A stretch of 64,000 nucleotides of DNA from Methylorubrum populi. Lineage in GTDB: Bacteria > Pseudomonadota > Alphaproteobacteria > Rhizobiales > Beijerinckiaceae. Within the stretch, counting starts at the first letter, position 1, and each line of letters starts with the position of its first letter. The translations under genes were made by a program, and so were the position numbers. The notes below the pieces were generated by a model. The model made no database searches. It worked only from the letters and a program-made list of their open reading frames with translations, and was not told where the DNA came from. Shown here piece by piece: positions 1 to 64,000 of the stretch. The stretch is taken from the NCBI RefSeq assembly GCF_002355515.1, contig NZ_AP014809.1, forward strand, positions 1,368,001 to 1,432,000, read 5' to 3'.

Positions 1-1
1 C

Positions 2-616
2 GTGCGGCACGGCCAGAGCGAGGACAACGAGCGGGAGCTCTTTTCCGGATTGCGCGATCCAGCCCTGACGCCCCGCGGCGTCGAGGAGGCCAGCAGGGCC
101 GGCACGGCACTCAGGACGCTCGGATACCGGTTCGACGCGGCGTTCACGAGCCGGCTCGGACGTGCCCAGCACACCCTCGCGCTGATCCTCGAAGGGCTGG
201 GCCAGTCCGATCTGCCCGTACAGGCGGATGCGGCCCTGAACGAACGGGATTACGGAGCGCTCGCCGGTCTCAACAAGACGGAAGCGCGCGCCCGGTTCGG
301 GGTCGAGCAGGTCCGCACCTGGCGGAAATCCTACGATGCGGTGCCCCCCGGCGGTGAGAGCCTGGCGATGACGGGGGCTCGCCTGTGGCCGTTCTTCGAG
401 CGCACCGTCGCCCCTCGTGTTCACGACGGCGGGTGCGTGCTCGTCGTCGCTCACGGAAATTCGCTGCGATCGCTGCTCATGCGCCTCGACCGCATCGACC
501 CCAGGCACATCGAGGACGTAAACATCGGTACGGCCGAGATCCTCGTCTACCGGAGCGACGCGGTCTCTCGGACGCTCACCCGGGCGGCGGCGATCGCACC
601 GAAGACGCAGGATTGA
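2..616 (+). CDS. gpmA: 2,3-bisphosphoglycerate-dependent phosphoglycerate mutase, 5' end cut by the window
   Basis: Histidine phosphatase superfamily enzyme that interconverts 3- and 2-phosphoglycerate in glycolysis/gluconeogenesis in the cytosol. The sequence opens directly on the phosphohistidine motif RHGQSE, so only a few N-terminal residues (usually a short strand such as LVLV) lie outside the window. Later landmarks are TSRLGRAQHT, LNERDYGALAGLNK (the family's ERxYGxLxGLNK block), VPPGGESL and VVAHGNSLRSL with the second active-site histidine. The length, about 204 residues, fits the short alphaproteobacterial form. It converges on purC. The ORF can start at a GTG at position 2, but I treat it as a partial gene. 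Confidence 0.9.
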   Translation: MRHGQSEDNERELFSGLRDPALTPRGVEEASRAGTALRTLGYRFDAAFTSRLGRAQHTLALILEGLGQSDLPVQADAALNERDYGALAGLNKTEARARFGVEQVRTWRKSYDAVPPGGESLAMTGARLWPFFERTVAPRVHDGGCVLVVAHGNSLRSLLMRLDRIDPRHIEDVNIGTAEILVYRSDAVSRTLTRAAAIAPKTQD

Positions 617-676
617 TCGGCCGTCGAGCCCCGGATCGGATCCCGACACAGCGCCGCGATCCGGCGCCGCGTCACC

Positions 677-702
677 GCCCTCGCACGCGGTCGCACGAGG
701 GC
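677..702. terminator. Stem-loop between the convergent gpmA and purC genes
   Basis: A 7-bp perfect stem (GCCCTCG at 677-683, CGAGGGC at 696-702) with a 12-nt loop sits between the two convergent stop codons. There is no T tract on either side, so a bidirectional terminator is inferred from position only. Confidence 0.35.
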
Positions 703-710
703 CTCAAGCC

Positions 711-1712
711 TCAGACCGCCCCGCGCGCAGCATCGCCCTGCAGGTAGCGCGTGAGATTGCGTCGGATGCGCTCGAGCGGCACTTCGGCCGGATCGGGCAG
801 GACGAAGGTGTCCTGCGTGATGGTCTCGTAGGCGCGGATGTAGACGGCCGCAGCCCCGAGCACGACCTCCGGCGGGATGTCCGGGATCGGATCGCTATAG
901 GGGTCGCAGCGCGCCACGACCCAGTTGCGGACGTAGTCCTTGTCGAAGCTCTCGGGCGCCGTCCCGGCCGCGAGCCGTTCGGGGTAGCTTTCCGCGAACC
1001 AGTAGCGGCTGCTGTCCGGGGTATGGATCTCGTCGGCGAGCACGATCCGTCCCTCCGCATCGGTCCCGAACTCGTACTTCGTGTCGGCGAGGATGAGGCC
1101 GCGTTCGGCAGCGAGCGCCTGTCCGCGGGCGAACAGCGCCAGCGCCGCCTGGGAGACGGTCCGCCATTGCTCGGCCGTGAGCAATCCCTGCTCCAGGATC
1201 GCCGCCTCGCTGAGCGGCTCATCGTGGCCGCCATCGGCCGCCTTCGTGGTCGGCGTGATGACGGCCTCCGCCAGACGCTCGTTCGCGCGCATCCCATCGG
1301 GAAAGCGATGGCCGTACATCTCGCGCTCGCCGCGCTGATAGCGGGTCAGGATCGAGGTGGAGGTCGTCCCCGCCAGGTAGCCCCGCACCACGATCTCGAC
1401 CGGGAGGATATCGAGACGGCGCCCGACGACGACGTTCGGGTCCGGATAGGCCAGGACGTGGTTCGGACAGATGTCGGCGGTCCGCTCGAACCAGTAGCGC
1501 GCGGTCTGCGTCAGAACCTGCCCCTTGAAGGGAATGGCGGCGAGCGGGCGATCGAAGGCGCTGATCCGGTCGGTGGTGATGAGGATCCGGCGGCCGTCGG
1601 CCAGATCGTAATTGTCGCGCACCTTGCCCCGGTAGCGGTTGGGCAGCCCGGCGATCTCCGCCTCGTCCAGCACGTGGTGCGCGTACGGTGCGAGGGCGCT
1701 TGCATCCTTCAT
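711..1712 (-). CDS. purC: Phosphoribosylaminoimidazole-succinocarboxamide synthase (SAICAR synthase)
   Basis: Catalyses ATP-dependent joining of aspartate to CAIR in de novo purine synthesis (cytosolic). Landmarks are the N-terminal GKVRDNYDL and the motif [20 protein letters not shown], then [28 protein letters not shown] and [14 protein letters not shown], all in family order. The length of about 333 residues matches the long PurC form. I chose the ATG at 1712 (MKDASAL) because a GGGTGAG precedes it; a GTG nine bases upstream (1721) is also open. It stands alone between gpmA and the esterase. Function is well supported. Confidence 0.93.
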
Positions 1713-2085
1713 TCGTCTCACCCGCTCGTTTCAGGAAGGGAGGTCGAGCAAGCCTCGTAGCAGGGAAGGCTCCCATCGTCGCCGCGGAACGCGGCGTCGC
1801 GGCCGATCTTCGGCACACTCCCAGAGCGGTGTCGTCCACGCCGATGACGATCGAGGCTCGCTTGCCGGCACCGCGGCCCCTCGGCTGGTGCCTCATCTCT
1901 GTACCCGCAAGTTCTTTTTCACCCGAGGCGGGACCGGCCCGATCGATGGCTCCTTCTTGACCCGAAAGGATTTGATGGCAGCGTTTCCAAAGCTGCATCG
2001 GCGTGCAAAACTCTTCCGTCGAACAAACAGAAGGCTTGTCCCGCCTCGGCAGGACAAGTCTTCCGGTCAACCGGGTCGCAGCGAG

Positions 2086-2985
2086 ATGCCGTCGTCTGAA
2101 ATCGATGTGATCCGGGCCCGCCTTGCCGCACATCCGCGGCCCGCCGATCTCGCCGCACGGCGGGCGCGGATCGATGGTCTCGGAGCCGGCTACGTGCTGC
2201 CGCCGGACGTCGCCGTCGAAGCCGTCGATGCCCACGGCGTGCGCGCGGAGTGGACGAGCACGCCCGCCGCCGGAGAAGACGGGCGTGTCGTGCTGTTCCT
2301 GCACGGGGGCGGCTACGTCTCCGGCTCGCTGACAAGCCATCGCCACATGGTCGCGCAGGCCGGGCGCGAAGCGGGGGCGCGCACCCTGGCGCTCGACTAC
2401 CGGCTCGCACCCGAGCACCCGTTCCCGTCCGCTCTCGAGGATGCCCTCGCCGGATATCGCTTTCTGCTCGATGCGGGCATCGCACCGGCGCGGATTGCGC
2501 TTGCGGGAGAGAGCGCGGGAGGCGGTCTCGCGCTCGCAGCGGTCCTGTCGCTGCGAGAGGCGGGACTGCCGCTGCCGGGCTGCCTGTGGCTCAGTTCGCC
2601 CTGGACCGATCTCGCCCTGACCGGCGCCAGTCTGGAGGCCAAGGCCGCCGTCGATCCGCTGCTCAGCCGCGGCTACCTGTCAGAACTGGCGAGCCTCTAC
2701 CTGAACGGCGCCGATGCGCGAGGGGTGCTCGTCTCACCGATCTACGCCGACTTGGCCGGATTGCCGCCGATGCTGATCCAAGTCGGCTCGGCCGAAACCC
2801 TTCTCGACGACTCGGTTCGGCTGGCCGCCGGCGCGGGGGCTGCGGACGTCTGCGTGCAGCTCGAGATCTGGCCGCACATGATCCATGCTTGGCATCTCTT
2901 CTATCAGGAGGTCGCGGAGGGACGGCGCTCGCTGGCGGCGGCCGGTGCCTTCATCAGAGCCCATCTCGATCGCGATCGAGCGTGA
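2086..2985 (+). CDS. Alpha/beta hydrolase of the hormone-sensitive-lipase (HSL, family IV) esterase group
   Basis: Probable cytosolic carboxylesterase acting on short acyl esters. The oxyanion-hole motif FLHGGGYVSGS, the nucleophile elbow GESAGGG, the acid region SAETLLDD and the catalytic histidine in WPHMIHAWH appear in the normal order. At 299 residues it has the family's usual size. No signal peptide is seen. The reading frame stays open upstream, but the ATG at 2086 opens the typical MPSSEIDVIRARL start; upstream codons are low in coding character. The natural substrate cannot be told from sequence, and no neighbour suggests a pathway. Confidence 0.85.
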   Translation: MPSSEIDVIRARLAAHPRPADLAARRARIDGLGAGYVLPPDVAVEAVDAHGVRAEWTSTPAAGEDGRVVLFLHGGGYVSGSLTSHRHMVAQAGREAGARTLALDYRLAPEHPFPSALEDALAGYRFLLDAGIAPARIALAGESAGGGLALAAVLSLREAGLPLPGCLWLSSPWTDLALTGASLEAKAAVDPLLSRGYLSELASLYLNGADARGVLVSPIYADLAGLPPMLIQVGSAETLLDDSVRLAAGAGAADVCVQLEIWPHMIHAWHLFYQEVAEGRRSLAAAGAFIRAHLDRDRA

Positions 2986-3131
2986 ACGGTGCCGGGTCGC
3001 GCTCGATGCGAGAGCCGGATCCGGCCGGATCGCTTCACGCCGGCGTCTCCAAGCCTCCGCTCCGACGCGCATTCTCTGGCCGGACCACCCCCTGCATCGG
3101 AGCGCGCCCGCTTCGGACATCGGCAGAACAG

Positions 3132-3332
3132 CTATTCGCCCTGCACCTGTCGCTGATCGCGTTCCAACTGCTGCAGCAACTCCGCCAAGCGCGGATCGAG
3201 CACCTCGTCGAGCACCGGCTCATACAACGCCTCCAACTGCCGCCCGAGCCGCAGCCGCGTGCGGGCGTCGAGGATCGGGCTGTGTTCGACCGCGGGAGCC
3301 GGCGACGGGGGCGCATCGGGGGTGGCGTTCAT
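3132..3332 (-). CDS. NepR-like anti-sigma factor domain protein
   Basis: Short protein (66 residues; 74 if the GTG at 3356 is used). Its C-terminal half, LGRQLEALYEPVLDEVLDP followed by RLAELLQQLE, matches the NepR family signature (LGRQLRAMYDxVxxEPVPDRxxxLLxxLD). NepR proteins sequester the EcfG sigma factor and are released by phosphorylated PhyR in the alphaproteobacterial general stress response. The N-terminal part is Pro/Ala-rich and probably disordered. No phyR, ecfG or histidine kinase gene is nearby, which is unusual for the principal NepR and suggests a paralogue. The family call rests on the short motif alone. Confidence 0.55.
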   Translation of the reverse strand: MNATPDAPPSPAPAVEHSPILDARTRLRLGRQLEALYEPVLDEVLDPRLAELLQQLERDQRQVQGE

Positions 3333-3356
3333 GGGAGACGGGCGCTCGATGTTCAC

Positions 3357-3676
3357 AAGGGACGGCCGCAGGAAGCCTTCTGATCAACCAAACGCCTGAT
3401 CCGCGGTTTGGCCCAATAACGGCTCATGCAGGCCTTCGATCCGGGAATCGAGCGGACATGCGATCGATCGGTTGCGGACACCATCGCCCGCCGGACGACC
3501 TCCTTCAGGGCCGGCGCGAACGCCGCGAAGCCGATCGGCGGCGGTGCTCAGCACGCCCGGCACGCCGTGCCGCTTAGAGCGCATTCCGATGAAGTGGTCA
3601 CCGGTTCGTCGAAAGAAGGCGCGCCAAAACAATGAGCGAGAGACGCGGGCCTGATGCAATCAGGTCCGATACGGCT
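3357..3676. other. Intergenic stretch with a dispersed extragenic repeat
   Basis: No convincing gene. It contains a ~70-bp copy (3576-3646) of an extragenic element that recurs at 5645-5714 and, in part, at 47892-47931. The shared core reads agagcgc-ttccga-ga and then ccggt-cgtcgaa-gaaggcgcg. Confidence 0.5.
3576..3646 (+). repeat. Dispersed extragenic repeat, copy 1
   Basis: Shares blocks AGAGCGC, TTCCGA, CCGGTTCGTCGAA, GAAGGCGCG and CGAGAGACGC, in order and spacing, with the copy at 5645-5714. It is intergenic and probably belongs to a rhizobial/Methylobacterium repeat family; the family name is not known to me. Confidence 0.55.
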
Positions 3677-4207
3677 CTAGGGGCCGGCCTGTTCCTGCGC
3701 CTCCTCACCCGCCGGCTTGCCGTCCTCCCGAGCGCGGTGGAGCACGAAAATCGCGATCACCATGGTCAGGATCAGGCCTGCCAGAACCGCAAGCTCGATC
3801 ATCGAGGCCTGAAACAAGGCTTGTTTTTCCGGGGACCAGTCCTTGGCGTGGGTGATCTCCGAGGATTGCAGGGTAATCACGAGGACCCGCCGGATCGAGG
3901 CGATGAGGCCGACGATCAGGAACGGCTCGCAGGTCAGCCTGCCCGAGCGCATCGATACCCGCACCGTGTGCAGGATCTCGATCAACATCAGCAGGAACAG
4001 CAGCCGGTCCACCACCTCGAGGATCTGATCGGCGCCCCCAAGGGTGCGGAAGGCTTCCCATGTCAGCCCGGCGGCATCGATCAGCGCGACGAGGGCCGTC
4101 AGAGCGAGCAGGGCGCCGAGAGCGGCGTAGATGGCGTGCTCGGTATGAAGGAAGATGAAGCTCGCTGCGCGCGTGAGCCGGCCCTGACCCTCCGTGTCGC
4201 TGGACAT
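3677..4207 (-). CDS. PsiE-like (phosphate-starvation-inducible E family) inner membrane protein
   Basis: A 176-residue integral membrane protein. Hydrophobic segments lie at about residues 25-46, 66-84, 95-113 and 136-155, matching the four-helix PsiE layout. Conserved blocks include HTEHAIYAALGALLAL, FLLMLIEILHTVRVSM and EPFLIVGLIASIRRVLVIT. The C-terminus is charged. The start has a good ribosome binding site (GGAGGAG before ATG at 4207). PsiE in E. coli is induced by phosphate starvation and its role is unclear. The gene is monocistronic here and no Pho box was recognised. Confidence 0.75.
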   Translation of the reverse strand: MSSDTEGQGRLTRAASFIFLHTEHAIYAALGALLALTALVALIDAAGLTWEAFRTLGGADQILEVVDRLLFLLMLIEILHTVRVSMRSGRLTCEPFLIVGLIASIRRVLVITLQSSEITHAKDWSPEKQALFQASMIELAVLAGLILTMVIAIFVLHRAREDGKPAGEEAQEQAGP

Positions 4208-4389
4208 GGCTCACGCTCCTCCAGAGTTTCCAACCTCTACGTGTTCTGGAGAACAGACACGATCGGCGACCGAGCGTCCAGCGCGGACGCAATCGCTGAA
4301 CGCAGCCGAAGGGCCTGGATATGCGAAACCAGCTCGGCCTGTGGGACGGTGGCTGGGTTACCGGGACTGCATCATGCGAATGCGTGTGA

Positions 4390-5439
4390 TTAGCTCACGA
4401 CGATGCGCTCATCGAGTTTACGATCAACAGTTTGAACTATTTCGTCGATCCCTGCGTGAGGCGTGCCAAGCTTTTGCGCGATCAGCTTCACCAACAGGTC
4501 GACCCGCTCGATGAAGGGAGCGCCGTTCGCGACTGCGCGCGCAGCTGACGAGGGCTTGAGGAGGCTCTCGGCGGCCTTGGCATACTTCTCGAACGGCACT
4601 TGGTCTCTCGGATCAGCCCCCAAGTGCCGGGCAATGGAGTCGACGTGTTCGTAGATGGCGCGTGAACGCGTCGGATCGCCATGCACGGCGTCACGGATCG
4701 ACTGCATCTCACCCTGCGTGATGCAGCGATAATTTCCAGTCAGCAGCATCGACCATTTTGCGAGCGGGACAAACAACGAGTCGAACACCTTCAGCTTGAC
4801 CGGCACATCCTGGCCGTCGAGCCGGACGGCATCGATGTCGGCTTCCAGCTCTCGGAGAAGCTGGCTATGCGCCTCATCAGCGAACGGCGCTGCCTTGAAG
4901 TTCGTCGGTAGCCCGACATGGAGCACGTTAGCGCCCTCATCCGGTGGGCGAAAAGCCTGCGGATCAGGTGAGCAGAGCGACACCAATCCTGGCTCGAACC
5001 GGTCCCAAACGCCCGCATTGGTGTAGGCAGCCTCCAGATCCATCTCCGCGAGCGCGGGGATGCGCTTGAGATAAGGCAGAGGAGGCATGTTCATCAGGGA
5101 GAGACAGGGGAGCTTTGCCGCAGCGATCTTGATCATCAGCACGCGGATCGTGTGGTTGGTGTATTGTGGCTCCTGCATGGCGAGGACAGCCAGGTTGTAT
5201 CGGGAAACGTCGACCTGCTCCGGCGCAGTCGCGTCCACGGTCCCCGGAAGCTCGCGCGATCGTATCGCCCGATAGTCGGCCTCATCACGCAACTTGATGC
5301 GAACTTCTGTCCCCTCCCGGTTGATCAAGTCCGCGGTCTTACGGCGGCAGACGAGAGTCACGTTGTGACCAGCCATCAGCAACTTCGTGGCGAGTAACGA
5401 GCCGTATGAGGCTCCCAGAATCAGGATGTTGCGAGGCAT
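4390..5439 (-). CDS. Ketopantoate reductase (ApbA/PanE)-like NAD(P)-binding protein
   Basis: About 349 residues. It begins with a Rossmann motif (NILILGASYGSLLATKLL, a GxxxGxxxA variant) and an arginine pair after the second strand (TLVCRRK) that suits NADPH. The middle part (FDSLFVPLAKWSMLLTGNYR) resembles the C-terminal helical domain of PanE-type 2-dehydropantoate 2-reductases, with the lysine that often serves in catalysis. It is longer than true PanE (~300 residues), so another 2-oxo or opine-type substrate is possible. ATG 5439 was chosen because a GGGGGGA lies just upstream; the frame stays open to 5502. No pantothenate genes are adjacent. Confidence 0.65.
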   Translation of the reverse strand: MPRNILILGASYGSLLATKLLMAGHNVTLVCRRKTADLINREGTEVRIKLRDEADYRAIRSRELPGTVDATAPEQVDVSRYNLAVLAMQEPQYTNHTIRVLMIKIAAAKLPCLSLMNMPPLPYLKRIPALAEMDLEAAYTNAGVWDRFEPGLVSLCSPDPQAFRPPDEGANVLHVGLPTNFKAAPFADEAHSQLLRELEADIDAVRLDGQDVPVKLKVFDSLFVPLAKWSMLLTGNYRCITQGEMQSIRDAVHGDPTRSRAIYEHVDSIARHLGADPRDQVPFEKYAKAAESLLKPSSAARAVANGAPFIERVDLLVKLIAQKLGTPHAGIDEIVQTVDRKLDERIVVS

Positions 5440-5644
5440 GCCGTCCCCCCAGCCGTCTTGTTGGAAGCTCGAAATCTCACGTCCTGAAGCCAGATATCGC
5501 ACGCCTCGCGCTCCAGGCCCACCAGTCTCTTGAGCGTACCCTGAAGCTACGCCTCGTCCGGTCCGGCGAAATCCTCTACAGCTACGCGGCGCTGTTGGTT
5601 GATCTTCAGGCCGTTGATCGCCAGGCCAGGGATCAGAGAACGCC

Positions 5645-5714
5645 AGAGCGCTTTCCGACGATGCGGATGCCGGTCCGTCGAAGAAGGCGCGTCAAAGCCA
5701 TGTTCTCGAGACGC
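5645..5714 (+). repeat. Dispersed extragenic repeat, copy 2
   Basis: Second copy of the element at 3576-3646, with about a quarter of positions different. It lies in the intergenic space downstream of fpr. Confidence 0.5.
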
Positions 5715-5725
5715 CGCCCCTCGTC

Positions 5726-6499
5726 TCACTTCTCGACGAAGGCCTTCTCGATCACGTAGTGGGCGGCCTCGCCGTGGTTGCCCTCCTCGTAGCCGAGGCC
5801 GGTGAGCATCTCGCGGGTGTCCTTGATCATCTCCGGCGAGCCGCACAGCATGAAGCGATCGTTCTCGATCGACATCGGCGGCAGGCCGATATCCGCAAAC
5901 AGCTTGCCCGAGGTCATCAGGTCGGTGATCCGACCGCGGTTGCGGAACGGCTCGCGGGTGACGGTCGGGTAGTAGATCAGCTGGCTGGCGATCATCTCGC
6001 CGAGGAACTCGTGCTTGGGCAGCGTCTCAGTGATGGTCTCGCCGTAGGCCAGTTCCTGCACCTGGCGGCAGCCATGGACCAGCACGACCTTCTCGAAGCG
6101 GTCGTAGGTCTCCGGATCCTTGATGATCGACAGGAAGGGCGCGAGCCCGGTGCCGGTGCCGAGCAGGTAGAGGTGACGGCCGGGCAGCAGGTTGTCGAGC
6201 ACCAGCGTACCGGTCGGCTTCTTGCCGACCATGATCGGGTCGCCGACCTTGAGGTGCTGCAGCTTCGAGGTGAGCGGGCCGTTCGGCACCTTGATCGAGA
6301 AGAACTCCAGCTCCTCCTCGTAATTGGCCGAGACGACCGAGTAGGCGCGCAGCAGCGGCCGACCCTCGACCTCGATGCCGATCATCGTGAACTCGCCGTT
6401 GCGGAAGCGGAACGAGGGATCGCGCGTCGTGCGGAAGGAGAAGAGCGTGTCGGTCCAGTGATGGACGGAGAGGACGCGCTCCTCGTTGTACTTGCTCAT
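5726..6499 (-). CDS. fpr: Ferredoxin--NADP+ reductase
   Basis: FAD enzyme of 257 residues that moves electrons between NADPH and ferredoxin/flavodoxin. It shows the FAD-binding RAYSVVSANYEEELEFF (RxYS motif), the phosphate-binding GPLTSKLQHLKVGD, the NADP-binding GTGTGLAPFLSIIKDP, the VLVHGCRQ strand and the terminal FMLCGSPEM and YVIEKAFVEK typical of bacterial Fpr. An AGGTGA lies ahead of ATG 6499. It is 28 bp downstream of fdxA in the same direction, so the two very likely form a ferredoxin/reductase pair. Confidence 0.92.
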   Translation of the reverse strand: MSKYNEERVLSVHHWTDTLFSFRTTRDPSFRFRNGEFTMIGIEVEGRPLLRAYSVVSANYEEELEFFSIKVPNGPLTSKLQHLKVGDPIMVGKKPTGTLVLDNLLPGRHLYLLGTGTGLAPFLSIIKDPETYDRFEKVVLVHGCRQVQELAYGETITETLPKHEFLGEMIASQLIYYPTVTREPFRNRGRITDLMTSGKLFADIGLPPMSIENDRFMLCGSPEMIKDTREMLTGLGYEEGNHGEAAHYVIEKAFVEK

Positions 6500-6526
6500 G
6501 CTATCACCTGCTGCCTTCGAGGGAGA

Positions 6527-6865
6527 TCAGGCGGCGGCCGGATCCGACACGCCGAACACGGATTCGAGCTTGCCGCCGCGTCCATCCCACGAGGCCGCAT
6601 CCGTCGGCGGCTCTCGCTTCTCGCTGATGTTCGGCCAGATGGCGGAATACTTGGCATTCAGTGCGCGCCAGCCATCGAGGCCCGGCTCGGTGTCGGCCTT
6701 GATCGCGTCGGCCGGGCATTCCGGCTCGCACACGCCGCAATCGATGCATTCGTCCGGATTGATCACGAGCATGGTCTCGCCGACGTAGAAGCAGTCAACC
6801 GGACAGACCTCGACGCAGTCCGTGTACTTGCAGCGGATACAGTTGTCGGTGACGACATAGGTCAT
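6527..6865 (-). CDS. fdxA: 7Fe-8S ferredoxin (FdxA type)
   Basis: Small electron carrier of 112 residues. The N-terminal part carries the [3Fe-4S]/[4Fe-4S] ligand set [18 protein letters not shown] and [16 protein letters not shown]. The C-terminal extension ([20 protein letters not shown]) is the hallmark of the Azotobacter FdI/FdxA family. ATG 6865 (MTYVVTDNC) is preferred because FdxA proteins start that way; an upstream ATG at 6874 is also in frame. It is likely co-transcribed with fpr. The rest of the minus-strand redox block lies upstream after a 200-bp gap without a gene. Confidence 0.92.
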
Positions 6866-7068
6866 GGCAGCCATCCATTGGCTCGGTGGGAAGCGGCGTG
6901 GCGAGAGTGCTCCTCGGCCCGATCACATCGGCCCGGCCTCTCTCGGATCTTCGCGTCGATGCGCCTTCATCGGCAGCCGGAAGTCCCCGCCGCCGGGAGG
7001 CGCCGGGAGCCAGACAGGCAGACGGAGGCGTCTCGGCCGCTTTCCTGCGAGACAGCGCGGTCGCGTCT

Positions 7069-7929
7069 TCAGAGGACCGTCGCGAGATCCTGTCCTTCGA
7101 GATTGACCGCGAGGCCCTTGAGGGCATCGAGGCTGACCTCGCCGCCCATGGCGCGGATGCTCTCCTCGCGGATGAGTGACATCAACCCGCGGCGCAGGCC
7201 CAGGAACTCGGAGGAGAGGGTCATAGAGGGCTCGCGCGGCCGCGGCAAAGGGACGACGATCTCGGCCTTGATGCTGCCGGGACGGGCCGTCATCACGTAG
7301 ATGCGGTCGGACAGGAAGATCGCCTCGTCGATGTCGTGAGTCACGAACAGGACCGAGATCTTCAGCCGCTGCCACATGTTGGTGAGGATCTGTTGCATGA
7401 TCAGCCGCGTCTGAGCGTCGAGCGCCCCGAACGGCTCGTCGAGGAGCAGGATGCGCGGGCCGGTCGCCAAAGCGCGCACGATGCCGACGCGCTGCTTCAT
7501 GCCGCCCGAGAGGCGGTCCGGATAGTGATCCTCGAAGGGCGTGAGGCCGGCGAGGCCGAGCAGGGTACGAGCCCGCCGCTCACGCTCGCTTCGCGGAACG
7601 CCGCTCATCTTGAGCCCGAATTCGACGTTCTGGCGCACGGTCTTCCAGGGAAACAGCGAGTATTGTTGGAAGATCATGCCTCGATCGGCGCTGGGGCCCG
7701 AGATCCCCTCACCGTCGACCGTCACGGCTCCGCCCGATGGCGTGAGAAAGCCGGCGAGCGCGTTCAGCAGCGTCGACTTCCCGCAGCCCGACGGGCCGAC
7801 GATGGAGACGAATTCGCCGGGTTGGACGTTGAGCGAAGCGTTCGAGACGGCCTCGACGGTGCCCTCCATGGTCTCGTAACGCAGGCAGAAATCCTGGACC
7901 TCGATCAGGCCCCGAGCCGTCCCGGCCAT
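7069..7929 (-). CDS. ABC transporter ATP-binding protein, nitrate/sulfonate/taurine (SsuB/TauB) type
   Basis: Energises the importer encoded by the two genes upstream. Walker A GPSGCGKST is at residues 45-53; the Q-loop region MIFQQYSLFPWKTV, the signature LSGGMKQR, Walker B ILLLDEPFGALD and the switch histidine in LFVTHDIDEA follow. FGALDAQTR and the FPWKTV block are typical of the SsuB/TauB/NrtD group. The ATG at 7929 (MAGTARGL) was chosen; the frame stays open to 8031, overlapping the permease gene. It follows the permease by 49 bp. The C-terminal ~60 residues beyond the ATPase core are variable. Substrate unknown. Confidence 0.88.
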   Translation of the reverse strand: MAGTARGLIEVQDFCLRYETMEGTVEAVSNASLNVQPGEFVSIVGPSGCGKSTLLNALAGFLTPSGGAVTVDGEGISGPSADRGMIFQQYSLFPWKTVRQNVEFGLKMSGVPRSERERRARTLLGLAGLTPFEDHYPDRLSGGMKQRVGIVRALATGPRILLLDEPFGALDAQTRLIMQQILTNMWQRLKISVLFVTHDIDEAIFLSDRIYVMTARPGSIKAEIVVPLPRPREPSMTLSSEFLGLRRGLMSLIREESIRAMGGEVSLDALKGLAVNLEGQDLATVL

Positions 7930-7978
7930 GACTTGTCCCTCTCTCCGATGGATCGGCGATGTCTCGTCCTCGGGGACC

Positions 7979-8887
7979 TCAGCGGGCCGTCCCCCACGGC
8001 ATGGCGATGCGGCCGAGCAGGCGGATGGCAAGGCTCGACGCGAGGCCGAGCACGCCGATCGTGATCATGCCGAGCGCGATGTCGGAGTACTGGACCAGGG
8101 AGTAAGCTTCCCAGGTGAAGTAGCCGATGCCGAACTGGCCGGAGATCATCTCGGCGGCGATGAGCGAGACCCAGGCGACGCCCATGCCGACGGTCAGCCC
8201 CGTGAAGATCTGCGGCAGGGAGGCCGGCAGGTAGACCTCACGGAAGAGCGCAGCTTCGCCGGCGCCGAGGCAACGCCCGGCCCGCACCAGCACCGGATCG
8301 ACGGTCGCCATGCCCTGGAGCGTGTTGATCAGGATCGGGAAGAACGAGCCGAGGAAGGTGATGAAGACGATCGATTCCTCGTTCGTCGGCCAGAGCATGA
8401 TCGCCATCGGCACCCAAGCGATGGCCGGGATCGGCCGCGTGACTTCGCAGATCGGGAACACGATCTCGCGCAGGACCCGGAAGCGGCCCATCAGCAGGCC
8501 GAGCGGGATCGCGATCGCGCTCGCGAGGGTGAAGCCGTAGAGGATGCGCCGACAGCTCATCCAGATGTGGTCGCCGAAGACCGGATTGTGGAAGGCGAGC
8601 GTCGCCCGGGCGAGCACGTCGGCCGGGCTCGGGACATTGGTGAAGCGCACGTAGAAGGTCGCGCGATTCTCCGTCAGCACCTGCCAGATCGCGACGAAGA
8701 GCGCGAGCGCAACGAGGCCGAGCGCGGCGCCGCGCAACTGCCCGCGATGGAGGCGGAACCAGCGGGCGAGACGATTCGTCCGGACCGCCGCCGGGGGCGC
8801 TACGCGGGCTTCGGTCGGGGCCTGCGCCCGGGCCCTCGGCGCGACAGGGGCGACCGTTTCCGGCGCGTTTCGAAGTGCTGCTTCCAT
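7979..8887 (-). CDS. ABC transporter permease, SsuC/TauC type
   Basis: Inner-membrane permease of 302 residues with an Ala/Pro-rich cytosolic N-terminus (about 45 residues), a first membrane helix (GAALGLVALALFVAIWQVL) and four to five further helices. The EAA loop lies around RAGRCLGAGEAALFREVYLPASLPQI, which contacts the ATPase. The N-terminus is longer than in SsuC. It starts 4 bp after the binding-protein stop codon, so the operon order is binding protein, permease, ATPase. Confidence 0.87.
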   Translation of the reverse strand: MEAALRNAPETVAPVAPRARAQAPTEARVAPPAAVRTNRLARWFRLHRGQLRGAALGLVALALFVAIWQVLTENRATFYVRFTNVPSPADVLARATLAFHNPVFGDHIWMSCRRILYGFTLASAIAIPLGLLMGRFRVLREIVFPICEVTRPIPAIAWVPMAIMLWPTNEESIVFITFLGSFFPILINTLQGMATVDPVLVRAGRCLGAGEAALFREVYLPASLPQIFTGLTVGMGVAWVSLIAAEMISGQFGIGYFTWEAYSLVQYSDIALGMITIGVLGLASSLAIRLLGRIAMPWGTAR

Positions 8888-8891
8888 CGTA

Positions 8892-10319
8892 TCAGCCCCC
8901 CGTCACCGCGGCCTTGATCGCCTCGTCGTAGGGCAGAACCTTCGCACCGGATCGTGCCGCCGCAGCTTCCGCATCGCGCTTCAGCAGGTACGGAGCGATC
9001 CCGTCCGAGCCGACGACGTAGAAGGCTTCCCTCGCAAACAGCTTGATGCCGCGCGAGCTATCGAAGACGTAGGCGACGTTGATCTCCTTGCCCTTGGCCT
9101 TGAGATCGTTGACCGCGCCGAGGGTACAGGCCGCACTCGAATAGGGCAGGATGTCGCCGTCCTTCACCCAGATCTCGCCGGCCTTGCGAGGATCGGAGAT
9201 CGGCTTCTTGCAGAACGCGTCCTCACCCGAGACCTCGTAGTTGGCGGTGCTGGCGCGCTGCGTGTCGTAGTCGAGGCCGCGTTCGGCGAAGGCCTTGCGC
9301 ACGGGCTTGTCGTTGACCCAGGCATCGACGTCGAATTCCTTCACGCGGTCAAGCTTCTGCAGGACCTTCACGTCCTCCTTCGCAGCATCGACGAGTTGCG
9401 GCTTGATGGTCGGATCGATCGTCATGATGCCGCCCGGGCCGAGGAAGATGTAGACGACCTCCTTGTCGGTGCCGGTCCAGGCCGCGATCTGCTCGGCAGC
9501 GCGCTTCGGATCGGCCTTCACCCAAGCCTGCGCATCGAGAATGGCCTGAAGATAGGCATCGACGATCTCAGGATATTGCTGGGCGAAGTCGGAACGCACG
9601 ACGACACCGTGCCAGGTCGGCAGATTGGTCTCGACGCCGTCGAAGACCTTGCGAGCGAAACCCCGGAACGGCAGCAACTCGGCGAAGGGCACGAAATCGG
9701 CGTGCGCATCGATCTTCTTCTCCTGCAGGTTGGTCGAACCGACCTCCGGACTCTGGTTGACCAGCCGGAAGTAGGTCTGCGGATAATTCTTGTCCTGCAG
9801 CGCCTTGAGCACCATGCCGTGGGCCGCCGAGCCGAACGGCACACTGACGATTTTGCCCTTGAGATCTTCGAACGAGTAGGCATCGGTCTCTTTGTTGACC
9901 ACGATGCCGTTGCCGGAGCCGTGAAGGTTGTAGGCCGCGACGGCGATGAGTTCGGACCGGCTTTCGGGGTTGTTCTTGAACGTATAGCCGTTCACGACGA
10001 GCGGATAATCACCCATGGCACCGAATTGCAGCTTTCCGGCCATCATCCCGTTGGTGACTGGCGGCCCCGAGGTGAAATTCTGCCAATCGAGCTGAATCTT
10101 GATGTCGGCATACTTGCCGGACTTCGGCAGGTGCTTCTCGATGAGCTTCAACTGACGGACCACGACGCCGACGGTGGCGGTGTTCGTCGTCGTATCCTGC
10201 GTCCCGATCCCGACATTCAGCACGGTCTGGGCCTGCGCGGGTGAGCGCCAAGCGATCCCCGCTGCCGCCAGAAGCGCGAGAGCGGACACCGTGCCTCGTC
10301 TCAACACCATCGACGTCAT
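8892..10319 (-). CDS. ABC transporter substrate-binding protein with a probable C-terminal NosL-like domain
   Basis: About 475 residues. A signal peptide (RRGTVSALALLAAAGIAW, cleavage after PAQAQ) leads into an NMT1/SsuA-type binding fold (FTSGPPVTNGMMAGKLQFGAMGDYPL, then the GKIVSVPFGSAAHGMVLKAL hinge region). SsuA-like proteins normally end near residue 330. Here a further ~130 residues follow (from DAFCKKPISDP), including SAACTL, AYVFDSSRG, AREAFYVVGSD and GAKVLPYDEAI, which resemble the last part of NosL, a copper-binding lipoprotein of nitrous-oxide reductase assembly. That match is by eye. ATG 10319 is my choice; the frame is open to 10394. The substrate is unknown. Confidence 0.8.
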   Translation of the reverse strand: MTSMVLRRGTVSALALLAAAGIAWRSPAQAQTVLNVGIGTQDTTTNTATVGVVVRQLKLIEKHLPKSGKYADIKIQLDWQNFTSGPPVTNGMMAGKLQFGAMGDYPLVVNGYTFKNNPESRSELIAVAAYNLHGSGNGIVVNKETDAYSFEDLKGKIVSVPFGSAAHGMVLKALQDKNYPQTYFRLVNQSPEVGSTNLQEKKIDAHADFVPFAELLPFRGFARKVFDGVETNLPTWHGVVVRSDFAQQYPEIVDAYLQAILDAQAWVKADPKRAAEQIAAWTGTDKEVVYIFLGPGGIMTIDPTIKPQLVDAAKEDVKVLQKLDRVKEFDVDAWVNDKPVRKAFAERGLDYDTQRASTANYEVSGEDAFCKKPISDPRKAGEIWVKDGDILPYSSAACTLGAVNDLKAKGKEINVAYVFDSSRGIKLFAREAFYVVGSDGIAPYLLKRDAEAAAARSGAKVLPYDEAIKAAVTGG

Positions 10320-10482
10320 CGCGCGCTCCGTCTCGTCTTGAGATGCCGGCTCGACATCGCAGTCATGATCAGGTGTTGGATCGGCGCTGATCAAACGGAG
10401 ACGCGGAAGTCGAGTCGATTAGTTGCGAAAATCGTCTGGCGGCCCGCATCGATGGCGCAACTTTGAGCGAGAAGCATTCGAA

Positions 10483-11181
10483 TTAGGCGGCCTCCTCTCC
10501 ACCGGGCATCCGAGCGAGGAGGTCGGGGCGTTGAATCAGGATCTGCGAGCGCCGCGTCGTCACCACGCCCTGTTCGGAGAGGCGCTTCAGGCTGATCGTC
10601 ACCCATTGCCGGGTGGCACCGACCATGTGGGCGAGATCCGCATGCGTGAAGTCGGCCGCGATCAGCACACCTCCCTCCTCCTCGACGCCGTAGAGTCCTG
10701 AGAGGTGGATCAACAGGAAGGCCAGGCGATCGGTGATCGAGCGCGTGCCCAGCATCTGAGCGAGGGCCGAGTAGCAGCGGCCCTTGAAGGTCAGCCCGTC
10801 GATGATGCCGAAGGCCAGAGACGGGATGCGACCCACGAGCTGCTTCAGGGCCGCGCCCGGAAGATGCAGCACGGTGGAGTTGCTCGCGGCCATGCCGGAC
10901 CAGCTATGGCAGCCCGACCCGAACACCTCGGGGCCGCCGACGAAGTTGCCGGGATACCAGTAGGCGAGTGTGATCTCGCGGCCGGTCGGCGCGGCGTAGA
11001 AGACGCGGATGCGGCCGGTCTCGATCAGCCAGATGCCGTCGTTCGGCGTCTCCTGCGTGAACAGGGTCGCGCCGCGATAGAGGACGCGGCGGTGGCCCCG
11101 CTCCAGGACCTGCTTGCGCTCGGCCTCGCTCAGTCCTTCCAGCAAGGGGCGGGGGCCGGCTGGCTGGGGAAACGATTCCAT
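10483..11181 (-). CDS. Crp/Fnr family transcriptional regulator
   Basis: About 232 residues with an N-terminal cyclic-nucleotide-binding fold (LFTQETPNDGIWLIETGRIRVFY, then LAYWYPGNFVGGPEVFG), a dimerisation helix and a C-terminal winged helix (FTHADLAHMVGATRQWVTIS as recognition region). None of the cysteine clusters of Fnr is visible, so oxygen sensing through an Fe-S cluster is not indicated. It lies between the transporter genes downstream and the HEAT/ferredoxin/flavoprotein genes upstream on the same strand, so it is the obvious candidate regulator of the redox block. ATG 11181 was chosen; an in-frame start 84 bp upstream is possible. Confidence 0.85.
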   Translation of the reverse strand: MESFPQPAGPRPLLEGLSEAERKQVLERGHRRVLYRGATLFTQETPNDGIWLIETGRIRVFYAAPTGREITLAYWYPGNFVGGPEVFGSGCHSWSGMAASNSTVLHLPGAALKQLVGRIPSLAFGIIDGLTFKGRCYSALAQMLGTRSITDRLAFLLIHLSGLYGVEEEGGVLIAADFTHADLAHMVGATRQWVTISLKRLSEQGVVTTRRSQILIQRPDLLARMPGGEEAA

Positions 11182-11376
11182 CTGGCTCGTGCCTCGCAAG
11201 CATGTCGGAAGCGAGAGACCCGATGAAAGGTGGGCCGTGTCCGTCCGACCTGGGATGGGCTGCATGGGCTGACCCTCGGCGATGACCGACGAAGCGCAGC
11301 AATCCCTGTACCAGCTCTAAACTGCAAGTCCCCCGAGCCGGTCGGAGGCAGGATCCGCCGACGCGCGCCGCCTGCC

Positions 11377-11424
11377 GACGCGAAGAGGCGGTGGACCCTC
11401 CCGGATCCACCGCCTCTTCGCGTC
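11377..11424 (-). terminator. Long perfect stem-loop downstream of the HEAT-repeat gene
   Basis: A 19-bp perfect inverted repeat (11377-11395 with 11406-11424) and a 10-nt loop lies 22 bp after the stop codon of the HEAT-repeat gene. No T tract follows. It probably ends or attenuates the flavoprotein-ferredoxin-HEAT transcript before the Crp gene. Confidence 0.6.
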
Positions 11425-11446
11425 GTCTTGCCGTGACCTCTCCGCT

Positions 11447-12412
11447 TCAGACTTCCGCACTACACCGGCCGATGGCCCAGCGGATCAGCTTGCGCACGTC
11501 CGGATCGGGATCGTCGGAAGCGCGCTCAAGGAAGGACAGCGCCTGCGGATGGGCGATCTCGCCGAGCGCTGCAGCCGCCTCCTTGCGCAGGTTGCTGACA
11601 TCGGAGGACAACGCCCGGCCGAGCACGTCGATGGCGGCGATCGACTTGATCCGGCCGAGGGCATTGGCAGCCTTGGTCCTCACCTGCCAGACCGGGTCGG
11701 CCATCGCCGCGATCAACGGCTCGACCGCCTCGGGCAGCCGGCTCTTGGCGATGGAGACCGCGGCCTCCTCGCGCACCTGCCAGTTCTCGTCCTGCAACCC
11801 GGCGAGCAGCGTCGAGACACCGGGACCGCCGGAGCGCAGGAAGACGAGCGCCGACATCGTCGCGCGCCGCACGCTGGCATCGCCGTCCCGCGCCGTGGCG
11901 AGCAGGGCGGGGAGCGCTTCCTCGGCCTTGAGATATCCGATGACGCCGAGGCCCTCGCGGCGGACCTCCGGCGCGGCGCTCTGCAGCGCCTTGAGGGCCG
12001 CCGAGAGCGCATCGGGAATGACAAGTTCGCGCAAGGCCCGGAGCGCCGCCGCCTGGACGAACGGATCGGCATGCTCCGCCCTCTCGATGAGCAGCGGGCC
12101 GCAGGTCGGCTCCTTCTTCTCGGAGAGTGTCTCGGCGGCAACCCGGCGCACGTCCTCGTCCGCATCCTCCAGGGAGCGGACGAGCCCCTCGACCACGTCG
12201 GGGCCGTCATGCTCGTCGAGGGCCTTGGCGGCGGCGGCGCGCACGGTGGCATCGTCGTCGGCGAGCCCCTTGAGCAGCAGGACCTTGGCCTCGGCGCCCA
12301 CCGCTTCGGCCAGCTCCATCATCGCCACGCGGCGGATGCCGGGATCGGGATCGGCGGCGCGCTCGGCCAGATCCTCGATGTCGTCGTCGAAGGTTTCAAA
12401 GACCGGTGCCAT
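11447..12412 (-). CDS. HEAT-repeat (PBS lyase HEAT-like) protein
   Basis: A 321-residue solenoid of about ten ~31-residue helical repeats, each ending in forms such as DPDPGIRRVAMMELAEAVG, DATVRAAAAKALDEH, DEDVRRVAAETLSEK and DGDASVRRATMSALVFL. Such proteins act as scaffolds or chaperones. No catalytic motif or signal peptide is seen. The start at 12412 leaves 8 bp from the ferredoxin stop, so the two are translationally close. Its place directly behind a ferredoxin and an AprA-like flavoprotein suggests it assembles or docks that redox pair; this is inference from order. Confidence 0.85.
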   Translation of the reverse strand: MAPVFETFDDDIEDLAERAADPDPGIRRVAMMELAEAVGAEAKVLLLKGLADDDATVRAAAAKALDEHDGPDVVEGLVRSLEDADEDVRRVAAETLSEKKEPTCGPLLIERAEHADPFVQAAALRALRELVIPDALSAALKALQSAAPEVRREGLGVIGYLKAEEALPALLATARDGDASVRRATMSALVFLRSGGPGVSTLLAGLQDENWQVREEAAVSIAKSRLPEAVEPLIAAMADPVWQVRTKAANALGRIKSIAAIDVLGRALSSDVSNLRKEAAAALGEIAHPQALSFLERASDDPDPDVRKLIRWAIGRCSAEV

Positions 12413-12420
12413 GGTCGACC

Positions 12421-12654
12421 TCAGCGCAGCAGGTAGGGAATGTTGACCTTGACCGCGTTCGTCGGGCAATCGACCTCACAGGGCATGCAATACCAGCACT
12501 CGTCGTACTTCATGTAGGCCTTCTGCCGGGTCTCATCGATCGCGAGGATGTCGAGCGGGCAGACATCGACGCAGACGCGGCAACCCTTCTCGGCGATGCA
12601 CTTGTCGTCGTCGATGACGACCGCGGCGCTCTTGGCCTGGGTGATGATGGGCAT
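12421..12654 (-). CDS. Two-[4Fe-4S] ferredoxin
   Basis: 77 residues. Cysteine ligand sets are CIAEKGCRVCVDVCP (with three extra residues in the first spacing) and CWYCMPCEVDCP, giving two [4Fe-4S] clusters. The insert in the first set and the aromatic ECWYC resemble ferredoxins paired with adenylylsulfate-reductase-like or fumarate-reductase-like flavoproteins. It sits 43 bp after such a flavoprotein gene and 8 bp before the HEAT gene. Probably the electron partner of the flavoprotein. Confidence 0.88.
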   Translation of the reverse strand: MPIITQAKSAAVVIDDDKCIAEKGCRVCVDVCPLDILAIDETRQKAYMKYDECWYCMPCEVDCPTNAVKVNIPYLLR

Positions 12655-12697
12655 GGTTCGTCTCCGTGTCTGATCGGGAGAGGATGCTCGCGAAGAC

Positions 12698-14440
12698 TTA
12701 TTCGGCGGCGACCGGCGTCTTGATGCGGAGCTGGTGATAGGCGCTCATCTCCTCGTCGGCGACGGGCACGATGAAGGGGTCGACCGCGCGCTTGGCGCTC
12801 GTCATCCGGCCCTTCTCATCCTTGAACAGGACCGTGTGGCAGGCCCATTCCGGCCGCGTCTCGGGATGATCGACGCGAAGGTGGTAGAATCCCCAGCGGC
12901 TCTCGGTGCGGTAGAGCGAGGCGTGGGCGGCCATGTCGGCGCAGTCGAGGATCGACTGCATCTCCAGGGCGCGGTGCAGCTCGTGCGGATCGCGGGCGCA
13001 GAGAAGGTCGAGGTCGGCGCGGATCTCGCTGAACCTGCGCTGGCCGAGCTCCATCTTGGCGGTGACCTTGGGGGGCTCGAGATAGTCGTTCACCAGGCGG
13101 CGGGTCTTGAACTCCATCTCGTGCGGGGTCAGGCCGTCATCGCGGCGCGTCGGGGCGAGGACGCGCGCCTGCTCGGCCAGAACGTCGCCCTCGTCGTAGG
13201 CGGAGAGGCTCGTCGCGGCGCAGTAAGCGGCCGCGTCCGCCCCGGCGATGCCGCCGTTCACGAAGGCGCCGAGCATGTAGTTGTGCGGCACGCTCGCCAT
13301 GTCGCCGACGGCGTAGAGGCCGGGCACGGTGGTCCGGGCGTTCTCGTCCACGAAGACACCCGAAGCCGAGTGGCCTGAGCAGAAGCCGATCTCCGAGATG
13401 TGCATCTCGACCGGCCGCCTGCGGTAATCGGTGCCGCGCCGCTCATGGAAGCGCCCGCGGGAGGGTCGCTCGTTCGAGTGCAGGATCGTCTCGATCTCAG
13501 AGATCGTTTCCTCGCGCAGGTGGTCCATCTTGAGGAAGACCGGGCCGTTGCCCCCCTGCAATTCACGCCAGAACTCCAGCATCATCTGGCCCGACCAGTA
13601 ATCGCACTCGATGAAGCGCTCGCCCTTGTTGTTGGCCGTAAAACCGCCGAACGGGCCGGTGACGTAGGCGCAGGAAGGGCCGTTATAGTCCTTGATCAGC
13701 GGGTTGATCTGGTAGCATTCGAGGTTCGCGAGCTGCGCGCCCGCATGGTAGGCCATCGCGTAGCCGTCGCCGCAATTGGCCGCGTTCTCGTAGGTGCCGA
13801 ACAGGTAGCCGGAGGCCGGCAGGCCGAGCCGCCCGGCCGCGCCGCAGGCCAGCACCACGGCCTTGGCCTTCACAATGAGAAATTCGGAGGTGCGGGTGTT
13901 GACGCTGATCGCGCCGGCGATGCGCCCGTCCGCGTCCTTGAGGAGGCGGGTCGCCATGTAGCGGTTGGTGACCGCGACCTGGAGCCGGCGAAGCTGTCGG
14001 TAGAGTACCTTCTTGACGTTGTGCCCCTCGGGCATCGGCAGCACGTAGGTCCCCATATGGTGGACCTTGCGCATGTTGTACTCGCCCGAGCCGTCCTTCT
14101 CGAACTTCACCCCGAGCTTATCGAGGTACTGGATCATCGGGAACGAGCCCTGGGCGTAGGCCATCACCGCCCTCTGGTTGACGATGCCGTCGTTGGCGAC
14201 CGTGATCTCTTTCACGTACTGCTCGGGCGTCGCGTAGCCCGGCACGACGGCGTTGTTCAGCCCGTCCATGCCCATGCTGATCGCGCCGGAGCGCTTCACG
14301 TTGGCCTTCTCCATCAGCAGCACCCGCAGCTGAGGGTCGGCCTCCTTGGCCTTGATGGCGGCCATCGGACCGCCGGTGCCGCCGCCGATCACGAGAAGGT
14401 CGGTCTCGACGATGTCGACCTTGGGGCTGGTGTCGCTCAT
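12698..14440 (-). CDS. FAD-dependent oxidoreductase, fumarate reductase / adenylylsulfate reductase alpha-like
   Basis: About 580 residues. The FAD-binding LLVIGGGTGGPMAAIKAKE is followed by a conserved KRSGAISMGMDGLNNAV loop like the RSGAVAQGL loop of AprA, an internal VVLACGAAGRLGLPAS, the substrate-domain stretch CYQINPLIKDYNGPSCAYVTGP and the second FAD contact GLYAVGDMASVPHNYMLGAFVNGG. The C-terminal domain holds paired-helix blocks. Unlike classical AprA it is partnered by a small ferredoxin and a HEAT protein. The reaction is not known. Starts at 14440 (MSDTSPK), 14443 or 14449 are all possible. It follows the DUF971 gene by 66 bp. Confidence 0.82.
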   Translation of the reverse strand: MSDTSPKVDIVETDLLVIGGGTGGPMAAIKAKEADPQLRVLLMEKANVKRSGAISMGMDGLNNAVVPGYATPEQYVKEITVANDGIVNQRAVMAYAQGSFPMIQYLDKLGVKFEKDGSGEYNMRKVHHMGTYVLPMPEGHNVKKVLYRQLRRLQVAVTNRYMATRLLKDADGRIAGAISVNTRTSEFLIVKAKAVVLACGAAGRLGLPASGYLFGTYENAANCGDGYAMAYHAGAQLANLECYQINPLIKDYNGPSCAYVTGPFGGFTANNKGERFIECDYWSGQMMLEFWRELQGGNGPVFLKMDHLREETISEIETILHSNERPSRGRFHERRGTDYRRRPVEMHISEIGFCSGHSASGVFVDENARTTVPGLYAVGDMASVPHNYMLGAFVNGGIAGADAAAYCAATSLSAYDEGDVLAEQARVLAPTRRDDGLTPHEMEFKTRRLVNDYLEPPKVTAKMELGQRRFSEIRADLDLLCARDPHELHRALEMQSILDCADMAAHASLYRTESRWGFYHLRVDHPETRPEWACHTVLFKDEKGRMTSAKRAVDPFIVPVADEEMSAYHQLRIKTPVAAE

Positions 14441-14506
14441 CATGCACACTCGCTGGTCGGACGCTGGCGTCTGCCGCGCACGCGAAAGGGAAGAAAAGCT
14501 CGGCGC

Positions 14507-14878
14507 TCACGCCGCCTGGGGCGTGCGCTCCGAGGTGATGCCGATCGGCGGCACGGTGTTCTCCCGGGCGAGATCGCGCAGGTAGACCCACGGGAAGATC
14601 CCGCGCGCATGCCCATCGGAGAAGCCGAGATTCACTGCATAGCCGCCAAGCGGCTCGATCTTGGTCACGGACACTGCCTGGAAGGTGGCGGGGAAGCGGC
14701 CCTCGATCCGGTCGCGAGTGCACCAAGCGCAGCGGCAGCGCAGCCTGAGCATCTCGGCCGGCAGGACGGCCGCCTCGCCGTTCGCCCAGGTCAGGCGCAG
14801 GTCGCGGCCACCGCGAGAGACGACGGCATCGGTCGGGACCGCGTCGGGATCGAAGGGCGGTTGATCGGGCGGGCTCAT
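14507..14878 (-). CDS. DUF971 (gamma-butyrobetaine-hydroxylase-like N-terminal) protein
   Basis: 123 residues. The central region RDLRLTWANGEAAVLPAEMLR followed by LRCRCAWC and KIEPLGGYAVNLGFSDGHARGIFPWVYL is the DUF971 pattern (small zinc-binding fold also at the N-terminus of gamma-butyrobetaine hydroxylase). The cysteines in LRCRCAWC are likely metal ligands. Stand-alone DUF971 proteins often sit near Fe-S or Mrp-type genes. This one begins the minus-strand run that continues with the flavoprotein, ferredoxin and HEAT genes. A GGAAG precedes ATG 14878. Confidence 0.82.
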   Translation of the reverse strand: MSPPDQPPFDPDAVPTDAVVSRGGRDLRLTWANGEAAVLPAEMLRLRCRCAWCTRDRIEGRFPATFQAVSVTKIEPLGGYAVNLGFSDGHARGIFPWVYLRDLARENTVPPIGITSERTPQAA

Positions 14879-14996
14879 CGGCGCTTCCGTTATCCAGTGG
14901 TGCCCGCAGGCAAGCGGATTAGAGCCAGTGGGAGGCGCTCCAGCGAGCAATTAGTTGCCGGAGAGAGTCGAAAGGTTCGGCCGCATCTGCGCATCG

Positions 14997-15726
14997 ACAT
15001 TTGCCGGCTATGGCTGCAGTGCTGTTTTTTGTCAGGCCCTCGATGCGCGCGGGCCGACCCGGGCGGTGGGCATCGCGAAGTACCAGAAGGTCTACGATCC
15101 CGGCCGGCGGCTCGTGCCGCCATCCGGCCGGGCACGCAAACCCGCGCCGGATCAGGAGCCGCGGGAGGCCGAGGCGGCTCTGGCTACGCTGCCCTGGCGG
15201 TGCGTGACGTGGCGGTGGGACACGAAGGGCGCGCTCTCGGCCCGGTTTGCCATGACCCGCGTGCGGGTGGGCGACGGCCCGGTCTGGGCCAACAACCGCC
15301 ATCTGCCGGGCGACGAGGTCTGGCTGGTGCGCGAGTGACGCGCCTCGGGTGGGCGCAAATTCTACCTGTCCAACCTGCCGCCCCGCACGACCCGGAGCGT
15401 CCTGGCCGGCACGATCAAGGCGCGCTGGGCCTGCGGGCAGGGCCACCGGCAGCTCAAGGAGGAGCTTGGCCTCGACCACTTCGCGGGCCGGGCTGCACCG
15501 GCACGCGCTGATGGCGTGCATCGCCTGCGCCTCGCTCAGCCCGAACGAGCGGATCGGGGGAAAAACGATGGCCGGCCTACCGGGACCGCCGCCGTCTCCG
15601 AGCCTGCCGGCGGTGCGTCAGGCCATCATCGGCCGGCTGTTCGTCGGCCTCATTCCGCCCATGCGAGGCCCGCACTGTCGGCGCCGCTTCCGGCTGCCGT
15701 CTGACATCAAAGTGTCCAGGTCGTAA
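14997..15726 (+). pseudogene. Decayed IS701-family transposase
   Basis: Three frames together spell the C-terminal half of an IS701-type DDE transposase. AGYGCSAVF and AVGIAKYQKVYDP come first, then WRCVTWRWDTKGALSARF, RVRVGDGP and LPGDEVWLVRE ending in a stop (about 15338). A shifted frame carries [39 protein letters not shown], and the last piece is [11 protein letters not shown]. No start codon or first half is present. It marks the left side of the accessory region that ends at the adhesin gene. Confidence 0.75.
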
Positions 15727-15736
15727 GAGGCCCTGT

Positions 15737-16104
15737 CATCGCTGCCGACCATCTGATCGCGGCGCGAGCGTTGCGTGGAGTACGGGAACGATGTCGCGGC
15801 AGCCCTCGACCATGCCCGCCACGCACTCGGTCAGGTGTTCAGGAGCGATCGTTCGGAGAAGGGATCACCGGACACGCATCATTCGCCGACAAGGTCTCGG
15901 AGGCCTGACACCACACGGCATAGGCACGTTCGCGCACCTCGAAGGCGGTGCGCAGCAGCGTGTCCGGCTCGCCGCGTGCCTCCGGCAGCAGGATGAGCCC
16001 GAGGTCGTTCGACTTGCAGTTGAGCACCTTGGCAGCCTCGCATCGCCACGTCGCGTCAGCCGCGACGAAGAGAAGTTCAGGTCCGGACAGATACATCTGG
16101 ATCA
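15737..16104 (-). repeat. Left arm of a 368-bp inverted duplication
   Basis: The reverse complement matches 18293-18660 with only a few mismatches over 368 bp (seen for example at the boundaries TGATCCAGATG and GGCAGCGATG). Each arm carries the same reading frame ending in NDACPVIPSPNDRS with stretch YLSGPELLFVAADATWRCEA, which I do not recognise. On this arm the frame runs 16201-15839 with a different N-terminus, which shows that the arms are fragments with unrelated outer sequence. Confidence 0.85.
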
Positions 16105-16701
16105 CCAGCGTCTCGCACCAAAGTAGAAAATGCACAGAACGCGCTTTATAATTGCGCGCAGTCTTTATCCGCCGGAGCACATTGCGCGCCGGCGCGGTCA
16201 TGTCGAGTGGTCAAGCTGCGTAGCACCCGCGCGTACAGTGCATTTTGAATGCATTGAACCTTGTTGGCCTTCTGGAGCAGCGTGCCATGCAGAGCGCACA
16301 CAACCTCCAGCGCAGATGAGTGTGTGAGCCTCGCTGTTGGCGACGTGCCTCAAGCTCGTACAAATCCGCCTGAACCAAGCTATCGCACTCGGTGTAGCGT
16401 ATGTTTCTAAATGCGTCCCATAATATACTCTGAGATTTTTATTAAAATTGTCCCTAATCATAGCGAAAAGACTTTTCCGCGCTGGATACATAAATATTCG
16501 TCCTCCGTCTGATCTCAAGCTTCCCTTTGGCGTTGAACCTTCGCTATTCGAAAGGCACTAGAAAATGCAGGCCTTTCTCTCGCCACCAAAATCGGAGCAT
16601 GACGCAGCTGTCAGCCGGACCTCTCAGGGCGCGAAGAGGTGTTCGAGAGGCTTACCGGCCGATAGCTCTCATACCGACGGTCAGGAGCGCGCGACAGACA
16701 T
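16105..16701. other. AT-richer intergenic stretch ahead of a LysR gene
   Basis: Nothing recognisable is encoded. Base composition is clearly lower in GC than the flanks, especially 16380-16520. A 106-residue minus-strand frame (16518-16198) has no family features. The last part probably holds the promoter of the LysR gene. Confidence 0.4.
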
Positions 16702-17685
16702 ATGCCCAATGCACAGATGTTGCGTGACATGGCCCTCTTCGTCGAAGTGGCCAAACAGAAAAGCTTCAGCAAAGCCGCAGCCACCCTGGGCATGCCGATC
16801 TCGTCGCTCTCGCGGCGGATTTCTCACTTCGAACAGGTGGTGGGCCTGCGGCTGCTCGACCGTACCACACGGCGCCTCGTCCTCACGTCGTACGGCGAGG
16901 CCTACCTCGCCCAGGCCTCGCGACTGGTCGAAGAGGCGCAGCAGGCCTTCGACAATCTCGTGGCCGAGGCCAAGGGCCCGAGCGGGTTCCTCAAGATCGC
17001 CGCGCCGCCAGACTTATGGGTGCTGCAACACTTCTCGCGGATCGTCACGGAGTTCGCCAAGCTTCACGAGCACATCCGCGTACATGTCGATCTGAAGCCC
17101 AGCGCCGTCGATCTCCTGGGCGACAACTACGATCTGGCCGTGACCCTCGAGGAGCCGCGTGAGACCTCGCTGATCATGCGCAAGGTGGCCGAGGTCGGAA
17201 ACGGCCTCTTCGCCTCACCAACTTATCTCAGGGCTCGCGGCTGGCCCGGAGGGCCACACGCTCTTGAGAACCACAGTGCCATCGTCCCGATCCAAGGTGC
17301 GGGCACGACGTGGTCCCTCAGCCGCGGTGACGAAACTGTTCCGGTCCCGGTAAACGGGCCGCTCTCCTGCAACTCAGCGAACTTGGCCCGCCAGCTTGCA
17401 CTGGCCGGACAAGGCATCTTCAGCGCGCACCGCCTCAGCGTCGCGCGCGATGTGGCCAATGGCCGACTGGAGCAGGTGCTGCCGGAGTGGGACCTGCCGC
17501 CGACGCCGGTCTACATCGTCACGACCTCACGCCTGCTGCCGGCAAAAACACGCAGCTTCATCGACTTCGCGATGAAGCAACTCCCAGCCATGCTGGCTGC
17601 CGGAACCGGAGGCGAGGCCTTGATGCGCCGGACCGGTATGCCTGCGGGTGAAGCGAGCCGACCCTCCGCAGCCGCGAGTTGGTAG
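16702..17685 (+). CDS. LysR-family transcriptional regulator
   Basis: 327 residues. The N-terminal winged helix is canonical: FVEVAKQKSFSKAAATLGMP, SSLSRRISHFEQVVGLRLLD and RTTRRLVLTSYGEAYL. The periplasmic-binding-type effector domain starts near residue 92 (GFLKIAAPPDLWVL) and contains LGDNYDLAVTLEEP. Transport or metabolic target genes normally sit divergently, but none is present. The last ~25 residues (from GGEALMRR) may read into the adjoining IS5 relic, so the natural C-terminus could differ. The gene lies between the two inverted 368-bp arms. Confidence 0.85.
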   Translation: MPNAQMLRDMALFVEVAKQKSFSKAAATLGMPISSLSRRISHFEQVVGLRLLDRTTRRLVLTSYGEAYLAQASRLVEEAQQAFDNLVAEAKGPSGFLKIAAPPDLWVLQHFSRIVTEFAKLHEHIRVHVDLKPSAVDLLGDNYDLAVTLEEPRETSLIMRKVAEVGNGLFASPTYLRARGWPGGPHALENHSAIVPIQGAGTTWSLSRGDETVPVPVNGPLSCNSANLARQLALAGQGIFSAHRLSVARDVANGRLEQVLPEWDLPPTPVYIVTTSRLLPAKTRSFIDFAMKQLPAMLAAGTGGEALMRRTGMPAGEASRPSAAASW

Positions 17686-17689
17686 CGGA

Positions 17690-17932
17690 CACGATCGAGT
17701 GCTTCGCTCGGTTGAAGGGTGATCAGCGCACCGAATGACCTGCGGCACGGAAAGCTTTCTCGGCATTCCCGGCGCTGGGTCGTCGAGCGTTCCTCCGCCT
17801 GGGCTACCCGCTTCCGTCGGCTCGTCAAAGACTACGAGCGCTATGCAAGCACGTTGGCAGTCCTGCATCTCGTCGCCTTCGTCTGCCGCATGCTCAAAAA
17901 AGGCCGCTCTAATCGCGGCAAGTTCATAACAG
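17690..17932 (+). pseudogene. C-terminal remnant of an IS5-family transposase
   Basis: Frame pieces TIECFARLKG and then, after a shift, RRWVVERSSAWATRFRRLVKDYERYASTLAVLHLVAFVCRMLKK give the end of an IS5-type DDE transposase, including the conserved RRWVVER with its catalytic glutamate. The N-terminal part and inverted repeats are missing. It abuts the LysR gene. Confidence 0.75.
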
Positions 17933-17935
17933 CCC

Positions 17936-18292
17936 CTAGAATCTGCGCACCAAAGCAGGCAAAAAACCACACAGCTTGATTCATCTGCCCGACATTCGTG
18001 GAAAAGTATTTTTTATTTACGAAGGAGAAAAATGCGCGTCATATGACGGATCCTTCAACAAAAAACGTCTGGTAAGCTCTTGCTGCGCGAAGCCATGTGC
18101 ATGGTGGCCCGAAACCCGGCTTGGCCCAGCGCCAAGTTGATCGGATAATGCATTCAAAAGGCGGTGAGCAAAGCGATCTTATAATCTGCAATCTCGACAA
18201 ACCGCCGAGTTCGCGCGATTTTCCCGCTTCAATCGGTTGCGCGCAATCAGAAGGCGCAAAGGAAGCGCTTTCTATTTCTCTGAAAAGCTCAA
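17936..18292. other. AT-richer stretch between the IS5 relic and the right inverted arm
   Basis: No gene recognised. It contains a long AT-rich tract around 18001-18060. A frame opening at 18097 runs into the right arm of the inverted duplication but its first 65 codons have no family features. Confidence 0.4.
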
Positions 18293-18660
18293 TGATCCAG
18301 ATGTATCTGTCCGGACCTGAACTTCTCTTCGTCGCGGCTGACGCGACGTGGCGATGCGAGGCTGCCAAGGTGCTCAACTGCAAGTCGAACGACCTCGGGC
18401 TCATCCTGCTGCCGGAGGCACACGGCGAGCCGGACACGCTGCTGCGCACCGCCTTCGAGGTGCGCGAACGTGCCTATGCCGTGTGGTGTCAGGCCTCCGA
18501 GACCTTGTCGGCGAATGATGCGTGTCCGGTGATCCCTTCTCCGAACGATCGCTCCTGAACACCTGACCGAGTGCGTGGCGGGCATGGTCGAGGGCTGCCG
18601 CGACATCGTTCCCGTACTCCACGCAACGCTCGCGCCGCGATCAAGTGGTCGGCAGCGATG
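18293..18660 (+). repeat. Right arm of a 368-bp inverted duplication
   Basis: Inverted near-identical copy of 15737-16104. The sequence inside and outside the arms is different, so the homology is sharply bounded. The arms enclose about 2.2 kb with the LysR gene and the IS5 relic. On the minus strand, upstream frame pieces such as AEIRMFRLSQAKGECAALSKRD suggest this arm lies within a decayed gene. Confidence 0.85.
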
Positions 18661-18913
18661 TCGCGCTTGGAGAGCGCGGCGCACTCGCCCTTGGCCTGGC
18701 TGAGCCTGAACATCCGAATCTCCGCCTGAGCCGTCAGGCCCTGCACCTCATTCCGTACCGGCTCAACCTGCCAAGCAAGCCGACGAGAGCGGGGGTCAGC
18801 GGCGTGAATGATGGTGAGGCAGCACAAAGCCCCGTCACGAGACAATTTCTGTGAGCTTCGTCGGCGTCCTCTGCCTCTCTGCGACACTCCACTGGCGCAA
18901 GCAATGGCAGGCT

Positions 18914-19153
18914 CTAACCAAAGCCTTTCTCTACACGTCTTGTTTGAAAGTATGCGCCAATCAAAAAGCCGCCCTGCAATGCCGAAAGGCGCGAAAACAT
19001 CAATAATACGTCAATTATAGTGAAAATCCCATGACTGAATGCGGTCGAAACCGACACGCATAGCACCGCAAAGGATGCCACAATCAGCAATTTTGTCTGA
19101 CACTTCCTTCCGATCAACAACCCGACGATTAGAAAAAGAGCTAGGACAATCAT
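18914..19153 (-). CDS. Small hydrophobic membrane protein, unknown
   Basis: 79 residues, with two or three hydrophobic segments (IVLALFLIVGLLIG at residues 2-15, LLIVASFAVLCVSVSTAF and the IFTIIDVLLMF stretch). It ends in a basic tail (QTRRVEKGFG). Base composition is lower in GC than the neighbours. An upstream start at 19189 is possible. I recognise no family. Its size and layout resemble small membrane proteins near exopolysaccharide genes, but no such genes are here. It could be a relic. Confidence 0.45.
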   Translation of the reverse strand: MIVLALFLIVGLLIGRKCQTKLLIVASFAVLCVSVSTAFSHGIFTIIDVLLMFSRLSALQGGFLIGAYFQTRRVEKGFG

Positions 19154-19852
19154 TGTCGGCTCACGTTGATACTGGCCATCGGCGACCAAGGCACCATGAA
19201 GATCACATCAGGGCGCCGCAGTGCTCTAATATATTTTTAGAACACCGCAGCAGAATTGGAAGTTTTCGAGCCGGTTTTTACTAAAAACACCGCGGAAAAC
19301 ATCGTTTCATCGACCGAATTCGCGGCCCAATTTTTCGGATAGACTCTGTCTGGGCTCTGCGCCGTTCCGAAGATCGAGCCGTAGCGGCGTCAGGCGATCG
19401 ATGTGCCGGCGGCCTGAGCGATGGCTGAGGCTGAGGAGGACGACATCGTCATGGTGAACGAAGCTGCGGTTGCGGTCTGTAACAGCCCGGAGGTGCTTTG
19501 ATGGTCCAGTTCAAAGCCAAGTCAGCGGTGTCGGGTTGGTCAACCGGGACGGCAGTCGCTTGCGGATGCCATGTCTTCGGCATCCGGCAACCACGGTGGT
19601 TCTGCGCCGTCCAAGAATTTGGAGGCTCATGGATGCCTCCGCAGGTCAGCAAGCGAAGCGGCTCCAGAAGCTCTATGTCTCGGACGCGTGGGTGAAGAAG
19701 CAGCTAAAGCCGGAGGCGGATGCTGCTCAGCCTGCGGGAAGCGGTATGCCCGGCTCAGTGAGCCGGGCAACCCGTTTCAATTCGATCAATCCGGAGGCCC
19801 GAGCCAAGTCGGATGACGAGAGTGGACACACCACGTCGATGGCGAGACCGCC
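19154..19852. other. Intergenic stretch downstream of the giant adhesin gene
   Basis: No gene can be supported. The first 200 bases are AT-rich; the rest returns to high GC with several short frames (for example 19630-19901 plus) that match nothing I know. Probably decayed mobile DNA. Confidence 0.4.
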
Positions 19853-19853
19853 T

Positions 19854-19963
19854 CTAGAGCATCATCCCGAAAGGTGGTTTCCGGCTTTCGGAAAAAGATG
19901 ATGCAAAAGCAGAAGCCTAGAGCATCGTGCTGGATCCGAAATCCAGCACGATGCGCTAGACGG
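19854..19963. repeat. Double palindromic extragenic element
   Basis: Two palindromes in tandem flanked by CTAGAGC/GCTAGA. The first pairs AGCATCATC with the GATGATGC 30 bp on; the second is the perfect 14-bp hairpin annotated separately. This arrangement is typical of REP-like elements in Rhizobiales. Confidence 0.6.
19922..19954 (-). terminator. Perfect 14-bp hairpin behind the giant adhesin gene
   Basis: GCATCGTGCTGGAT at 19922-19935 pairs exactly with 19941-19954 around a 5-nt loop. It is 39 bp after the adhesin stop codon on the minus strand. There is no T tract, so it is a plausible but unproven terminator. Confidence 0.5.
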
Positions 19964-19992
19964 TCAACGCCCTAATCTTGCCGCGTCACTCA

Positions 19993-22900
19993 CTAGACGA
20001 GGGTGTGGCCGATACTGCTTCCCGTCTGGAGGTAATGTCCGAGCGGGTCGATGCCGGCTGCGACCACCTCGGGATGGCTCGCCAGGTACCCGTTCGTGTC
20101 GAACGACGCGCTCGGATTGGCCCCCTCGCGCCACCCGAACTCCTGGTAATGCAGCAGCGGATTGGTGCCCGATGCGGCGACACCCGGGTTCTGCTCCAGG
20201 TAATACGCGGTGTCGAACACGGCGTTGGGATTGCGCAGCTCGCTCGCGCCGTATTTCAGGTAGTGCTCGAAGGCGAAGGATCCGGCGTCCCGCCCGGTGG
20301 GCACCGCCGCCGCGACATCGGCATACCGAGCCAGATAGAAATCGGCGTCGAAATCGCCGATCAGCCGGCCCGGCCCCTCGCTCTCGCCTGCAAAGACCGA
20401 TCGGCCCTCTTCCTGCCCGTAGGTCAGGTAGTGCGCCAGGGCGTTGATCCCTTGCGCCGCCACATCGGAATTCCGGTGGAGGTAGGCTTCGGCAGAGAAG
20501 TTCGGGCTTGGGCTGCGGCCCTCGCGCTCGCCGTAGGTGACGTAGTGCTCGAGCGGATTGATGTCGGCAGCCGCCACGTCCGGGTTCTCGGCGAGGTACT
20601 CGCGGGTGTGGAAATAGGCGTTCGGATCTCGCCCCTCCTTCCAGCCGTAGGTTTCGTAATGCGTGTCGGCATCGACCTGCGCCCGCCAGACATCGAGGTT
20701 GTTGGCGTAGTAGAACACGTCGTCCACGACATGGTGTCCGTCGTTGTTTTGGATTTCGCCGTCGGTGAAGCGCAGGGTGTCGATGCCGCTGATGTCCCGC
20801 GTCACGCCGTCGGGGCCGACGAGCGTCAGGGCCTCGCCCACGAGTGCCACCCGTGCCTCCGTGAAGGCGAAGGCGAAGTCGGCGCTGGCCTGCGGCTTCT
20901 GTCCGCCGAGGCTGATGTCGAGGCTCGACTGCGCGAGGGCACCGGCTGCATCCGTCACCGTGTAGGTGAAATGCTCGGCGGCACGAGCGTTGTAGTCGAG
21001 GTTGTTCGCGCCGATGGCTTGGTAGCTGTAGCTGCCGTCTGCCGAGACCGTCAGGGTGCCGTGGTCGGCCACGACCTCGACGGTGCCCGAACCGGGGACC
21101 GCGACCTGCCGCCCGTCGGCGAACTGCACGGCCGTGACTCGGAGAGCCGCACCGACATCGTTCGCGAGCAGGTTGCCGGAGACCGCCGGCGCGTGGGTCA
21201 GCGTCTGGTTGACGTCACCCACCAGCAGGGGAGGCGTACCGCCGCCAGGTTCACCGCCACCATCGCTTGGTCCTTCGACGACAATCACCTCGATTGCGTC
21301 AGACGCTGTGCTGATGTTTCCAGCAGCATCCGTCAGTTGAACGGAAACGTTGTGGGGCCCCGCCGCGAACGGATCGGTCGGAGTGACGGCGAAGGTCCCA
21401 TCCGGCCGCACGATGGCCGTGCCGAGAGGCGTCGTCCCTTCCAGCAACGTCACGGTGCTTCCAGGCTCGCCTGTTCCCGTCACGGTCGGCGTCGTGTCCG
21501 TGGTCGTCCCCGGGAAAGGCGTGACCGTCGGCGCGGCAGGTGCGGTCGTATCGATCGTCACAAGCGCGGTCGCGGAAGGCGCCGAGACGTTGCCGGCCGC
21601 GTCCTGCGCCGTGGCGGTCAGAGTGGCCGTTCCTTCGGGCAGAGGTGCCGTCGGTGTGAAGCTGAAGCTGCCGTCCGGTCCGACCACGACCGAGCCGAGC
21701 ACATTCGTGCCGTTCGAGATCGTGACCGTCGTACCCGCCTCCGCCGTGCCCGTGATGGTCGGCGTCGTGTCGTTCGTCGGGTCGAGCGGCGCCAGCGTGG
21801 GTGCATTCGGCACGCCGGTATCGATGACCACGCCGATGGCGGCGGAGGGCGCGCCGGCATTGCCCGCCGCGTCCGTGAGCTGCACGGCGAGGTCGTAGCT
21901 GCCGCTGGCGAGCGGGGTGGTCGGGCTGACCGTGAAGGTGCCGTCCGCATCCACAACGGCGGTCCCGATCGGCGAAGAGCCGTTCAGGAGCGTCACCGTG
22001 GCCCCGGGCTCACCGGTGCCGATGATGGCCGGGGTGGTGTCGCTGGTCACGCCGCCTCCGGCCGTCACGACCGGAGCATTCGGTGCGCTCGCGTCGATGC
22101 CGAAGGTGAACGGATCGCTCGCCGCGCTGACGTTGCCGGCGGCGTCGATCGCCACGGCGGTCACCGCGTAGATGCCGTCGGCGAGGCTCGGCAAGGTCGT
22201 CGACCACGCGCCGGCGGCATTGGCCTGCGTCTCGACCGTGACGGTTCCATCGGGAGCGCCGGCGGTGACACGGATCGTGCTGCCCGGATCGGCCAGGCCG
22301 GAGAGCGTCGGCGTGGTGTCACCTGTCAGCCCGTCCCCGAGGGCGCCGGTATCGTCGGCGAGACCCGTGACCACCGGGGCGCCGGGCCGCCCGGTCTGGA
22401 GCGTCAGCGTGCCGCCCGCGATCGTGCTCGTGTTTCCGGCCGCATCGCTGAGGTTGAGCGCCGAGGTCACGCGCCCGCTGAAGCCTGACAGGTCCACCGT
22501 GTAGGAGCCGTCGGCCGCCACGGCGACGCTCGTCTGGCGGATTCCGTCGGTGAAGATGACGCTGCCGCTGGTGCCGGGATCGAGCCCCGCTACCGCGAAG
22601 GCGGCGGCGGCAGCCTCCGCCGCGTCGATGACGCCATCGGCTGTCGGATCGACCGTCAAGGTGGCGGGAGCACCGCCGTCGACGGTGGTGTCGATCGTGA
22701 GTGCGAACGGAGCCGAGGTACCGATCGGGCTGCCGGCGGCGTCGGTCAGGCTGGCGGTGACGCTGTAAGCCCCCTCCGCGAGGCTCGGCAGCGCGACGCT
22801 CCAGGTGCCGTCGGCGGCGACGAGGCCGGTGGCCGTGACCGTGCCCGCCGCGCCCGCCGCGGTGAGCGCCACGGTTGCCCCCGCAGCACCGATACCGGTT

Positions 22901-25900
22901 AGCGTCGGGGTGGTGTCGCGGGTAAGGCCGTCGCTCGGCACGCCGGTGTCGTCGGTATAGCCGGTGATCACCGGCAGGACCGGCGGGATTCCGGTCACGT
23001 CGCGGCTTCCCGCCGCGAGCGTGGCGCGGTTGCCGGCGGCGTCAGCGATGTCGGATTCCGCCGCGAGGGCGAGGGTCAGGGTACCGGTGCCGGTCACCCC
23101 CGCCACCGTCACGGTGTAGGCGCCGCCCGAGCCGACGATGCCCGTGACAGTCCCGGTCGCTCCGTTCGTGCCGGTCAGCACGAAGTCGTCGACGCTGACG
23201 TTGGTGACCGCCTCGGAGAAGCTCACCCCGTAGGTGAAGCTCGCCACCGCCGCGCCACCCGCCGTGTCGGCCACCGCCGTGCCGACGGGAGCCGAGGTGT
23301 CGAGGGTGACGGTCGGGCCGGAAACCGTGGCGGTGTTGCCCGCCGCGTCCGTGAGGAGCAGGCTCGCGGTCACCGGACCGTCCAGTGCGTCGAGATCCGC
23401 CGCGTAGCTGCCGTCGGCGCCGACCGTGACCGTCACGGTCGCCCTGCCGTCGCTGAACGTGGCCGTCGCCGTGGTGCTGGCGTCGAGGCCCGTCACCGTG
23501 AAGGCCGTCGCGGCGGCCTCTCGCGCGTTGAGGATGCCGTCCGCCGTGGTCTCCACGGCGAAGGTGACGGCGGGCGCGGCGTCGATCTGCGTGTCAACGA
23601 CGATGCTGAGTGGGGCCGAGGGTGCACCGGCATTGCCGGCCGCGTCCGTGAGCTGCACGGCGAGGTCGTAGCTGCCTTCGGCGAGCGGGGTGGCCGGGCT
23701 GACCGTGAAGGTGCCGTCCGCGCCCACCACGGCGGTCCCGATCGGCGAAGAGCCGTTCAGGAGCGTCACCGTGGCCCCAGGCTCACCGGTGCCGGTGATG
23801 TCCGGAGTGGTGTCGGCGACGGCCCCGCCGGGGCTCGTCAGCGTCGGTGCGGCGGGCGCCGCGGTGTCGATGGCCAGGACCACCGGAACCGAAGTCCCGC
23901 TCGCATTGCCGGCCGCATCGGTGGCCGTGGCGGTGAGGGTGTAGGTACCGTCGCCGAGCGGCGTCGTGGGCGTGAAGCTGAAGGCGCCGTTCTGGTCGGC
24001 GATGGCCGTGCCGAGCACGGTGGTGCCGTTCAGAAGGGTCACGGTCGCCCCGGCATCCGCCGTACCGGTGAGGGTCGGCGTGCCGTCGTTGATGGGGCCG
24101 GCCACCGGCGTCAGGTTCGGGATGTTCGGTGCGGCGGTGTCGACGGTGAAGGTCACGGCCGCGGAGGCCGGGCCGAGATTGCCCGCCGCGTCACGGGCCA
24201 CGACCGTGACTTGGTTGGCGCCCTCGCCGAAGGCCTGCGTCGGCGTGAAGCTGAAGGCGCCGTTGCCGTCGGTCACGACGCTGCCCAGCACCGTGCCGTT
24301 GTTGCTCAGGGTGACGGTGGTGCCGGCCTCCGCCGTGCCGGTGATGGTCGGCGTGCTGTCGTTGGTCAGGCCCGCATTGGTGATGACGGGCGCGGATGGC
24401 GGCAGCGTGTCGACGACGACGCTGAGCGGGGCGGTGGCCGCGCTGACATTGCCGGCCGCGTCGGTGAGCTGGACGGTGAGGCTGTGGGTGCCCTGCGTCA
24501 GCGGGGTGGCCGGGCTGACCGTGAAGGTGCCGTTCTGGGCGACCGTGGCGGTTCCCACGGCGGTGGCGCCGTCGAACAGGGTGACGGTGGTGCCGGCCTC
24601 ACCGGTGCCGGTGATGTCCGGAGTGGTGTCGGCGACGGCCCCGCCGGGGCTCGTCAGCGTCGGTGCGGCGGGCGCCGCGGTGTCGATGGCCAGGACCACC
24701 GGAACCGAAGTCCCGCTCGCATTGCCGGCCGCATCGGTGGCCGTGGCGGTGAGGGCGTAGGTACCGTCGCCGAGCGGCGTCGTGGGCGTGAAGCTGAAGG
24801 CGCCGTTCTGGTCGGCGATGGCCGTGCCGAGCACGGTGGTGCCGTTCAGAAGGGTCACGGTCGCCCCGGCATCCGCCGTACCGGTGAGGGTCGGCGTGCC
24901 GTCGTTGATGGGGCCGGCCACCGGCGTCAGGTTCGGGATGTTCGGTGCGGCGGTGTCGACGGTGAAGGTCACGGCCGCGGAGGCCGGGCCGAGATTGCCC
25001 GCCGCGTCACGGGCCACGACCGTGACTTGGTTGGCGCCCTCGCCGAAGGCCTGCGTCGGCGTGAAGCTGAAGGCGCCGTTGCCGTCGGTCACGACGCTGC
25101 CCAGCACCGTGCCGTTGTTGCTCAGGGTGACGGTGGTGCCGGCCTCCGCCGTGCCGGTGATGGTCGGCGTGCTGTCGTTGGTCAGGCCCGCATTGGTGAT
25201 GACGGGCGCGGATGGCGGCAGCGTGTCGACGACGACGCTGAGCGGGGCGGTGGCCGCACTGACATTGCCGGCCGCGTCGGTGAGCTGGACGGTGAGGCTG
25301 TGGGCGCCCTGCGTCAGCGGGGTGGCCGGGCTGACCGTGAAGGTGCCGTTCTGGGCGACCGTGGCGGTTCCCACGGCGGTGGCGCCGTCGAACAGGGTGA
25401 CGGTGGTGCCGGCCTCACCGGTGCCGGTGATGTCCGGGGTGGTGTCGGCGACGGCCCCGCCGGGGCTCGTCACCGTCGGTGCGGCGGGCGGGGTGGAGTC
25501 GATGGTGAGCGTGACGGGTTGGGACGCGGGGCCGACCTGGCCGGCCGCATCGGTGGCCGTGGCGGTGAGGGTGTAGGTGCCGTCGCCGAGCGGTATCGTG
25601 GGCGTGAAGCTGAAGGCGCCGTTCTGGTCGGCGATGGCCGTGCCGAGCACGGTGGTGCCGTTCAGGAGGGTCACGGTCGTGCCCGCCTCCGCACGACCCG
25701 TGATGGTGGGCGTGTCGTCGCTGGTCAGACCTCCGGCCGTCGTGATCGAGGGTGCCAGCGGAGCGACGGTGTCGACGGTGAAGGTCACGGCCGCGGAGGC
25801 CGGGCCGAGATTGCCGACCGCGTCACGGGCCACGACCGTGACTTGGTTGGCGCCCTCGCCGAAGGCCTGCGTCGGCGTGAAGCTGAAGGCGCCGTTGCCG

Positions 25901-28900
25901 TCGGTCACGACGCTGCCCAGCACCGTGCCGTTGTTGCTCAGGGTGACGGTGGTGCCGGCCTCCGCCGTGCCGGTGATGGTCGGCGTGCTGTCGTTGGTCA
26001 GGCCCGCATTGGTGATGACGGGCGCGGATGGCGGCAGCGTGTCGACGACGACGCTGAGCGGGGCGGTGGCCGCGCTGACATTGCCGGCCGCGTCGGTGAG
26101 CTGGACGGTGAGGCTGTGGGCGCCCTGCGTCAGCGGGGTGGCCGGGCTGACCGTGAAGGTGCCGTTCTGGGCGACCGTGGCGGTTCCCACGGCAGTGGCG
26201 CCGTCGAACAGGGTGACGGTGGTGCCGGCCTCACCGGTGCCGGTGATGTCCGGAGTGGTGTCGGCGACGGCCCCGCCGGGGCTCGTCAGCGTCGGTGCGG
26301 CGGGCGCCGCGGTGTCGATGGTGAAGGGGATCGGCTGAGAGGCGGGACCGACCTGGCCGGCCGCATCGGTGGCCGTGGCGGTGAGGGTGTAGGTACCGTC
26401 GCCGAGCGGCGTCGTGGGCGTGAAGCTGAAGGCGCCGTTCTGGTCGGCGATGGCCGTGCCGAGCACGGTGGTGCCGTTCAGGAGGGTCACGGTCGACCCG
26501 GCCTCCGCCGTACCCGTGATGGTGGGCGTGTTGTCCCGCGTCGCCGGCGCAAGTGGGTCGACCGCCGGAGCCTGCGGCACGTCGGTATCGATGCCGAGGG
26601 TAATGGAGGCGGAGGCCGGCCCGGTATTGCCGGCGGCATCCCGGGCGGTGGCGGTGAGCGTGTAGGATCCGTCCGCGAGCGGCGTCGCGGGCGTGAAGGA
26701 GAAGACCCCGTTGGCGTCCGCTGACAAGGTGCCCAGCTCGTCGGCACCGTTATAGATGACGACGAGCGCCAAGGCTTCGGCGGTGCCGGTGATGGTGGGC
26801 GTGTTGTTCGCCGTGGCACCCGAGGCGAGTGTGAAGGCGGGGGCCGACGGCGCCACCGTATCGATGGTGAGGGTGATCGCCGTGGAGGCGGCGGAGGCGT
26901 TGCCGGCCGCGTCCCAGGCTGTCGCCGTGATCACCGCCGCCCCATCGGCCAGGGCCTGGAGCGGAGTGAAGGAGAACTGGCCGTTCTGGTCGGCCGTCGC
27001 GGTTCCGAGAACGCTGCCGTTGCTGCTGAGCGTGACGGTCGAGCCGGGATCGGCGGTCCCCGTGATGGTCGGGGTGTTGTCGCCGATCGAGCCCGAAACC
27101 GTGCTCAGGAGGGGCACCGCAGGTGGGATCGTATCGATGGTCCCGGTCACCGCCGGCGAGGCGGCCGAGACGTTGCCGGCGGTGTCCCGCGCGGTCGCGG
27201 TGATCGAGATCGCGCCGTTCGCCAGTGGGGTGCCGGGCGTGAACGCGAAGGTGCCGTCTCCGTTCGCCACCGTGCTCCCGATCTCGACGCCGTTGACCGA
27301 GATCAGGACGACCGATCCGGGATCGGACGAGCCGGTGATGGTCGGCGTCGTGTCGTTGGTCGGCCGGAGCAGGTCGACCGACGGCACCTCGGGCGGGGTG
27401 AGATCGACCTCCAGCTCGACCACGTTCGACGGGAGGGAGACGTTGCCCGCGACGTCGCGAGCGGTGGCTTGGAGGGAGAGCGTGCCATCCACCAGCGGGT
27501 TGTCCGGCGTGACGACGAAGTTGCCGTTGGCGTCGGCGAGCGCGGTGCCGATGACGATGGTTCCGGCCGCGGCCGTAACCGTCACCGTGGAGCCGGCTTC
27601 GGCCCCGCTGCCGCGGATGACGGCCGACGGGTCGTTGGTCGGCACCACGAAGGCGGCGAGGGTTGGCGCCCCGGGCGGGGTGAGGTCGATCAGCACGTCG
27701 AGCGTCGCCGTCGCCACGGCGCCGGGGAGGTCCGTATCCGTGGCAACCACGGTCAGGGTTTGCGGCCCCTCGGGGATGGCGGTTTGTACCGCGATGTTGA
27801 ACCGCCCGTCGGCTCCCGCCGTCCCGGTGCCGATCTCCGTTCCGCCGAGACTGATCGTGATCGTGTCGCCCGCGGTGGCGGAGCCGCTGATGGTCGGCGT
27901 GGCGAGGTTGGTCGGCGGCAGGTAATCGACGGTCAGGAAGTCCGAGGCACCGTTGATGACGGAGACTTCGAGGGCGGCCGAGAGCCCCGAGACGTTGCCG
28001 GCGGCGTCCTGCGCGGTCGCGGTGATCTGCGAGACACCGTTCGGCAGGGGTACGGTCGGCGTGAACGAGAAGGTGTTGTCGCCGAGCGCCGTGGTGGTGC
28101 CGAGCACGATCGTGCCGGCGAAGATCGTGACCGTGCTGCCGGCCTCCGCGCTGCCGGTGATCGTCGGCGTCGTGTCCGTGGGCGGGTCCGTTACCGGCGC
28201 GAGAGTCGGCGCGCCGGGCGCGGTGGTGTCGACCGTGACGGTCGCGGCGGGCGAGGCCCCCGAAAGGTTGCCGGCGGCGTCGCGGGCGGTGGCGGTGAGG
28301 CTCGTGGTCCCGTCGGCGAGGGCCGTCGTCGGCGTGAACGCGAAGGTGCCGTTGCCGAGCGCCACCGTCGTGCCGAGCACGGTGGTGCCGTTGAGGATGG
28401 TGACCGTGCTGCCGGCCTCCGCCGTGCCGGTGATCGTCGGCGTCGAATCGTTGGTGAGCGGGATCGAGGCGAGGGCCGGCGCGGCCGGTGCCGCGGTGTC
28501 GATCGTCAGCGCCACCGCGGCCGAGACGGGCGAGAGGTTGCCGGCCGCATCGCGGGCGGTGGCGGTGAGGTTCGTGACGCCCTCGGCGAGGCCCGTCGTC
28601 GGCGTGAACGAGAAGGTGCCCTGGGGCCCCGCCGTCACGACACCGAGCACCGTCCCGTCGCCGCTGATGGTGACGGTGGAGCCGGCCTCGGCGGTGCCGG
28701 TGATCGTCGGCGTGGCGTCGTTCGTCAGGCCGAGCGGATCGATCGCCGGCACTCCGGGAGCCGTCCTGTCGACCGTGACGGTGAGGATCGCGGACGGCAC
28801 GGAAACGTTGCCGGCCAGGTCGCGGGCGGTGGCGGTGAGGCTCGTGGTCCCGTCGGCGAGAGCCGTCGTCGGCGTGAGCGAGAAGGTGCCGTTGGCGAGC

Positions 28901-31900
28901 GCCGTGGTGGTGCCGAGCACGGTGGTGCCGTTGAGGATGGTGACCGTGCTGCCGGCCTCCGCCGTGCCGGTGATCGTCGGCGTGGTGCTGTTCGTCGGGC
29001 CCAGCGGCGCGATGACCGGCGCGCCGGGCGCGGCGGTGTCGACCGTGACGGTCGCGGCGGGCGAGGCCCCCGAGAGGTTGCCGGCGGCATCGCGGGCGGT
29101 GGCGGTGAGGCTCGTGGTCCCGTCGGCGAGGGCCGTCGTCGGCGTGAACGCGAAGGTGCCGTTGCCGAGCGTCACCGTCGTGCCGAGCACGGTGGTGCCG
29201 TTGAGGATGGTGACCGTGCTGCCGGCCTCCGCCGTGCCGGTGAGGGTTGGCGTCGAATCGTTGGTGAGCGGGATCGAGGCGAGGGCCGGCGCGGCCGGTG
29301 CCGCGGTGTCGATCGTCAGCGCGACCGCGGCCGAGACGGGCGAGAGGTTCCCGGCCGCGTCGCGGGCGGTGGCGGTGAGGTTGGTCGTGCCGTCCGGCAG
29401 GGCGTCGGCCGGCGTGAAGGAGAAGGTGCCGTCAGCCCCCGCGACGGTCGTGCCGAGCACGGTTCCGTTGCTGCTGATGGTGACGGTGGAGCCGGCCTCG
29501 GTGGTGCCGGTGATCGTCGGCGTCGTGTCGTTCGTCGGACCGAGCGGCGTGATGACCGGCGTTCCGGGAGCCGTCGCATCGACCGTCACGCTGAGCGGGA
29601 CGGAGGGTGCGGAGAGGTTGCCGGCCAGGTCGCGGGCGGTGGCGGTGAGGCTCGTGGTCCCATCGGCGAGGGCCGTCGTCAGCGTGAGCGAGAAGGTGCC
29701 GTTGGCGAGCGCCGTGGTGGTGCCGAGCACGGTGGTGCCGTTGAGGATGGTGACCGTGCTGCCGGCCTCCGCCGTGCCGGTGATCGTCGGCGTGGTGCTG
29801 TTCGTCGGGCCCAGCGGCGTGATGACCGGCGCGGTGGGCGCGGCGGTGTCGACCGTGACGGTCGCGGCGGGCGAGGCCCCCGAGAGGTTGCCGGCGGCAT
29901 CGCGGGCGGTGGCGGTGAGGCTCGTGGTCCCGTCGGCGAGGGCCGTCGTCGGCGTGAACGCGAAGGTGCCGTTGCCGAGCGCCACCGTCGTGCCGAGCAC
30001 GGTGGTGCCGTTGAGGATGGTGACCGTGCTGCCGGCCTCCGCCGTGCCGGTGAGGGTCGGCGTCGAATCGTTGGTGAGCGGGATCGAGGCGAGGGCCGGC
30101 GCGGCCGGTGCCGCGGTGTCGATCGTCAGCGCGACCGCGGCCGAGACGGGCGAGAGGTTGCCGGCCGCATCGCGGGCGGTGGCGGTGAGGTTGGTCGTGC
30201 CGTCCGGCAGGGCGTTGGCCGGCGTGAAGGAGAAGGTGCCGTCGGCCCCCGCGACGGTCGTGCCGAGCACGGTTCCATTGCTGCTGATGGTGACGGTGGA
30301 GCCGGCCTCGGCGGTGCCGGTAAGGGCCGGGGTCGGGTCGTTCGTCGGCGACGGCACGTTGAAAGCGGGTGCGGCGGGAACGCCGGTATCGATCGTGACG
30401 CTGACGGGGACGGACGGGCTCGAGACGTTTCCGGCCGCGTCGCGGGCGGTGGCGGTGAGGCTCGCGGTCCCGTCGACGAGGGCCGTCGGCGGCGTGAACG
30501 AGAAGGTGCCGTTGGCGAGCGCCGTGGTGGTGCCGAGCACGGTGGTGCCATTGAGGATGGTGACCGTGCTGCCGGCCTCCGCGCTGCCGGTGATCGTCGG
30601 CGTGGTGCTGTTCGTCGGGCCCAGCGGCGCAATCACCGGCGCGGTGGGCGCGGTGAGATCGATCTGCACGGACAGGGCCGCGGAAGCCGGCGAGGCGTTG
30701 CCGACGGCATCGCGGGCGACCGCCGTCAGGGCAAAGCCGCCCTCCGCGAGGGGCGTCGTGGGCGTGAAGGTGAAGGCGCCGTTGGCATCCGCTTGCGCCG
30801 TGCCGAGCACGGTGGTGCCGTTGAGGATGGTGACCGTGCTGCCGGCCTCCGCCGTGCCGGTCAGGGTCGGCGTCGAATCGTTGGTCAGGCCGCCCCCCGA
30901 CAGGAAGGTCGGTGCGGCCGGCGGTGTCGCGTCGATCTGCAGGCTGATTGCCGCGGAGGCCGGCCCGAGATTGCCGGCCGGGTCGCGCGCAATCGCCGTC
31001 AGGGAGTAGGTACCGTCGGTGAGCGGAATCGTCGGGGTGAACGAGAAGGTGCCGTTCGCTCCCGCGACCGCCGTGCCGAGGACGGCCGCGCCGTTGAAGA
31101 CCGTGACCGTGCTGCCGGCCTCCGCGGTGCCGGTGAGGGTCGGTGTGGTGTCGGCCGTGGCGGCCGTGCCGGCGGTGAGCGTCGGGGCGAGGGGCGCGGT
31201 GAGGTCGATCACCGTCGAGGTCGCCGTGGACCGTGCGCTGACATTGCCGGCCGGGTCGGTGGCGGTTGCCGTGAGGGTGTAGGTGCCCGCGGCGAGCGGG
31301 GAGGCGGGCGTGAAGGCGTAGCGACCGTCGGCCCCCGCGACGGCGGTGCCGAGCGCGGTGGTGCCGTTGTAGATCGTCACCGTGCTGCCGGCCTCGGCCG
31401 TGCCGGTGATCGCCGGCGCCACATTGTTGGTGAAGGCAGGCGCCACGATCGTGGGCAGCCCCGGGGCAACGGAATCGATGATTACCCCCAGCGGGGCCGA
31501 GAGCGGGCTGGAATTGCCGAGGGCGTCGCGGGCGGTCGCCGTCAGGCCATAGCTGCCCTCGTTCAGGGCCGTGGCCGGCGTGAAGCTGAAGCTGCCATCA
31601 GCCGCCGCCACCGTCGTGCCGAGCACCACGGACCCGTTGTAGACCGTGACTGTGCTGCCGGCTTCGGCCCGGCCGGTCAGGGTCGGCGTCGTGTCGTTGG
31701 TGAGACCGCCGCCTGTTGTGAAGACGGGCGCGACCGGCGCGGTCGCATCGATCTGCAGGCTGATCGCGGCCGAGGCTGGCCCGGTATTGCCGCTTGCATC
31801 CGTGGCCCGGGCCGTGAAGCTGTAGGTGCCGTCGGCGAGAGCGGTGGTAGGCGTGAAGGAGAAACTGCCATTGGCGCCCGCCACGGTCGTGCCGAGCAGA

Positions 31901-32796
31901 GTCGTGCCGCTATAGATCGCCACCGTACTGCCGGCCTCGGCCGTACCGTTCAGTGTCGGCGTGTTGTCGTTGGTCGAGGCCGAAGTCGCGGTGATCGTAG
32001 GAGCTATCGGCGCGACTGTATCGATCGTCACCCGAACCGAAGCGGAAGCTCCGCTCACGTTTCCGCTCGCATCCGTTGCGCGCGCACTGAAATTGTAGAT
32101 TCCGTCCGCCAGGGCGGACGAGGGCGTGAAAGAGTATTGGCCCGAAGAATTCGCGATGACGGTGGCGACTTGCGCCGCCCCGTTGTAAATCGCAACGGTC
32201 GATCCGGCTTCTGCCGTGCCAAACAGCGTTGGAGTATTGTCTTGTGTTGCAGTCGCGTCCGTCGTTAACGTCGGTATCGCAGGAGCATACCGGTCATTCG
32301 TGACAATGTCATCGATACGAAAGCCGAGTTGCCCCAGACTGACATCAAGAACACTGCCGTTGAAAATTCTTACCTCGGTTAAGCCGCTCCATTCTGCCGG
32401 AAAGTCGACCCGGGTTTCACCGAGAAGCCCACCTAAATCGAGGACCTGCACCAAGGTTCTCGAGACGACCGGCTCGCCGTTTCTGTACCCAACGAAATAG
32501 GTGGTTGTTGCGACTCCGACCGCAGCTCCACTGTTGATGTTCAGTCGATTTAAATCGAACTGTCCCCCGGAAACTTGTGAAATGGACAGATAGCCGGCGC
32601 CATCCAGCACACCAACGCCGATACCCGTGCCCTGGCCAGTCCGAAGCTGCGCGTCGGACAAGCCAAAGTTGGCGACGGAAAGTGTTCCAGCTGGAACGCC
32701 CGCCGAATTGTATTGAGTATAAGCATACCCATCTACGATTAAAGGGTTCCCAGCACTGTTGAGAGAGCCGCTAAACGTCTGGGTCACCGCCGCCAT
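19993..32796 (-). CDS. Giant repeat adhesin with about 40 bacterial Ig-like domains
   Basis: About 4,267 residues, probably a secreted cell-surface adhesin of the BapA/large Ig-like type. The N-terminal ~180 residues are unique (TQTFSGSLNSAGNPLIVDGY). Then come about 40 Ig-like domains of ~90 residues with the pattern TNDTTPTITGTAEAGSTV, LGTT, FSFTP and ARDAAGN. Near residue 3,850-3,960 a VCBS/cadherin-like domain appears (SGNLLANDVG, ADHGTLTVSADGSYSYQ). The last ~240 residues hold five to six repeats of the form YLxxNPDVAAxxxNPLxHYxxYGxxEGR. No Sec signal is visible and the C-terminus suggests type I secretion, but no ABC/HlyD/TolC genes adjoin. The start at 32796 suits GGAG; 32799 and 32853 are alternatives. 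The N-terminal 600 bp are lower in GC. Confidence 0.93.
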   Translation of the reverse strand: MAAVTQTFSGSLNSAGNPLIVDGYAYTQYNSAGVPAGTLSVANFGLSDAQLRTGQGTGIGVGVLDGAGYLSISQVSGGQFDLNRLNINSGAAVGVATTTYFVGYRNGEPVVSRTLVQVLDLGGLLGETRVDFPAEWSGLTEVRIFNGSVLDVSLGQLGFRIDDIVTNDRYAPAIPTLTTDATATQDNTPTLFGTAEAGSTVAIYNGAAQVATVIANSSGQYSFTPSSALADGIYNFSARATDASGNVSGASASVRVTIDTVAPIAPTITATSASTNDNTPTLNGTAEAGSTVAIYSGTTLLGTTVAGANGSFSFTPTTALADGTYSFTARATDASGNTGPASAAISLQIDATAPVAPVFTTGGGLTNDTTPTLTGRAEAGSTVTVYNGSVVLGTTVAAADGSFSFTPATALNEGSYGLTATARDALGNSSPLSAPLGVIIDSVAPGLPTIVAPAFTNNVAPAITGTAEAGSTVTIYNGTTALGTAVAGADGRYAFTPASPLAAGTYTLTATATDPAGNVSARSTATSTVIDLTAPLAPTLTAGTAATADTTPTLTGTAEAGSTVTVFNGAAVLGTAVAGANGTFSFTPTIPLTDGTYSLTAIARDPAGNLGPASAAISLQIDATPPAAPTFLSGGGLTNDSTPTLTGTAEAGSTVTILNGTTVLGTAQADANGAFTFTPTTPLAEGGFALTAVARDAVGNASPASAALSVQIDLTAPTAPVIAPLGPTNSTTPTITGSAEAGSTVTILNGTTVLGTTTALANGTFSFTPPTALVDGTASLTATARDAAGNVSSPSVPVSVTIDTGVPAAPAFNVPSPTNDPTPALTGTAEAGSTVTISSNGTVLGTTVAGADGTFSFTPANALPDGTTNLTATARDAAGNLSPVSAAVALTIDTAAPAAPALASIPLTNDSTPTLTGTAEAGSTVTILNGTTVLGTTVALGNGTFAFTPTTALADGTTSLTATARDAAGNLSGASPAATVTVDTAAPTAPVITPLGPTNSTTPTITGTAEAGSTVTILNGTTVLGTTTALANGTFSLTLTTALADGTTSLTATARDLAGNLSAPSVPLSVTVDATAPGTPVITPLGPTNDTTPTITGTTEAGSTVTISSNGTVLGTTVAGADGTFSFTPADALPDGTTNLTATARDAAGNLSPVSAAVALTIDTAAPAAPALASIPLTNDSTPTLTGTAEAGSTVTILNGTTVLGTTVTLGNGTFAFTPTTALADGTTSLTATARDAAGNLSGASPAATVTVDTAAPGAPVIAPLGPTNSTTPTITGTAEAGSTVTILNGTTVLGTTTALANGTFSLTPTTALADGTTSLTATARDLAGNVSVPSAILTVTVDRTAPGVPAIDPLGLTNDATPTITGTAEAGSTVTISGDGTVLGVVTAGPQGTFSFTPTTGLAEGVTNLTATARDAAGNLSPVSAAVALTIDTAAPAAPALASIPLTNDSTPTITGTAEAGSTVTILNGTTVLGTTVALGNGTFAFTPTTALADGTTSLTATARDAAGNLSGASPAATVTVDTTAPGAPTLAPVTDPPTDTTPTITGSAEAGSTVTIFAGTIVLGTTTALGDNTFSFTPTVPLPNGVSQITATAQDAAGNVSGLSAALEVSVINGASDFLTVDYLPPTNLATPTISGSATAGDTITISLGGTEIGTGTAGADGRFNIAVQTAIPEGPQTLTVVATDTDLPGAVATATLDVLIDLTPPGAPTLAAFVVPTNDPSAVIRGSGAEAGSTVTVTAAAGTIVIGTALADANGNFVVTPDNPLVDGTLSLQATARDVAGNVSLPSNVVELEVDLTPPEVPSVDLLRPTNDTTPTITGSSDPGSVVLISVNGVEIGSTVANGDGTFAFTPGTPLANGAISITATARDTAGNVSAASPAVTGTIDTIPPAVPLLSTVSGSIGDNTPTITGTADPGSTVTLSSNGSVLGTATADQNGQFSFTPLQALADGAAVITATAWDAAGNASAASTAITLTIDTVAPSAPAFTLASGATANNTPTITGTAEALALVVIYNGADELGTLSADANGVFSFTPATPLADGSYTLTATARDAAGNTGPASASITLGIDTDVPQAPAVDPLAPATRDNTPTITGTAEAGSTVTLLNGTTVLGTAIADQNGAFSFTPTTPLGDGTYTLTATATDAAGQVGPASQPIPFTIDTAAPAAPTLTSPGGAVADTTPDITGTGEAGTTVTLFDGATAVGTATVAQNGTFTVSPATPLTQGAHSLTVQLTDAAGNVSAATAPLSVVVDTLPPSAPVITNAGLTNDSTPTITGTAEAGTTVTLSNNGTVLGSVVTDGNGAFSFTPTQAFGEGANQVTVVARDAVGNLGPASAAVTFTVDTVAPLAPSITTAGGLTSDDTPTITGRAEAGTTVTLLNGTTVLGTAIADQNGAFSFTPTIPLGDGTYTLTATATDAAGQVGPASQPVTLTIDSTPPAAPTVTSPGGAVADTTPDITGTGEAGTTVTLFDGATAVGTATVAQNGTFTVSPATPLTQGAHSLTVQLTDAAGNVSAATAPLSVVVDTLPPSAPVITNAGLTNDSTPTITGTAEAGTTVTLSNNGTVLGSVVTDGNGAFSFTPTQAFGEGANQVTVVARDAAGNLGPASAAVTFTVDTAAPNIPNLTPVAGPINDGTPTLTGTADAGATVTLLNGTTVLGTAIADQNGAFSFTPTTPLGDGTYALTATATDAAGNASGTSVPVVLAIDTAAPAAPTLTSPGGAVADTTPDITGTGEAGTTVTLFDGATAVGTATVAQNGTFTVSPATPLTQGTHSLTVQLTDAAGNVSAATAPLSVVVDTLPPSAPVITNAGLTNDSTPTITGTAEAGTTVTLSNNGTVLGSVVTDGNGAFSFTPTQAFGEGANQVTVVARDAAGNLGPASAAVTFTVDTAAPNIPNLTPVAGPINDGTPTLTGTADAGATVTLLNGTTVLGTAIADQNGAFSFTPTTPLGDGTYTLTATATDAAGNASGTSVPVVLAIDTAAPAAPTLTSPGGAVADTTPDITGTGEPGATVTLLNGSSPIGTAVVGADGTFTVSPATPLAEGSYDLAVQLTDAAGNAGAPSAPLSIVVDTQIDAAPAVTFAVETTADGILNAREAAATAFTVTGLDASTTATATFSDGRATVTVTVGADGSYAADLDALDGPVTASLLLTDAAGNTATVSGPTVTLDTSAPVGTAVADTAGGAAVASFTYGVSFSEAVTNVSVDDFVLTGTNGATGTVTGIVGSGGAYTVTVAGVTGTGTLTLALAAESDIADAAGNRATLAAGSRDVTGIPPVLPVITGYTDDTGVPSDGLTRDTTPTLTGIGAAGATVALTAAGAAGTVTATGLVAADGTWSVALPSLAEGAYSVTASLTDAAGSPIGTSAPFALTIDTTVDGGAPATLTVDPTADGVIDAAEAAAAAFAVAGLDPGTSGSVIFTDGIRQTSVAVAADGSYTVDLSGFSGRVTSALNLSDAAGNTSTIAGGTLTLQTGRPGAPVVTGLADDTGALGDGLTGDTTPTLSGLADPGSTIRVTAGAPDGTVTVETQANAAGAWSTTLPSLADGIYAVTAVAIDAAGNVSAASDPFTFGIDASAPNAPVVTAGGGVTSDTTPAIIGTGEPGATVTLLNGSSPIGTAVVDADGTFTVSPTTPLASGSYDLAVQLTDAAGNAGAPSAAIGVVIDTGVPNAPTLAPLDPTNDTTPTITGTAEAGTTVTISNGTNVLGSVVVGPDGSFSFTPTAPLPEGTATLTATAQDAAGNVSAPSATALVTIDTTAPAAPTVTPFPGTTTDTTPTVTGTGEPGSTVTLLEGTTPLGTAIVRPDGTFAVTPTDPFAAGPHNVSVQLTDAAGNISTASDAIEVIVVEGPSDGGGEPGGGTPPLLVGDVNQTLTHAPAVSGNLLANDVGAALRVTAVQFADGRQVAVPGSGTVEVVADHGTLTVSADGSYSYQAIGANNLDYNARAAEHFTYTVTDAAGALAQSSLDISLGGQKPQASADFAFAFTEARVALVGEALTLVGPDGVTRDISGIDTLRFTDGEIQNNDGHHVVDDVFYYANNLDVWRAQVDADTHYETYGWKEGRDPNAYFHTREYLAENPDVAAADINPLEHYVTYGEREGRSPSPNFSAEAYLHRNSDVAAQGINALAHYLTYGQEEGRSVFAGESEGPGRLIGDFDADFYLARYADVAAAVPTGRDAGSFAFEHYLKYGASELRNPNAVFDTAYYLEQNPGVAASGTNPLLHYQEFGWREGANPSASFDTNGYLASHPEVVAAGIDPLGHYLQTGSSIGHTLV
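23640..26530 (-). repeat. Higher-order repeat block A in the adhesin gene, 816-bp period
   Basis: The same sequence block (GGCCCCGCCGGGG and what follows) occurs at 23821, 24637, 25453 and 26269, each exactly 816 bp apart. Each unit is 272 codons, or three Ig-like domains. Long stretches between the anchors are identical or nearly so. Boundaries are approximate. Confidence 0.9.
28200..30660 (-). repeat. Higher-order repeat block B in the adhesin gene, 810-bp period
   Basis: The block GAGGGCCGGCGCGGCCGGTG occurs at 28471, 29281 and 30091, exactly 810 bp apart. Each unit is 270 codons, or three 90-residue Ig-like domains. The neighbouring domains repeat with the same spacing. Boundaries are approximate. 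Confidence 0.9.
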
Positions 32797-33371
32797 CATC
32801 AACTCCAAGCACTCTGTGCTTTTTGTCGAAGATCCGAAAATCAACGACTCCAAGCGTAATTCGTCGATCAGAGCGAGATTTGCTCGGCATTAGAATGATG
32901 AAATCCGAGCAATCCCAGCCGCAAACATGCGGTTTAATCTGGGTGATGGAAGCTATAATTCTGAAAATAATTTTTTACTCTGCACTAGTATACGCTGCTT
33001 CAATGTGTCGTAGCTCAAATATGGAAAGTCTATTCTTTGAAAATATTATTTTCATTATGTGAGACGCTGACGCATACGGCACAATCAAATGCTTCAATTG
33101 GGGGCGGATCGTGAGCCGGAGGCTGTATTCGTGGGCGACGTCTCGGAGACCCCGCGCGAACCGCCCAAGCACGACTTCGGCATGTTGATGGAACGAGGTG
33201 GCTTCGCGGAGGAACCGCGCGGTAGGTTGATCCGGAGCGAAGGGTGGCGATGGCAGCAGACCGTGACTGGCTTGCAGAGCTGTCCCGGTGGCTCCAGCCG
33301 TCCCTGACGGCTCGATCTCATCCGGCCTGTGGCCCGATTGTCCGCTCCCCGTCGCCGGCCTGATGGGGCCG
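32797..33371. other. Upstream region of the adhesin gene
   Basis: The first ~280 bases are AT-rich and should hold the adhesin promoter. From 33070 the GC rises. No gene was recognised; a minus-strand 65-codon frame at 33172-32975 has no family features. Confidence 0.4.
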
Positions 33372-33600
33372 GGTGAGGCACGAGCCTGGGGTCGAGCCGC
33401 ACATCCCCGTCTTCGACCAGTCCGCGCAGCGACGGCACCTTCAGCCGATCCGCGTTCACCTCCGCCCCTGCAGCCGATGCCTGCACCCGCCCGGCTGGCA
33501 ACCCATCGCGGCCACGCCGGAAAGTCGACCGGACACCGCTCCCGCTCGTCGACGACGACGGCATGATGCGCGACCGGGCCAGCAAGCCGCCGGTGGTTGT
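33372..33600 (+). pseudogene. Fragment of an IS1182-family transposase
   Basis: The frame RHEPGVEPHIPVFDQSAQR continues after a frame shift as DGTFSRSAFTSAP and ADACTRPAGN, matching the middle of IS1182-type transposases (xIEPHVPVFDKSxRxDGTFSRxxFxYDP, then YxCPAGK). Both ends are missing. Another IS1182-type relic lies at 47240-47680. Confidence 0.65.
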
Positions 33601-33841
33601 CTCGAACTCCCGAATGCGTTCGCGGCCGGGTCGCCGATCAGTCCCTACGCGGTCGCGTTAGTTCAACGTTCGTGCAGGGACACTCACTCGCAGGCTGTTC
33701 CTCAAGGCAGGCCACCTCGGCAGGGGCGGATCGAACGTGTCGCTTCCCAATCCCGGGGGCTCATCCCTGTCTCGACAGGTCGTTGTCAGGTTGGCTCCGT
33801 AGGCTCTGACCGGAAGCCGATGCGAGTGGGCCGAGTGGACG

Positions 33842-35911
33842 ATGACGATCTTAATCGGAGTCCTTCTGGGTCTGGGCCGGTCTCCGGAGATGGCCGGCGA
33901 TCGCCGGGATGCGGGGCCAGCCTTCGATCCGAGCGGCGATCATGCGCAGAGATCCGTCGCGGATCGGGCCGGCGCCGCGGCAGCGCCGACCGGGCCTCCC
34001 AGGGTTCCACCCGAGGCGTCGAAGAATGGAAACGACCGGGGGGCGTTCGTCGATCTCGGGCTGGAGGCACGGATCGGCTCCGTCATCGGGGTCGGCCTGC
34101 GGCTCCAGCTCGGGCAGCGAAACGAGACCGGTCCCGAGGGTGTCGGCGCCCGTCCCGAGCCACTCCTGATGGGTCTGAGTGGAGCACCGGCTCCGAGGCG
34201 GTCGCACGCGGAACGCCGTGCTCCTGAAGCCGCGGAAGGGCTGCGGGCTGCCGAGATCGTGGGCGCACACCGTGCAGCACCCGCCGGACGCGGTGGCCTG
34301 CAGCTTGCCGGTCCCCTTGCGCGGCCGGATCGCCCCCGCACGGCGCACATCCCGGGGCAGGAGCCGGTTGCCCCTCGCCTCGCGGACGAGCAGCGGCAGA
34401 ACGGTGGTGAGAGGTCTGCGGGTCGGCAAGCTCCCGTGGCAGCCGGAAGCGGGATCGATGCGCCGGTTCAATCCGGAGTAGCCGGCGTGGTCGCCGCGGG
34501 CCAAGCGGGGGCCGGGCCGCCCCGAGGTGGCGAGAAGACGCGTATCGCACCGCTCACCCAGGAAGCACCGGGAACAGGAGAACCGGCAGGCGGCATCGAG
34601 ACGGATGGGGCAATCCCGTCACGCCCCGTGCTACCCGGCCGGCCTGTCGATCCGGGGCGCACCACCGGCGCCTTGCCGGTCCTCGACGATGCGCGCGCAA
34701 CCCTTGCACTGACTCTCGCGCCGCGCCTTGCACCGAGGCGGACACCCGGTGGAGGACCAACTCTCGAACCGATCCGTGATGCGATTACACGCGCCGCGGC
34801 CGACGCATCGGGGAGGGACGACACCGCGCGGGCGACCGGAGCGCGTCCCGATATCGCTCCGGTCCAAACCGCCAGCGGCGCGCGCGTCCTCGACGCGGCA
34901 TGGAGGACCACCCCGCGGCCCTTCACCGAGACCGCCGTGGCGGGGGAGAGGCCTGCGCCGCCCACCGTCACCTCGGCCGTCGCAATGGTGGGTGTCGCCT
35001 CGGCCAATGCCGGGCCACCGCCGGATTCCGTCCGGGTGCCTGCGCTGACTCCAGCGACCATCCAGGCAATCCCACCGCTCGCGACACGGCCTCCGGCACC
35101 TGCGCCCGGCACCGCAGCGGATGCGGTCCGTTCGGAGGCGCTCCGGCCGCCGGCAGTGCCGAATGAATCGGGCGCGGCACAGGTGGCTGCCCAGGCCGAC
35201 TCGAACCCGACGAAGATGGCCGACTCGCCCCCCGGCCGCCACGAGACCGTGTCGGAGACGGAACGGCAACCGTCGCGCGACGGTGCCGGTCTCGCCGCCC
35301 CGACTCCGTTCGGACAAGAGCGCGTGCCCGATCTCCGGTCAGCTGCTCAGATCGAGCCGCGCACGATCGTCGCGGCGCAATCGCGGAGCGACACGGCCGT
35401 GGCATCCGCAGCGGTTGCGACCCACCAGATGTCCGCGGCCGTGCCTGCTCCGATGCCTGCGGCTCCGGCCGGCCAGGGGGGCGCGCCGAGCGCCGGCATC
35501 GGTGTGGCGGACGTCTCCCGGCCTCCGGCCGGCCTCTCGGAGCAGCGATCGGCCGGGCCCAATGCGGGGTCGGTCGGCCCGGCCGCGGGTGATTTTTTCG
35601 GCGCATCGGGAAGCGGGGTGACGCCAGCCGGCGCGTCCGGCCTCGGCGCCGCGCCGCTGCCCCTCTACAATCCATTTCTGGCCCGTCGGACGGAGCGCCG
35701 CCCGCCGTCCCGCACCTCTGGAGCGCCACAACGCGGCAACGGCCTGTGGGCGATCCTGCGCGTCCTCCGCTGGCGTCGGAACCGCCGCGGCGGAGCCCCG
35801 CTCGAGACGGATCTCCCGGAGGAGACGGCGCCGAGCGAACGGGCGTGGCTGGCCACGCTCATCGCGCGCAGGCGGCGGTTGGGTATCGGCGTGGAAAAAG
35901 GACCCGGCTGA
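33842..35911 (+). CDS. Pro/Ala-rich protein, unknown; start and reality of first third uncertain
   Basis: The open frame is 689 codons long. From about residue 200 (34440) onward it reads as a coherent low-complexity Ala/Pro/Gly-rich protein with acceptable codon use. It ends in a basic segment (WAILRVLRWRRNRRGG) and a short tail just before the IS21 left end. The first ~200 codons look less convincing; a minus-strand frame overlaps there. I recognise no domain. TonB-like spacers and FliK-like proteins have similar composition, but no supporting motif is present. The stop at 35911 lies 6 bp before IS21, so the natural end may have been altered by the insertion. Confidence 0.35.
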   Translation: MTILIGVLLGLGRSPEMAGDRRDAGPAFDPSGDHAQRSVADRAGAAAAPTGPPRVPPEASKNGNDRGAFVDLGLEARIGSVIGVGLRLQLGQRNETGPEGVGARPEPLLMGLSGAPAPRRSHAERRAPEAAEGLRAAEIVGAHRAAPAGRGGLQLAGPLARPDRPRTAHIPGQEPVAPRLADEQRQNGGERSAGRQAPVAAGSGIDAPVQSGVAGVVAAGQAGAGPPRGGEKTRIAPLTQEAPGTGEPAGGIETDGAIPSRPVLPGRPVDPGRTTGALPVLDDARATLALTLAPRLAPRRTPGGGPTLEPIRDAITRAAADASGRDDTARATGARPDIAPVQTASGARVLDAAWRTTPRPFTETAVAGERPAPPTVTSAVAMVGVASANAGPPPDSVRVPALTPATIQAIPPLATRPPAPAPGTAADAVRSEALRPPAVPNESGAAQVAAQADSNPTKMADSPPGRHETVSETERQPSRDGAGLAAPTPFGQERVPDLRSAAQIEPRTIVAAQSRSDTAVASAAVATHQMSAAVPAPMPAAPAGQGGAPSAGIGVADVSRPPAGLSEQRSAGPNAGSVGPAAGDFFGASGSGVTPAGASGLGAAPLPLYNPFLARRTERRPPSRTSGAPQRGNGLWAILRVLRWRRNRRGGAPLETDLPEETAPSERAWLATLIARRRRLGIGVEKGPG

Positions 35912-35997
35912 GGGGCTGATCGGCGCCCAATAGGGACCCACCCCGCCCCCGTGCATCTCTTGCTCCCTACCGCTCACGGTCAGGGAGCCAGCCGGGG

Positions 35998-37503
35998 ATG
36001 TTGATCGTGGAGACCATCGCCAAGATCCGACGCTTGTTTCGTGAGCACCGGAGCATCCGGGAGATCTCGCGCGAGCTGCGCCTATCCCGCAAAGTCGTGC
36101 GCAAGGCGCTGCGCTCGGACAAGACCGCCTTCGCCTACAAGCGCCAGCACCAGCCCCGGCCGCAACTCGACGGACACATCGCGCGCCTCGACGTCCTGCT
36201 GGCCGAGGAGTTGATCAAGCCCAAACGCGAGCGCCTCAGCCTCACGCGCCTGTTTGAGGGGCTACGGGCGGAGGGCTATGCCGGCGGCTACGACGCGGTG
36301 CGCCGCTACGCGCAACGCTGGTTTGCGGAGCATGTCGCCACCGCCGCTGGTGTGTTCGTGCCGCTCGCCTTCGCGCCGGGTGAGGCCTACCAGTTCGACT
36401 GGAGCCACGAGACCATCCGACTTGCCGGCATCACCACGCAGGTCAAAGTCGCCCATATCCGGCTCTGCCACAGCCGGCTCTTCCTGCTGCGAGCCTACCC
36501 GCGTGAGACGCAGGAGATGGTCTTCGACGCCCATGAGCACGCCTTCCGGTTCTTCGGCGGCTCCTGCAGGCGCGGCATCTACGACAACATGCGCACCGCC
36601 GTCTCGGCAATCTTCGTGGGTCGCCAGCGCACCTTCAACCGCCGCTTCCTTCAGCTCTGCTCGCATCACCTGACCGAGCCCACCGCCTGCAACCCCAGCG
36701 CGGGCTGGGAGAAGGGACAGGTCGAGAACCAGGTGCGCACCGCCCGCAACCGCTTCTTCAAGCCGGTCCTGCGTTTCGAGACGCTGGTCGACCTCAACCA
36801 CTGGCTCGAGCAGCAGTGCCGGCTCTGGGCTTCCACCGCGGTCCATCCGGTTCAACGCGACCGCACCGTCCAAGCGGTCTTCGAGACCGAGGACCAGCCG
36901 GCGCTGATCCCCTACCGCGGCGCGTTCGACGGCTTCCACGAGGTCGAGGTGGTCACCTCCAAGACCTGCCTCGTGCGCTACGACTCCAACCGCTACTCGG
37001 TGGCCGCCCGCGCCGCCGGGCGACACGTGCAGCTGCGTGCCTATGCCGACCGGATCGCCATCTTCCTCACCGGCCAGATCGTGGCCGAGCATGCGCGTTG
37101 CTTCGGCCGCTACCAGACCGTCTACGATCCCTGGCACTACCTGCCCGTGCTGGCCCGCAAGCCCGGAGCGTTGCGCAACGGCGAGCCCTTCCGTGAGTGG
37201 GACCTGCCCGGCGGCTTGGCTCAGATCCGCGAGCGGTTGCGTGCACATGCCGATGGCGATCGGCAGTTCGTCGCGATCCTCTCGGCCGTGCCCGAGGCAG
37301 GCCTGGGGGCGGTCGAGGCTGCATGCACCGCCGCCTTGGCCGCGCGTCTGTTCAGCGCCGATGCGGTGCTCAACCTGCTCGCGCGCAGCCGCGAGAGCGT
37401 CCCCCCTGCGCCGGTGCCAACACCCGCCAGCTTGACGCTTGGGGTCGAGCCTGCGGCGGATTGCGCGCGCTACGACGGCCTGCGCGCTCTGGAGGCGATC
37501 TGA
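35998..37503 (+). CDS. istA: IS21-family transposase IstA
   Basis: 501 residues. An N-terminal helix-turn-helix ([22 protein letters not shown]) is followed by the DDE integrase core: first aspartate in YQFDWSHE, second in IYDNMRTAV and the glutamate in [11 protein letters not shown]. The C-terminal part is the usual IstA domain ([19 protein letters not shown]). It works with IstB for insertion. Intact. Confidence 0.95.
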
Positions 37504-38234
37504 TGGAGCGACACACCGTCGTCGACCTGATGGTCAAGCTCAAGCTGCGCGGCATGCGCGCCGCCTACGACGAGATCATCACGCAAGCTGGCAAGCGCGG
37601 ACATGCGCCAGAGCGGGTCGTGGGGGATTTGCTGGCCGCGCAACTGGCTGACGTGGAGAGTCGGGCCACGGCCTACCGCATGGGCAACGCGAAGTTCCCG
37701 GTCCTGAAGACGCTGGCCGAGTTTGACCTGACCGCCTCGCCGGTGAACGCGGCGATGGTGCGCGACCTGCACCAGGGCAACTTCCTGACTGACAGCCGCA
37801 ACGCGGTGCTGATCGGCGGCACGGGCTCGGGTAAGACGCATCTGGCCATCGCGATCGGGGCGAACTGTGTGCGGGAGCGGGAGGCGCGGGTGCGCTTCTT
37901 CAACACGGTCGATCTGGTCAACCAGCTTGAGGCAGAGGCGCGGGCAGGCAAGGCCGGCCGGCTGGCCTCACAGCTGGCACGGATGGACCTCGTGATCCTG
38001 GACGAACTCGGCTACCTACCGTTCCCGCGCGCTGGCGGGCAGATGCTGTTCCATCTGGTCAGCCGGCTCTACGAGCGAACCTCGATGATCGTGACGACGA
38101 ACCTGCCGTTTGGCGAGTGGCCGAGCGTGTTCGGGGACGCGAAGATGACAACGGCGCTACTCGACCGGCTCACGCACCACTGCGATATCCTGGAAACGGG
38201 CAATGCCAGCTGGCGGCTGAAGACGCGCAGCTGA
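37503..38234 (+). CDS. istB: IS21-family helper ATPase IstB
   Basis: 243 residues of the DnaC/IstB AAA+ group. Walker A is GGTGSGKTH, Walker B is [12 protein letters not shown], and a sensor-1 asparagine appears in [12 protein letters not shown]. The start ATG overlaps the istA stop by one base (TGATG), giving coupled translation. It assists target selection by IstA. Confidence 0.95.
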
Positions 38235-38452
38235 GTGCCGATTGTCTCAAAGAGCCGAGGCCCGATCCGCCGTCAGGCTGGAGACGAGGCCGATGCCGCT
38301 CCGCTGACCCGACCGGCTGCGCGGCATCGGCCTCTGCGTCGGCGCTCATACGCGGCGGGTGGGTCCCTTTTGGACGCCGATCCTGGGTCCCTATTGGACG
38401 CCGATTGACAGCGGTCGCACCGCGACGCGTGACGCCTCGCTAGGAGGCGGTG

Positions 38453-39340
38453 CTACCGGCCCTTGGCGAGGCTGACGGCGATGACGGCAGCGACCACGGC
38501 GGCGGCGGTCTCCGAGGGCGGCGCCTCGGGCAGGCTCGCGGCGATGGCCGCCGGGATGGTCGCGGCCGAGGAGGCCGACTGGTTCGACAGGACCACCGCG
38601 ACCTGGGCCGCGACCAGGGCGGCCTCGGGCACGGCCCCCGGCGCTTCCGGCACGGTGATCGGCTCGTCGGGCGCTTCCAGAACGTAGCCCGTGCCTCGAA
38701 CGGTGCGCACCATCGCGGTGGCGCCCGAACCCATGAGATGGCCGCGCAGGCGGTAGATGCCGACCTCGATGGCATTCGAGGAGACCTCGTCCTCGAAGCT
38801 GTAGAGTCCTTCCTCCAGAACGCCCTTCGCCACCGTCTTGCCGGCCCGGCGGATCAGCATCTCGAAGATGCAGGTTTCCCGGCGCGGCATGCGCAGCGGC
38901 TTGCCCGCCACCCGCACCTCGCGGTTGCCGGGATCGAAGGTCACGTTGCCGGCCCGCAGGACCTGGTCGAGCGTGGCGACGGGCCGGCGCATGACCGCCC
39001 GGATCCGGGCGATGAGCTCGTCGAGCGGCATCGGCTTGAGGATGTAGTCGTCCGCCCCGGCATTCAGACCCTCGACCCGATGGTCGACCGCGTCCCGCTC
39101 GGCGGTGATGATCAGCATCGGCACTGTGCTGCCGGAGCGCCGCTGCTCCCGGACCCAGTCGAGGCCGTCGCCATCCGGCAGCATGCGGTCCACGAGAATC
39201 GCCTCGTAGGGGGCGAGCGTGGCCGAGAGGCTCGCATCGGAGAGCGTCGTCACGTGGTCGGCGACGAAGCCCTCGTCCCGCAGGATCGCGCCGATGCAAT
39301 CGGCACAGGCCTGATCATCGTCGACGACAAGAATCCGCAT
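38453..39340 (-). CDS. OmpR-type response regulator with a long Ala-rich C-terminal tail
   Basis: 295 residues. The receiver domain (residues 1-118) has the acidic cluster D7-D9, the phosphoacceptor D51 in ILVDRMLPDGDGLDW, a TAERD motif and the lysine in ILKPMPLDEL. The winged-helix DNA-binding domain follows (PLRMPRRETCIFEMLI, EVGIYRLRGHLM, RTVRGTGYVLEAP, about residues 128-228). A further ~65 residues of Ala/Val-rich sequence (VAAQVAVVLSNQSA, AAAVVAAVIAVSLAKGR) are not part of the family. No histidine kinase gene adjoins. It reads away from the DUF1521 gene's upstream side on the same strand, separated by 300 bp. Confidence 0.85.
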   Translation of the reverse strand: MRILVVDDDQACADCIGAILRDEGFVADHVTTLSDASLSATLAPYEAILVDRMLPDGDGLDWVREQRRSGSTVPMLIITAERDAVDHRVEGLNAGADDYILKPMPLDELIARIRAVMRRPVATLDQVLRAGNVTFDPGNREVRVAGKPLRMPRRETCIFEMLIRRAGKTVAKGVLEEGLYSFEDEVSSNAIEVGIYRLRGHLMGSGATAMVRTVRGTGYVLEAPDEPITVPEAPGAVPEAALVAAQVAVVLSNQSASSAATIPAAIAASLPEAPPSETAAAVVAAVIAVSLAKGR

Positions 39341-39587
39341 CCCGAATGCCCCTCTCGACGCAGACGCACGCCGTTCAACGATGTTCGCAAGATCCCACGA
39401 GACCTTCGCCTAGAACCGAAGGAATAATCGAGTTTTTATAACGTGCAAAGCCGCAAAACCCGATCGATGCAGAAGCATAGACACGGCAAATATCTAAGCC
39501 TCTGCGATAAAAGGGGTTATTATATTTGATTTGCTGGCGAAGTTATTATTGCGGCCGTCCGGGCCGATTCGCATTCGGCGCGGTGAA

Positions 39588-39614
39588 CCCGCCCGAGGCC
39601 GGGCCTCGGGCGGG
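39588..39614 (-). terminator. Stem-loop behind the DUF1521 gene
   Basis: CCCGCCCGAGG (39588-39598) pairs with CCTCGGGCGGG (39604-39614) around a 5-nt loop, 25 bp past the stop codon of the DUF1521 gene. No T tract. The AT-rich 39341-39560 on its other side probably holds the response-regulator promoter. Confidence 0.55.
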
Positions 39615-39639
39615 CTGAGTTGCGGAGCGCTGGCCAGGA

Positions 39640-40722
39640 TCAGGCCGCGGCGGCCTCCGCTGCGTCGATGATCGACTGATCGACGGCCTTGCCGTCCTTC
39701 GTCTGCCACGCGCCGCCGTTCTCGTAGATCGTGGTCGAGCCGTCATGCTCCAGATCGTCGAGGGTGGCACCGGCGTCGGACTGCTTCACCTCGAGGTTGT
39801 TCTCGCCGTCATGCGCGTCGCCGAGACCCGTCACCTGCATGGCCTTGTCACCGTTGGTAATCGTCAGCGAGGATGAGAAGGTGGTGCCGTTCTCGCCACC
39901 CGGGACGGTGCCCACCGTGATCTTGGTGCCATCGTCGAGCTTGAAGGTCATGTCCTTCTTGAAGTCGAAATCGTTCTTGCCGTCGTTGTCCGTGTCGACA
40001 TGGGGGTCGCCCCAGACCTTGGTGGTCTTGCCGGTCTCGTTGTTGGTCACCGTCCAGGTTGCGTCCTTCTCATTGGCCTGGATGGTGTACTTGTCGCCGA
40101 GCTGGATCGTCGCCTCGCCGTCCTTGAGCTCGTGGCTCCAGACACCCGTGTTCGCGCTCTCACCCGTGCTCTCATCCGCGCTCGCGGCCGGACCGGAGGC
40201 GGCGCTCGGCGTGGCCGATCCCGCATCCGCTTCCTCGGACGGAGCCTCCGACGGCGCCTCGGCCTGAAGCTTCGACATCAGCGTGGCGATGCCGTCGAGC
40301 AGGGTGTTCTTGGCGTTCTTGGAAAGATCCGAGTCGGCCACTCGGTCGGCAATCTCCTGGAAGCCGCTCATGAGCTCGGCCGGGCTCGCCGCCTCGTCCT
40401 CCGCACCGGCCTCGGCGGTCTGCGCCGTGCCCGCGGCCCGGGATTCGCCCGCGCCGGACGTCTCGGCGGAGGCGTCGGACGCGCCGGCCTGGGAGGCCGC
40501 CGCGAAGCCCTCCGCGAAGCCATCGATCAGGGCGCGCTTCTGCTCCGGATTCTTGGTCTCCTTCACGTCGGCGAGGAAGGCCGCGCCGCCGGAGCGGGGC
40601 GATTCCTCCTGGCCGAGCAGGGCGTTGAGGAAGTTCTGGGCGGCCACGGCGCCGTTGTCCGAGAGGCCGCTGCCCGCGAGGGCGCCGTTCGCGCCCGACA
40701 CGTTCGAGATTCCGAAAGACAT
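39640..40722 (-). CDS. DUF1521 protein with a calcium-induced self-cleavage motif (NopE1-like)
   Basis: 360 residues. The first ~190 are Ala/Ser/Glu-rich and probably disordered, apart from a helical part around 114-152. Residues ~193-345 form the DUF1521 domain: VWSHELKDGEATIQLGDKY, then VWGDPHVDTDNDGKNDFDF. The GDPHVD at 238-243 is the site where Bradyrhizobium NopE1 and Vibrio homologues cleave themselves between Asp and Pro on adding calcium, and the following DTDNDGKND is a likely Ca-binding loop. NopE1 is a type III effector; no type III genes are in this window. No Sec signal. Probably secreted by another route. Confidence 0.85.
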   Translation of the reverse strand: MSFGISNVSGANGALAGSGLSDNGAVAAQNFLNALLGQEESPRSGGAAFLADVKETKNPEQKRALIDGFAEGFAAASQAGASDASAETSGAGESRAAGTAQTAEAGAEDEAASPAELMSGFQEIADRVADSDLSKNAKNTLLDGIATLMSKLQAEAPSEAPSEEADAGSATPSAASGPAASADESTGESANTGVWSHELKDGEATIQLGDKYTIQANEKDATWTVTNNETGKTTKVWGDPHVDTDNDGKNDFDFKKDMTFKLDDGTKITVGTVPGGENGTTFSSSLTITNGDKAMQVTGLGDAHDGENNLEVKQSDAGATLDDLEHDGSTTIYENGGAWQTKDGKAVDQSIIDAAEAAAA

Positions 40723-41279
40723 GATTCAGCTCCGAAGAGGTTCGGTCGGGAGCCGGTCGAGGCCCGCATGCACGCGCCGCACTGACGACCGACGGTGAGG
40801 CCTTCGGGTGCCGGAGCCAACCGGGGCCGAAGCTCCGGGCAACCGGCGCCCCTGCCGGCGCGCTCCGATGGGTAGGCATGCCAGCTTTCGACAACCTGAC
40901 GGACCGGGCTGCCTCGAGCGAAACAAGTCAAAAATCGATCTCTGCTTGCCGTCGAGCGCTCACACGACACTGCATACCAGCTCCGACAGTTGTTTCATCG
41001 CGATCAAGGCATATTGATCGTTCTGCTGCGCTGATACGGAGAGATGGAAAGAAGGCAGACCTTCGCGGATCGCTCGCCACGCGACGAGGCCCGTCCTTTT
41101 TTCGGCCTCAAGGACCCGCTCGTCAGGTCGACGTCAGCTCGCCCGGCTACCACCGAGGCGCAGCGTTCGACGGAGCCGGGCCACCGATATCCCGCCCTTC
41201 TCGTCGTCCGGCCGCAATGGTCCGACGTGGCTCGCGCCCTTCGAAACGGGTCCGGCCGCGCCACGCACGGGGGTGGAGG
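40723..41279. other. Intergenic region between the divergent DUF1521 and Cys-rich genes
   Basis: Divergent promoter region. Frames that cross it (for example 41044-41586) lack coding character. An AT-richer tract lies at 40920-41050. No operator recognised. Confidence 0.4.
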
Positions 41280-43145
41280 ATGCCGCAGATCGTCGACAGG
41301 CCCCTGGCGGCCCGGAACCGGGACCAAGCGCGGTCCGAGGCGCGGCCGGGCGGGGACGACTCGTCCTGGACCCCCGCCCTCGATCGCGCCGTGCCATCGC
41401 CCGGTCCGGACACCGGACGCACCCCCATGGCGGTGCCGGCCTCGGCTTCAGGGCAGAGCGCGCAGCCCGGCGCAACGCCGGCCTCCGATCCGGCCAACGA
41501 CAACGTGGTCAGCCACACGGTCCGGGAAGGCGAGTCGCTCTGGAGCATCTCCCGAGATTACGGCCGCCCCTTCCCCGAGGTGGTGAAGGCCAATCCGCAA
41601 TTCCGTGATCCCGACCTGATCTATCCCGGCGACCGGGTGAACGTTCCGATGGGCGCGCCGCCCGCAACTCCCCCTGCGCCGCTCCCTACGCCGCCCTCGG
41701 GCGGACCGGGGACCACGGCCGGGGCGCCTCCCGCGACACCGCCCGGCAACACACTGCCGGGCGCGCCGCTCCAGCCCGGTCCCGCGCCTTCGGTGCCGCA
41801 GCCGTCCGGCGCATCCTCGCCGCCCTGCGGCGTCGATGCCAGCATCGGCACGGTCTGCGCGGCCAACACCAACGTGCCCTGCGGCGTCGATCTCGGGGCC
41901 GGCACGGCCTGCGGCGGCAATGCGGCGGCTCCCTGCGGCGGAAATCTCACGGCCGGGCGGGCCTGCGGCGGCAACGCCTCGGGCCCCTGCGCCGCCAAGC
42001 TCACCGGCGGCAGCGCCTGCGGCGGGAAGGCCAGCGCCTGCGCGGCCGATGCCGGCTTCGGCACGATCTGCGCCGCCGATATCGGCGCCTGCGGCGGCAA
42101 TGCGAGCGCGGGGACGGCCTGCGCCGCCAAGGAGACCGCCTGCGGCGCCAATGCCGGCACCGGCAATGCCTGCGCCACGAATTTCGGTGCCTGCGGCGCG
42201 AAAACGACGACCGGCAAGGCCTGCGGCGTCGATGGCAGCGTCTGCGGCTCCCGCTACAGCGCCCCGACGCTGTGCGGCGTCGACGGCAATCTCGCCTGCG
42301 GCCAGAAGGGCAGCGCCGGAGCGACCGGGGCCGGAATCGACGTCTGCGGATCGGACAATGCGATCGAGCTGTGCGGCAGCGATGTCGGCGCCTGCGGCGG
42401 CAATCTCGGCGCGGAGGCCTGCGGCGCCGATGGCAACGTCTGCGGCACCGACGCGACGGTCGAGGCTTGCGGGGCGGATGCCAATGCCTGCGCGGCCGAC
42501 GCGACGGTGGAGGCCTGCGGCGCCGATGCGGGCGCCGAGGCCTGCGGGGCCGATGGCGGGGTCTGCGGCGCGGACGGCACCATCGAGGCCTGCGGGGCCG
42601 ACGCAGATGTCTGCGGAGCGAATGCGGGCGCCGAAATCTGCGGCGCCGATGGCGGGGCCTGCGGCGCCGATGCGGGCGTGGAGGCCTGCGCCGCGGACGG
42701 CAACGCCTGCGCGGCCGATGCCGCGGTCGAGGCTTGCGGGGCGGATGCCAATGCCTGCGGCGCCGATGCCAGCGTGGAGGCCTGCGGGGCGGACGGTGCG
42801 GCCTGCGGGGCGGACGCCAATGTCGAGGCCTGCGGAGCGGACGGCAATGCCTGCGGCGCCGATGCCCGGGCGGAGGCCTGCGGGGCGGATGCCGATGCCT
42901 GCGCGGCCAATGCCAGCGCCGACGCGTGCGGCGCCGATGCCGATGCCTGCGCGGCGAATGCCAGCGCCGATGCCTGCGGCGCGGATGCCGATGCCTGCGC
43001 GGCCAAGGCGGGGGCTGATGTCTGCGCGGTCGATACCGGACTCTGTGCGGCCAATCTCGGCGGCGTCTGCGGCGTCGATGCGCCGCTCGGCGATCCGGTC
43101 TCGTTCTGCGCCGTCAACGTGATCCCGCTGTTGCCCTCATGCTGA
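41280..43145 (+). CDS. LysM protein with a cysteine-rich repeat domain, candidate radical SAM substrate
   Basis: 621 residues. The N-terminal ~75 are disordered. A LysM domain (VREGESLWSISRDYGRPFPEVV, ending DRVNVPMG) at about residues 79-125 should bind peptidoglycan or chitin-like glycans. A Pro-rich linker follows to about residue 180. The rest is repeats with about 52 cysteines. The first half has an ~18-residue period (CGVDLGAGTACGGNAAAP), the second a strict 16-residue period (EACGADANACGADASV). Nearly every Cys starts C-G/A-x-D/N. No Sec signal found. The start at 41280 has GGTGGAGG directly before ATG, which is too close; 41217 and 41427 are alternatives. It overlaps the next gene by 7 bp. 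Function unknown. Confidence 0.8.
   Translation: MPQIVDRPLAARNRDQARSEARPGGDDSSWTPALDRAVPSPGPDTGRTPMAVPASASGQSAQPGATPASDPANDNVVSHTVREGESLWSISRDYGRPFPEVVKANPQFRDPDLIYPGDRVNVPMGAPPATPPAPLPTPPSGGPGTTAGAPPATPPGNTLPGAPLQPGPAPSVPQPSGASSPPCGVDASIGTVCAANTNVPCGVDLGAGTACGGNAAAPCGGNLTAGRACGGNASGPCAAKLTGGSACGGKASACAADAGFGTICAADIGACGGNASAGTACAAKETACGANAGTGNACATNFGACGAKTTTGKACGVDGSVCGSRYSAPTLCGVDGNLACGQKGSAGATGAGIDVCGSDNAIELCGSDVGACGGNLGAEACGADGNVCGTDATVEACGADANACAADATVEACGADAGAEACGADGGVCGADGTIEACGADADVCGANAGAEICGADGGACGADAGVEACAADGNACAADAAVEACGADANACGADASVEACGADGAACGADANVEACGADGNACGADARAEACGADADACAANASADACGADADACAANASADACGADADACAAKAGADVCAVDTGLCAANLGGVCGVDAPLGDPVSFCAVNVIPLLPSC
41820..43115 (+). repeat. Tandem Cys-rich coding repeats, 48-bp and ~54-bp periods
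   Basis: The DNA encoding the Cys repeats is itself repetitive. From about 42415 to 43060 the unit is 48 bp (16 codons) with at least 12 copies, one unit shortened to 27 bp near 42520. The earlier part (41820-42260) uses looser units near 54 bp. Confidence 0.85.
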
Positions 43146-43648
43146 TGATCGACCTGCGCAACGGGAACGCGCGCCTCTCCCTCGCCGAGATCGTCACCGG
43201 CGGCCGGCGCTACGTCTCGGCCCCGGCCGCCTTCGCCGGCTTCATGGCGGGCCTGCGGCTCGGCCCCGAGCTGCTGACCGAGCCCGGCTGGCAATTGCCG
43301 GCGGGCGCGGCCGGCCGCTTCGCCTTCTTCCGCACGCTGATGCACGGGGTGATCCCCCGCTTCTACGACGCGGCCCATCTCGAGCGTCTCGGCGGGCGCT
43401 TCGCCCTGCGCCTCGACGGCGCGGGGGCGGGCGGGGGCGGCATCGGCGACTACACGGTCATCGCCCTGAACCGGCGGGTGCTCACGCTGTCCGGGCTGCC
43501 CCTCGACGAGGACGGGGCCGAACCCGTGATCGACGCCGCGATCCGCGCCGACACCTTCCTGGCGCTGTGGAACGACCTGCTCGCCGACCTCGCCGCCACG
43601 ACGCTCACCCGGATCGAGGCCGCCCGCGCGGCTCGCCCGGCTGCCTGA
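43139..43648 (+). CDS. Unknown protein of the Cys-repeat/radical SAM cluster
   Basis: 169 residues. It starts inside the last codons of the Cys-rich gene (ATG 43139, stop of the former at 43145), so translation is coupled. No catalytic motif, metal ligand set or membrane helix is evident; the protein has no cysteine. Stretches such as GRFAFFRTLMHGVIPRFYDAAH and GDYTVIALNRRVLTLSGLP suggest a folded alpha/beta protein. Position between the putative substrate and the maturase suggests a partner or chaperone in modification. I do not recognise the family. Confidence 0.75.
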   Translation: MLMIDLRNGNARLSLAEIVTGGRRYVSAPAAFAGFMAGLRLGPELLTEPGWQLPAGAAGRFAFFRTLMHGVIPRFYDAAHLERLGGRFALRLDGAGAGGGGIGDYTVIALNRRVLTLSGLPLDEDGAEPVIDAAIRADTFLALWNDLLADLAATTLTRIEAARAARPAA

Positions 43649-43665
43649 ACCGAAGGAGACGACCG

Positions 43666-45345
43666 ATGCTCGACTTCGACGCCCCCGCAACCCCCGTCAC
43701 CGAGGAGGCGAACGAGGCCCTGGAGGCCGCCGCGCGGCGGACGCTGGCGCGGGTGCAGCCCCGCAGGCCTGCGGGCCCGGCCGCCACCCGCTATCGCCTC
43801 TCGCGCTACGACATCCCGGTGCGGCTCGCCGACGACTCGGCCCTCTTGTTCAACGCCCGCACCCGCTCGCTCGTGCTGCTCTCGCCCGCCGAGGCGCGCG
43901 CCTATCGCGGCCTCGCCGAGGCCGGCGCGTTCGGCGCCGACGCGGTGGAGGACCGGCTCCTGCTTCAGGCGCTGATCGGCGGCGGCCACGCCGTCGGGGC
44001 GAGTGTCGACGAATTGGCGCTGGTGCGGCGCAGCTACGAGGCGACCCGGGCCGCCAAGGGAAGCCTGACGCTCACCCTCGCACCGACCATGGCCTGCAAC
44101 TTCGCCTGCGGCTACTGCTTCCAGGGGCTCAACAAGCCCACCAAGAAGATGACGCCGGACGTGCAGAACGCGATCCTCGACTTCGTGAAGTCGAAGCCGG
44201 ATCTGAAGTCGCTCTCGGTCGTCTGGTACGGCGGCGAGCCGCTGATGGGCCGGGACTCGATCTTCCGCCTGTCCGACCGGCTCATCAGCTACTGCGACAA
44301 GAACAAGATCGCCTACAGCGCCGGCATCGTCTCGAATGCGTGGTTCCTCGACGCCGAGATGGCCGCCCAGCTCTACACCCGCCGGGTGAAGTGGGTGCAG
44401 GTGACGATCGACGGTGACCGCGACACCCACGACCGGATGCGGCCGCTCACCTCCGGCGGTCGCACCTTCGACCGCATCCTCGACAACATCGAGCAGGCCC
44501 TCGACGAGACCGCGATCGCGATCCAGGCGCGGGTCAATGTCGGGATCAGCAATGTCGGGCAGGCCGACGCCATGCTCGACGACTTCGCCGCCCGCCGGCT
44601 GGCGCAGCGGGGCAATTTCGGCGTCTACTTCGCGCCCATCGAGGCCTCGACCCCGGAGAGCGGCAGCGCCTTCACCGAGAAGCTGTCGCGGGCCGACTTC
44701 AACCGCAGGGTCCTCGCGCTTGAAGGCAAGGCGCGCCAGCTCGGCTTTGCCGGCATCCAGACGCCGCCGAGCGGCTTCTCGGGGATGTGCGTGGCGGCCT
44801 CGAACAGCGGTTACGTCGTGGCCGGCAACGGCGACGTGCACAAGTGCTGGGAGACCGCCCACGATCCGAGCAAGCGCACCGGCAGCATCTTCGAGCCCGA
44901 AAAGCTGCACGAGAGCGTGAACGCCACGCTGTGGTCGCAATGGACCCCGTTCGACAACCCGACCTGCGCCTCGTGCAAGATCCTGCCGATGTGCGGCGGC
45001 TTCTGCGCCCATCGCTTCATCTACGCCAACCCGGAAGAGGCGGCCCTGCCTTGCCCGAGCTGGAAATGGAACACCGCCGAGTACGTCTTCGCCCGGGCCA
45101 AGGATCTCGGCGTCGTCCGCCCGGACCAATGGCTCGCCAGCGAGGCGACGGTGGAGGCGAAGCAGTCGGGCGAGCGCCAGTCGCTCGCCTCGCTCCAGAC
45201 CTCGCAGGCGCGGGTGCTGGAGAAGGTCTCCGCCCTGCACGGCCGCAGCTTCGACCGCGACCAGCTCTTCGCCGGCGAGGCGGCCCTGGAGGCCGCGCCC
45301 GCACCGGTCCATGCCGAGGCTCGCCCGGAGGCGGTGGCGCCGTGA
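43666..45345 (+). CDS. Radical SAM/SPASM peptide maturase
   Basis: 559 residues. The N-terminal ~120 residues (YDIPVRLADDSALLFNARTR and on) look like the leader-binding front part of SPASM maturases. The radical SAM motif C144-x3-C148-x2-C151 (MACNFACGYCFQG) binds the cluster that cleaves SAM, and VVWYGGEPLM is the GGEP motif. The SPASM domain has C375, C394, C434, C437, C443, C447 and C463, enough for two auxiliary clusters. A strong site GAAGGAGA precedes ATG 43666. It lies 17 bp after the unknown gene. Enzymes of this group make thioether or C-C crosslinks on peptides; the adjacent Cys repeats are the obvious substrate. Reaction not proven. Confidence 0.92.
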   Translation: MLDFDAPATPVTEEANEALEAAARRTLARVQPRRPAGPAATRYRLSRYDIPVRLADDSALLFNARTRSLVLLSPAEARAYRGLAEAGAFGADAVEDRLLLQALIGGGHAVGASVDELALVRRSYEATRAAKGSLTLTLAPTMACNFACGYCFQGLNKPTKKMTPDVQNAILDFVKSKPDLKSLSVVWYGGEPLMGRDSIFRLSDRLISYCDKNKIAYSAGIVSNAWFLDAEMAAQLYTRRVKWVQVTIDGDRDTHDRMRPLTSGGRTFDRILDNIEQALDETAIAIQARVNVGISNVGQADAMLDDFAARRLAQRGNFGVYFAPIEASTPESGSAFTEKLSRADFNRRVLALEGKARQLGFAGIQTPPSGFSGMCVAASNSGYVVAGNGDVHKCWETAHDPSKRTGSIFEPEKLHESVNATLWSQWTPFDNPTCASCKILPMCGGFCAHRFIYANPEEAALPCPSWKWNTAEYVFARAKDLGVVRPDQWLASEATVEAKQSGERQSLASLQTSQARVLEKVSALHGRSFDRDQLFAGEAALEAAPAPVHAEARPEAVAP

Positions 45346-46226
45346 ACGCGGTCTCTCCGGCCCGGACCTTTGCCGCGCAGGCCCGCTTCGACACGGTTGT
45401 CGCCGAGGCCTTCGCCGCGACGCGGACGACGCGCCACGCCCGCGACCGCCTGATCGCGCGCCTCCATCGCGGCGCCTATGACGGGCTGCTGCTGCGGCAG
45501 GCCGAGGGGTTTTCCGCGCTTCCCGAGGCGAGCGAGCGCCGGGCGGCGCTCAACGCCATCGACTTCGCCTTCGAGCCGCTGGTGCTGGGAAGCCTCTCGG
45601 TGGCGCAGGCCGACGCCTACTTCGCCGGCATCGAGGCGGTGCTGCGAGTCGGGCCGGCGGAGGGGCTGTACCGGCCCGGCCCGCTCTGGCTCGACACCGT
45701 GCACCATGCTTGCGTCTTCTCGGTGCTCTACCGGATGGCGGCCTTCCTGAAAGCGCGCCGGGGAATCGGGACCGTCGTCCTGCTCCACCAGGGCCTGCGG
45801 CCCGAGCCGCGGCTCGGCCTCGCCGCCAACGTGCTGGCGAGGATGCACGGGGTCGCGCTCCATCTGCTGCCGCTGCGCGGCCACTGGTTCGCCGAGCTGG
45901 CGCGGCGCGCCACGCCCGACCTCGCCGTCTTCTCTCTCTGCGATATGCCGCGCGAGGCGCTCGGCCCGATACCGGCGCGGCGCCTGCGGGCGCGGCTCGA
46001 TCTCCATGCGGGGCCGGGCCTGCGCCGCGGCGTCGAGACCGTCTCGGGGTCGGAGGTGTTCGCCCGGCGGCTCGGGGCCGCCCATCTCGTCCTCGACTAT
46101 CCCTCCCGCGATCGCATCCGCGTCCGGCCCCATGACGGCGGGCCGGCCCTCTGCCCCGTGGAGGATTGGGTGTTCTGGCCCGCCCTGGTGGCGCGGGGAC
46201 GTCCCGACACCGCCCCAGAGGCTTGA
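45342..46226 (+). CDS. Unknown protein of the Cys-repeat/radical SAM cluster
   Basis: 294 residues, starting with a GTG that overlaps the maturase stop (GTGA), so the two are coupled. The protein is Ala/Arg/Leu-rich and mostly helical. Notable stretches are LWLDTVHHACVFSVLYRMAAFL, VLLHQGLRPEPRLGL, RMHGVALHLLPLRGHWF and a C-terminal PVEDWVFWPALVARG. The histidines in these blocks could be functional. No signal peptide. I recognise no family; a transferase or hydrolase role is possible but not shown. Confidence 0.75.
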   Translation: MNAVSPARTFAAQARFDTVVAEAFAATRTTRHARDRLIARLHRGAYDGLLLRQAEGFSALPEASERRAALNAIDFAFEPLVLGSLSVAQADAYFAGIEAVLRVGPAEGLYRPGPLWLDTVHHACVFSVLYRMAAFLKARRGIGTVVLLHQGLRPEPRLGLAANVLARMHGVALHLLPLRGHWFAELARRATPDLAVFSLCDMPREALGPIPARRLRARLDLHAGPGLRRGVETVSGSEVFARRLGAAHLVLDYPSRDRIRVRPHDGGPALCPVEDWVFWPALVARGRPDTAPEA

Positions 46227-46245
46227 GCCTCGAACAGGAGCCCCC

Positions 46246-46608
46246 ATGCACTCCGAGATCCAAGCCCTGGCCGACGGCTTCGCCCAGGTCTTCAACGCCG
46301 GACGGACCGGAGATCTGGCCGTCCTCTACGCCCCCGAAGCCCGGATCGTGCCGCCGGGCCGACCGGCGGTGGCCGGTTCGGACCAGATCTGCGGCTTCTT
46401 CTCGGACATCCGCGCCCAGGGCTTCCGCGACTACGCGGTCGAGGTCGGCGACGTCTTCGCGCGCGACGGCGTGGTGGTCGCCTCCGGCCGCTGGCGGCTC
46501 ACCGGACCCGGCCCGGACGGCCCGCATCACGCCTACGAAGGCAACTGGCTCAACCTGCTCGACCGCGAGCCGGGCGGCTGGCGCATCCTCGTGCATATGT
46601 GGAACTGA
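46246..46608 (+). CDS. NTF2-like / SnoaL-type small protein
   Basis: 120 residues. The start (MHSEIQALADGFAQVFNAGRTGDLAVLYAPEARIVPPG) and end (NWLNLLDREPGGWRILVHMW) follow the cone-shaped NTF2/SnoaL fold seen in DUF4440-type proteins. These serve as small ligand-binding proteins or isomerases. AGGAG lies 5 bp before ATG 46246, and the gene follows the unknown protein by 19 bp, so it belongs to the Cys-repeat operon. Its role there is not known. Confidence 0.75.
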   Translation: MHSEIQALADGFAQVFNAGRTGDLAVLYAPEARIVPPGRPAVAGSDQICGFFSDIRAQGFRDYAVEVGDVFARDGVVVASGRWRLTGPGPDGPHHAYEGNWLNLLDREPGGWRILVHMWN

Positions 46609-46663
46609 CCACGGAAGGGACGGCGGAACGCACCCGCCCCCCGACCCCTCGCCGGAGACGCGA

Positions 46664-47164
46664 ATGACCCTGATGCGGTGCCCGGATTGCGGACGGCAGG
46701 TGAGCGACAGGGCCGTCTCCTGCCCGACTTGCGGGCGTCCCCTTTCGGCCGGGCGCCGCGGCATGGCGGCGAACGCACCGGTCTATGCCGGCTTCGAGTA
46801 CCGTTCCGAGCGGACGCTGTTGGGCTGGCCCCTCGTCCACGTGATCTACGGCGCGACGGACAACGGCACCTTGAGGCCCGCCCGCGGCGTCTTCGCCTTC
46901 GGCAACATCGCGATCGGCCTCGTCGCCTTCGGCGGCATCGCCGTCGGCGGCATCGCGCTCGGGGGCATCGCCATCGGCCTCATCAGCCTCGCCGGCGTCG
47001 CGCTCGGGCTGCTCCTCGGCCTCGGGGGCATCGCCACCGGCTACTGGGCGCTGGGCGGCGTCGCACTCGGCGCCACCGCGATCGGAGGCGTCGCCTTCGG
47101 TGCGCACACGCTGCAGAACGATCCGGACTTGATGCGGACGCTGCGCAGTCTGTTCTTTGGCTAG
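46664..47164 (+). CDS. Zinc-ribbon protein with Gly-rich membrane segment
   Basis: 166 residues. An N-terminal zinc ribbon (MRCPDCGRQVSDRAVSCPTCGRPLS, four Cys in two CxxC pairs) is followed by a soluble linker and then about 75 residues of Gly/Ala/Ile repeats with a five-residue beat (GGIAV, GGIAL, GGIAI, then GVALG). This would make either two to three membrane helices or a short pentapeptide-like coil. The tail is HTLQNDPDLMRTLRSLFFG. It ends the Cys-repeat operon. The function is unknown. Confidence 0.75.
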   Translation: MTLMRCPDCGRQVSDRAVSCPTCGRPLSAGRRGMAANAPVYAGFEYRSERTLLGWPLVHVIYGATDNGTLRPARGVFAFGNIAIGLVAFGGIAVGGIALGGIAIGLISLAGVALGLLLGLGGIATGYWALGGVALGATAIGGVAFGAHTLQNDPDLMRTLRSLFFG

Positions 47165-47239
47165 AGCCCGTCCGAGTAACGAGGCCTGAAGCCGGGTAGA
47201 GGGGGAGAGACGTGAGCCGACGAGGGCGGATCAGCAGCC

Positions 47240-47680
47240 TCAGCGGCCTGCCTGTGCCAGCTTCATGAGGTTGTGAGCCGTGCAGATCATCGCCCACTCG
47301 CCCCGGACCTGATCGAGCCCTCTCATCAGGCACTGCCGGAAGCCTCGGGCCTGCTTGATCTGCCCGAACACCGGCTCGGCCACCTGCTTCCTGAGACGAT
47401 ACCGACTGCGGCGCCCAGCCCCCTTCAGGCGGGCGGCCATCGCGCTCATCAACGGCATCTTGGTCAGCCTCCGGCGGCCGGCTGCGTCCGCCTCGCCATG
47501 ACGCGCCCGGCCCGGAGCAAGGTAGCCCGTGATGCCCCGCTCTCTTAGCGCGACGAGGTTCGCCTCGTTGGCAAAGCCGGCATCGCCCGAGACCACTCGC
47601 GGTTTGCGCCCGAGATGACTGCCGACCCCATCCGCCTCTGCGGACACATCACCGGCACTCGAATGGCCTCTCCGCCGATC
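47240..47680 (-). pseudogene. C-terminal part of an IS1182-family transposase
   Basis: The frame (up to 47821) ends with SGDAGFANEANLVALRERGI, then YRLRKQVAEPVFGQIKQARGF and MICTAHNLMKLAQAG. This is the last third of an IS1182-type transposase with its final catalytic glutamate (AEPVFGQIK). The N-terminal two-thirds are missing and sequence upstream of about 47680 is unrelated. Confidence 0.8.
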
Positions 47681-48208
47681 CCTAGCGCATCCGACGCAAC
47701 TCGAACGGGTGAACTTTGCCGGGGAGAGAACCACGCCGTCCTCCCACTGAGCGGTTAGAGCATTCTGACACTCCGCGCAGCGCCGTTGCGTCAGCCGTCT
47801 CACGCCCGCGCAGGCCGACACTCCGCCTGTCGCTCAGGCCGGGTGAAACACGCCAAAGCCGCGCCGCCATCGCCTGCTGTAGCAGCCTGCTAGAATGCAG
47901 TCCGACGAATTGGTCACCGGTTTGTCGCCGGAGGGGCAACCCGGATAGCCCGCCCCCAGCACTGCGTGCAAAATACGGCCAGCGCGCTTGCGTTGCACTG
48001 ATTTATAATTCAGATTTCGACTGGCTGTCGGCCTAGGCTCAGGCTGCGCCCTTCAAGGCATTGAAATTACTGGCTGTTGCCGTCGGTTGGGGTGTCGGCC
48101 CACGAACTGACCGGGCAACGCCGTCGAGGGGCTATCGGTGCTGCAACCTGGTCCTCAAGCCAAGATAACGGACCGCGTGCCGAAACGTGCGCCGTGGGAG
48201 GAGACGCT
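47681..48208. other. Region between the IS1182 relic and the Tct operon
   Basis: No gene recognised. It contains a partial copy of the dispersed extragenic repeat at 47892-47931 (ccgacgaattggtcaccggt) and, in its last ~130 bases, the probable promoter of the Tct operon. Confidence 0.4.
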
Positions 48209-49195
48209 ATGAGAGTTGCCGTGCAGGCCGCGATCGCGGCCCTGTTGTTGTCTGCTGCCCCAGTCCAGGCGTGGGAACCGACCAAGCCGATCGAGATCAT
48301 CGTCCCCTTCCCGCCCGGCGGATCATCCGACCAGATGGCGCGCACGATCCAGGGGGCGATTCAGAAGAACAACCTCGTCAAGCAGCCGATCATCATCGTG
48401 AACAAGCCCGCTGCGGCGGGCGGCGAGGCGATGCTCGATATCCAGAAATCGGCCGGCGACCCCCACAAGCTCATCACCACATCGAGCGGCATCTACATGA
48501 CGCCTCTCTCCACCAAGCTTCCGGTGAGCTGGAAGGACTTCACGCCGATCGCGATGATGGCGCAGGACGCCTTCGTGCTCTGGGTCAACAGCGCCAAACC
48601 CTACAAGACCGCCAGCGAGTTCATCGACGCTGCCAAGACGGCGAGCCCGCCGCTCAAGACCGGAGGGAACGGCTCGAAGCGCGAGGACCACCTGATCTCC
48701 GTGACGATGGAGCAGGCGACCAAGACCAAGATCACTTACGTGCCCTACCAGGGTGGTGGCCCGGCCTCCGTGCAACTCGCCGGCGGCCATATCGACGCGA
48801 ACATGAACAACCCGGCCGAGGAGATCGCCAATTGGCGCTCCGGCGCCGTCAAGCCGTTGTGCGCCTTCTCGCCCAAGCCGATGGAATACACCCAGAAGAT
48901 CACGGCCGATATGGCATGGTCCGACATCCCGACCTGCCAGTCGCAGGGCGTGAATGTCACCTACCAGATGCTGCGCGGCATGTTCATGCCCGGCAAGGTC
49001 ACGCCGGAGCAGCAGACCTTCTACGTCGAGCTGTTCAGGAAGGTCACCGAGACCCCGGACTGGAAATCTTACCTCGAGCGCAATGCGCTGGTGCCCGACT
49101 TCCGCTCCGGCCAGAGCTTCGTCGACTTCCTCACCGAGGACGAGCGCAAGCACAAGGAGCTGATGACCAAGGCCGGGTTCATCGCGACGAACTGA
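48209..49195 (+). CDS. Tripartite tricarboxylate transporter substrate-binding protein (TctC/Bug type)
   Basis: 328 residues. A signal peptide (residues 1-22, ending AAPVQA) precedes a Bug-fold binding protein: PIEIIVPFPPGGSSDQMAR, NKPAAAGGEAML, YVPYQGGGPASVQLAGGHID. In this family the PPGGSSD and GGxxxVQLAGGHID loops hold the carboxylate. It captures a small carboxylate in the periplasm and feeds the TctBA membrane pair next door. GGGAGGAG precedes ATG 48209. The ligand is not identifiable. Confidence 0.88.
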   Translation: MRVAVQAAIAALLLSAAPVQAWEPTKPIEIIVPFPPGGSSDQMARTIQGAIQKNNLVKQPIIIVNKPAAAGGEAMLDIQKSAGDPHKLITTSSGIYMTPLSTKLPVSWKDFTPIAMMAQDAFVLWVNSAKPYKTASEFIDAAKTASPPLKTGGNGSKREDHLISVTMEQATKTKITYVPYQGGGPASVQLAGGHIDANMNNPAEEIANWRSGAVKPLCAFSPKPMEYTQKITADMAWSDIPTCQSQGVNVTYQMLRGMFMPGKVTPEQQTFYVELFRKVTETPDWKSYLERNALVPDFRSGQSFVDFLTEDERKHKELMTKAGFIATN

Positions 49196-49276
49196 GCCCG
49201 CGCCCGGCCGCGCTGCCGGCCGTTTCGTCGAAGGGCGGCGCGGCCGAGGCGACCACTTGTTCAGGAAGTGCCCGAC

Positions 49277-49774
49277 ATGACCGAAGCCTCTCCCCCGCTT
49301 GCCGAGCGCGGCCTGTCGCGCCGCGCCGTCGAGATCGTCGTGGCGCTTCTGCTGCTCGGCCTTGCCGCGCTGGCCCTGTGGGACTCCTACGCGCGGGGCG
49401 CGGGCTGGGACAACGGGCCGGAAAACGGCTTCTTCCCGGCCCGCGTCGCCGCGATCTTGGGTGTCGCGGCCATCGCCGCTCTCGTGAGTGCCCTGCGGCG
49501 GGAGGACAGCATCTTCGTCACCTACGGCCAGCTCCGGCTCGTGGCCCAGGTCTTCGTGCCGCTGTTCCTCTACCTGCTGGGGATCGCCTTCCTCGGCATC
49601 TACCTGTCCTCGGCCCTGTTCATGGCCCTGTTCATGCTCACGCTCGGCTCCTTCCGCTGGTGGCAGACGGTGCTCGCCGCCGTGCTCGTGCCGCTCGTCA
49701 CTTTCTGGGTGTTCGAGCAACAGTTCCGGGTTCCGCTGCCGAAGGGACCGATCGAAGCCTTCGTCGGCTACTGA
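49277..49774 (+). CDS. tctB: Tripartite tricarboxylate transporter small membrane subunit (TctB)
   Basis: 165 residues with four predicted helices (IVVALLLLGLAALALW, VAAILGVAAIAALVSAL, VFVPLFLYLLGIAFLGIYL, VLAAVLVPLVTFWVF) and the short loop GPENGFFPARVA between the first two, as in TctB. AGGAAG lies ahead of ATG 49277; a GTG at 49268 is also in frame. It follows the binding-protein gene by 81 bp and precedes tctA by 29 bp. Confidence 0.87.
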   Translation: MTEASPPLAERGLSRRAVEIVVALLLLGLAALALWDSYARGAGWDNGPENGFFPARVAAILGVAAIAALVSALRREDSIFVTYGQLRLVAQVFVPLFLYLLGIAFLGIYLSSALFMALFMLTLGSFRWWQTVLAAVLVPLVTFWVFEQQFRVPLPKGPIEAFVGY

Positions 49775-49803
49775 CCTGACCGGCCCGCGGCGGAGAGATC
49801 TCC

Positions 49804-51330
49804 ATGGACGACCTCAACCAGCTCTTGCTCGGCTTCCAAGTCGCGCTGACGTGGCACAACATGCTGTTCATGGTGGTGGGCGTGCTGCTCGGCATCGTGG
49901 TGGGCGTGCTGCCGGGCCTCGGCGGCCCCAACGGCGTCGCGATCCTCCTGCCGTTGACCTTCGGCATGGACCCGACCTCGGCGATCATCCTCTTGTCGTC
50001 GATCTACTGGGGCGCCCTGTTCGGCGGCGCGATCACCTCGATCCTGTTCAACATTCCCGGCGAGGCGTGGTCGGTCGCCACCACCTTCGACGGCTATCCG
50101 CTGGCGCAGAAGGGCCGGGCCGGCGAGGCCTTGACGGCGGCCTTCACCGCCTCCTTCATCGGCGCGCTCTCGGGCGTGGTGCTCATCACCTTCGTGGCGC
50201 CGCTCGTGGCCAAGTTCGCCCTGCGCTTCGGCCCGGCCGAGTTCTTCGGCGTCTTCTTCCTCACCTTCTGCTCGTTCGTCGGCATGGGCCGGGAGAACAA
50301 GGCCAAGATTATCGTCTCGCTGGCGCTCGGCTTCCTGCTCGCGGCGGTCGGCCTCGACACCATCTCCGGCGACCTGCGCCTGACCTTCGGCACGCCGGAA
50401 CTGATGAAGGGCTTCGACCTCCTCGTCGTGGTGATTGGCCTGTTCGGCGTCTCCGAGATCCTGCTCACCATCGAGGAGGGCCTGCACTTCAAGGGCAAGC
50501 GGGCCGCCATGGATCTCGGCGTGGTCCTGCGCACCTGGGCCTCGCTGCCGCGCTACTGGGCGACGCTGATCCGCTCCTCGGTCGTGGGCATGTGGATGGG
50601 CGTCACCCCGGGCGGCGCGATCGCGGCCTCCTTCATGGGCTACGGCCTCGCCAAGCGGTTCTCCCGCCGGCCCGAGGAGTTCGGGCGGGGCGAGATCGAG
50701 GGCGTGCTGGCCCCCGAGACCGCGGCCCACGCCGCCGGCACCTCGGCGCTCCTGCCCATGCTGGCCCTCGGCATCCCCGGCTCGGCCACCGCGGCGGTGC
50801 TCCTCGGCGGCCTGATGATCTGGGGCCTGCAGCCCGGCCCGCTGCTCTTCGTCGAGAAGAAGGAATTCGTCTGGGGTCTGATCGCCTCGATGTATCTCGG
50901 CAACCTCGCCGGCCTCCTGATCGTGCTCGCGACCGTGCCGGTCTTCGCCGCGATCATGCGCATCCCCTTCGCGCTGGTCGCGCCGATCATCCTCGTCGTC
51001 TGCGCCATCGGCGCCTTCACGGTCGAGTCCTCGCGCTTCGACATCTGGCTGATGCTGATCTTCGGAGTTGTCGGCTACGTCTTCAAGAAGCTCGACTATC
51101 CGCTCGCGCCCCTGGTGCTCGCACTCGTCCTCGGCGACCGCGCCGAGGACGCGTTCCGCCAAGCCCTGCTCGGCTCGGGCGGGGACCTGTCCGTGTTCTT
51201 CTCGAATGGCCTCGTCTCGAGCCTGATGATCATCGGCCTGCTGCTCCTGTTCTGGGGGCCACTCGGCGACCTGCGCAAACGGCTGGCGCGCAAGGCCGGC
51301 CTCACCCGGCCGGCCCCGCTCGCGCATTGA
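49804..51330 (+). CDS. tctA: Tripartite tricarboxylate transporter large membrane subunit (TctA)
   Basis: 508 residues with about 11-12 membrane helices. The family motifs are present: GVLLGIVVGVLPGLGGPNGV, the SSIYWGALFGGAITSILFNIPGE region, and the second-half repeat AHAAGTSALLPMLALGIPGSATAAVLLGGLMIWG. It forms the Na+- or H+-coupled channel with TctB. It is the last gene of the operon; no regulator (such as a TctDE pair) adjoins. Confidence 0.93.
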   Translation: MDDLNQLLLGFQVALTWHNMLFMVVGVLLGIVVGVLPGLGGPNGVAILLPLTFGMDPTSAIILLSSIYWGALFGGAITSILFNIPGEAWSVATTFDGYPLAQKGRAGEALTAAFTASFIGALSGVVLITFVAPLVAKFALRFGPAEFFGVFFLTFCSFVGMGRENKAKIIVSLALGFLLAAVGLDTISGDLRLTFGTPELMKGFDLLVVVIGLFGVSEILLTIEEGLHFKGKRAAMDLGVVLRTWASLPRYWATLIRSSVVGMWMGVTPGGAIAASFMGYGLAKRFSRRPEEFGRGEIEGVLAPETAAHAAGTSALLPMLALGIPGSATAAVLLGGLMIWGLQPGPLLFVEKKEFVWGLIASMYLGNLAGLLIVLATVPVFAAIMRIPFALVAPIILVVCAIGAFTVESSRFDIWLMLIFGVVGYVFKKLDYPLAPLVLALVLGDRAEDAFRQALLGSGGDLSVFFSNGLVSSLMIIGLLLLFWGPLGDLRKRLARKAGLTRPAPLAH

Positions 51331-51434
51331 GGCGAGATCGGATCTCCGGGAGCCAGTGAAGCACCGTGGAGCCACGGGGGAAGATTCCAGCCTTCGCGAC
51401 GGAGCGTCTCGACCATTCGGCGATCCGCCCCGCG

Positions 51435-51935
51435 CTACCGCTCCGCTTGCGTAGAAGCGCTCGGTTTCGAGAAAGTCGGCATCGACGAGGCAGGAGAACA
51501 GCATCCGCGTCCGCAAGGCCCAGCTGAAGCCGGGACCTGTGCTCTCCTCGGGCCGCCGGTCCGGCCGCAGCGCCGAGAGCGGCGGTAGTAGACCAGTTTG
51601 TGTCTCCCACCCAGCAAAGGCGGGAATGTCGTAGGTGGGGTCAAGTTGACGGTCGAGCCGCTCTCCGTCGAGCAGGCCCGTATGATAACCGGCAATGACG
51701 GCCGCGATCATGCGCCCGAGGATCTTCGGATAAGTTGCCTGCGCGGCCCGCGCTCCAGCCGTGGAGTGGTTCCTACTCGGTCCCTTGCCATGCAGGTAGG
51801 CTTGGACCTCGGCCGAAACTTTGCTGATATTGTGCAGACGTCCGGCCACGCACGCCGCTTCGGCCCAACCCAAGGGGGTTGCGAACAAGGCCGCCGTCGC
51901 GGCGACACCGGCGAGATGAACGTGCAGCGGCTCTC
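51435..51935 (-). pseudogene. Orphan relic of a CRISPR-associated Cas3 HD nuclease domain
   Basis: A minus-strand frame beginning just after a stop (about 51936) reads LHVHLAGVAATAALFATPLG, GRLHNISKVSAEVQAYLHGKGPS, NHSTAGARAA, GRMIAAVIAGYHTGLLDG and RMLFSCLVDADFLETERFY. These match, in order, the Cas3 HD domain (LLHDxGKYSPEFQAYLxGKG, DHSTAGA, AIAGHHAGLPDG, RMLFSCLVDADFLDTE). The metal-binding HD pair has become HN. There is no start codon, no helicase part and no other cas gene or array nearby. Clearly dead. Confidence 0.75.
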
Positions 51936-52207
51936 AACCCGCTTCCGGTCAGCCTGGGACGGAATGCGCGTAGACGGTCATCTCGGATGTTTCCGGGAAT
52001 TGTTCCGTGCCACGACACCATGTTTCAGGCCGAGCCTACAACCTTCGAGTTGGCGTTTGTCAGCATGCAGGGGCACGGAGAAGCGCCATGCACCAGAAAA
52101 TCATCGAGGATCGACCTGTTCCGAAGGCGCCGTTGTAAGATGGATGCGTGCGACCGATGACACTGGTCGCGTGCAGACTTCGTTGTCCATCATAACCGAG
52201 AGCCTCC

Positions 52208-52636
52208 GTGACCAAGTTGCTTCGTCTGACCGTCGAGACATTGTTCCTGACATTGGTGGCTGCATTTTCTGCGCAACCAGTTCAAGCGCAACCCGCGCCA
52301 CTCTTTAGTCTTCCAATCACTGGCCAGCTGTCGAATGGTGTGCCTGCAGCGGGCCAAGCAACCGCTTACAATAACGGAGTCGGCGAATTCTGGGTGCAGT
52401 TCCCTGGATCGATGCGGTGCACCGGCACCTATGCGGTGCGCGATCCGAATCCTACGATCGTGGTTCCGGTAACTTGCGGCTCAAGAATTCGTGGCGAAGC
52501 CGTCATCACACGTCAAGCTGACCTGATGTCAGGCACTGCCATCGTGGAACTGAACAACGGAAAGCGAGGGCAGTTCGTGTTCGGCAACCTCACCTTTGAG
52601 CAGGCTTTCGGTCAGGGTCGCGTCCGAACTTACTGA
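52208..52636 (+). CDS. Small exported protein, unknown
   Basis: 142 residues from a GTG start. A signal peptide (LLRLTVETLFLTLVAAFSA, cleavage after VQAQ) leads a small all-beta-looking domain with one cysteine pair (MRCTGTYAV and PVTCGSRIRG, likely a disulfide) and the blocks GEAVITRQADLMSGTAIVEL and KRGQFVFGNLTFEQAFGQG. Probably periplasmic. No family recognised. It is flanked by the Cas3 relic and a tRNA region and stands alone. Confidence 0.65.
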   Translation: MTKLLRLTVETLFLTLVAAFSAQPVQAQPAPLFSLPITGQLSNGVPAAGQATAYNNGVGEFWVQFPGSMRCTGTYAVRDPNPTIVVPVTCGSRIRGEAVITRQADLMSGTAIVELNNGKRGQFVFGNLTFEQAFGQGRVRTY

Positions 52637-52746
52637 GTAGAGAGGCGGACACCTCAGTAAGCTGAACGATCGCGGCGCAGGCGCGGCACTGTCTCAGAGC
52701 CACACCTGCGCCGCACCTGTGCAGCCTCCCTTTGTGGTCGCCCCCC

Positions 52747-52795
52747 TGGCGCACTCGGCACGATTCGAACGTGTGACCGTTGCCTAAGGAGGGCT
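52747..52795 (-). other. Inverted 3' half of a tRNA-Arg gene (CCT-like), remnant
   Basis: The minus strand reads an anticodon stem-loop GCCCTCCTTAGGC (anticodon CCT position), then a T arm identical to the neighbouring tRNA-Arg (CACACGTTCGAATCGTG) and an acceptor 3' strand ending GCGCCA. No matching 5' half was found upstream on that strand. It looks like a partial tRNA left by integration or rearrangement. Confidence 0.6.
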
Positions 52796-52890
52796 GCGCA
52801 GCCGTCCCTTTGAGCGATCAGGGCATTTCATCATCCCGCACAGCGCCGTTGCGTCGGCGGTCCAGTTGGGCTACTCACGAGCCACGGTCA

Positions 52891-52967
52891 GCACCCGTAG
52901 CTCAGCTGGATAGAGCGTTGCCCTCCGAAGGCAAAGGTCACACGTTCGAATCGTGTCGGGTGCGCCA
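52891..52967 (+). tRNA. tRNA-Arg(CCG)
   Basis: 77 nt, cloverleaf by eye. The acceptor arm GCACCCG pairs with CGGGTGC, followed by G and an encoded CCA. The D arm contains AGCTCAGCTGGATAGAGC. The anticodon arm TTGCC-CTCCGAA-GGCAA places CCG as anticodon, and the T arm is CACACGTTCGAATCGTG. It reads CGG arginine codons. Confidence 0.95.
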
Positions 52968-53154
52968 ATCTCATCAATGACTTAGCTGCTTTACGCGCCC
53001 CGCTCGGTAGGGCCTGCGGAAGCACTGCGGAAGCAGCAGGAGAAATGCGGTCGATTCGTGCGTTCGGGCGGAAGGGCCATGCCCACTAAGGGTAGGCGCC
53101 CCACCGTGGGGCGCTTGGCGCCACGCACCCGACCGCGAAGGGATCCACCGCTCG

Positions 53155-53397
53155 ATGCCGATCAAGGCTCTGAACGACCGCAAGAAGCTGTCGAGCGACT
53201 TCAACGAGGCCAACGACGCCTTCATCGACGCGGTGCTCGGTGCCCTCCAGGCTGGCGAGATCCCGCTCGATCTGGCCCGGGCCTACCTCGCGCACCCCGT
53301 TGCCATGATGCACTCGGACGGTCCGCAGGCCGTAGCCAACTACTTCGAGCGGATCCTCTCACAGCAGCCCAAAATCGATTGGACGCCTGGCGACTGA
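53155..53397 (+). CDS. Small conserved-looking protein, unknown
   Basis: 80 residues, acidic-helical (DFNEANDAFIDAVLGALQAG, LDLARAYLAHPVAMM). No signal peptide, metal ligands or known motif. Codon use fits the host. It lies between the tRNA-Arg gene and flgE and may be a small accessory gene of the tRNA-associated region. Function unknown. Confidence 0.5.
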   Translation: MPIKALNDRKKLSSDFNEANDAFIDAVLGALQAGEIPLDLARAYLAHPVAMMHSDGPQAVANYFERILSQQPKIDWTPGD

Positions 53398-53511
53398 ACC
53401 TAAGTGCGAAGGCAGCCTTCGAGATTTTCTCCAGCGTCCCGCGCCTGTGAAAAGGCGGGGCCATAGGTGCAGCCTAGAGCAAGGCTGCCCGACACGCCTA
53501 AGCCTGTGCTT

Positions 53512-55125
53512 TCAGCGCTTCAGGTTCATCAAGGTTTCGAGCAGCTCGTTGCCGGTCATGAACACCTTGGAATTGGCGGTGTAGACTGTCTGCGACTCGA
53601 TCATCGTCGTCAGCTCTGTGCTGACGTCGACGTTGGATTGTTCGAGCGCCCCGGCCTTCAGGGTGCCCCGTCCGCCCTGGCCGGTGAAGCCGATCTGGAT
53701 GTCGCCAGACTCGGCGCTCGTCGTGAAGACGTTGCCCGCCCGGGGCGTCAGGTTGTTGGGGCTCGTCACGTCCGCGAGCGGCACCTTGAAGGCGGCTTTG
53801 CGAGTGCCGTCGGAATAGACCGCGTAGACGGTGCCGTCCTCGCCAAAGGCGGTCCCGCTCACCGCGGTCGGCGACGAGCCGTCGGCCGTGCCGGTCAGAC
53901 TGTACGGGCCTGCAAGTTGAGTAACTTTGGAAAAATCGATTATCATCGGCTCAGAATTGTTCACCGAAACCGAAATATTGTTTTTATTCGAAGAAAGAGT
54001 CCCGTCTTGATCATAGCTGAGAATGAGCGATGAAGCTGGAATAGATGCCGGATCTGTGATTTCTACCAGCCATTTGGCCGGCGGCTTAAAATCATTTACC
54101 AGACTCACAGAACCATATCCGACATCGCCGGGAATTCCCGAGATTGGCGGGCCTGACGCCGGGGTGGCTGAATATGTTCCGTCCTCAAGTTGACGCAATG
54201 TAGATTGGTCATCAAAATTTGCGAGAACAACTTGGCCAAATGCTTGTGGTGCGACTTGCCCCTCCATCTCCCCAAGTATAGCGCCCTTATTCTCTACAAT
54301 TAACCTATTCGTACCGTTCGGAACTATAACAGCCGGATCCAGGGAATATCCACTTCTTGTTATTATCGTACCGTCATTTCCAATCATGAACGACCCATCC
54401 CGCGTATAATTAATTTCTCCGGCATCGTTTTTGATCTGGAACCAGCCGGGGCCGCTAATATTCAAGTTGATTGCGGTGCCAGAGAGCCCAACAGAGCGGC
54501 CTAAGGCGGAGATCCTGATACCAACCTTTGTAGGTTGTCCAACTTGGTCATAGGCGATAAGCGACGACTCAAGTACTGGTGGATCTGCTCTGTCAGTCTC
54601 TCCGAGGATTGCAGGCAAATTCCCTGCGATCGTGGCGCTGGTGGAGGGACGCGCCTCCTGTCCCATCACGCTGACATTGACCGGCTTGAGGTCGGCCACC
54701 CCGTTGAGGACGGGGTTCGGCGCGCCGTTGGCGAGGCTGTAGCCCATCAGGGCGAAGCCGCCAGCATTGACGAGGTTGCCGGTCTTGCCGTCGACCACGA
54801 AGTTGCCGGCCCGCGTCATGAAGGGCGCGCCACCGGCATCGCTCACCACGAAGAAGCCGTTGCCCTGGATCGCGAGATCCTTGTCGGAATTGGTCGAGGC
54901 GATCGGGCCGCCCTCGCTCACAGACCGGCGTAGCGTGGTCTCGACCGCGCCGGAATTGTAGTTGCCGACATTCCCCGCATCGAGCAGCAGCGAGGAGAAC
55001 TCGGCCGAGGTGCGCTTGTAGCCGGTGGTGCTGGCGTTCTGGATGTTCTCGGCCACTGTCGAGATGCGGTTGGACTGCGCGTTCATCCCGGAGACGCCGG
55101 TGCGCAGCGTGCTGAAGAGACTCAT
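53512..55125 (-). CDS. flgE: Flagellar hook protein FlgE
   Basis: 537 residues, the subunit of the extracellular flagellar hook, exported by the flagellar type III system. The N-terminal rod-like motif MSLFSTLRTGVSGMNAQSNR and ENIQNASTTGYKR, the AIQGNGFFVVSD and GSFMIGNDGTIITRSGYSLD blocks and the C-terminal LEQSNVDVSTELTTMIESQTVY with ELLETLMNLKR are those of FlgE. The central part (about 53920-54600) is markedly richer in AT than both ends, which suggests replacement of the surface-exposed domain. It follows the flagellin gene by 243 bp on the same strand; no strong ribosome site is seen. Confidence 0.92.
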   Translation of the reverse strand: MSLFSTLRTGVSGMNAQSNRISTVAENIQNASTTGYKRTSAEFSSLLLDAGNVGNYNSGAVETTLRRSVSEGGPIASTNSDKDLAIQGNGFFVVSDAGGAPFMTRAGNFVVDGKTGNLVNAGGFALMGYSLANGAPNPVLNGVADLKPVNVSVMGQEARPSTSATIAGNLPAILGETDRADPPVLESSLIAYDQVGQPTKVGIRISALGRSVGLSGTAINLNISGPGWFQIKNDAGEINYTRDGSFMIGNDGTIITRSGYSLDPAVIVPNGTNRLIVENKGAILGEMEGQVAPQAFGQVVLANFDDQSTLRQLEDGTYSATPASGPPISGIPGDVGYGSVSLVNDFKPPAKWLVEITDPASIPASSLILSYDQDGTLSSNKNNISVSVNNSEPMIIDFSKVTQLAGPYSLTGTADGSSPTAVSGTAFGEDGTVYAVYSDGTRKAAFKVPLADVTSPNNLTPRAGNVFTTSAESGDIQIGFTGQGGRGTLKAGALEQSNVDVSTELTTMIESQTVYTANSKVFMTGNELLETLMNLKR

Positions 55126-55368
55126 AGGGCGGTAGCCAGCATGGGTACGATATTCCTCTTTGAAGGGTGGAGGCTTGTGCGTAGCTGTGCCGACAGGAAT
55201 CTATCGCTGGCGTGACCGACACCCGATAGATTGAGCCCCACGCTGCCAGGTCGGGATTGGTGACGTCATCCGGATGGCGAGCCACTGAGCCCGAATCCGC
55301 GCCCTCCACCACCAGTCGCCGATGTAGAGCCAGGCTCGCGGCCTCGGGTCGGATGCCCGTCCGGGTAA

Positions 55369-57219
55369 TCAGCTGCGCAAAAGCTGCAGAACGGCCTGTT
55401 GCGCTTGATTTGCGAGACCTAGAGAGGAAGTCGCCATCTGACGCCGCACATCGAGTGCGCTGGCAGAGGCGGCAGCTTGGTTCATGTCGCCGTCAGTCAA
55501 CGCAGCAGCCCCAACGGCGAGGATGTTTGACATTGATTTCGTGAATCCGCTGCGCGTGCCGACAGTATTGTAGGCACTCGATAACTCTGATGCCTTAACG
55601 CGCAGCGCGTCGCTCGCACTCCTAAGCTGAGAAACTGCTGCCTGGAGAGATTGAGAATCCAAGAAGTTTCCGTCGATCGACGTCAGCAAGCCAAGGCCAT
55701 GTGCGCCCATCATTGCACCTGCAACGTCGGTGCTGCTGGTTCCACTCTCGTTAAAAGTCAACCGCATCGTGGCGCCCATGAGAAGGTTCTGGCCGTTGAA
55801 GCCGCTGTCACGTGCCAAGCTGGAGATTTGTTCGAGCAGACCCGCATAATCGCGTGCGAGGCTCTGGCGCTGAGATGCGCCGGGTTCCGACAGCACGGCG
55901 CCAACAGAATATGGTGCGTTTTCGTTCGTCAGAATGCGCACGCCGGTCGGTGAGGTCTCGCCAATGGGCGCCTGCACGGTGATGGTGTCAGCCTCACGGC
56001 CTGCGATCCCACGGACCACTACCTTCCCGTATGGGGACGGTTCGAGAGTGGCGATCATATCGGCAGTCGAGAGATGCGCGTTGAGCTGGTCGAGGGTGGT
56101 GACTTCGGTTGCCTCGTAGCCGAAGGGCACCGTTACGCTGCGCGCCTCGACGCCCTTACCGATCGTGTAAGTAATCGACTTTGTGTCGAGGCTCGGGCTT
56201 GGTTGATAAGTGTAGCCGTTGGGCTGCGTGAATCCCAGGTTGCTCAGCGTTGTGCCGGACCCACGAAGCTGAAATGTATCGTCATTGTCCGCAGCGATGA
56301 GCTGGAGGCGGGTGCCGGTACCATCAAGGCTCGCTGATGGAGCGGACGGTTCGGCTCTTGCGTTGATGGCGTCCCTCAGCGTTGCCGGGGAGTTGAAGAA
56401 GCCATTTGCGGGATCCGGTGGCGTGCGGAAGGTGAAGGTGACGATCGCGCCACCGTTGACCTCGTAGCTAAATGTGTCCGCTGACTGCGTTAGTGCCGGG
56501 CCCGGCTGGGTAGGGCTGATGCCGCTTCCCCCGACAGTAATGGGCCGATCACCGTCCCTCGGTGCCACCGTCGCAATGGTGCCGGGATCAGCAGATACCG
56601 TGACTATGGCATTGAAATCTCGCCTGATCCTATCCGCCAGTTCGGTCGCGTCTGAGAAAAAGTTGCCAGGTGGAGTAGGGACAGGAGATCGAGCCTCGTA
56701 GGTGATCACCGTGCCGCCAGCTTGTTGAACCTCAACAGTCTGTCCCGGCGTGGTATTTAGCGGACCAGCGATGGCCGTCTCCGTCATCACTCCGTGGAGA
56801 CCTGCGAGGTTCTGCGATCCGGAGGCGAATGCAGCAGCCGGTTGGGCCCCGACCACGTCAGCAGCCGTGTAATCACCTATTGATGGCAGGAAAGCAGGTA
56901 CACTGACGGCATCCGGGGCCGCGGCGGCTCGCGCGGTGATGCTCTGCCCCATCCTTACAAGGTTCTGGATCGCCTCGATTCCGCGGTTAGCTGCTTGCAA
57001 TGTTTGTATGCCGTTCGACAGCCCATCGAGCAGGCCGCTCAAATCGGCTCGGCGGTCTGAAAGTCCCGCGGCTGTGAAGAAGTTGACTGGATTGTCGAGC
57101 GCAGACGTAACGCGTTTGCCGGTCGCAAGGACATTCTGCGTGAGCGCTTGATGATCAGCGACGTTCTGGAGCGCGAGCAGATTGCTTCGTGTGGCTGCTG
57201 TCAGCGAGATGCTGGACAT
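55369..57219 (-). CDS. Flagellin with a large central domain
   Basis: 616 residues. The conserved D0/D1 ends are present: MSSISLTAATRSNLLALQNV and VLATGKRVTSALDNPVNFF at the N-terminus, and MSNILAVGAAALTDGDMNQ with LANQAQQAVLQLLR at the C-terminus. The centre (about residues 110-470) is an insertion of beta-rich domains exposed on the filament. Many alphaproteobacterial flagellins are near 300-400 residues, so this one is long. It forms the filament with or without other flagellins outside the window. A CtrA-type site lies 49 bp upstream of the start. Confidence 0.88.
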   Translation of the reverse strand: MSSISLTAATRSNLLALQNVADHQALTQNVLATGKRVTSALDNPVNFFTAAGLSDRRADLSGLLDGLSNGIQTLQAANRGIEAIQNLVRMGQSITARAAAAPDAVSVPAFLPSIGDYTAADVVGAQPAAAFASGSQNLAGLHGVMTETAIAGPLNTTPGQTVEVQQAGGTVITYEARSPVPTPPGNFFSDATELADRIRRDFNAIVTVSADPGTIATVAPRDGDRPITVGGSGISPTQPGPALTQSADTFSYEVNGGAIVTFTFRTPPDPANGFFNSPATLRDAINARAEPSAPSASLDGTGTRLQLIAADNDDTFQLRGSGTTLSNLGFTQPNGYTYQPSPSLDTKSITYTIGKGVEARSVTVPFGYEATEVTTLDQLNAHLSTADMIATLEPSPYGKVVVRGIAGREADTITVQAPIGETSPTGVRILTNENAPYSVGAVLSEPGASQRQSLARDYAGLLEQISSLARDSGFNGQNLLMGATMRLTFNESGTSSTDVAGAMMGAHGLGLLTSIDGNFLDSQSLQAAVSQLRSASDALRVKASELSSAYNTVGTRSGFTKSMSNILAVGAAALTDGDMNQAAASASALDVRRQMATSSLGLANQAQQAVLQLLRS

Positions 57220-57267
57220 CTTCTGTGCTTATGGTTTTCGTGTTCGACACAAGCAACCGCAGATATG

Positions 57268-57283
57268 GTTAACGTCGCGTTAA
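57268..57283 (-). promoter_or_regulatory. CtrA-type binding site upstream of the flagellin gene
   Basis: On the minus strand the bases read TTAACGCGACGTTAAC, an exact TTAA-N7-TTAAC match to the alphaproteobacterial CtrA consensus, in the orientation of the flagellin gene and 49 bp before its ATG. CtrA controls flagellar genes in this class. The plus strand also gives TTAA-N7-TTAA. Confidence 0.65.
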
Positions 57284-57398
57284 ATTAACGGTCCATTCAC
57301 CATGTCGTGTGCATGCAACCGTCGATTTTGTTGTTTCTGGAGCCGACGTAGCATCGTCGTCGCACACAAAGATGTAGGATCAGGCTGATCCAATGATG

Positions 57399-57614
57399 CT
57401 AAACGTAACCTTTGGTGCTCTGCTCGGAGGTGGGTGCCGAGCACACCGGCCCATTCGCGGGGTTGAGGCGGCCCTTCAAGGCATCGGGCCACGGATAGGC
57501 AATTACGCTCGAAGCAGCGCCCCGGTTGATCTGGGCGAACTGCACGAAGCCACCGACCTGGCAGGTGCCGTTCGCCTCGTCGCCGCCGATCGGGATGCGC
57601 TGCTGCCAGGCGGC
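57399..57614 (-). pseudogene. Gene fragment, C-terminal piece of an unrecognised protein
   Basis: A minus-strand frame from just after a TGA (57615-57617) to a TAG at 57399 encodes a compositionally protein-like piece including RIPIGGDEANGTCQVGGFV, NRGAASSVIAYPWPDALKGR and LNPANGPVCSAP. It has two cysteines and no start codon. Its balanced composition differs from random frames in this GC-rich DNA, so I take it as the remains of a real gene. Family unknown. Confidence 0.4.
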
Positions 57615-57828
57615 TCAAACCTGCTCGTTGTGCGCACGGGAGCGGTCTTGATTCAACAAACTGGCGTCCGTTGAGGGTGGGAAGCCGTCATCGGATTGTC
57701 GCCTGAAAGCCGACGTTCGGCTTATCTCAAGGTTGGTCAATGATCCGCTCGATATGCGCCTCTGAAATGACTTGCCCTCTCACCTCGACAACGAGCCTTG
57801 TGAGGGGAAGGGACCCTGCTGCAAGCTA

Positions 57829-58797
57829 CTACGGCTTCGGCTTAAACTCGACGACGCCAATCCCGGTGGTGAAAGTCACATTCGCTTTGTCCTTAGCAAT
57901 CAACTGATAGCCGACATGAGCCTCAGTTCCCGGCTTCAAATCAGAAGGAGCAGGAAGTGTGACGGAGAAATTCTGAGCCTTCGTATCTGGCTTTACGTTT
58001 AGCTTAGAGACGTCGTACTCTTCGTTTGGTATAATTTTTGAGGCTTTCAGCTCCACCGTGTAAGGAGCAGCTCCGCCCGTAATAAATCCCTCAATGGATA
58101 CGGGCGCTTGTGAGTCCGGCGGAGGCGGCTTGGTGATCGTTAAGGCGAACGGTCCTGTTTTGTCCCCGCTCGCGGACGCGGTCCCGTAGTAGAAACCTAG
58201 GATCGTGCCCAATACGCCAATGACGATAGCGAGTAGATCCTTGGACTTTCCAAATCTCTCTTCTATTTCGTTTTTGTCCATCCAGAAGAGAGACACGGCG
58301 ATAAGAAGGATGACGCCTATTGTCGTTGAACCGAAGAGGAACGTCAGCAGCCCGCGCCCCCCGTCGGCCGATATGTAGAGCGAGAACATGCGTTCGTTCG
58401 TAAGCACATAGCCGAGAAAGCTCAGGAACAACACCGTCGCGAGGGCCAGGACGGCGAGAGAAACTACGTCGAAGCTGTCGGCCGAGCTCCACTTCAGGTA
58501 GGCGCCGTATTGCTGGCCCAGGGTTGCGACGGCAATGTCCTTGTTCGGTCCGTTGCTCCCCATGACGGATCTCACGGCATCATCGAAGCCGATCTCGTTC
58601 CCGGTCAGCCCATAGGTGTCACACAGCGACTTGATCGCCGGATCGGTTTGCCGTTTCAGGTATTCGCCAAATCTGGCGGCGCCGCTGCGATGGCGCCCAA
58701 AAACAAACCCGCCTATTCCAATACCGATCACTGCAGCGACGATCAGAACGGCCCAAAACGGATGTGAGCTAAAGAGCTTCACCACATCATCCAGCAT
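57829..58797 (-). CDS. Four-helix membrane protein with a C-terminal beta domain, unknown
   Basis: 322 residues. Helices are predicted near residues 14-34 (AVLIVAAVIGIGIGGFVFG), 111-132 (VVSLAVLALATVLFLSFLG), 148-168 (LLTFLFGSTTIGVILLIAVSLF) and 185-205 (DLLAIVIGVLGTILGFYYG). The final ~105 residues (from LTITKPPPPDSQAPVSIEGF) look like an Ig-like or CARDB-type extracytoplasmic beta domain. No catalytic motif. GC is lower than neighbours and no neighbour gives a clue. An ATG at 58797 is used. Confidence 0.7.
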   Translation of the reverse strand: MLDDVVKLFSSHPFWAVLIVAAVIGIGIGGFVFGRHRSGAARFGEYLKRQTDPAIKSLCDTYGLTGNEIGFDDAVRSVMGSNGPNKDIAVATLGQQYGAYLKWSSADSFDVVSLAVLALATVLFLSFLGYVLTNERMFSLYISADGGRGLLTFLFGSTTIGVILLIAVSLFWMDKNEIEERFGKSKDLLAIVIGVLGTILGFYYGTASASGDKTGPFALTITKPPPPDSQAPVSIEGFITGGAAPYTVELKASKIIPNEEYDVSKLNVKPDTKAQNFSVTLPAPSDLKPGTEAHVGYQLIAKDKANVTFTTGIGVVEFKPKP

Positions 58798-59291
58798 GGG
58801 GCGCCTCGTAGGTAAATTCTAGCCGAAATTGACCGTCGTCCAGCTCGAATTTCGTCAGGCTCCTCGCGCAGATCCCGGAACGCCTCGGTCATCAGCTTAT
58901 CCCGGCACGCCGGAAGTAATTTTAACGAAGTAGCAGCTTTTGGCAATCCTATGGTCTAAACGCGTGTGACCTGCGGCGGGCGAGCACATCGCACTTGCGT
59001 CAGACCAACTGATTCTGGGTGGGGAACGCTCGTCAAGCAAGTCAGAGTACCGGCAAGCGGACGCTCTAAACTTCCGAGTTGGGTCGAAAGCTGCCTTCGG
59101 CAAAGCCGACGCGTGGGACCCGCCGCTTAGCCACTTCGATCAGGCGGCTCGTCCAAGGCTGAGTTGTTCCGGTTCACCCAACTCGGTGAGGCGCTGCCTC
59201 ACAAGGTGGTCAACACTGAAGCTAGAGACCCTTCATCCACCTTGCTCGAGCGCGGATCGGCTTCGCTGTTGCTGACCAGTCGGTCGCTGGC
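58798..59291. other. Intergenic stretch, nothing recognised
   Basis: No supported gene, RNA or repeat. The part adjoining 58797 should contain the promoter of the membrane-protein gene. Confidence 0.4.
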
Positions 59292-59939
59292 TCATACGGG
59301 CGAATCAGGCTCGCCCATCTCGGTGAGTTGCTGCTTCATGTGGCGGTCGAGCACTGCTGTGAGGGATCGGGGATCGACCTTGCCGGTGCTCCGATCGATC
59401 TGGATCTCTTCCGCAGCCTCAATCGCGATCCGTGCTGGCCATGCCAGCAACCCATCACGCACGACTCGGGCCTCTTCGAAGAACGCCTTCTCAGCGGCGG
59501 CCCGGTCAACGAGGGTGCCGGCCTTCACATCGAACTCCTGCTGCCTGAGCAGGGCAAGGTAGGTTTCCTTTAAGGCTCGGGCCTTCCCGAGGGTCATCAG
59601 TTTGCCGTCCACGAGGACCGTCTCCTGGCTGTCGACTTCTTCGCCGTCATTGTCTTCGTCGGGCCGTGCACCAGGTGATGCACGGTCTGATGCACGCGGG
59701 GGCGCAGGGCGCTGATCCTGATGCGCCGCGCGACCGGCACGTCTCCCAGAGCGGGTCAAGTCGATGTTGGCGGCGCGGTCCGCTAACACCTCGGAAAATA
59801 TGACCTTTTGCCCATGCGAGCGCACTAGCCCGTCCTTGATCTGGCGTGAGAGTACGCTGCGATCGATCCCCAGGCGGCGAGCGGCGGCCGAGATGGTGAT
59901 GAGGGCGTCTGACGGCGAGTCGTGCATCAAGTCGTGCAT
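59292..59939 (-). CDS. Phage terminase small subunit (Nu1)-like or related DNA-binding protein
   Basis: 215 residues. The N-terminus has a helix-turn-helix (ITISAAARRLGIDRSVLSRQ) followed by a charged linker (residues ~75-110) and a helical C-terminal domain (ALKETYLALLRQQEFDVKAG, FFEEARVVRDGLLAWPARIA) of the kind found in Nu1-type small terminase subunits and related phage packaging proteins. No large terminase gene follows. Together with the S49-protease fragment just upstream on the same strand, it marks a prophage remnant. The call is by overall pattern. Confidence 0.55.
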   Translation of the reverse strand: MHDLMHDSPSDALITISAAARRLGIDRSVLSRQIKDGLVRSHGQKVIFSEVLADRAANIDLTRSGRRAGRAAHQDQRPAPPRASDRASPGARPDEDNDGEEVDSQETVLVDGKLMTLGKARALKETYLALLRQQEFDVKAGTLVDRAAAEKAFFEEARVVRDGLLAWPARIAIEAAEEIQIDRSTGKVDPRSLTAVLDRHMKQQLTEMGEPDSPV

Positions 59940-60047
59940 CAGTTTCGAACGCTGGCGCTAGGAACGATCGGGGCCCCGACCACCCGTATAGGTTCGGAGC
60001 CCCCAGGGGCCCTGACGGGTGGGGTCGGGTTGGGGGGTGGCCGCCCA

Positions 60048-61287
60048 TCACCGCACCTGCCGCCCTGCCGCCCCCGATCGGTCCGCATTCGCTCGACGTT
60101 CGGCCGCAGCGGTGCGGGTGAGCTCGGTCAGGCTGGCGGCTTGGCTCTGGACGCGATCGGCCATGCCAGCAGCCACGGCAGCAGCACCGACCACGGCGCC
60201 ACCGCGACCGAACCCCTCACGCACCTTGGCGGTGGTCGTCTTCCGGCCTCGGGCCACGTCGGCGATGAACTGAGCTTCGATGCCGTCGAGAAGGCTGCGG
60301 ATCTCGGCGGCGCCGGCGGCATCCTCCGGATCGGGGCGCTTCTTCGGAGCATTCGAGGAGACGATCTCGATCTCCATGTTGCCCGAGGCGTCCGGCTTCA
60401 CCTGCTTGGAGACCGCGGCCACCTCGCCCACCGGACCGGCCCTGAAGGTGCCGAAGTCGAACAGGTAGCCTGTTCGGGCCGCCACCGTGAACGTGTCGCC
60501 GGAGGGCGCGGCGGTCAGGCGGTCGTTCACCACCCCCGGCCGGTCGAGGTTGTAGTTGTTGCGGCCGTAGGTGCCGACCACGTCGGCGAAGAAGTCGGGG
60601 AACGACAGCGAAGCGAAGCCGGCGCCCTGGAAGCTGTCCATGTCGATCCGGCCATTGGTCAGGCCGCGCAGATCGACGCTGGTGTTGAGGTAGTTGAAGG
60701 CGGGGCCGAGGACGAGGTTGGGCGTGGCCTGGTACATCAGGCCGGCGGTGACGCCGCCGAAGTCGGCGCTGAAGGTGTTGCCGATGGTGCCGCCTGCCCG
60801 GTTCTGAGCCGTGCGGTCGACGTTGAGGTAGGTGCCCAGAGCGAACACCGACAGCAGGCTGCCGACTTGAACTGGGATGGTTACGGGCGGGGCGGTGCGG
60901 CCCGGCAGGTCGGCTGTGAAGGTGGCGGGCACCGACATGGCCATGTTGCGGCGGCGCTCGGCGCTAAGGAAGTCGATCAGGGTCGAGGAAAACCCCAGTC
61001 CCGCGGCCTGTCCCAGCTCACCTTGGGGACCGATGGTCAGCGGGGCATTGAGCTGGTTCGCCACGTAGGCGGCGAAAATCGTGTTGGCCTTGCCGGTGAA
61101 ATGGATGTTCTCAGGAGAGATGTACTGATTTTCTAACCCTGTTGTGGCGCCGTTAGCGCTACAGGCTGGATCTTGCGCGCAGGAAATGGTGCCAGCATTT
61201 GCCGCAAATCCGTAAGCTGTCGGATTTGCGCGCAAGCGATCAGCTAGTGTGGCGAGATCGAAGAAGTGGATGTTGAGCCCTCTGTCC
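60048..61287 (-). pseudogene. Chimeric ORF: autotransporter beta-barrel fused to the end of a phage S49-type prohead protease
   Basis: From about 61287 to 60395 the frame encodes the end of a GDSL-esterase-type passenger (GLNIHFFDLATLADRL, NPTAYGF, ENIHFTGKANTIFAAYVANQ) and part of an autotransporter barrel (VGSLLSVFALGTYLNVDRTA, AGLMYQATPNLVLGPAFNY, GTYGRNNYNLDRPG, FTVAARTGYLFDFG). Near 60395 it turns, in frame, into IEIVSSNAPKKRPDP, ADVARGRKTTTAKV and GAAAVAAGMADRV, the C-terminal part of a phage S49/SppA-like protease. The barrel lacks its final strands and the passenger its start; the 5' side abuts the IS1-family element. Not likely functional. Confidence 0.7.
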
Positions 61288-61293
61288 GAAGAG

Positions 61294-62064
61294 GGTTTTA
61301 GGGCTGCATAGATGACCTATCTTCCTCGCCGAGCGCATTCGGCGGGAGGTGGGTCATGGGTCTGCAGTGCAAGCGTTGTGGCAGTGAGGAGCACGTCAAA
61401 AATGGGCTGATGCGCTCCAAGCAGCGGTATCGGTGCAAGGCCTGTGGCCTGAACTTCACCGACACGCCCGCCCGCGGCAAGCCGCTGGCCATGAAGGCCA
61501 CCGCGGTCCTGCTGTATGTCAGCGGCTTGTCGATGAACCGCACCGCCAAGCTGCTCGGTGTCTCGACACCGACGATCCAGGCTTGGCTGGAGCAGTTCGC
61601 CGCCGCCTACGCGCACAAGCCCGAGCCGGAAGGCCGGGCGGTGGTGATCGAGCTTGATGAGATGTGGCACTATGTGAAAAAAAGTCCGAGCCGCTCTGGA
61701 TCTGGAAAGCTTGGGATCGTGCTTCAGGGCAGTTGGTGGACTGGGAATGCGGCGGTCGTGACAAGGCCACCTGCGAGCGCCTGATCCAACGGCTGCAGCG
61801 CTGGCGCACCCGGCTCTACTGCACGGACGCCTACGCTGCCTACACCGCGCTGTTGCCGATCGGGCAGCACTATACGGGCAAGGACGAGACCCACAGCATC
61901 GAGCGGGACAACGCCCGGCAGCGGCATTGGCTCGCCCGCTTTCGACGCCGCTCAATCGTGGTCTCGAAAGCCAAGCGCATGGTGGACGTCAGCCTCGCCC
62001 TCTTCGCCCGTTTCGCCGGAAACTGCAGGATCAGCGACCTGCTCTCTATGCTAACCTAAAACCC
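61294..62064 (+). mobile_element. IS1-family insertion sequence
   Basis: 771 bp, the size usual for IS1. Terminal inverted repeats are GGGTTTTAGG-x2-GCATAGA at 61294 and its inverted copy ending at 62064 (CCTAAAACCC). It encodes a two-frame transposase. No 8-9-bp target duplication is visible: left flank GTCCGAAGA, right flank TCGGCAATT. Confidence 0.85.
61356..62059 (+). CDS. IS1-family transposase (InsA/InsB' by -1 frameshift)
   Basis: The first frame (61356-61784) gives the zinc finger CKRCGSEEHVKNGLMRSKQR with RYRCKACGLNF and a helix-turn-helix (LSMNRTAKLLGVSTPTIQAW). The catalytic half is in the -1 frame (from about 61664): WIWKAWDRASGQLVDWECGG, LYCTDAYAAYTALLP and HSIERDNARQRHWLARFRRR. 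The frames overlap at an A7 run (61677-61683), the standard slippery site of IS1, so a fusion of about 234 residues is expected. GGGAGG precedes the start. Confidence 0.85.
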
Positions 62065-62882
62065 TCGGCAATTTTACGGAAGGTATCCGTCATGTGTGCC
62101 TGATGTGCGAAGCCCACGGTTGCCGCAATGTCTCGAAGATTGAGCTGCCCCTCGCTGATCAACTCCTTCGCGCGCTCCACCCGCCGGATGAGAATATACC
62201 TGTAGGGAGAATGGCCTGTCCCAGCTTGGAAGGCCCGGCACAGGTGCCGGATGCTGACGCCACGCTCGTTCGCCAGCTCATGCAAGGTGATCGGCCGAGC
62301 TAAGTTGGCCTCAATCCACTCCTGCAGACGCTTCACATCCGCGGGTGCGGCAGGCTGATGCGCTGCGGTGGGAGCACTGACGGCGTCTTCCGTAAGGAGA
62401 TGATGGAGGAGCGCAGTAACTATGGCTTCGCCCAACCCCGCCCCACTTGGGTGCCCTGCCCTCACGTCGATGTGCAGAGCCCGCAAGAGATGTTCGATGG
62501 TTGGCTCGGTGCCTTGGAGGCGACGGAAGGCGCCTTCACGATAGGAGCGGCCTATGTAACGCTCGATGGCGTCTGGCTCGATCACCAGATGCAGCCCCCG
62601 CTGAACACCCTGCCAAGCGCCTACGGCTTCCTGACCCGGCAACATCATCAAAGGGTCCGTCGGGACGTCAACGAAGGCAGCGCGCGCCGACCCTCTGCGA
62701 ACCTTCATGGGGCCGCACGTCATCGAGAGGGCAATGAAAGCTTGGTGGATGTCGAACCGTCCTTCCGGCGGCACTTCGATTTCCTGGAACGCAAAGCCCC
62801 GCCAGCCTGCTCGCGCGCCACTGGTGACGATCGTTGGCTTGTCAGACAGATGCGACCACAGTTGCCGCTCCGACCCGAGCAT
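62046..62882 (-). CDS. AraC-family transcriptional regulator, C-terminus replaced by the IS1 end
   Basis: About 278 residues. The N-terminal part is a sensor domain (FDIHQAFIALSMTCGP, DPLMMLPGQEAVGAWQGVQR). The C-terminal AraC domain has both helix-turn-helix units: RPITLHELANERGVSIRHLC and LNLRDIAATVGFAHQAHMTD. The normal ending after FRK (GVTPxxYR) is missing; the frame crosses into the IS1 right end and stops after EGFRLA. Both recognition helices remain, so it may still work. ATG 62882 was chosen because GGGAGGG lies just ahead; the frame is open to 62936. Target genes are unknown. Confidence 0.8.
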   Translation of the reverse strand: MLGSERQLWSHLSDKPTIVTSGARAGWRGFAFQEIEVPPEGRFDIHQAFIALSMTCGPMKVRRGSARAAFVDVPTDPLMMLPGQEAVGAWQGVQRGLHLVIEPDAIERYIGRSYREGAFRRLQGTEPTIEHLLRALHIDVRAGHPSGAGLGEAIVTALLHHLLTEDAVSAPTAAHQPAAPADVKRLQEWIEANLARPITLHELANERGVSIRHLCRAFQAGTGHSPYRYILIRRVERAKELISEGQLNLRDIAATVGFAHQAHMTDTFRKIAEGFRLA

Positions 62883-63237
62883 AAGCGTCCCTCCCGGCGG
62901 TGACCATTCGGCCTCGTTCGTTTTATGGAAGCGCACACTCTGGCAGTATCGGGTGACGGCTCGTCAAGCTTCTCTTTGGCCAGTCAGTTCGAGCGATGCG
63001 GATTTGTTACATTGCAAACGGTCGCCGATTGCAGGCTTCAGGCTTCCATCAAGAAGTAGGCGTCGGCGTTCCAGCGACACCCTAACTCAGGGACGCGGGC
63101 ACCGATCTCAACCCGGGTTGGTCCAGCTCAGGGGTCTGGGGCGAGGTTCGCAAGCCGGACGGCCAATAAATGACCGCTTCTGGGAAGTGAACCGCTCCGG
63201 ATTTCCCGGAGGCTCCAACTCTTGAGAGTATAGAGCC
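62883..63237. other. Intergenic stretch upstream of the AraC gene
   Basis: No supported gene. It should hold the AraC promoter near 62890-63000; the remainder leads into fragments of insertion sequences. Confidence 0.4.
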
Positions 63238-63321
63238 CTGACGAAGCGCAGCACACCCTTGTCGCCTGAGGTCCGCGAACGCGCGGTCCGAATGGTGTTC
63301 GATCACCGAGGCGAGCATCCT
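63238..63321 (+). pseudogene. N-terminal fragment of an IS3-family OrfA
   Basis: The plus frame reads TKRSTPLSPEVRERAVRMVF followed by DHRGEHP, the start of IS3-type OrfA (SPEVRERAVRMVxDHRGEH). It is cut off after about 28 codons, where the inverted IS5 fragment begins. Confidence 0.7.
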
Positions 63322-63406
63322 CGCGCACCAGCGTCAGGTAGGGGGCGACCAGGGCCCACTCGCCATCGGATACATCGGAGGGATAGGCTTTCCGGGACTG
63401 GCTCAT
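63300..63406 (-). pseudogene. N-terminal fragment of an IS5-family transposase
   Basis: The minus frame starting at 63406 reads MSQSRKAYPSDVSDGEWALV and APYLTLVREDA, the typical opening of IS5-type transposases (YPSDVSDxEWALVAPYL). It is cut after about 33 codons by the IS3 fragment, in opposite orientation. Confidence 0.75.
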
Positions 63407-63818
63407 GACCCATCATCTGAGCCGACCAGCCGGAAGGTCCATAACAGCCACTAGCTTCAGAACGAGCGCAATCCACGGGGACAAGGTCAATGGAGACCCG
63501 GACCAACTCTTGGCCAGCGTATACGGCATCATACGCCATGTCTCCGTACCGCTCGGGCTTTCGACGCCGGAAAACCCGGAAATACCTTCCACACGCTGGC
63601 GCACGGTCTTCGACCATAAGCGCCGCTTCTATTTATTCAAATCGGCACTTTCACCCAACACGTTCTGGGCCGACCTGAATCAGATCGATTTCTCCAAGGA
63701 ATCGGGGAAAGTGCTGAAACTTGATCTCGGCACCGAGCAGGCCAACGTCTTCGCCGGCGATGCGACCCGGTCCTATCGCGAGTCGGAGCCTTTTCCTTTT
63801 GCTGGACTGCCGCGATAG
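63405..63818 (+). pseudogene. C-terminal remnant of a choloylglycine hydrolase / penicillin V acylase family protein
   Basis: From about 63460 the frame reads GDPDQLLASVYGIIRHVSVP, LGLSTPENPEIPSTRWRTVF and YLFKSALSPNTFWADLNQID, then AGDATRSYRESEPFPF. This is the end of the Ntn-type linear-amide hydrolase family (choloylglycine hydrolase). The N-terminal nucleophile cysteine and the first two-thirds are absent, displaced by the IS fragments at 63238-63406. Not functional. Confidence 0.7.
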
Positions 63819-64000
63819 AGCATTGCTCGGGGGCCGGTCGTGGCGTGGATCGCCCCCGTGGCCGGCGGTCCGGGAATCCGTACGGTCCGGGAGGAGTTCG
63901 GCGGCAGGATCGGTCCCGTCATCGGCGGAGCCCCTGACGCCCACCTCCCGGCCGCCGCGACGTGGGCGCGATCCGGTGCGCTCAGCGCGAGACCGGTCCG
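63819..64000. other. Window end, nothing recognised
   Basis: High-GC sequence with no family features in any frame. It may be the start of a feature that continues beyond the window. Confidence 0.35.

Follow-up and report, generated by a model that had tools for sequence, protein, structure and literature searches.

A Cys-repeat protein and its candidate radical SAM maturase form a conserved cassette in a rhizobial-type type III secretion locus of Methylorubrum populi

Why is a large protein with dozens of cysteines encoded beside a radical SAM enzyme in Methylorubrum populi, and to which cellular system does this gene group belong? We addressed this question in a window of 64,000 nt (NZ_AP014809.1, GCF_002355515.1, positions 1,368,001 to 1,432,000); all coordinates below are window positions. 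An initial annotation had proposed a candidate new modification system of six genes in which a maturase crosslinks a wall-bound protein. All six reading frames, g1 to g6, were recovered on the + strand in a single direction, with the junctions given there (7-bp overlap, 17 bp, 4-bp overlap, 19 bp and 55 bp), and its description of g1 as a LysM domain joined to about 52 Cys in repeats was borne out by the features as follows.

41280..43145, + strand: g1, LysM plus Cys-repeat protein, candidate maturase substrate (621 aa, 52 Cys)
41514..41648, + strand: LysM domain of g1, an optional module (PF01476, 36.2 bits, cut-off 20.9)
41826..43142, + strand: Cys-repeat region of g1, with Cys spacing of 10/8 and 10/7, then 9/7 residues
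43104..43142, + strand: conserved C-terminal end of g1, FCAVNVIPLLPSC, candidate recognition (follower) motif
43139..43648, + strand: g2, small protein (169 aa)
43666..45345, + strand: g3, radical SAM/SPASM maturase (559 aa; TIGR04463, 440.1 bits, cut-off 525)
45342..46226, + strand: g4, LpxM/PatA acyltransferase fold (GTG start, 294 aa; Ser replaces the acid of HX4D/E)
46246..46608, + strand: g5, accessory SnoaL-like/DUF4440 protein (120 aa; PF14534, 40.0 bits, cut-off 25.2)
46664..47164, + strand: g6, accessory zinc-ribbon protein with Gly-rich hydrophobic repeats (166 aa; PF13240, 26.2 bits, cut-off 25)

The assignment of g3 to the radical SAM/SPASM enzymes was confirmed: C144, C148 and C151 form the CX3CX2C motif (PF04055, 46.3 bits, cut-off 29.5) and are joined by the seven SPASM cysteines 375, 394, 434, 437, 443, 447 and 463 (TIGR04085, 43.6 bits, cut-off 27), with one more Cys at 210. 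The NCBIfam model TIGR04463, 'rSAM_vs_C_rich', matched g3 over its full length (E 8e-132) under the curated cut-off, and the relatives in loci L023, L025 and L026 scored 415.7-452.9 bits. The label 'candidate new' thus needs qualifying, since a neighbouring maturase family is already described, although g3 falls short of its cut-off. The partner spacing of 7, 9 or 10 residues here, rather than mainly 5, also sets the locus apart from that family. Two further maturase systems bear comparison. The Cys-every-fifth system CefA/CefB has a homologous maturase (NF038107, which is CefB, 161.5 bits) and a Cys-dense target, but g3 is far under the 600-bit cut-off and the g1 spacing is mostly 7-10 and not 5, a comparison that runs through the CefB model and not through CefA. 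The PapB/freyrasin ranthipeptides likewise share SPASM maturase homology (NF047865, 93 bits, under the 340-bit cut-off), whereas g1 carries C-x2-[DNK], with about 50 motifs in 621 aa; according to PMC9413430, PapB tolerates Cys-Xn-Asp with n = 0-6.

We compared 42 loci, of which 18 (L009-L026) constitute the g3 clade; in the maturase tree g3 fell in a clade of 19 rows with 100/100 support. In 17/17 testable loci of the clade, g3 comes with both a Cys-repeat gene and g2, the contig of L017 beginning within g3 and L010 and L022 carrying only the end of g1. The outcome that the initial annotation had named as refuting its proposal, a maturase gene mostly found without the Cys-repeat gene in relatives, is thus not seen in the g3 clade. 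Judging from the family name, TIGR04463-type systems would have a Cys-rich partner gene, as is the case in these 17 loci. In L015 both g1, with 36 Cys, and g2, which is partial, appear to have broken reading frames; they were used unaltered. Among the other 24 loci, a Cys-repeat gene adjoins the maturase in four (L027, L028, L030 and L031), and our scan saw none in the remaining 20. TIGR04463 members over cut-off in L027, L028 and L030 adjoin Cys-repeat proteins of other spacing; next to another such member, L077, no Cys-repeat partner lies in the 14 kb examined of a 22-kb contig. Of 111 genomes of the genus, six contain the g1 repeat end (E <= 1e-10) and exactly these six contain g3 (E <= 1e-80), while g4 is present in these six plus one weak match; g2 was searched at the level of the order (397 genomes). 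A protein search with g1 gave 6 weak matches among 8000 candidates scored, a limit of word searches on repeats. While the core g1-g4 recurs in other genera, with g2 and g4 confined to the alphaproteobacterial clade among the 42 loci, g5 is present in only 12/18 loci and g6 in only 11/18. The conserved unit is g1, g2, g3 and g4, and we rejected the six-gene unit.

This constancy bears on whether g1 is a target of g3 at all. The dense Cys with nearby Asp and Asn could bind metal, and g1 might be a metal-binding or disulfide-rich structural protein while g3 works on a different peptide or on only a few residues. The occurrence of g1 and g3 in the same genus genomes, their adjacency throughout the clade and the three TIGR04463 members beside Cys-repeat proteins of other spacing make this quite improbable.

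The repeats themselves suggest what g3 may do. D, N or K stands three residues after (+3 to) 50 of the 51 testable Cys of g1, which also fit C-[GA]-x-[DNK]; when the non-Cys residues of the repeat region were shuffled 2000 times the mean was 9.2 and the maximum 20, so the pattern is not due to chance. Across 15 proteins selected by their PSC ending, out of 20 alphaproteobacterial Cys proteins, the +3 residue of 582 Cys was D in 50%, N in 28% and K in 14%. In four distant maturase partners this position is often Ala (31% of 102 Cys); thus D/N/K is no universal acceptor. Crosslinking of g1 by g3 is plausible from these sequence patterns, and g3 would put many small thioether rings into g1, each most likely linking a Cys with the D, N or K at +3. 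The same cassette and target with another chemistry, such as an alpha-carbon (sactionine) thioether, epimerisation or another radical reaction, is a substantial possibility, though below an even one, and is compatible with the rest of our reading. The sole solved relative of g3 found by sequence was 5wgg (36 bits), which we take to be CteB, a thioether maker, and D/N/K is often absent at +3 in the distant partners; against this, C[GA]x[DNK] is nearly invariant in g1.

Both ends of g1 are candidate recognition sequences outside the core. The C-terminal end C.[VIL]N[VIL][IL]P..PSC is common to 20/20 alphaproteobacterial Cys proteins, and an N-terminal [KQ]x[IV]D motif is found in 14/17 rows, the start codons of several of which were picked by that motif. 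We propose that g3 would recognise these ends (C-terminal ...NVIPxLPSC, N-terminal xx[KQ]xxD), with g2 perhaps helping.

The LysM domain is an optional part of g1-type proteins. No LysM was seen in the Cys-repeat proteins of L020, L021 and L023-L026, which retain the repeats and the C-terminal end; a LysM text pattern matched 8/17 rows and overlooked L009, whose alignment spans the domain. The g1 LysM is 51% identical over 53 aa to that of a 1181-aa protein encoded upstream of g1 in Bradyrhizobium (L012). Moreover, hydropathy revealed no hydrophobic N-terminal stretch in g1, the highest 15-residue mean being -0.01 in the first 90 residues. The model of the initial annotation, a LysM-anchored, wall-bound crosslinked protein to which type III secretion (T3SS) is irrelevant, draws on a LysM match over its cut-off; given the missing stretch and the relatives in which the repeats persist without LysM, 'wall-bound' is doubtful and the model as a whole very unlikely.

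In keeping with the two partners for which the initial annotation named no family, g2 and g4 have no Pfam or NCBIfam match over cut-off, and the few weak family matches that turn up here and there among their relatives are probably noise. The structural model of g2 (pLDDT 89) gave nothing significant against known folds, only a weak SCP2-like lead, and the RRE/PqqD folds are missing from the match lists, which excludes nothing. In Parvularcula (L025) a g2 relative forms the N-terminal domain of the Cys-repeat protein, and the genome has no SctV over cut-off; a T3SS chaperone role for g2 is unlikely for these reasons. The fold of g4 is that of the LpxL/LpxM/PatA acyltransferases. The catalytic motif of these enzymes is HX4D/E; g4 has no sequence-level match to LpxM/PatA and instead carries Ser in place of the acid, as H122-x4-S127 invariant in 65 rows. 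It may make a further modification or serve as a binding partner.

What, then, surrounds the cassette? It lies in a rhizobial-type T3SS locus, a context missed in the initial annotation, and four further features of the window are relevant.

38453..39340, - strand: OmpR-type response regulator, candidate regulator of the T3SS locus (PF00072, 75 bits; PF00486, 50 bits)
39640..40722, - strand: DUF1521 protein (NopE-type metal-inducible autocleavage domain) with a GDPH motif (PF07481, 214.6 bits, cut-off 23.6)
40873..40902, - strand: tts-box-like site ahead of the DUF1521 gene (1 mismatch to the published motif)
41120..41149, + strand: tts-box-like site ahead of g1 (2 mismatches to the published motif)

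The SctV of this genome (861.7 bits, cut-off 692.25) is encoded ~36 kb beyond g6. SctV exceeds the cut-off in 10/111 genus genomes, all 6 cassette carriers among them, and in 31/397 genomes of the order, including all 5 with g2 (Fisher p = 2e-6, although such p-values overstate independence because genomes share ancestry). The same holds for 11/13 other alphaproteobacterial carriers, the genomes of L017 and L025 having no SctV over cut-off. In L024 the gap between g1 and an upstream SctV-type gene is 156 bp; this gene reaches 591 bits, short of the cut-off of 692, but only 504 bits with FlhA. In L026 the cassette is preceded by SctV and SctJ, both over their cut-offs. SctV and the cassette lie on different contigs in L014, L021, L022, L023 and the draft genomes G004 and G037. 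Genomes G007 and G084 have the same T3SS subtype and lack the cassette; thus the T3SS does not need it. This subtype comprises 8 genomes scoring 829-862 bits, whereas 2 others reach 916-923, and the boundary was drawn after the scores were seen.

A secretin-like C-part is on the cassette contig in 6/6 genus carriers; N- and C-parts are separate and the pieces fall under the T3SS cut-off in all six, the C-part fitting the type II GspD model better (114 vs 65 bits in G026). PF07481 is present in 5/6 cassette carriers vs 2/105 other genus genomes, and in related loci, where neighbour genes were picked by ORF conservation, length or GC3 without a gene caller, relatives of the OmpR-type regulator have the DUF1521 gene and SctV as neighbours. 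With its secretin-like genes, which are apparently split, its OmpR-type regulator, a lipoprotein-type gene, DUF1521 and tts-box-like sites, the locus resembles the Rhc-type T3SS of rhizobia, which has NopE1 and tts boxes (PMC3973906). For radical SAM cassettes in such systems, a literature search over titles and partial texts found no description, and 'radical SAM' occurs 0 times in the rhizobial T3SS review PMC9569860.

The tts-box-like sites were defined with the full motif as given in PMC5748692. In 100 shuffles no match at <=2 mismatches arose to equal the sites before the DUF1521 gene and g1, although two motif forms had been tried, which makes the shuffles no clean test; with a core form of the motif, the g1 upstream region gave a site at 3 mismatches that was not above chance, and it stood out only with the full published motif. 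The better test is recurrence: a + strand site with 2-4 mismatches starts 81-160 bp upstream of g1 in 9/15 loci, at the same place in two genera, vs 0 matches at <=4 mismatches in 236,065 control bases. The controls were loci at hand (171,254 and 236,065 bases), and four cassette loci are inside the larger set. No + strand site precedes g1 in L014, L020, L021, L023, L024 and L026. One further site, with 3-4 mismatches, lies in the window. From these predicted sites, the cassette seems switched on together with the T3SS, and the g1 product would be made under T3SS control. The shared C-terminal end of g1 and the acyltransferase fold of g4, like the tts-box-like sites and the DUF1521 partner, had also escaped the initial annotation.

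Could the T3SS link be mere hitchhiking? The cassette might be a self-contained RiPP-type unit in a mobile symbiosis-type island, with another exit route or an intracellular product. IS-type frames, recognised by eye only, flank the locus at 35998-38234 and 47240-47821, SctV is on another contig in the four carriers L014, L021, L022 and L023, and in L025 the cassette is joined instead to NHLM-like exporter genes (under their cut-offs). Nevertheless, the sites before g1 in two genera, the co-occurrence with T3SS in the genus, the order and the other carriers, and the SctV-type gene immediately upstream in L024 render this explanation unlikely.

We favour, with slightly better than even confidence, the reading of g1-g4 as a RiPP-like maturation cassette in a rhizobial-type T3SS locus whose polycyclic product is T3SS-regulated and probably T3SS-exported. 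Export through the T3SS, the most likely exit for such a polycyclic g1 product, is proposed because g1 has no recognisable Sec signal; a polycyclic protein of 40-60 kDa may not get through the T3SS needle. More tentatively, and somewhat short of an even balance, we suggest that the T3SS exports a large, ribosomally synthesised protein which a radical SAM enzyme has converted into a chain of dozens of small thioether rings and which would be a T3SS-delivered RiPP, an ABC-type peptide exporter being swapped in for the relative without that T3SS. This swap is weakened by G368, in which a TIGR04463 member adjoins an NHLM exporter (912 bits, over cut-off) in a genome that is also T3SS-positive on another contig. 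According to PMC8939145, certain RiPP loci include a YscW homologue but no further T3SS components.

If our reading holds, two fields would meet at this locus. RiPP products are typically short peptides exported by ABC transporters, and T3SS cargo is not known to be remodelled by radical SAM enzymes in the sending cell; the locus hints that a T3SS may carry out proteins that such an enzyme has altered. Placed under T3SS-type control, a radical SAM cassette would connect RiPP and T3SS research, and its maturase, which may modify a single protein at about 50 sites, would be useful for making constrained peptides. If true, the proposal points to rigid polymers of a new class that plant-associated bacteria secrete.

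The six plus-strand genes that the initial annotation had placed at window 41280-47164 (g1-g6) do exist at those positions. We used g3, the radical SAM/SPASM maturase, as the query of a pattern-based scan of an 84,980-species collection, which returned 42 loci. Eighteen of these (L009-L026, from Methylobacterium, Bradyrhizobium, Rhodomicrobium, Rhodobacterales and Parvularcula) form a 19-row clade with the window (support 100/100). Within this clade g3 was accompanied by a Cys-repeat gene and the small protein g2 in 17/17 testable loci, and g4 was present in 18/18 (L009-L026). L021 carries three consecutive Cys-repeat genes, L026 has a divergent g2, and the L025 Cys-repeat protein has a g2 relative (33% identity) as its N-terminal domain, with PPC domains lying between this domain and the repeats. 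Among 111 genomes of the genus (Methylobacterium in the broad sense), the g1 repeat end (159 residues) and g3 were found in the identical six, the carriers of the g1-g4 cassette; g4 was found in the same six, plus one weak match elsewhere (E 2.5e-4).

Against TIGR04463, the NCBIfam sister family 'rSAM_vs_C_rich', g3 scored 440.1 (cut-off 525). Maturases from Streptomyces (L027, 546), Hormoscilla (L028, 538) and Ruminiclostridium (L030, 562) scored over the cut-off, and each adjoins a Cys-every-fifth protein, as does that of Fibrobacter (L031, 455 with the trimmed protein), so the maturase/Cys-rich partnership is already known as the family name. The L077 maturase (532) had no adjoining Cys-repeat gene within the 14 kb read; this locus has an exporter of the NHLM type (ABC-type peptide exporter). 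The alphaproteobacterial branch, with g2, g4 and the 7/9 Cys spacing, is a further variant of this partnership. At L030 (11559-15060) a Cys-every-fifth tail is joined to crystallin- and fascin-like domains, and the gene next to this fusion resembles, by eye, another radical SAM protein.

The window's genome has one g1 locus. Its 621-aa product carries a LysM at about residues 79-123 and 52 Cys from residue 183 through to the end; their spacing is for the most part 10/8 and 10/7 early on, shifting to 9/7 further along. The pattern C-[GA]-x-[DNK] surrounds 50 of the 51 testable Cys; across 582 Cys in 15 Cys proteins from alphaproteobacteria, G (59%) or A (30%) follows at +1, and D (50%), N (28%) or K (14%) at +3. 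The C-terminal end C.[VIL]N[VIL][IL]P..PSC occurs in 20/20 Cys proteins of the g3 clade; the Ruminiclostridium protein ends similarly (CAIDIIPIIPGI), the Streptomyces protein has CAVNFLPEI internally, and no such conserved end was seen in the Hormoscilla protein. Since g3 is homologous to thioether-forming SPASM maturases and C-x2-[DNK] is strict, we propose that g3 would form thioethers from each Cys to the +3 residue of g1. According to PMC9413430, PapB tolerates n = 0-6 in Cys-Xn-Asp.

Compared with unrelated folds, PatA and LpxM gave clearly better fits to the model of g4, a predicted acyltransferase-fold protein. The acid of HX4D/E, the acyltransferase catalytic motif, is replaced by Ser in 65/65 rows, and for this reason we regard any such activity of g4 as putative. 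The g2 model was confident; it gave no significant structural match, with SCP2-type domains recurring weakly.

Other LysM proteins were observed as well. Directly upstream of g1 in L012 (4131-7676) lies an 1181-aa LysM protein lacking other known domains. Its LysM shares 51% identity with the g1 LysM, and relatives of the protein occur in four further Bradyrhizobium loci. A LysM stretch with 37% identity to that of g1 lies in a Shimia T3SS locus (L102 15907-16077), on a different contig from the Shimia cassette.

The T3SS secretin model matched separate N- and C-parts in the six carriers, all under cut-off; the C-part, which scores higher with the type II secretin model, shares a contig with the cassette in 6/6. 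The export-gate protein SctV is a firm T3SS marker. It exceeded the cut-off in 10/111 genus genomes, all six carriers included, at 829-923 bits (next best 595). Carriers made up 6/10 of these SctV genomes vs 0/101 others (p = 9e-8), and 6/8 of a T3SS subtype (the eight at 829-862, grouped after the scores were seen) vs 0/103 other genus genomes (p = 1.2e-8). At the order level SctV was over cut-off in 31/397 and g2 occurred in 5/397, all inside the 31 (p = 2.1e-6). SctV was over cut-off in 11/13 other alphaproteobacterial carriers, several from Bradyrhizobium having two or three such genes each, and in 0/4 distant carriers.

The cassette and T3SS genes also lie close together in several genomes. 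In genome G026, SctU, S, R, Q, N and J lie on one strand, and after them come the secretin N-part, SctD, SctY, SctV, a regulator, a DUF1521 gene, g1-g4 and the secretin C-part; R, Q, N, J, Y and V are over cut-offs, U, S and D under. L026 has SctV, secretin and SctJ upstream of the cassette, and L024 has SctD-like and SctV-type genes upstream of g1, the latter (SctV 591, FlhA 504, under both cut-offs) ending 156 bp before it. The g2-SctV distance is 12 kb in G280, and in the window's genome g6 lies ~18 kb from the secretin C-part and ~36 kb from SctV; SctV and the cassette are on different contigs in L014, L021, L022, L023, G004 and G037.

Further frames in these neighbourhoods were noted, those of the window by eye:
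19993-32853, minus strand, 4286-aa open frame with many Ig-like repeats, resembling a giant secreted adhesin
35998-38234, plus strand, two frames near the regulator resembling an IS21-type istA/istB pair; the locus appears mobile or rearranged
47240-47821, minus strand, transposase-like frame between g6 and the secretin C-part
48077-51330, plus strand, genes in the same interval resembling a tripartite tricarboxylate transporter
The T3SS neighbourhood of L012 (23-1698) encodes a DNA/RNA non-specific endonuclease-domain protein and a YezG-like immunity gene, and that of L019 (888-4274) a match to this endonuclease domain under its cut-off.

With the published motif of the tts box, a T3SS regulatory site (PMC5748692), two sites were found in the window at 2 or fewer mismatches:
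40873-40902, minus strand, tts-box-like site, 1 mismatch to the published motif
41120-41149, plus strand, tts-box-like site, 2 mismatches to the published motif
No comparable match arose in 100 shuffles. A plus-strand site with 2-4 mismatches to this motif recurs 81-160 bp (site start) upstream of g1 in 9/15 loci from two genera and is absent there from L014, L020, L021, L023, L024 and L026; none at ≤4 mismatches occurred in 236,065 control bases. The divergent neighbour of g1 is a DUF1521 protein with a GDPH site, present in 5/6 carriers vs 2/105 other genus genomes; both of those lack the cassette and have the same T3SS subtype. PMC6506597 describes a DUF1521 member that self-cleaves at GDPH in response to Ca2+ and that, like its NopE relatives, is T3SS-secreted.

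Because the g1 N-terminus lacks a hydrophobic stretch and the cassette comes with a T3SS locus and a tts-box-like site, our results suggest that the g1 product leaves through the T3SS. L025 has no SctV over cut-off and carries NHLM-like exporter genes (under cut-offs) in the same gene string as the cassette, suggesting export in both settings; this is tempered by G368, which has an NHLM exporter and a T3SS together. The cassette lies within a T3SS locus and probably belongs to its regulon, and, judged from sequence, g1-g4 is a new variant of radical SAM RiPP-type system with putative chemistry.
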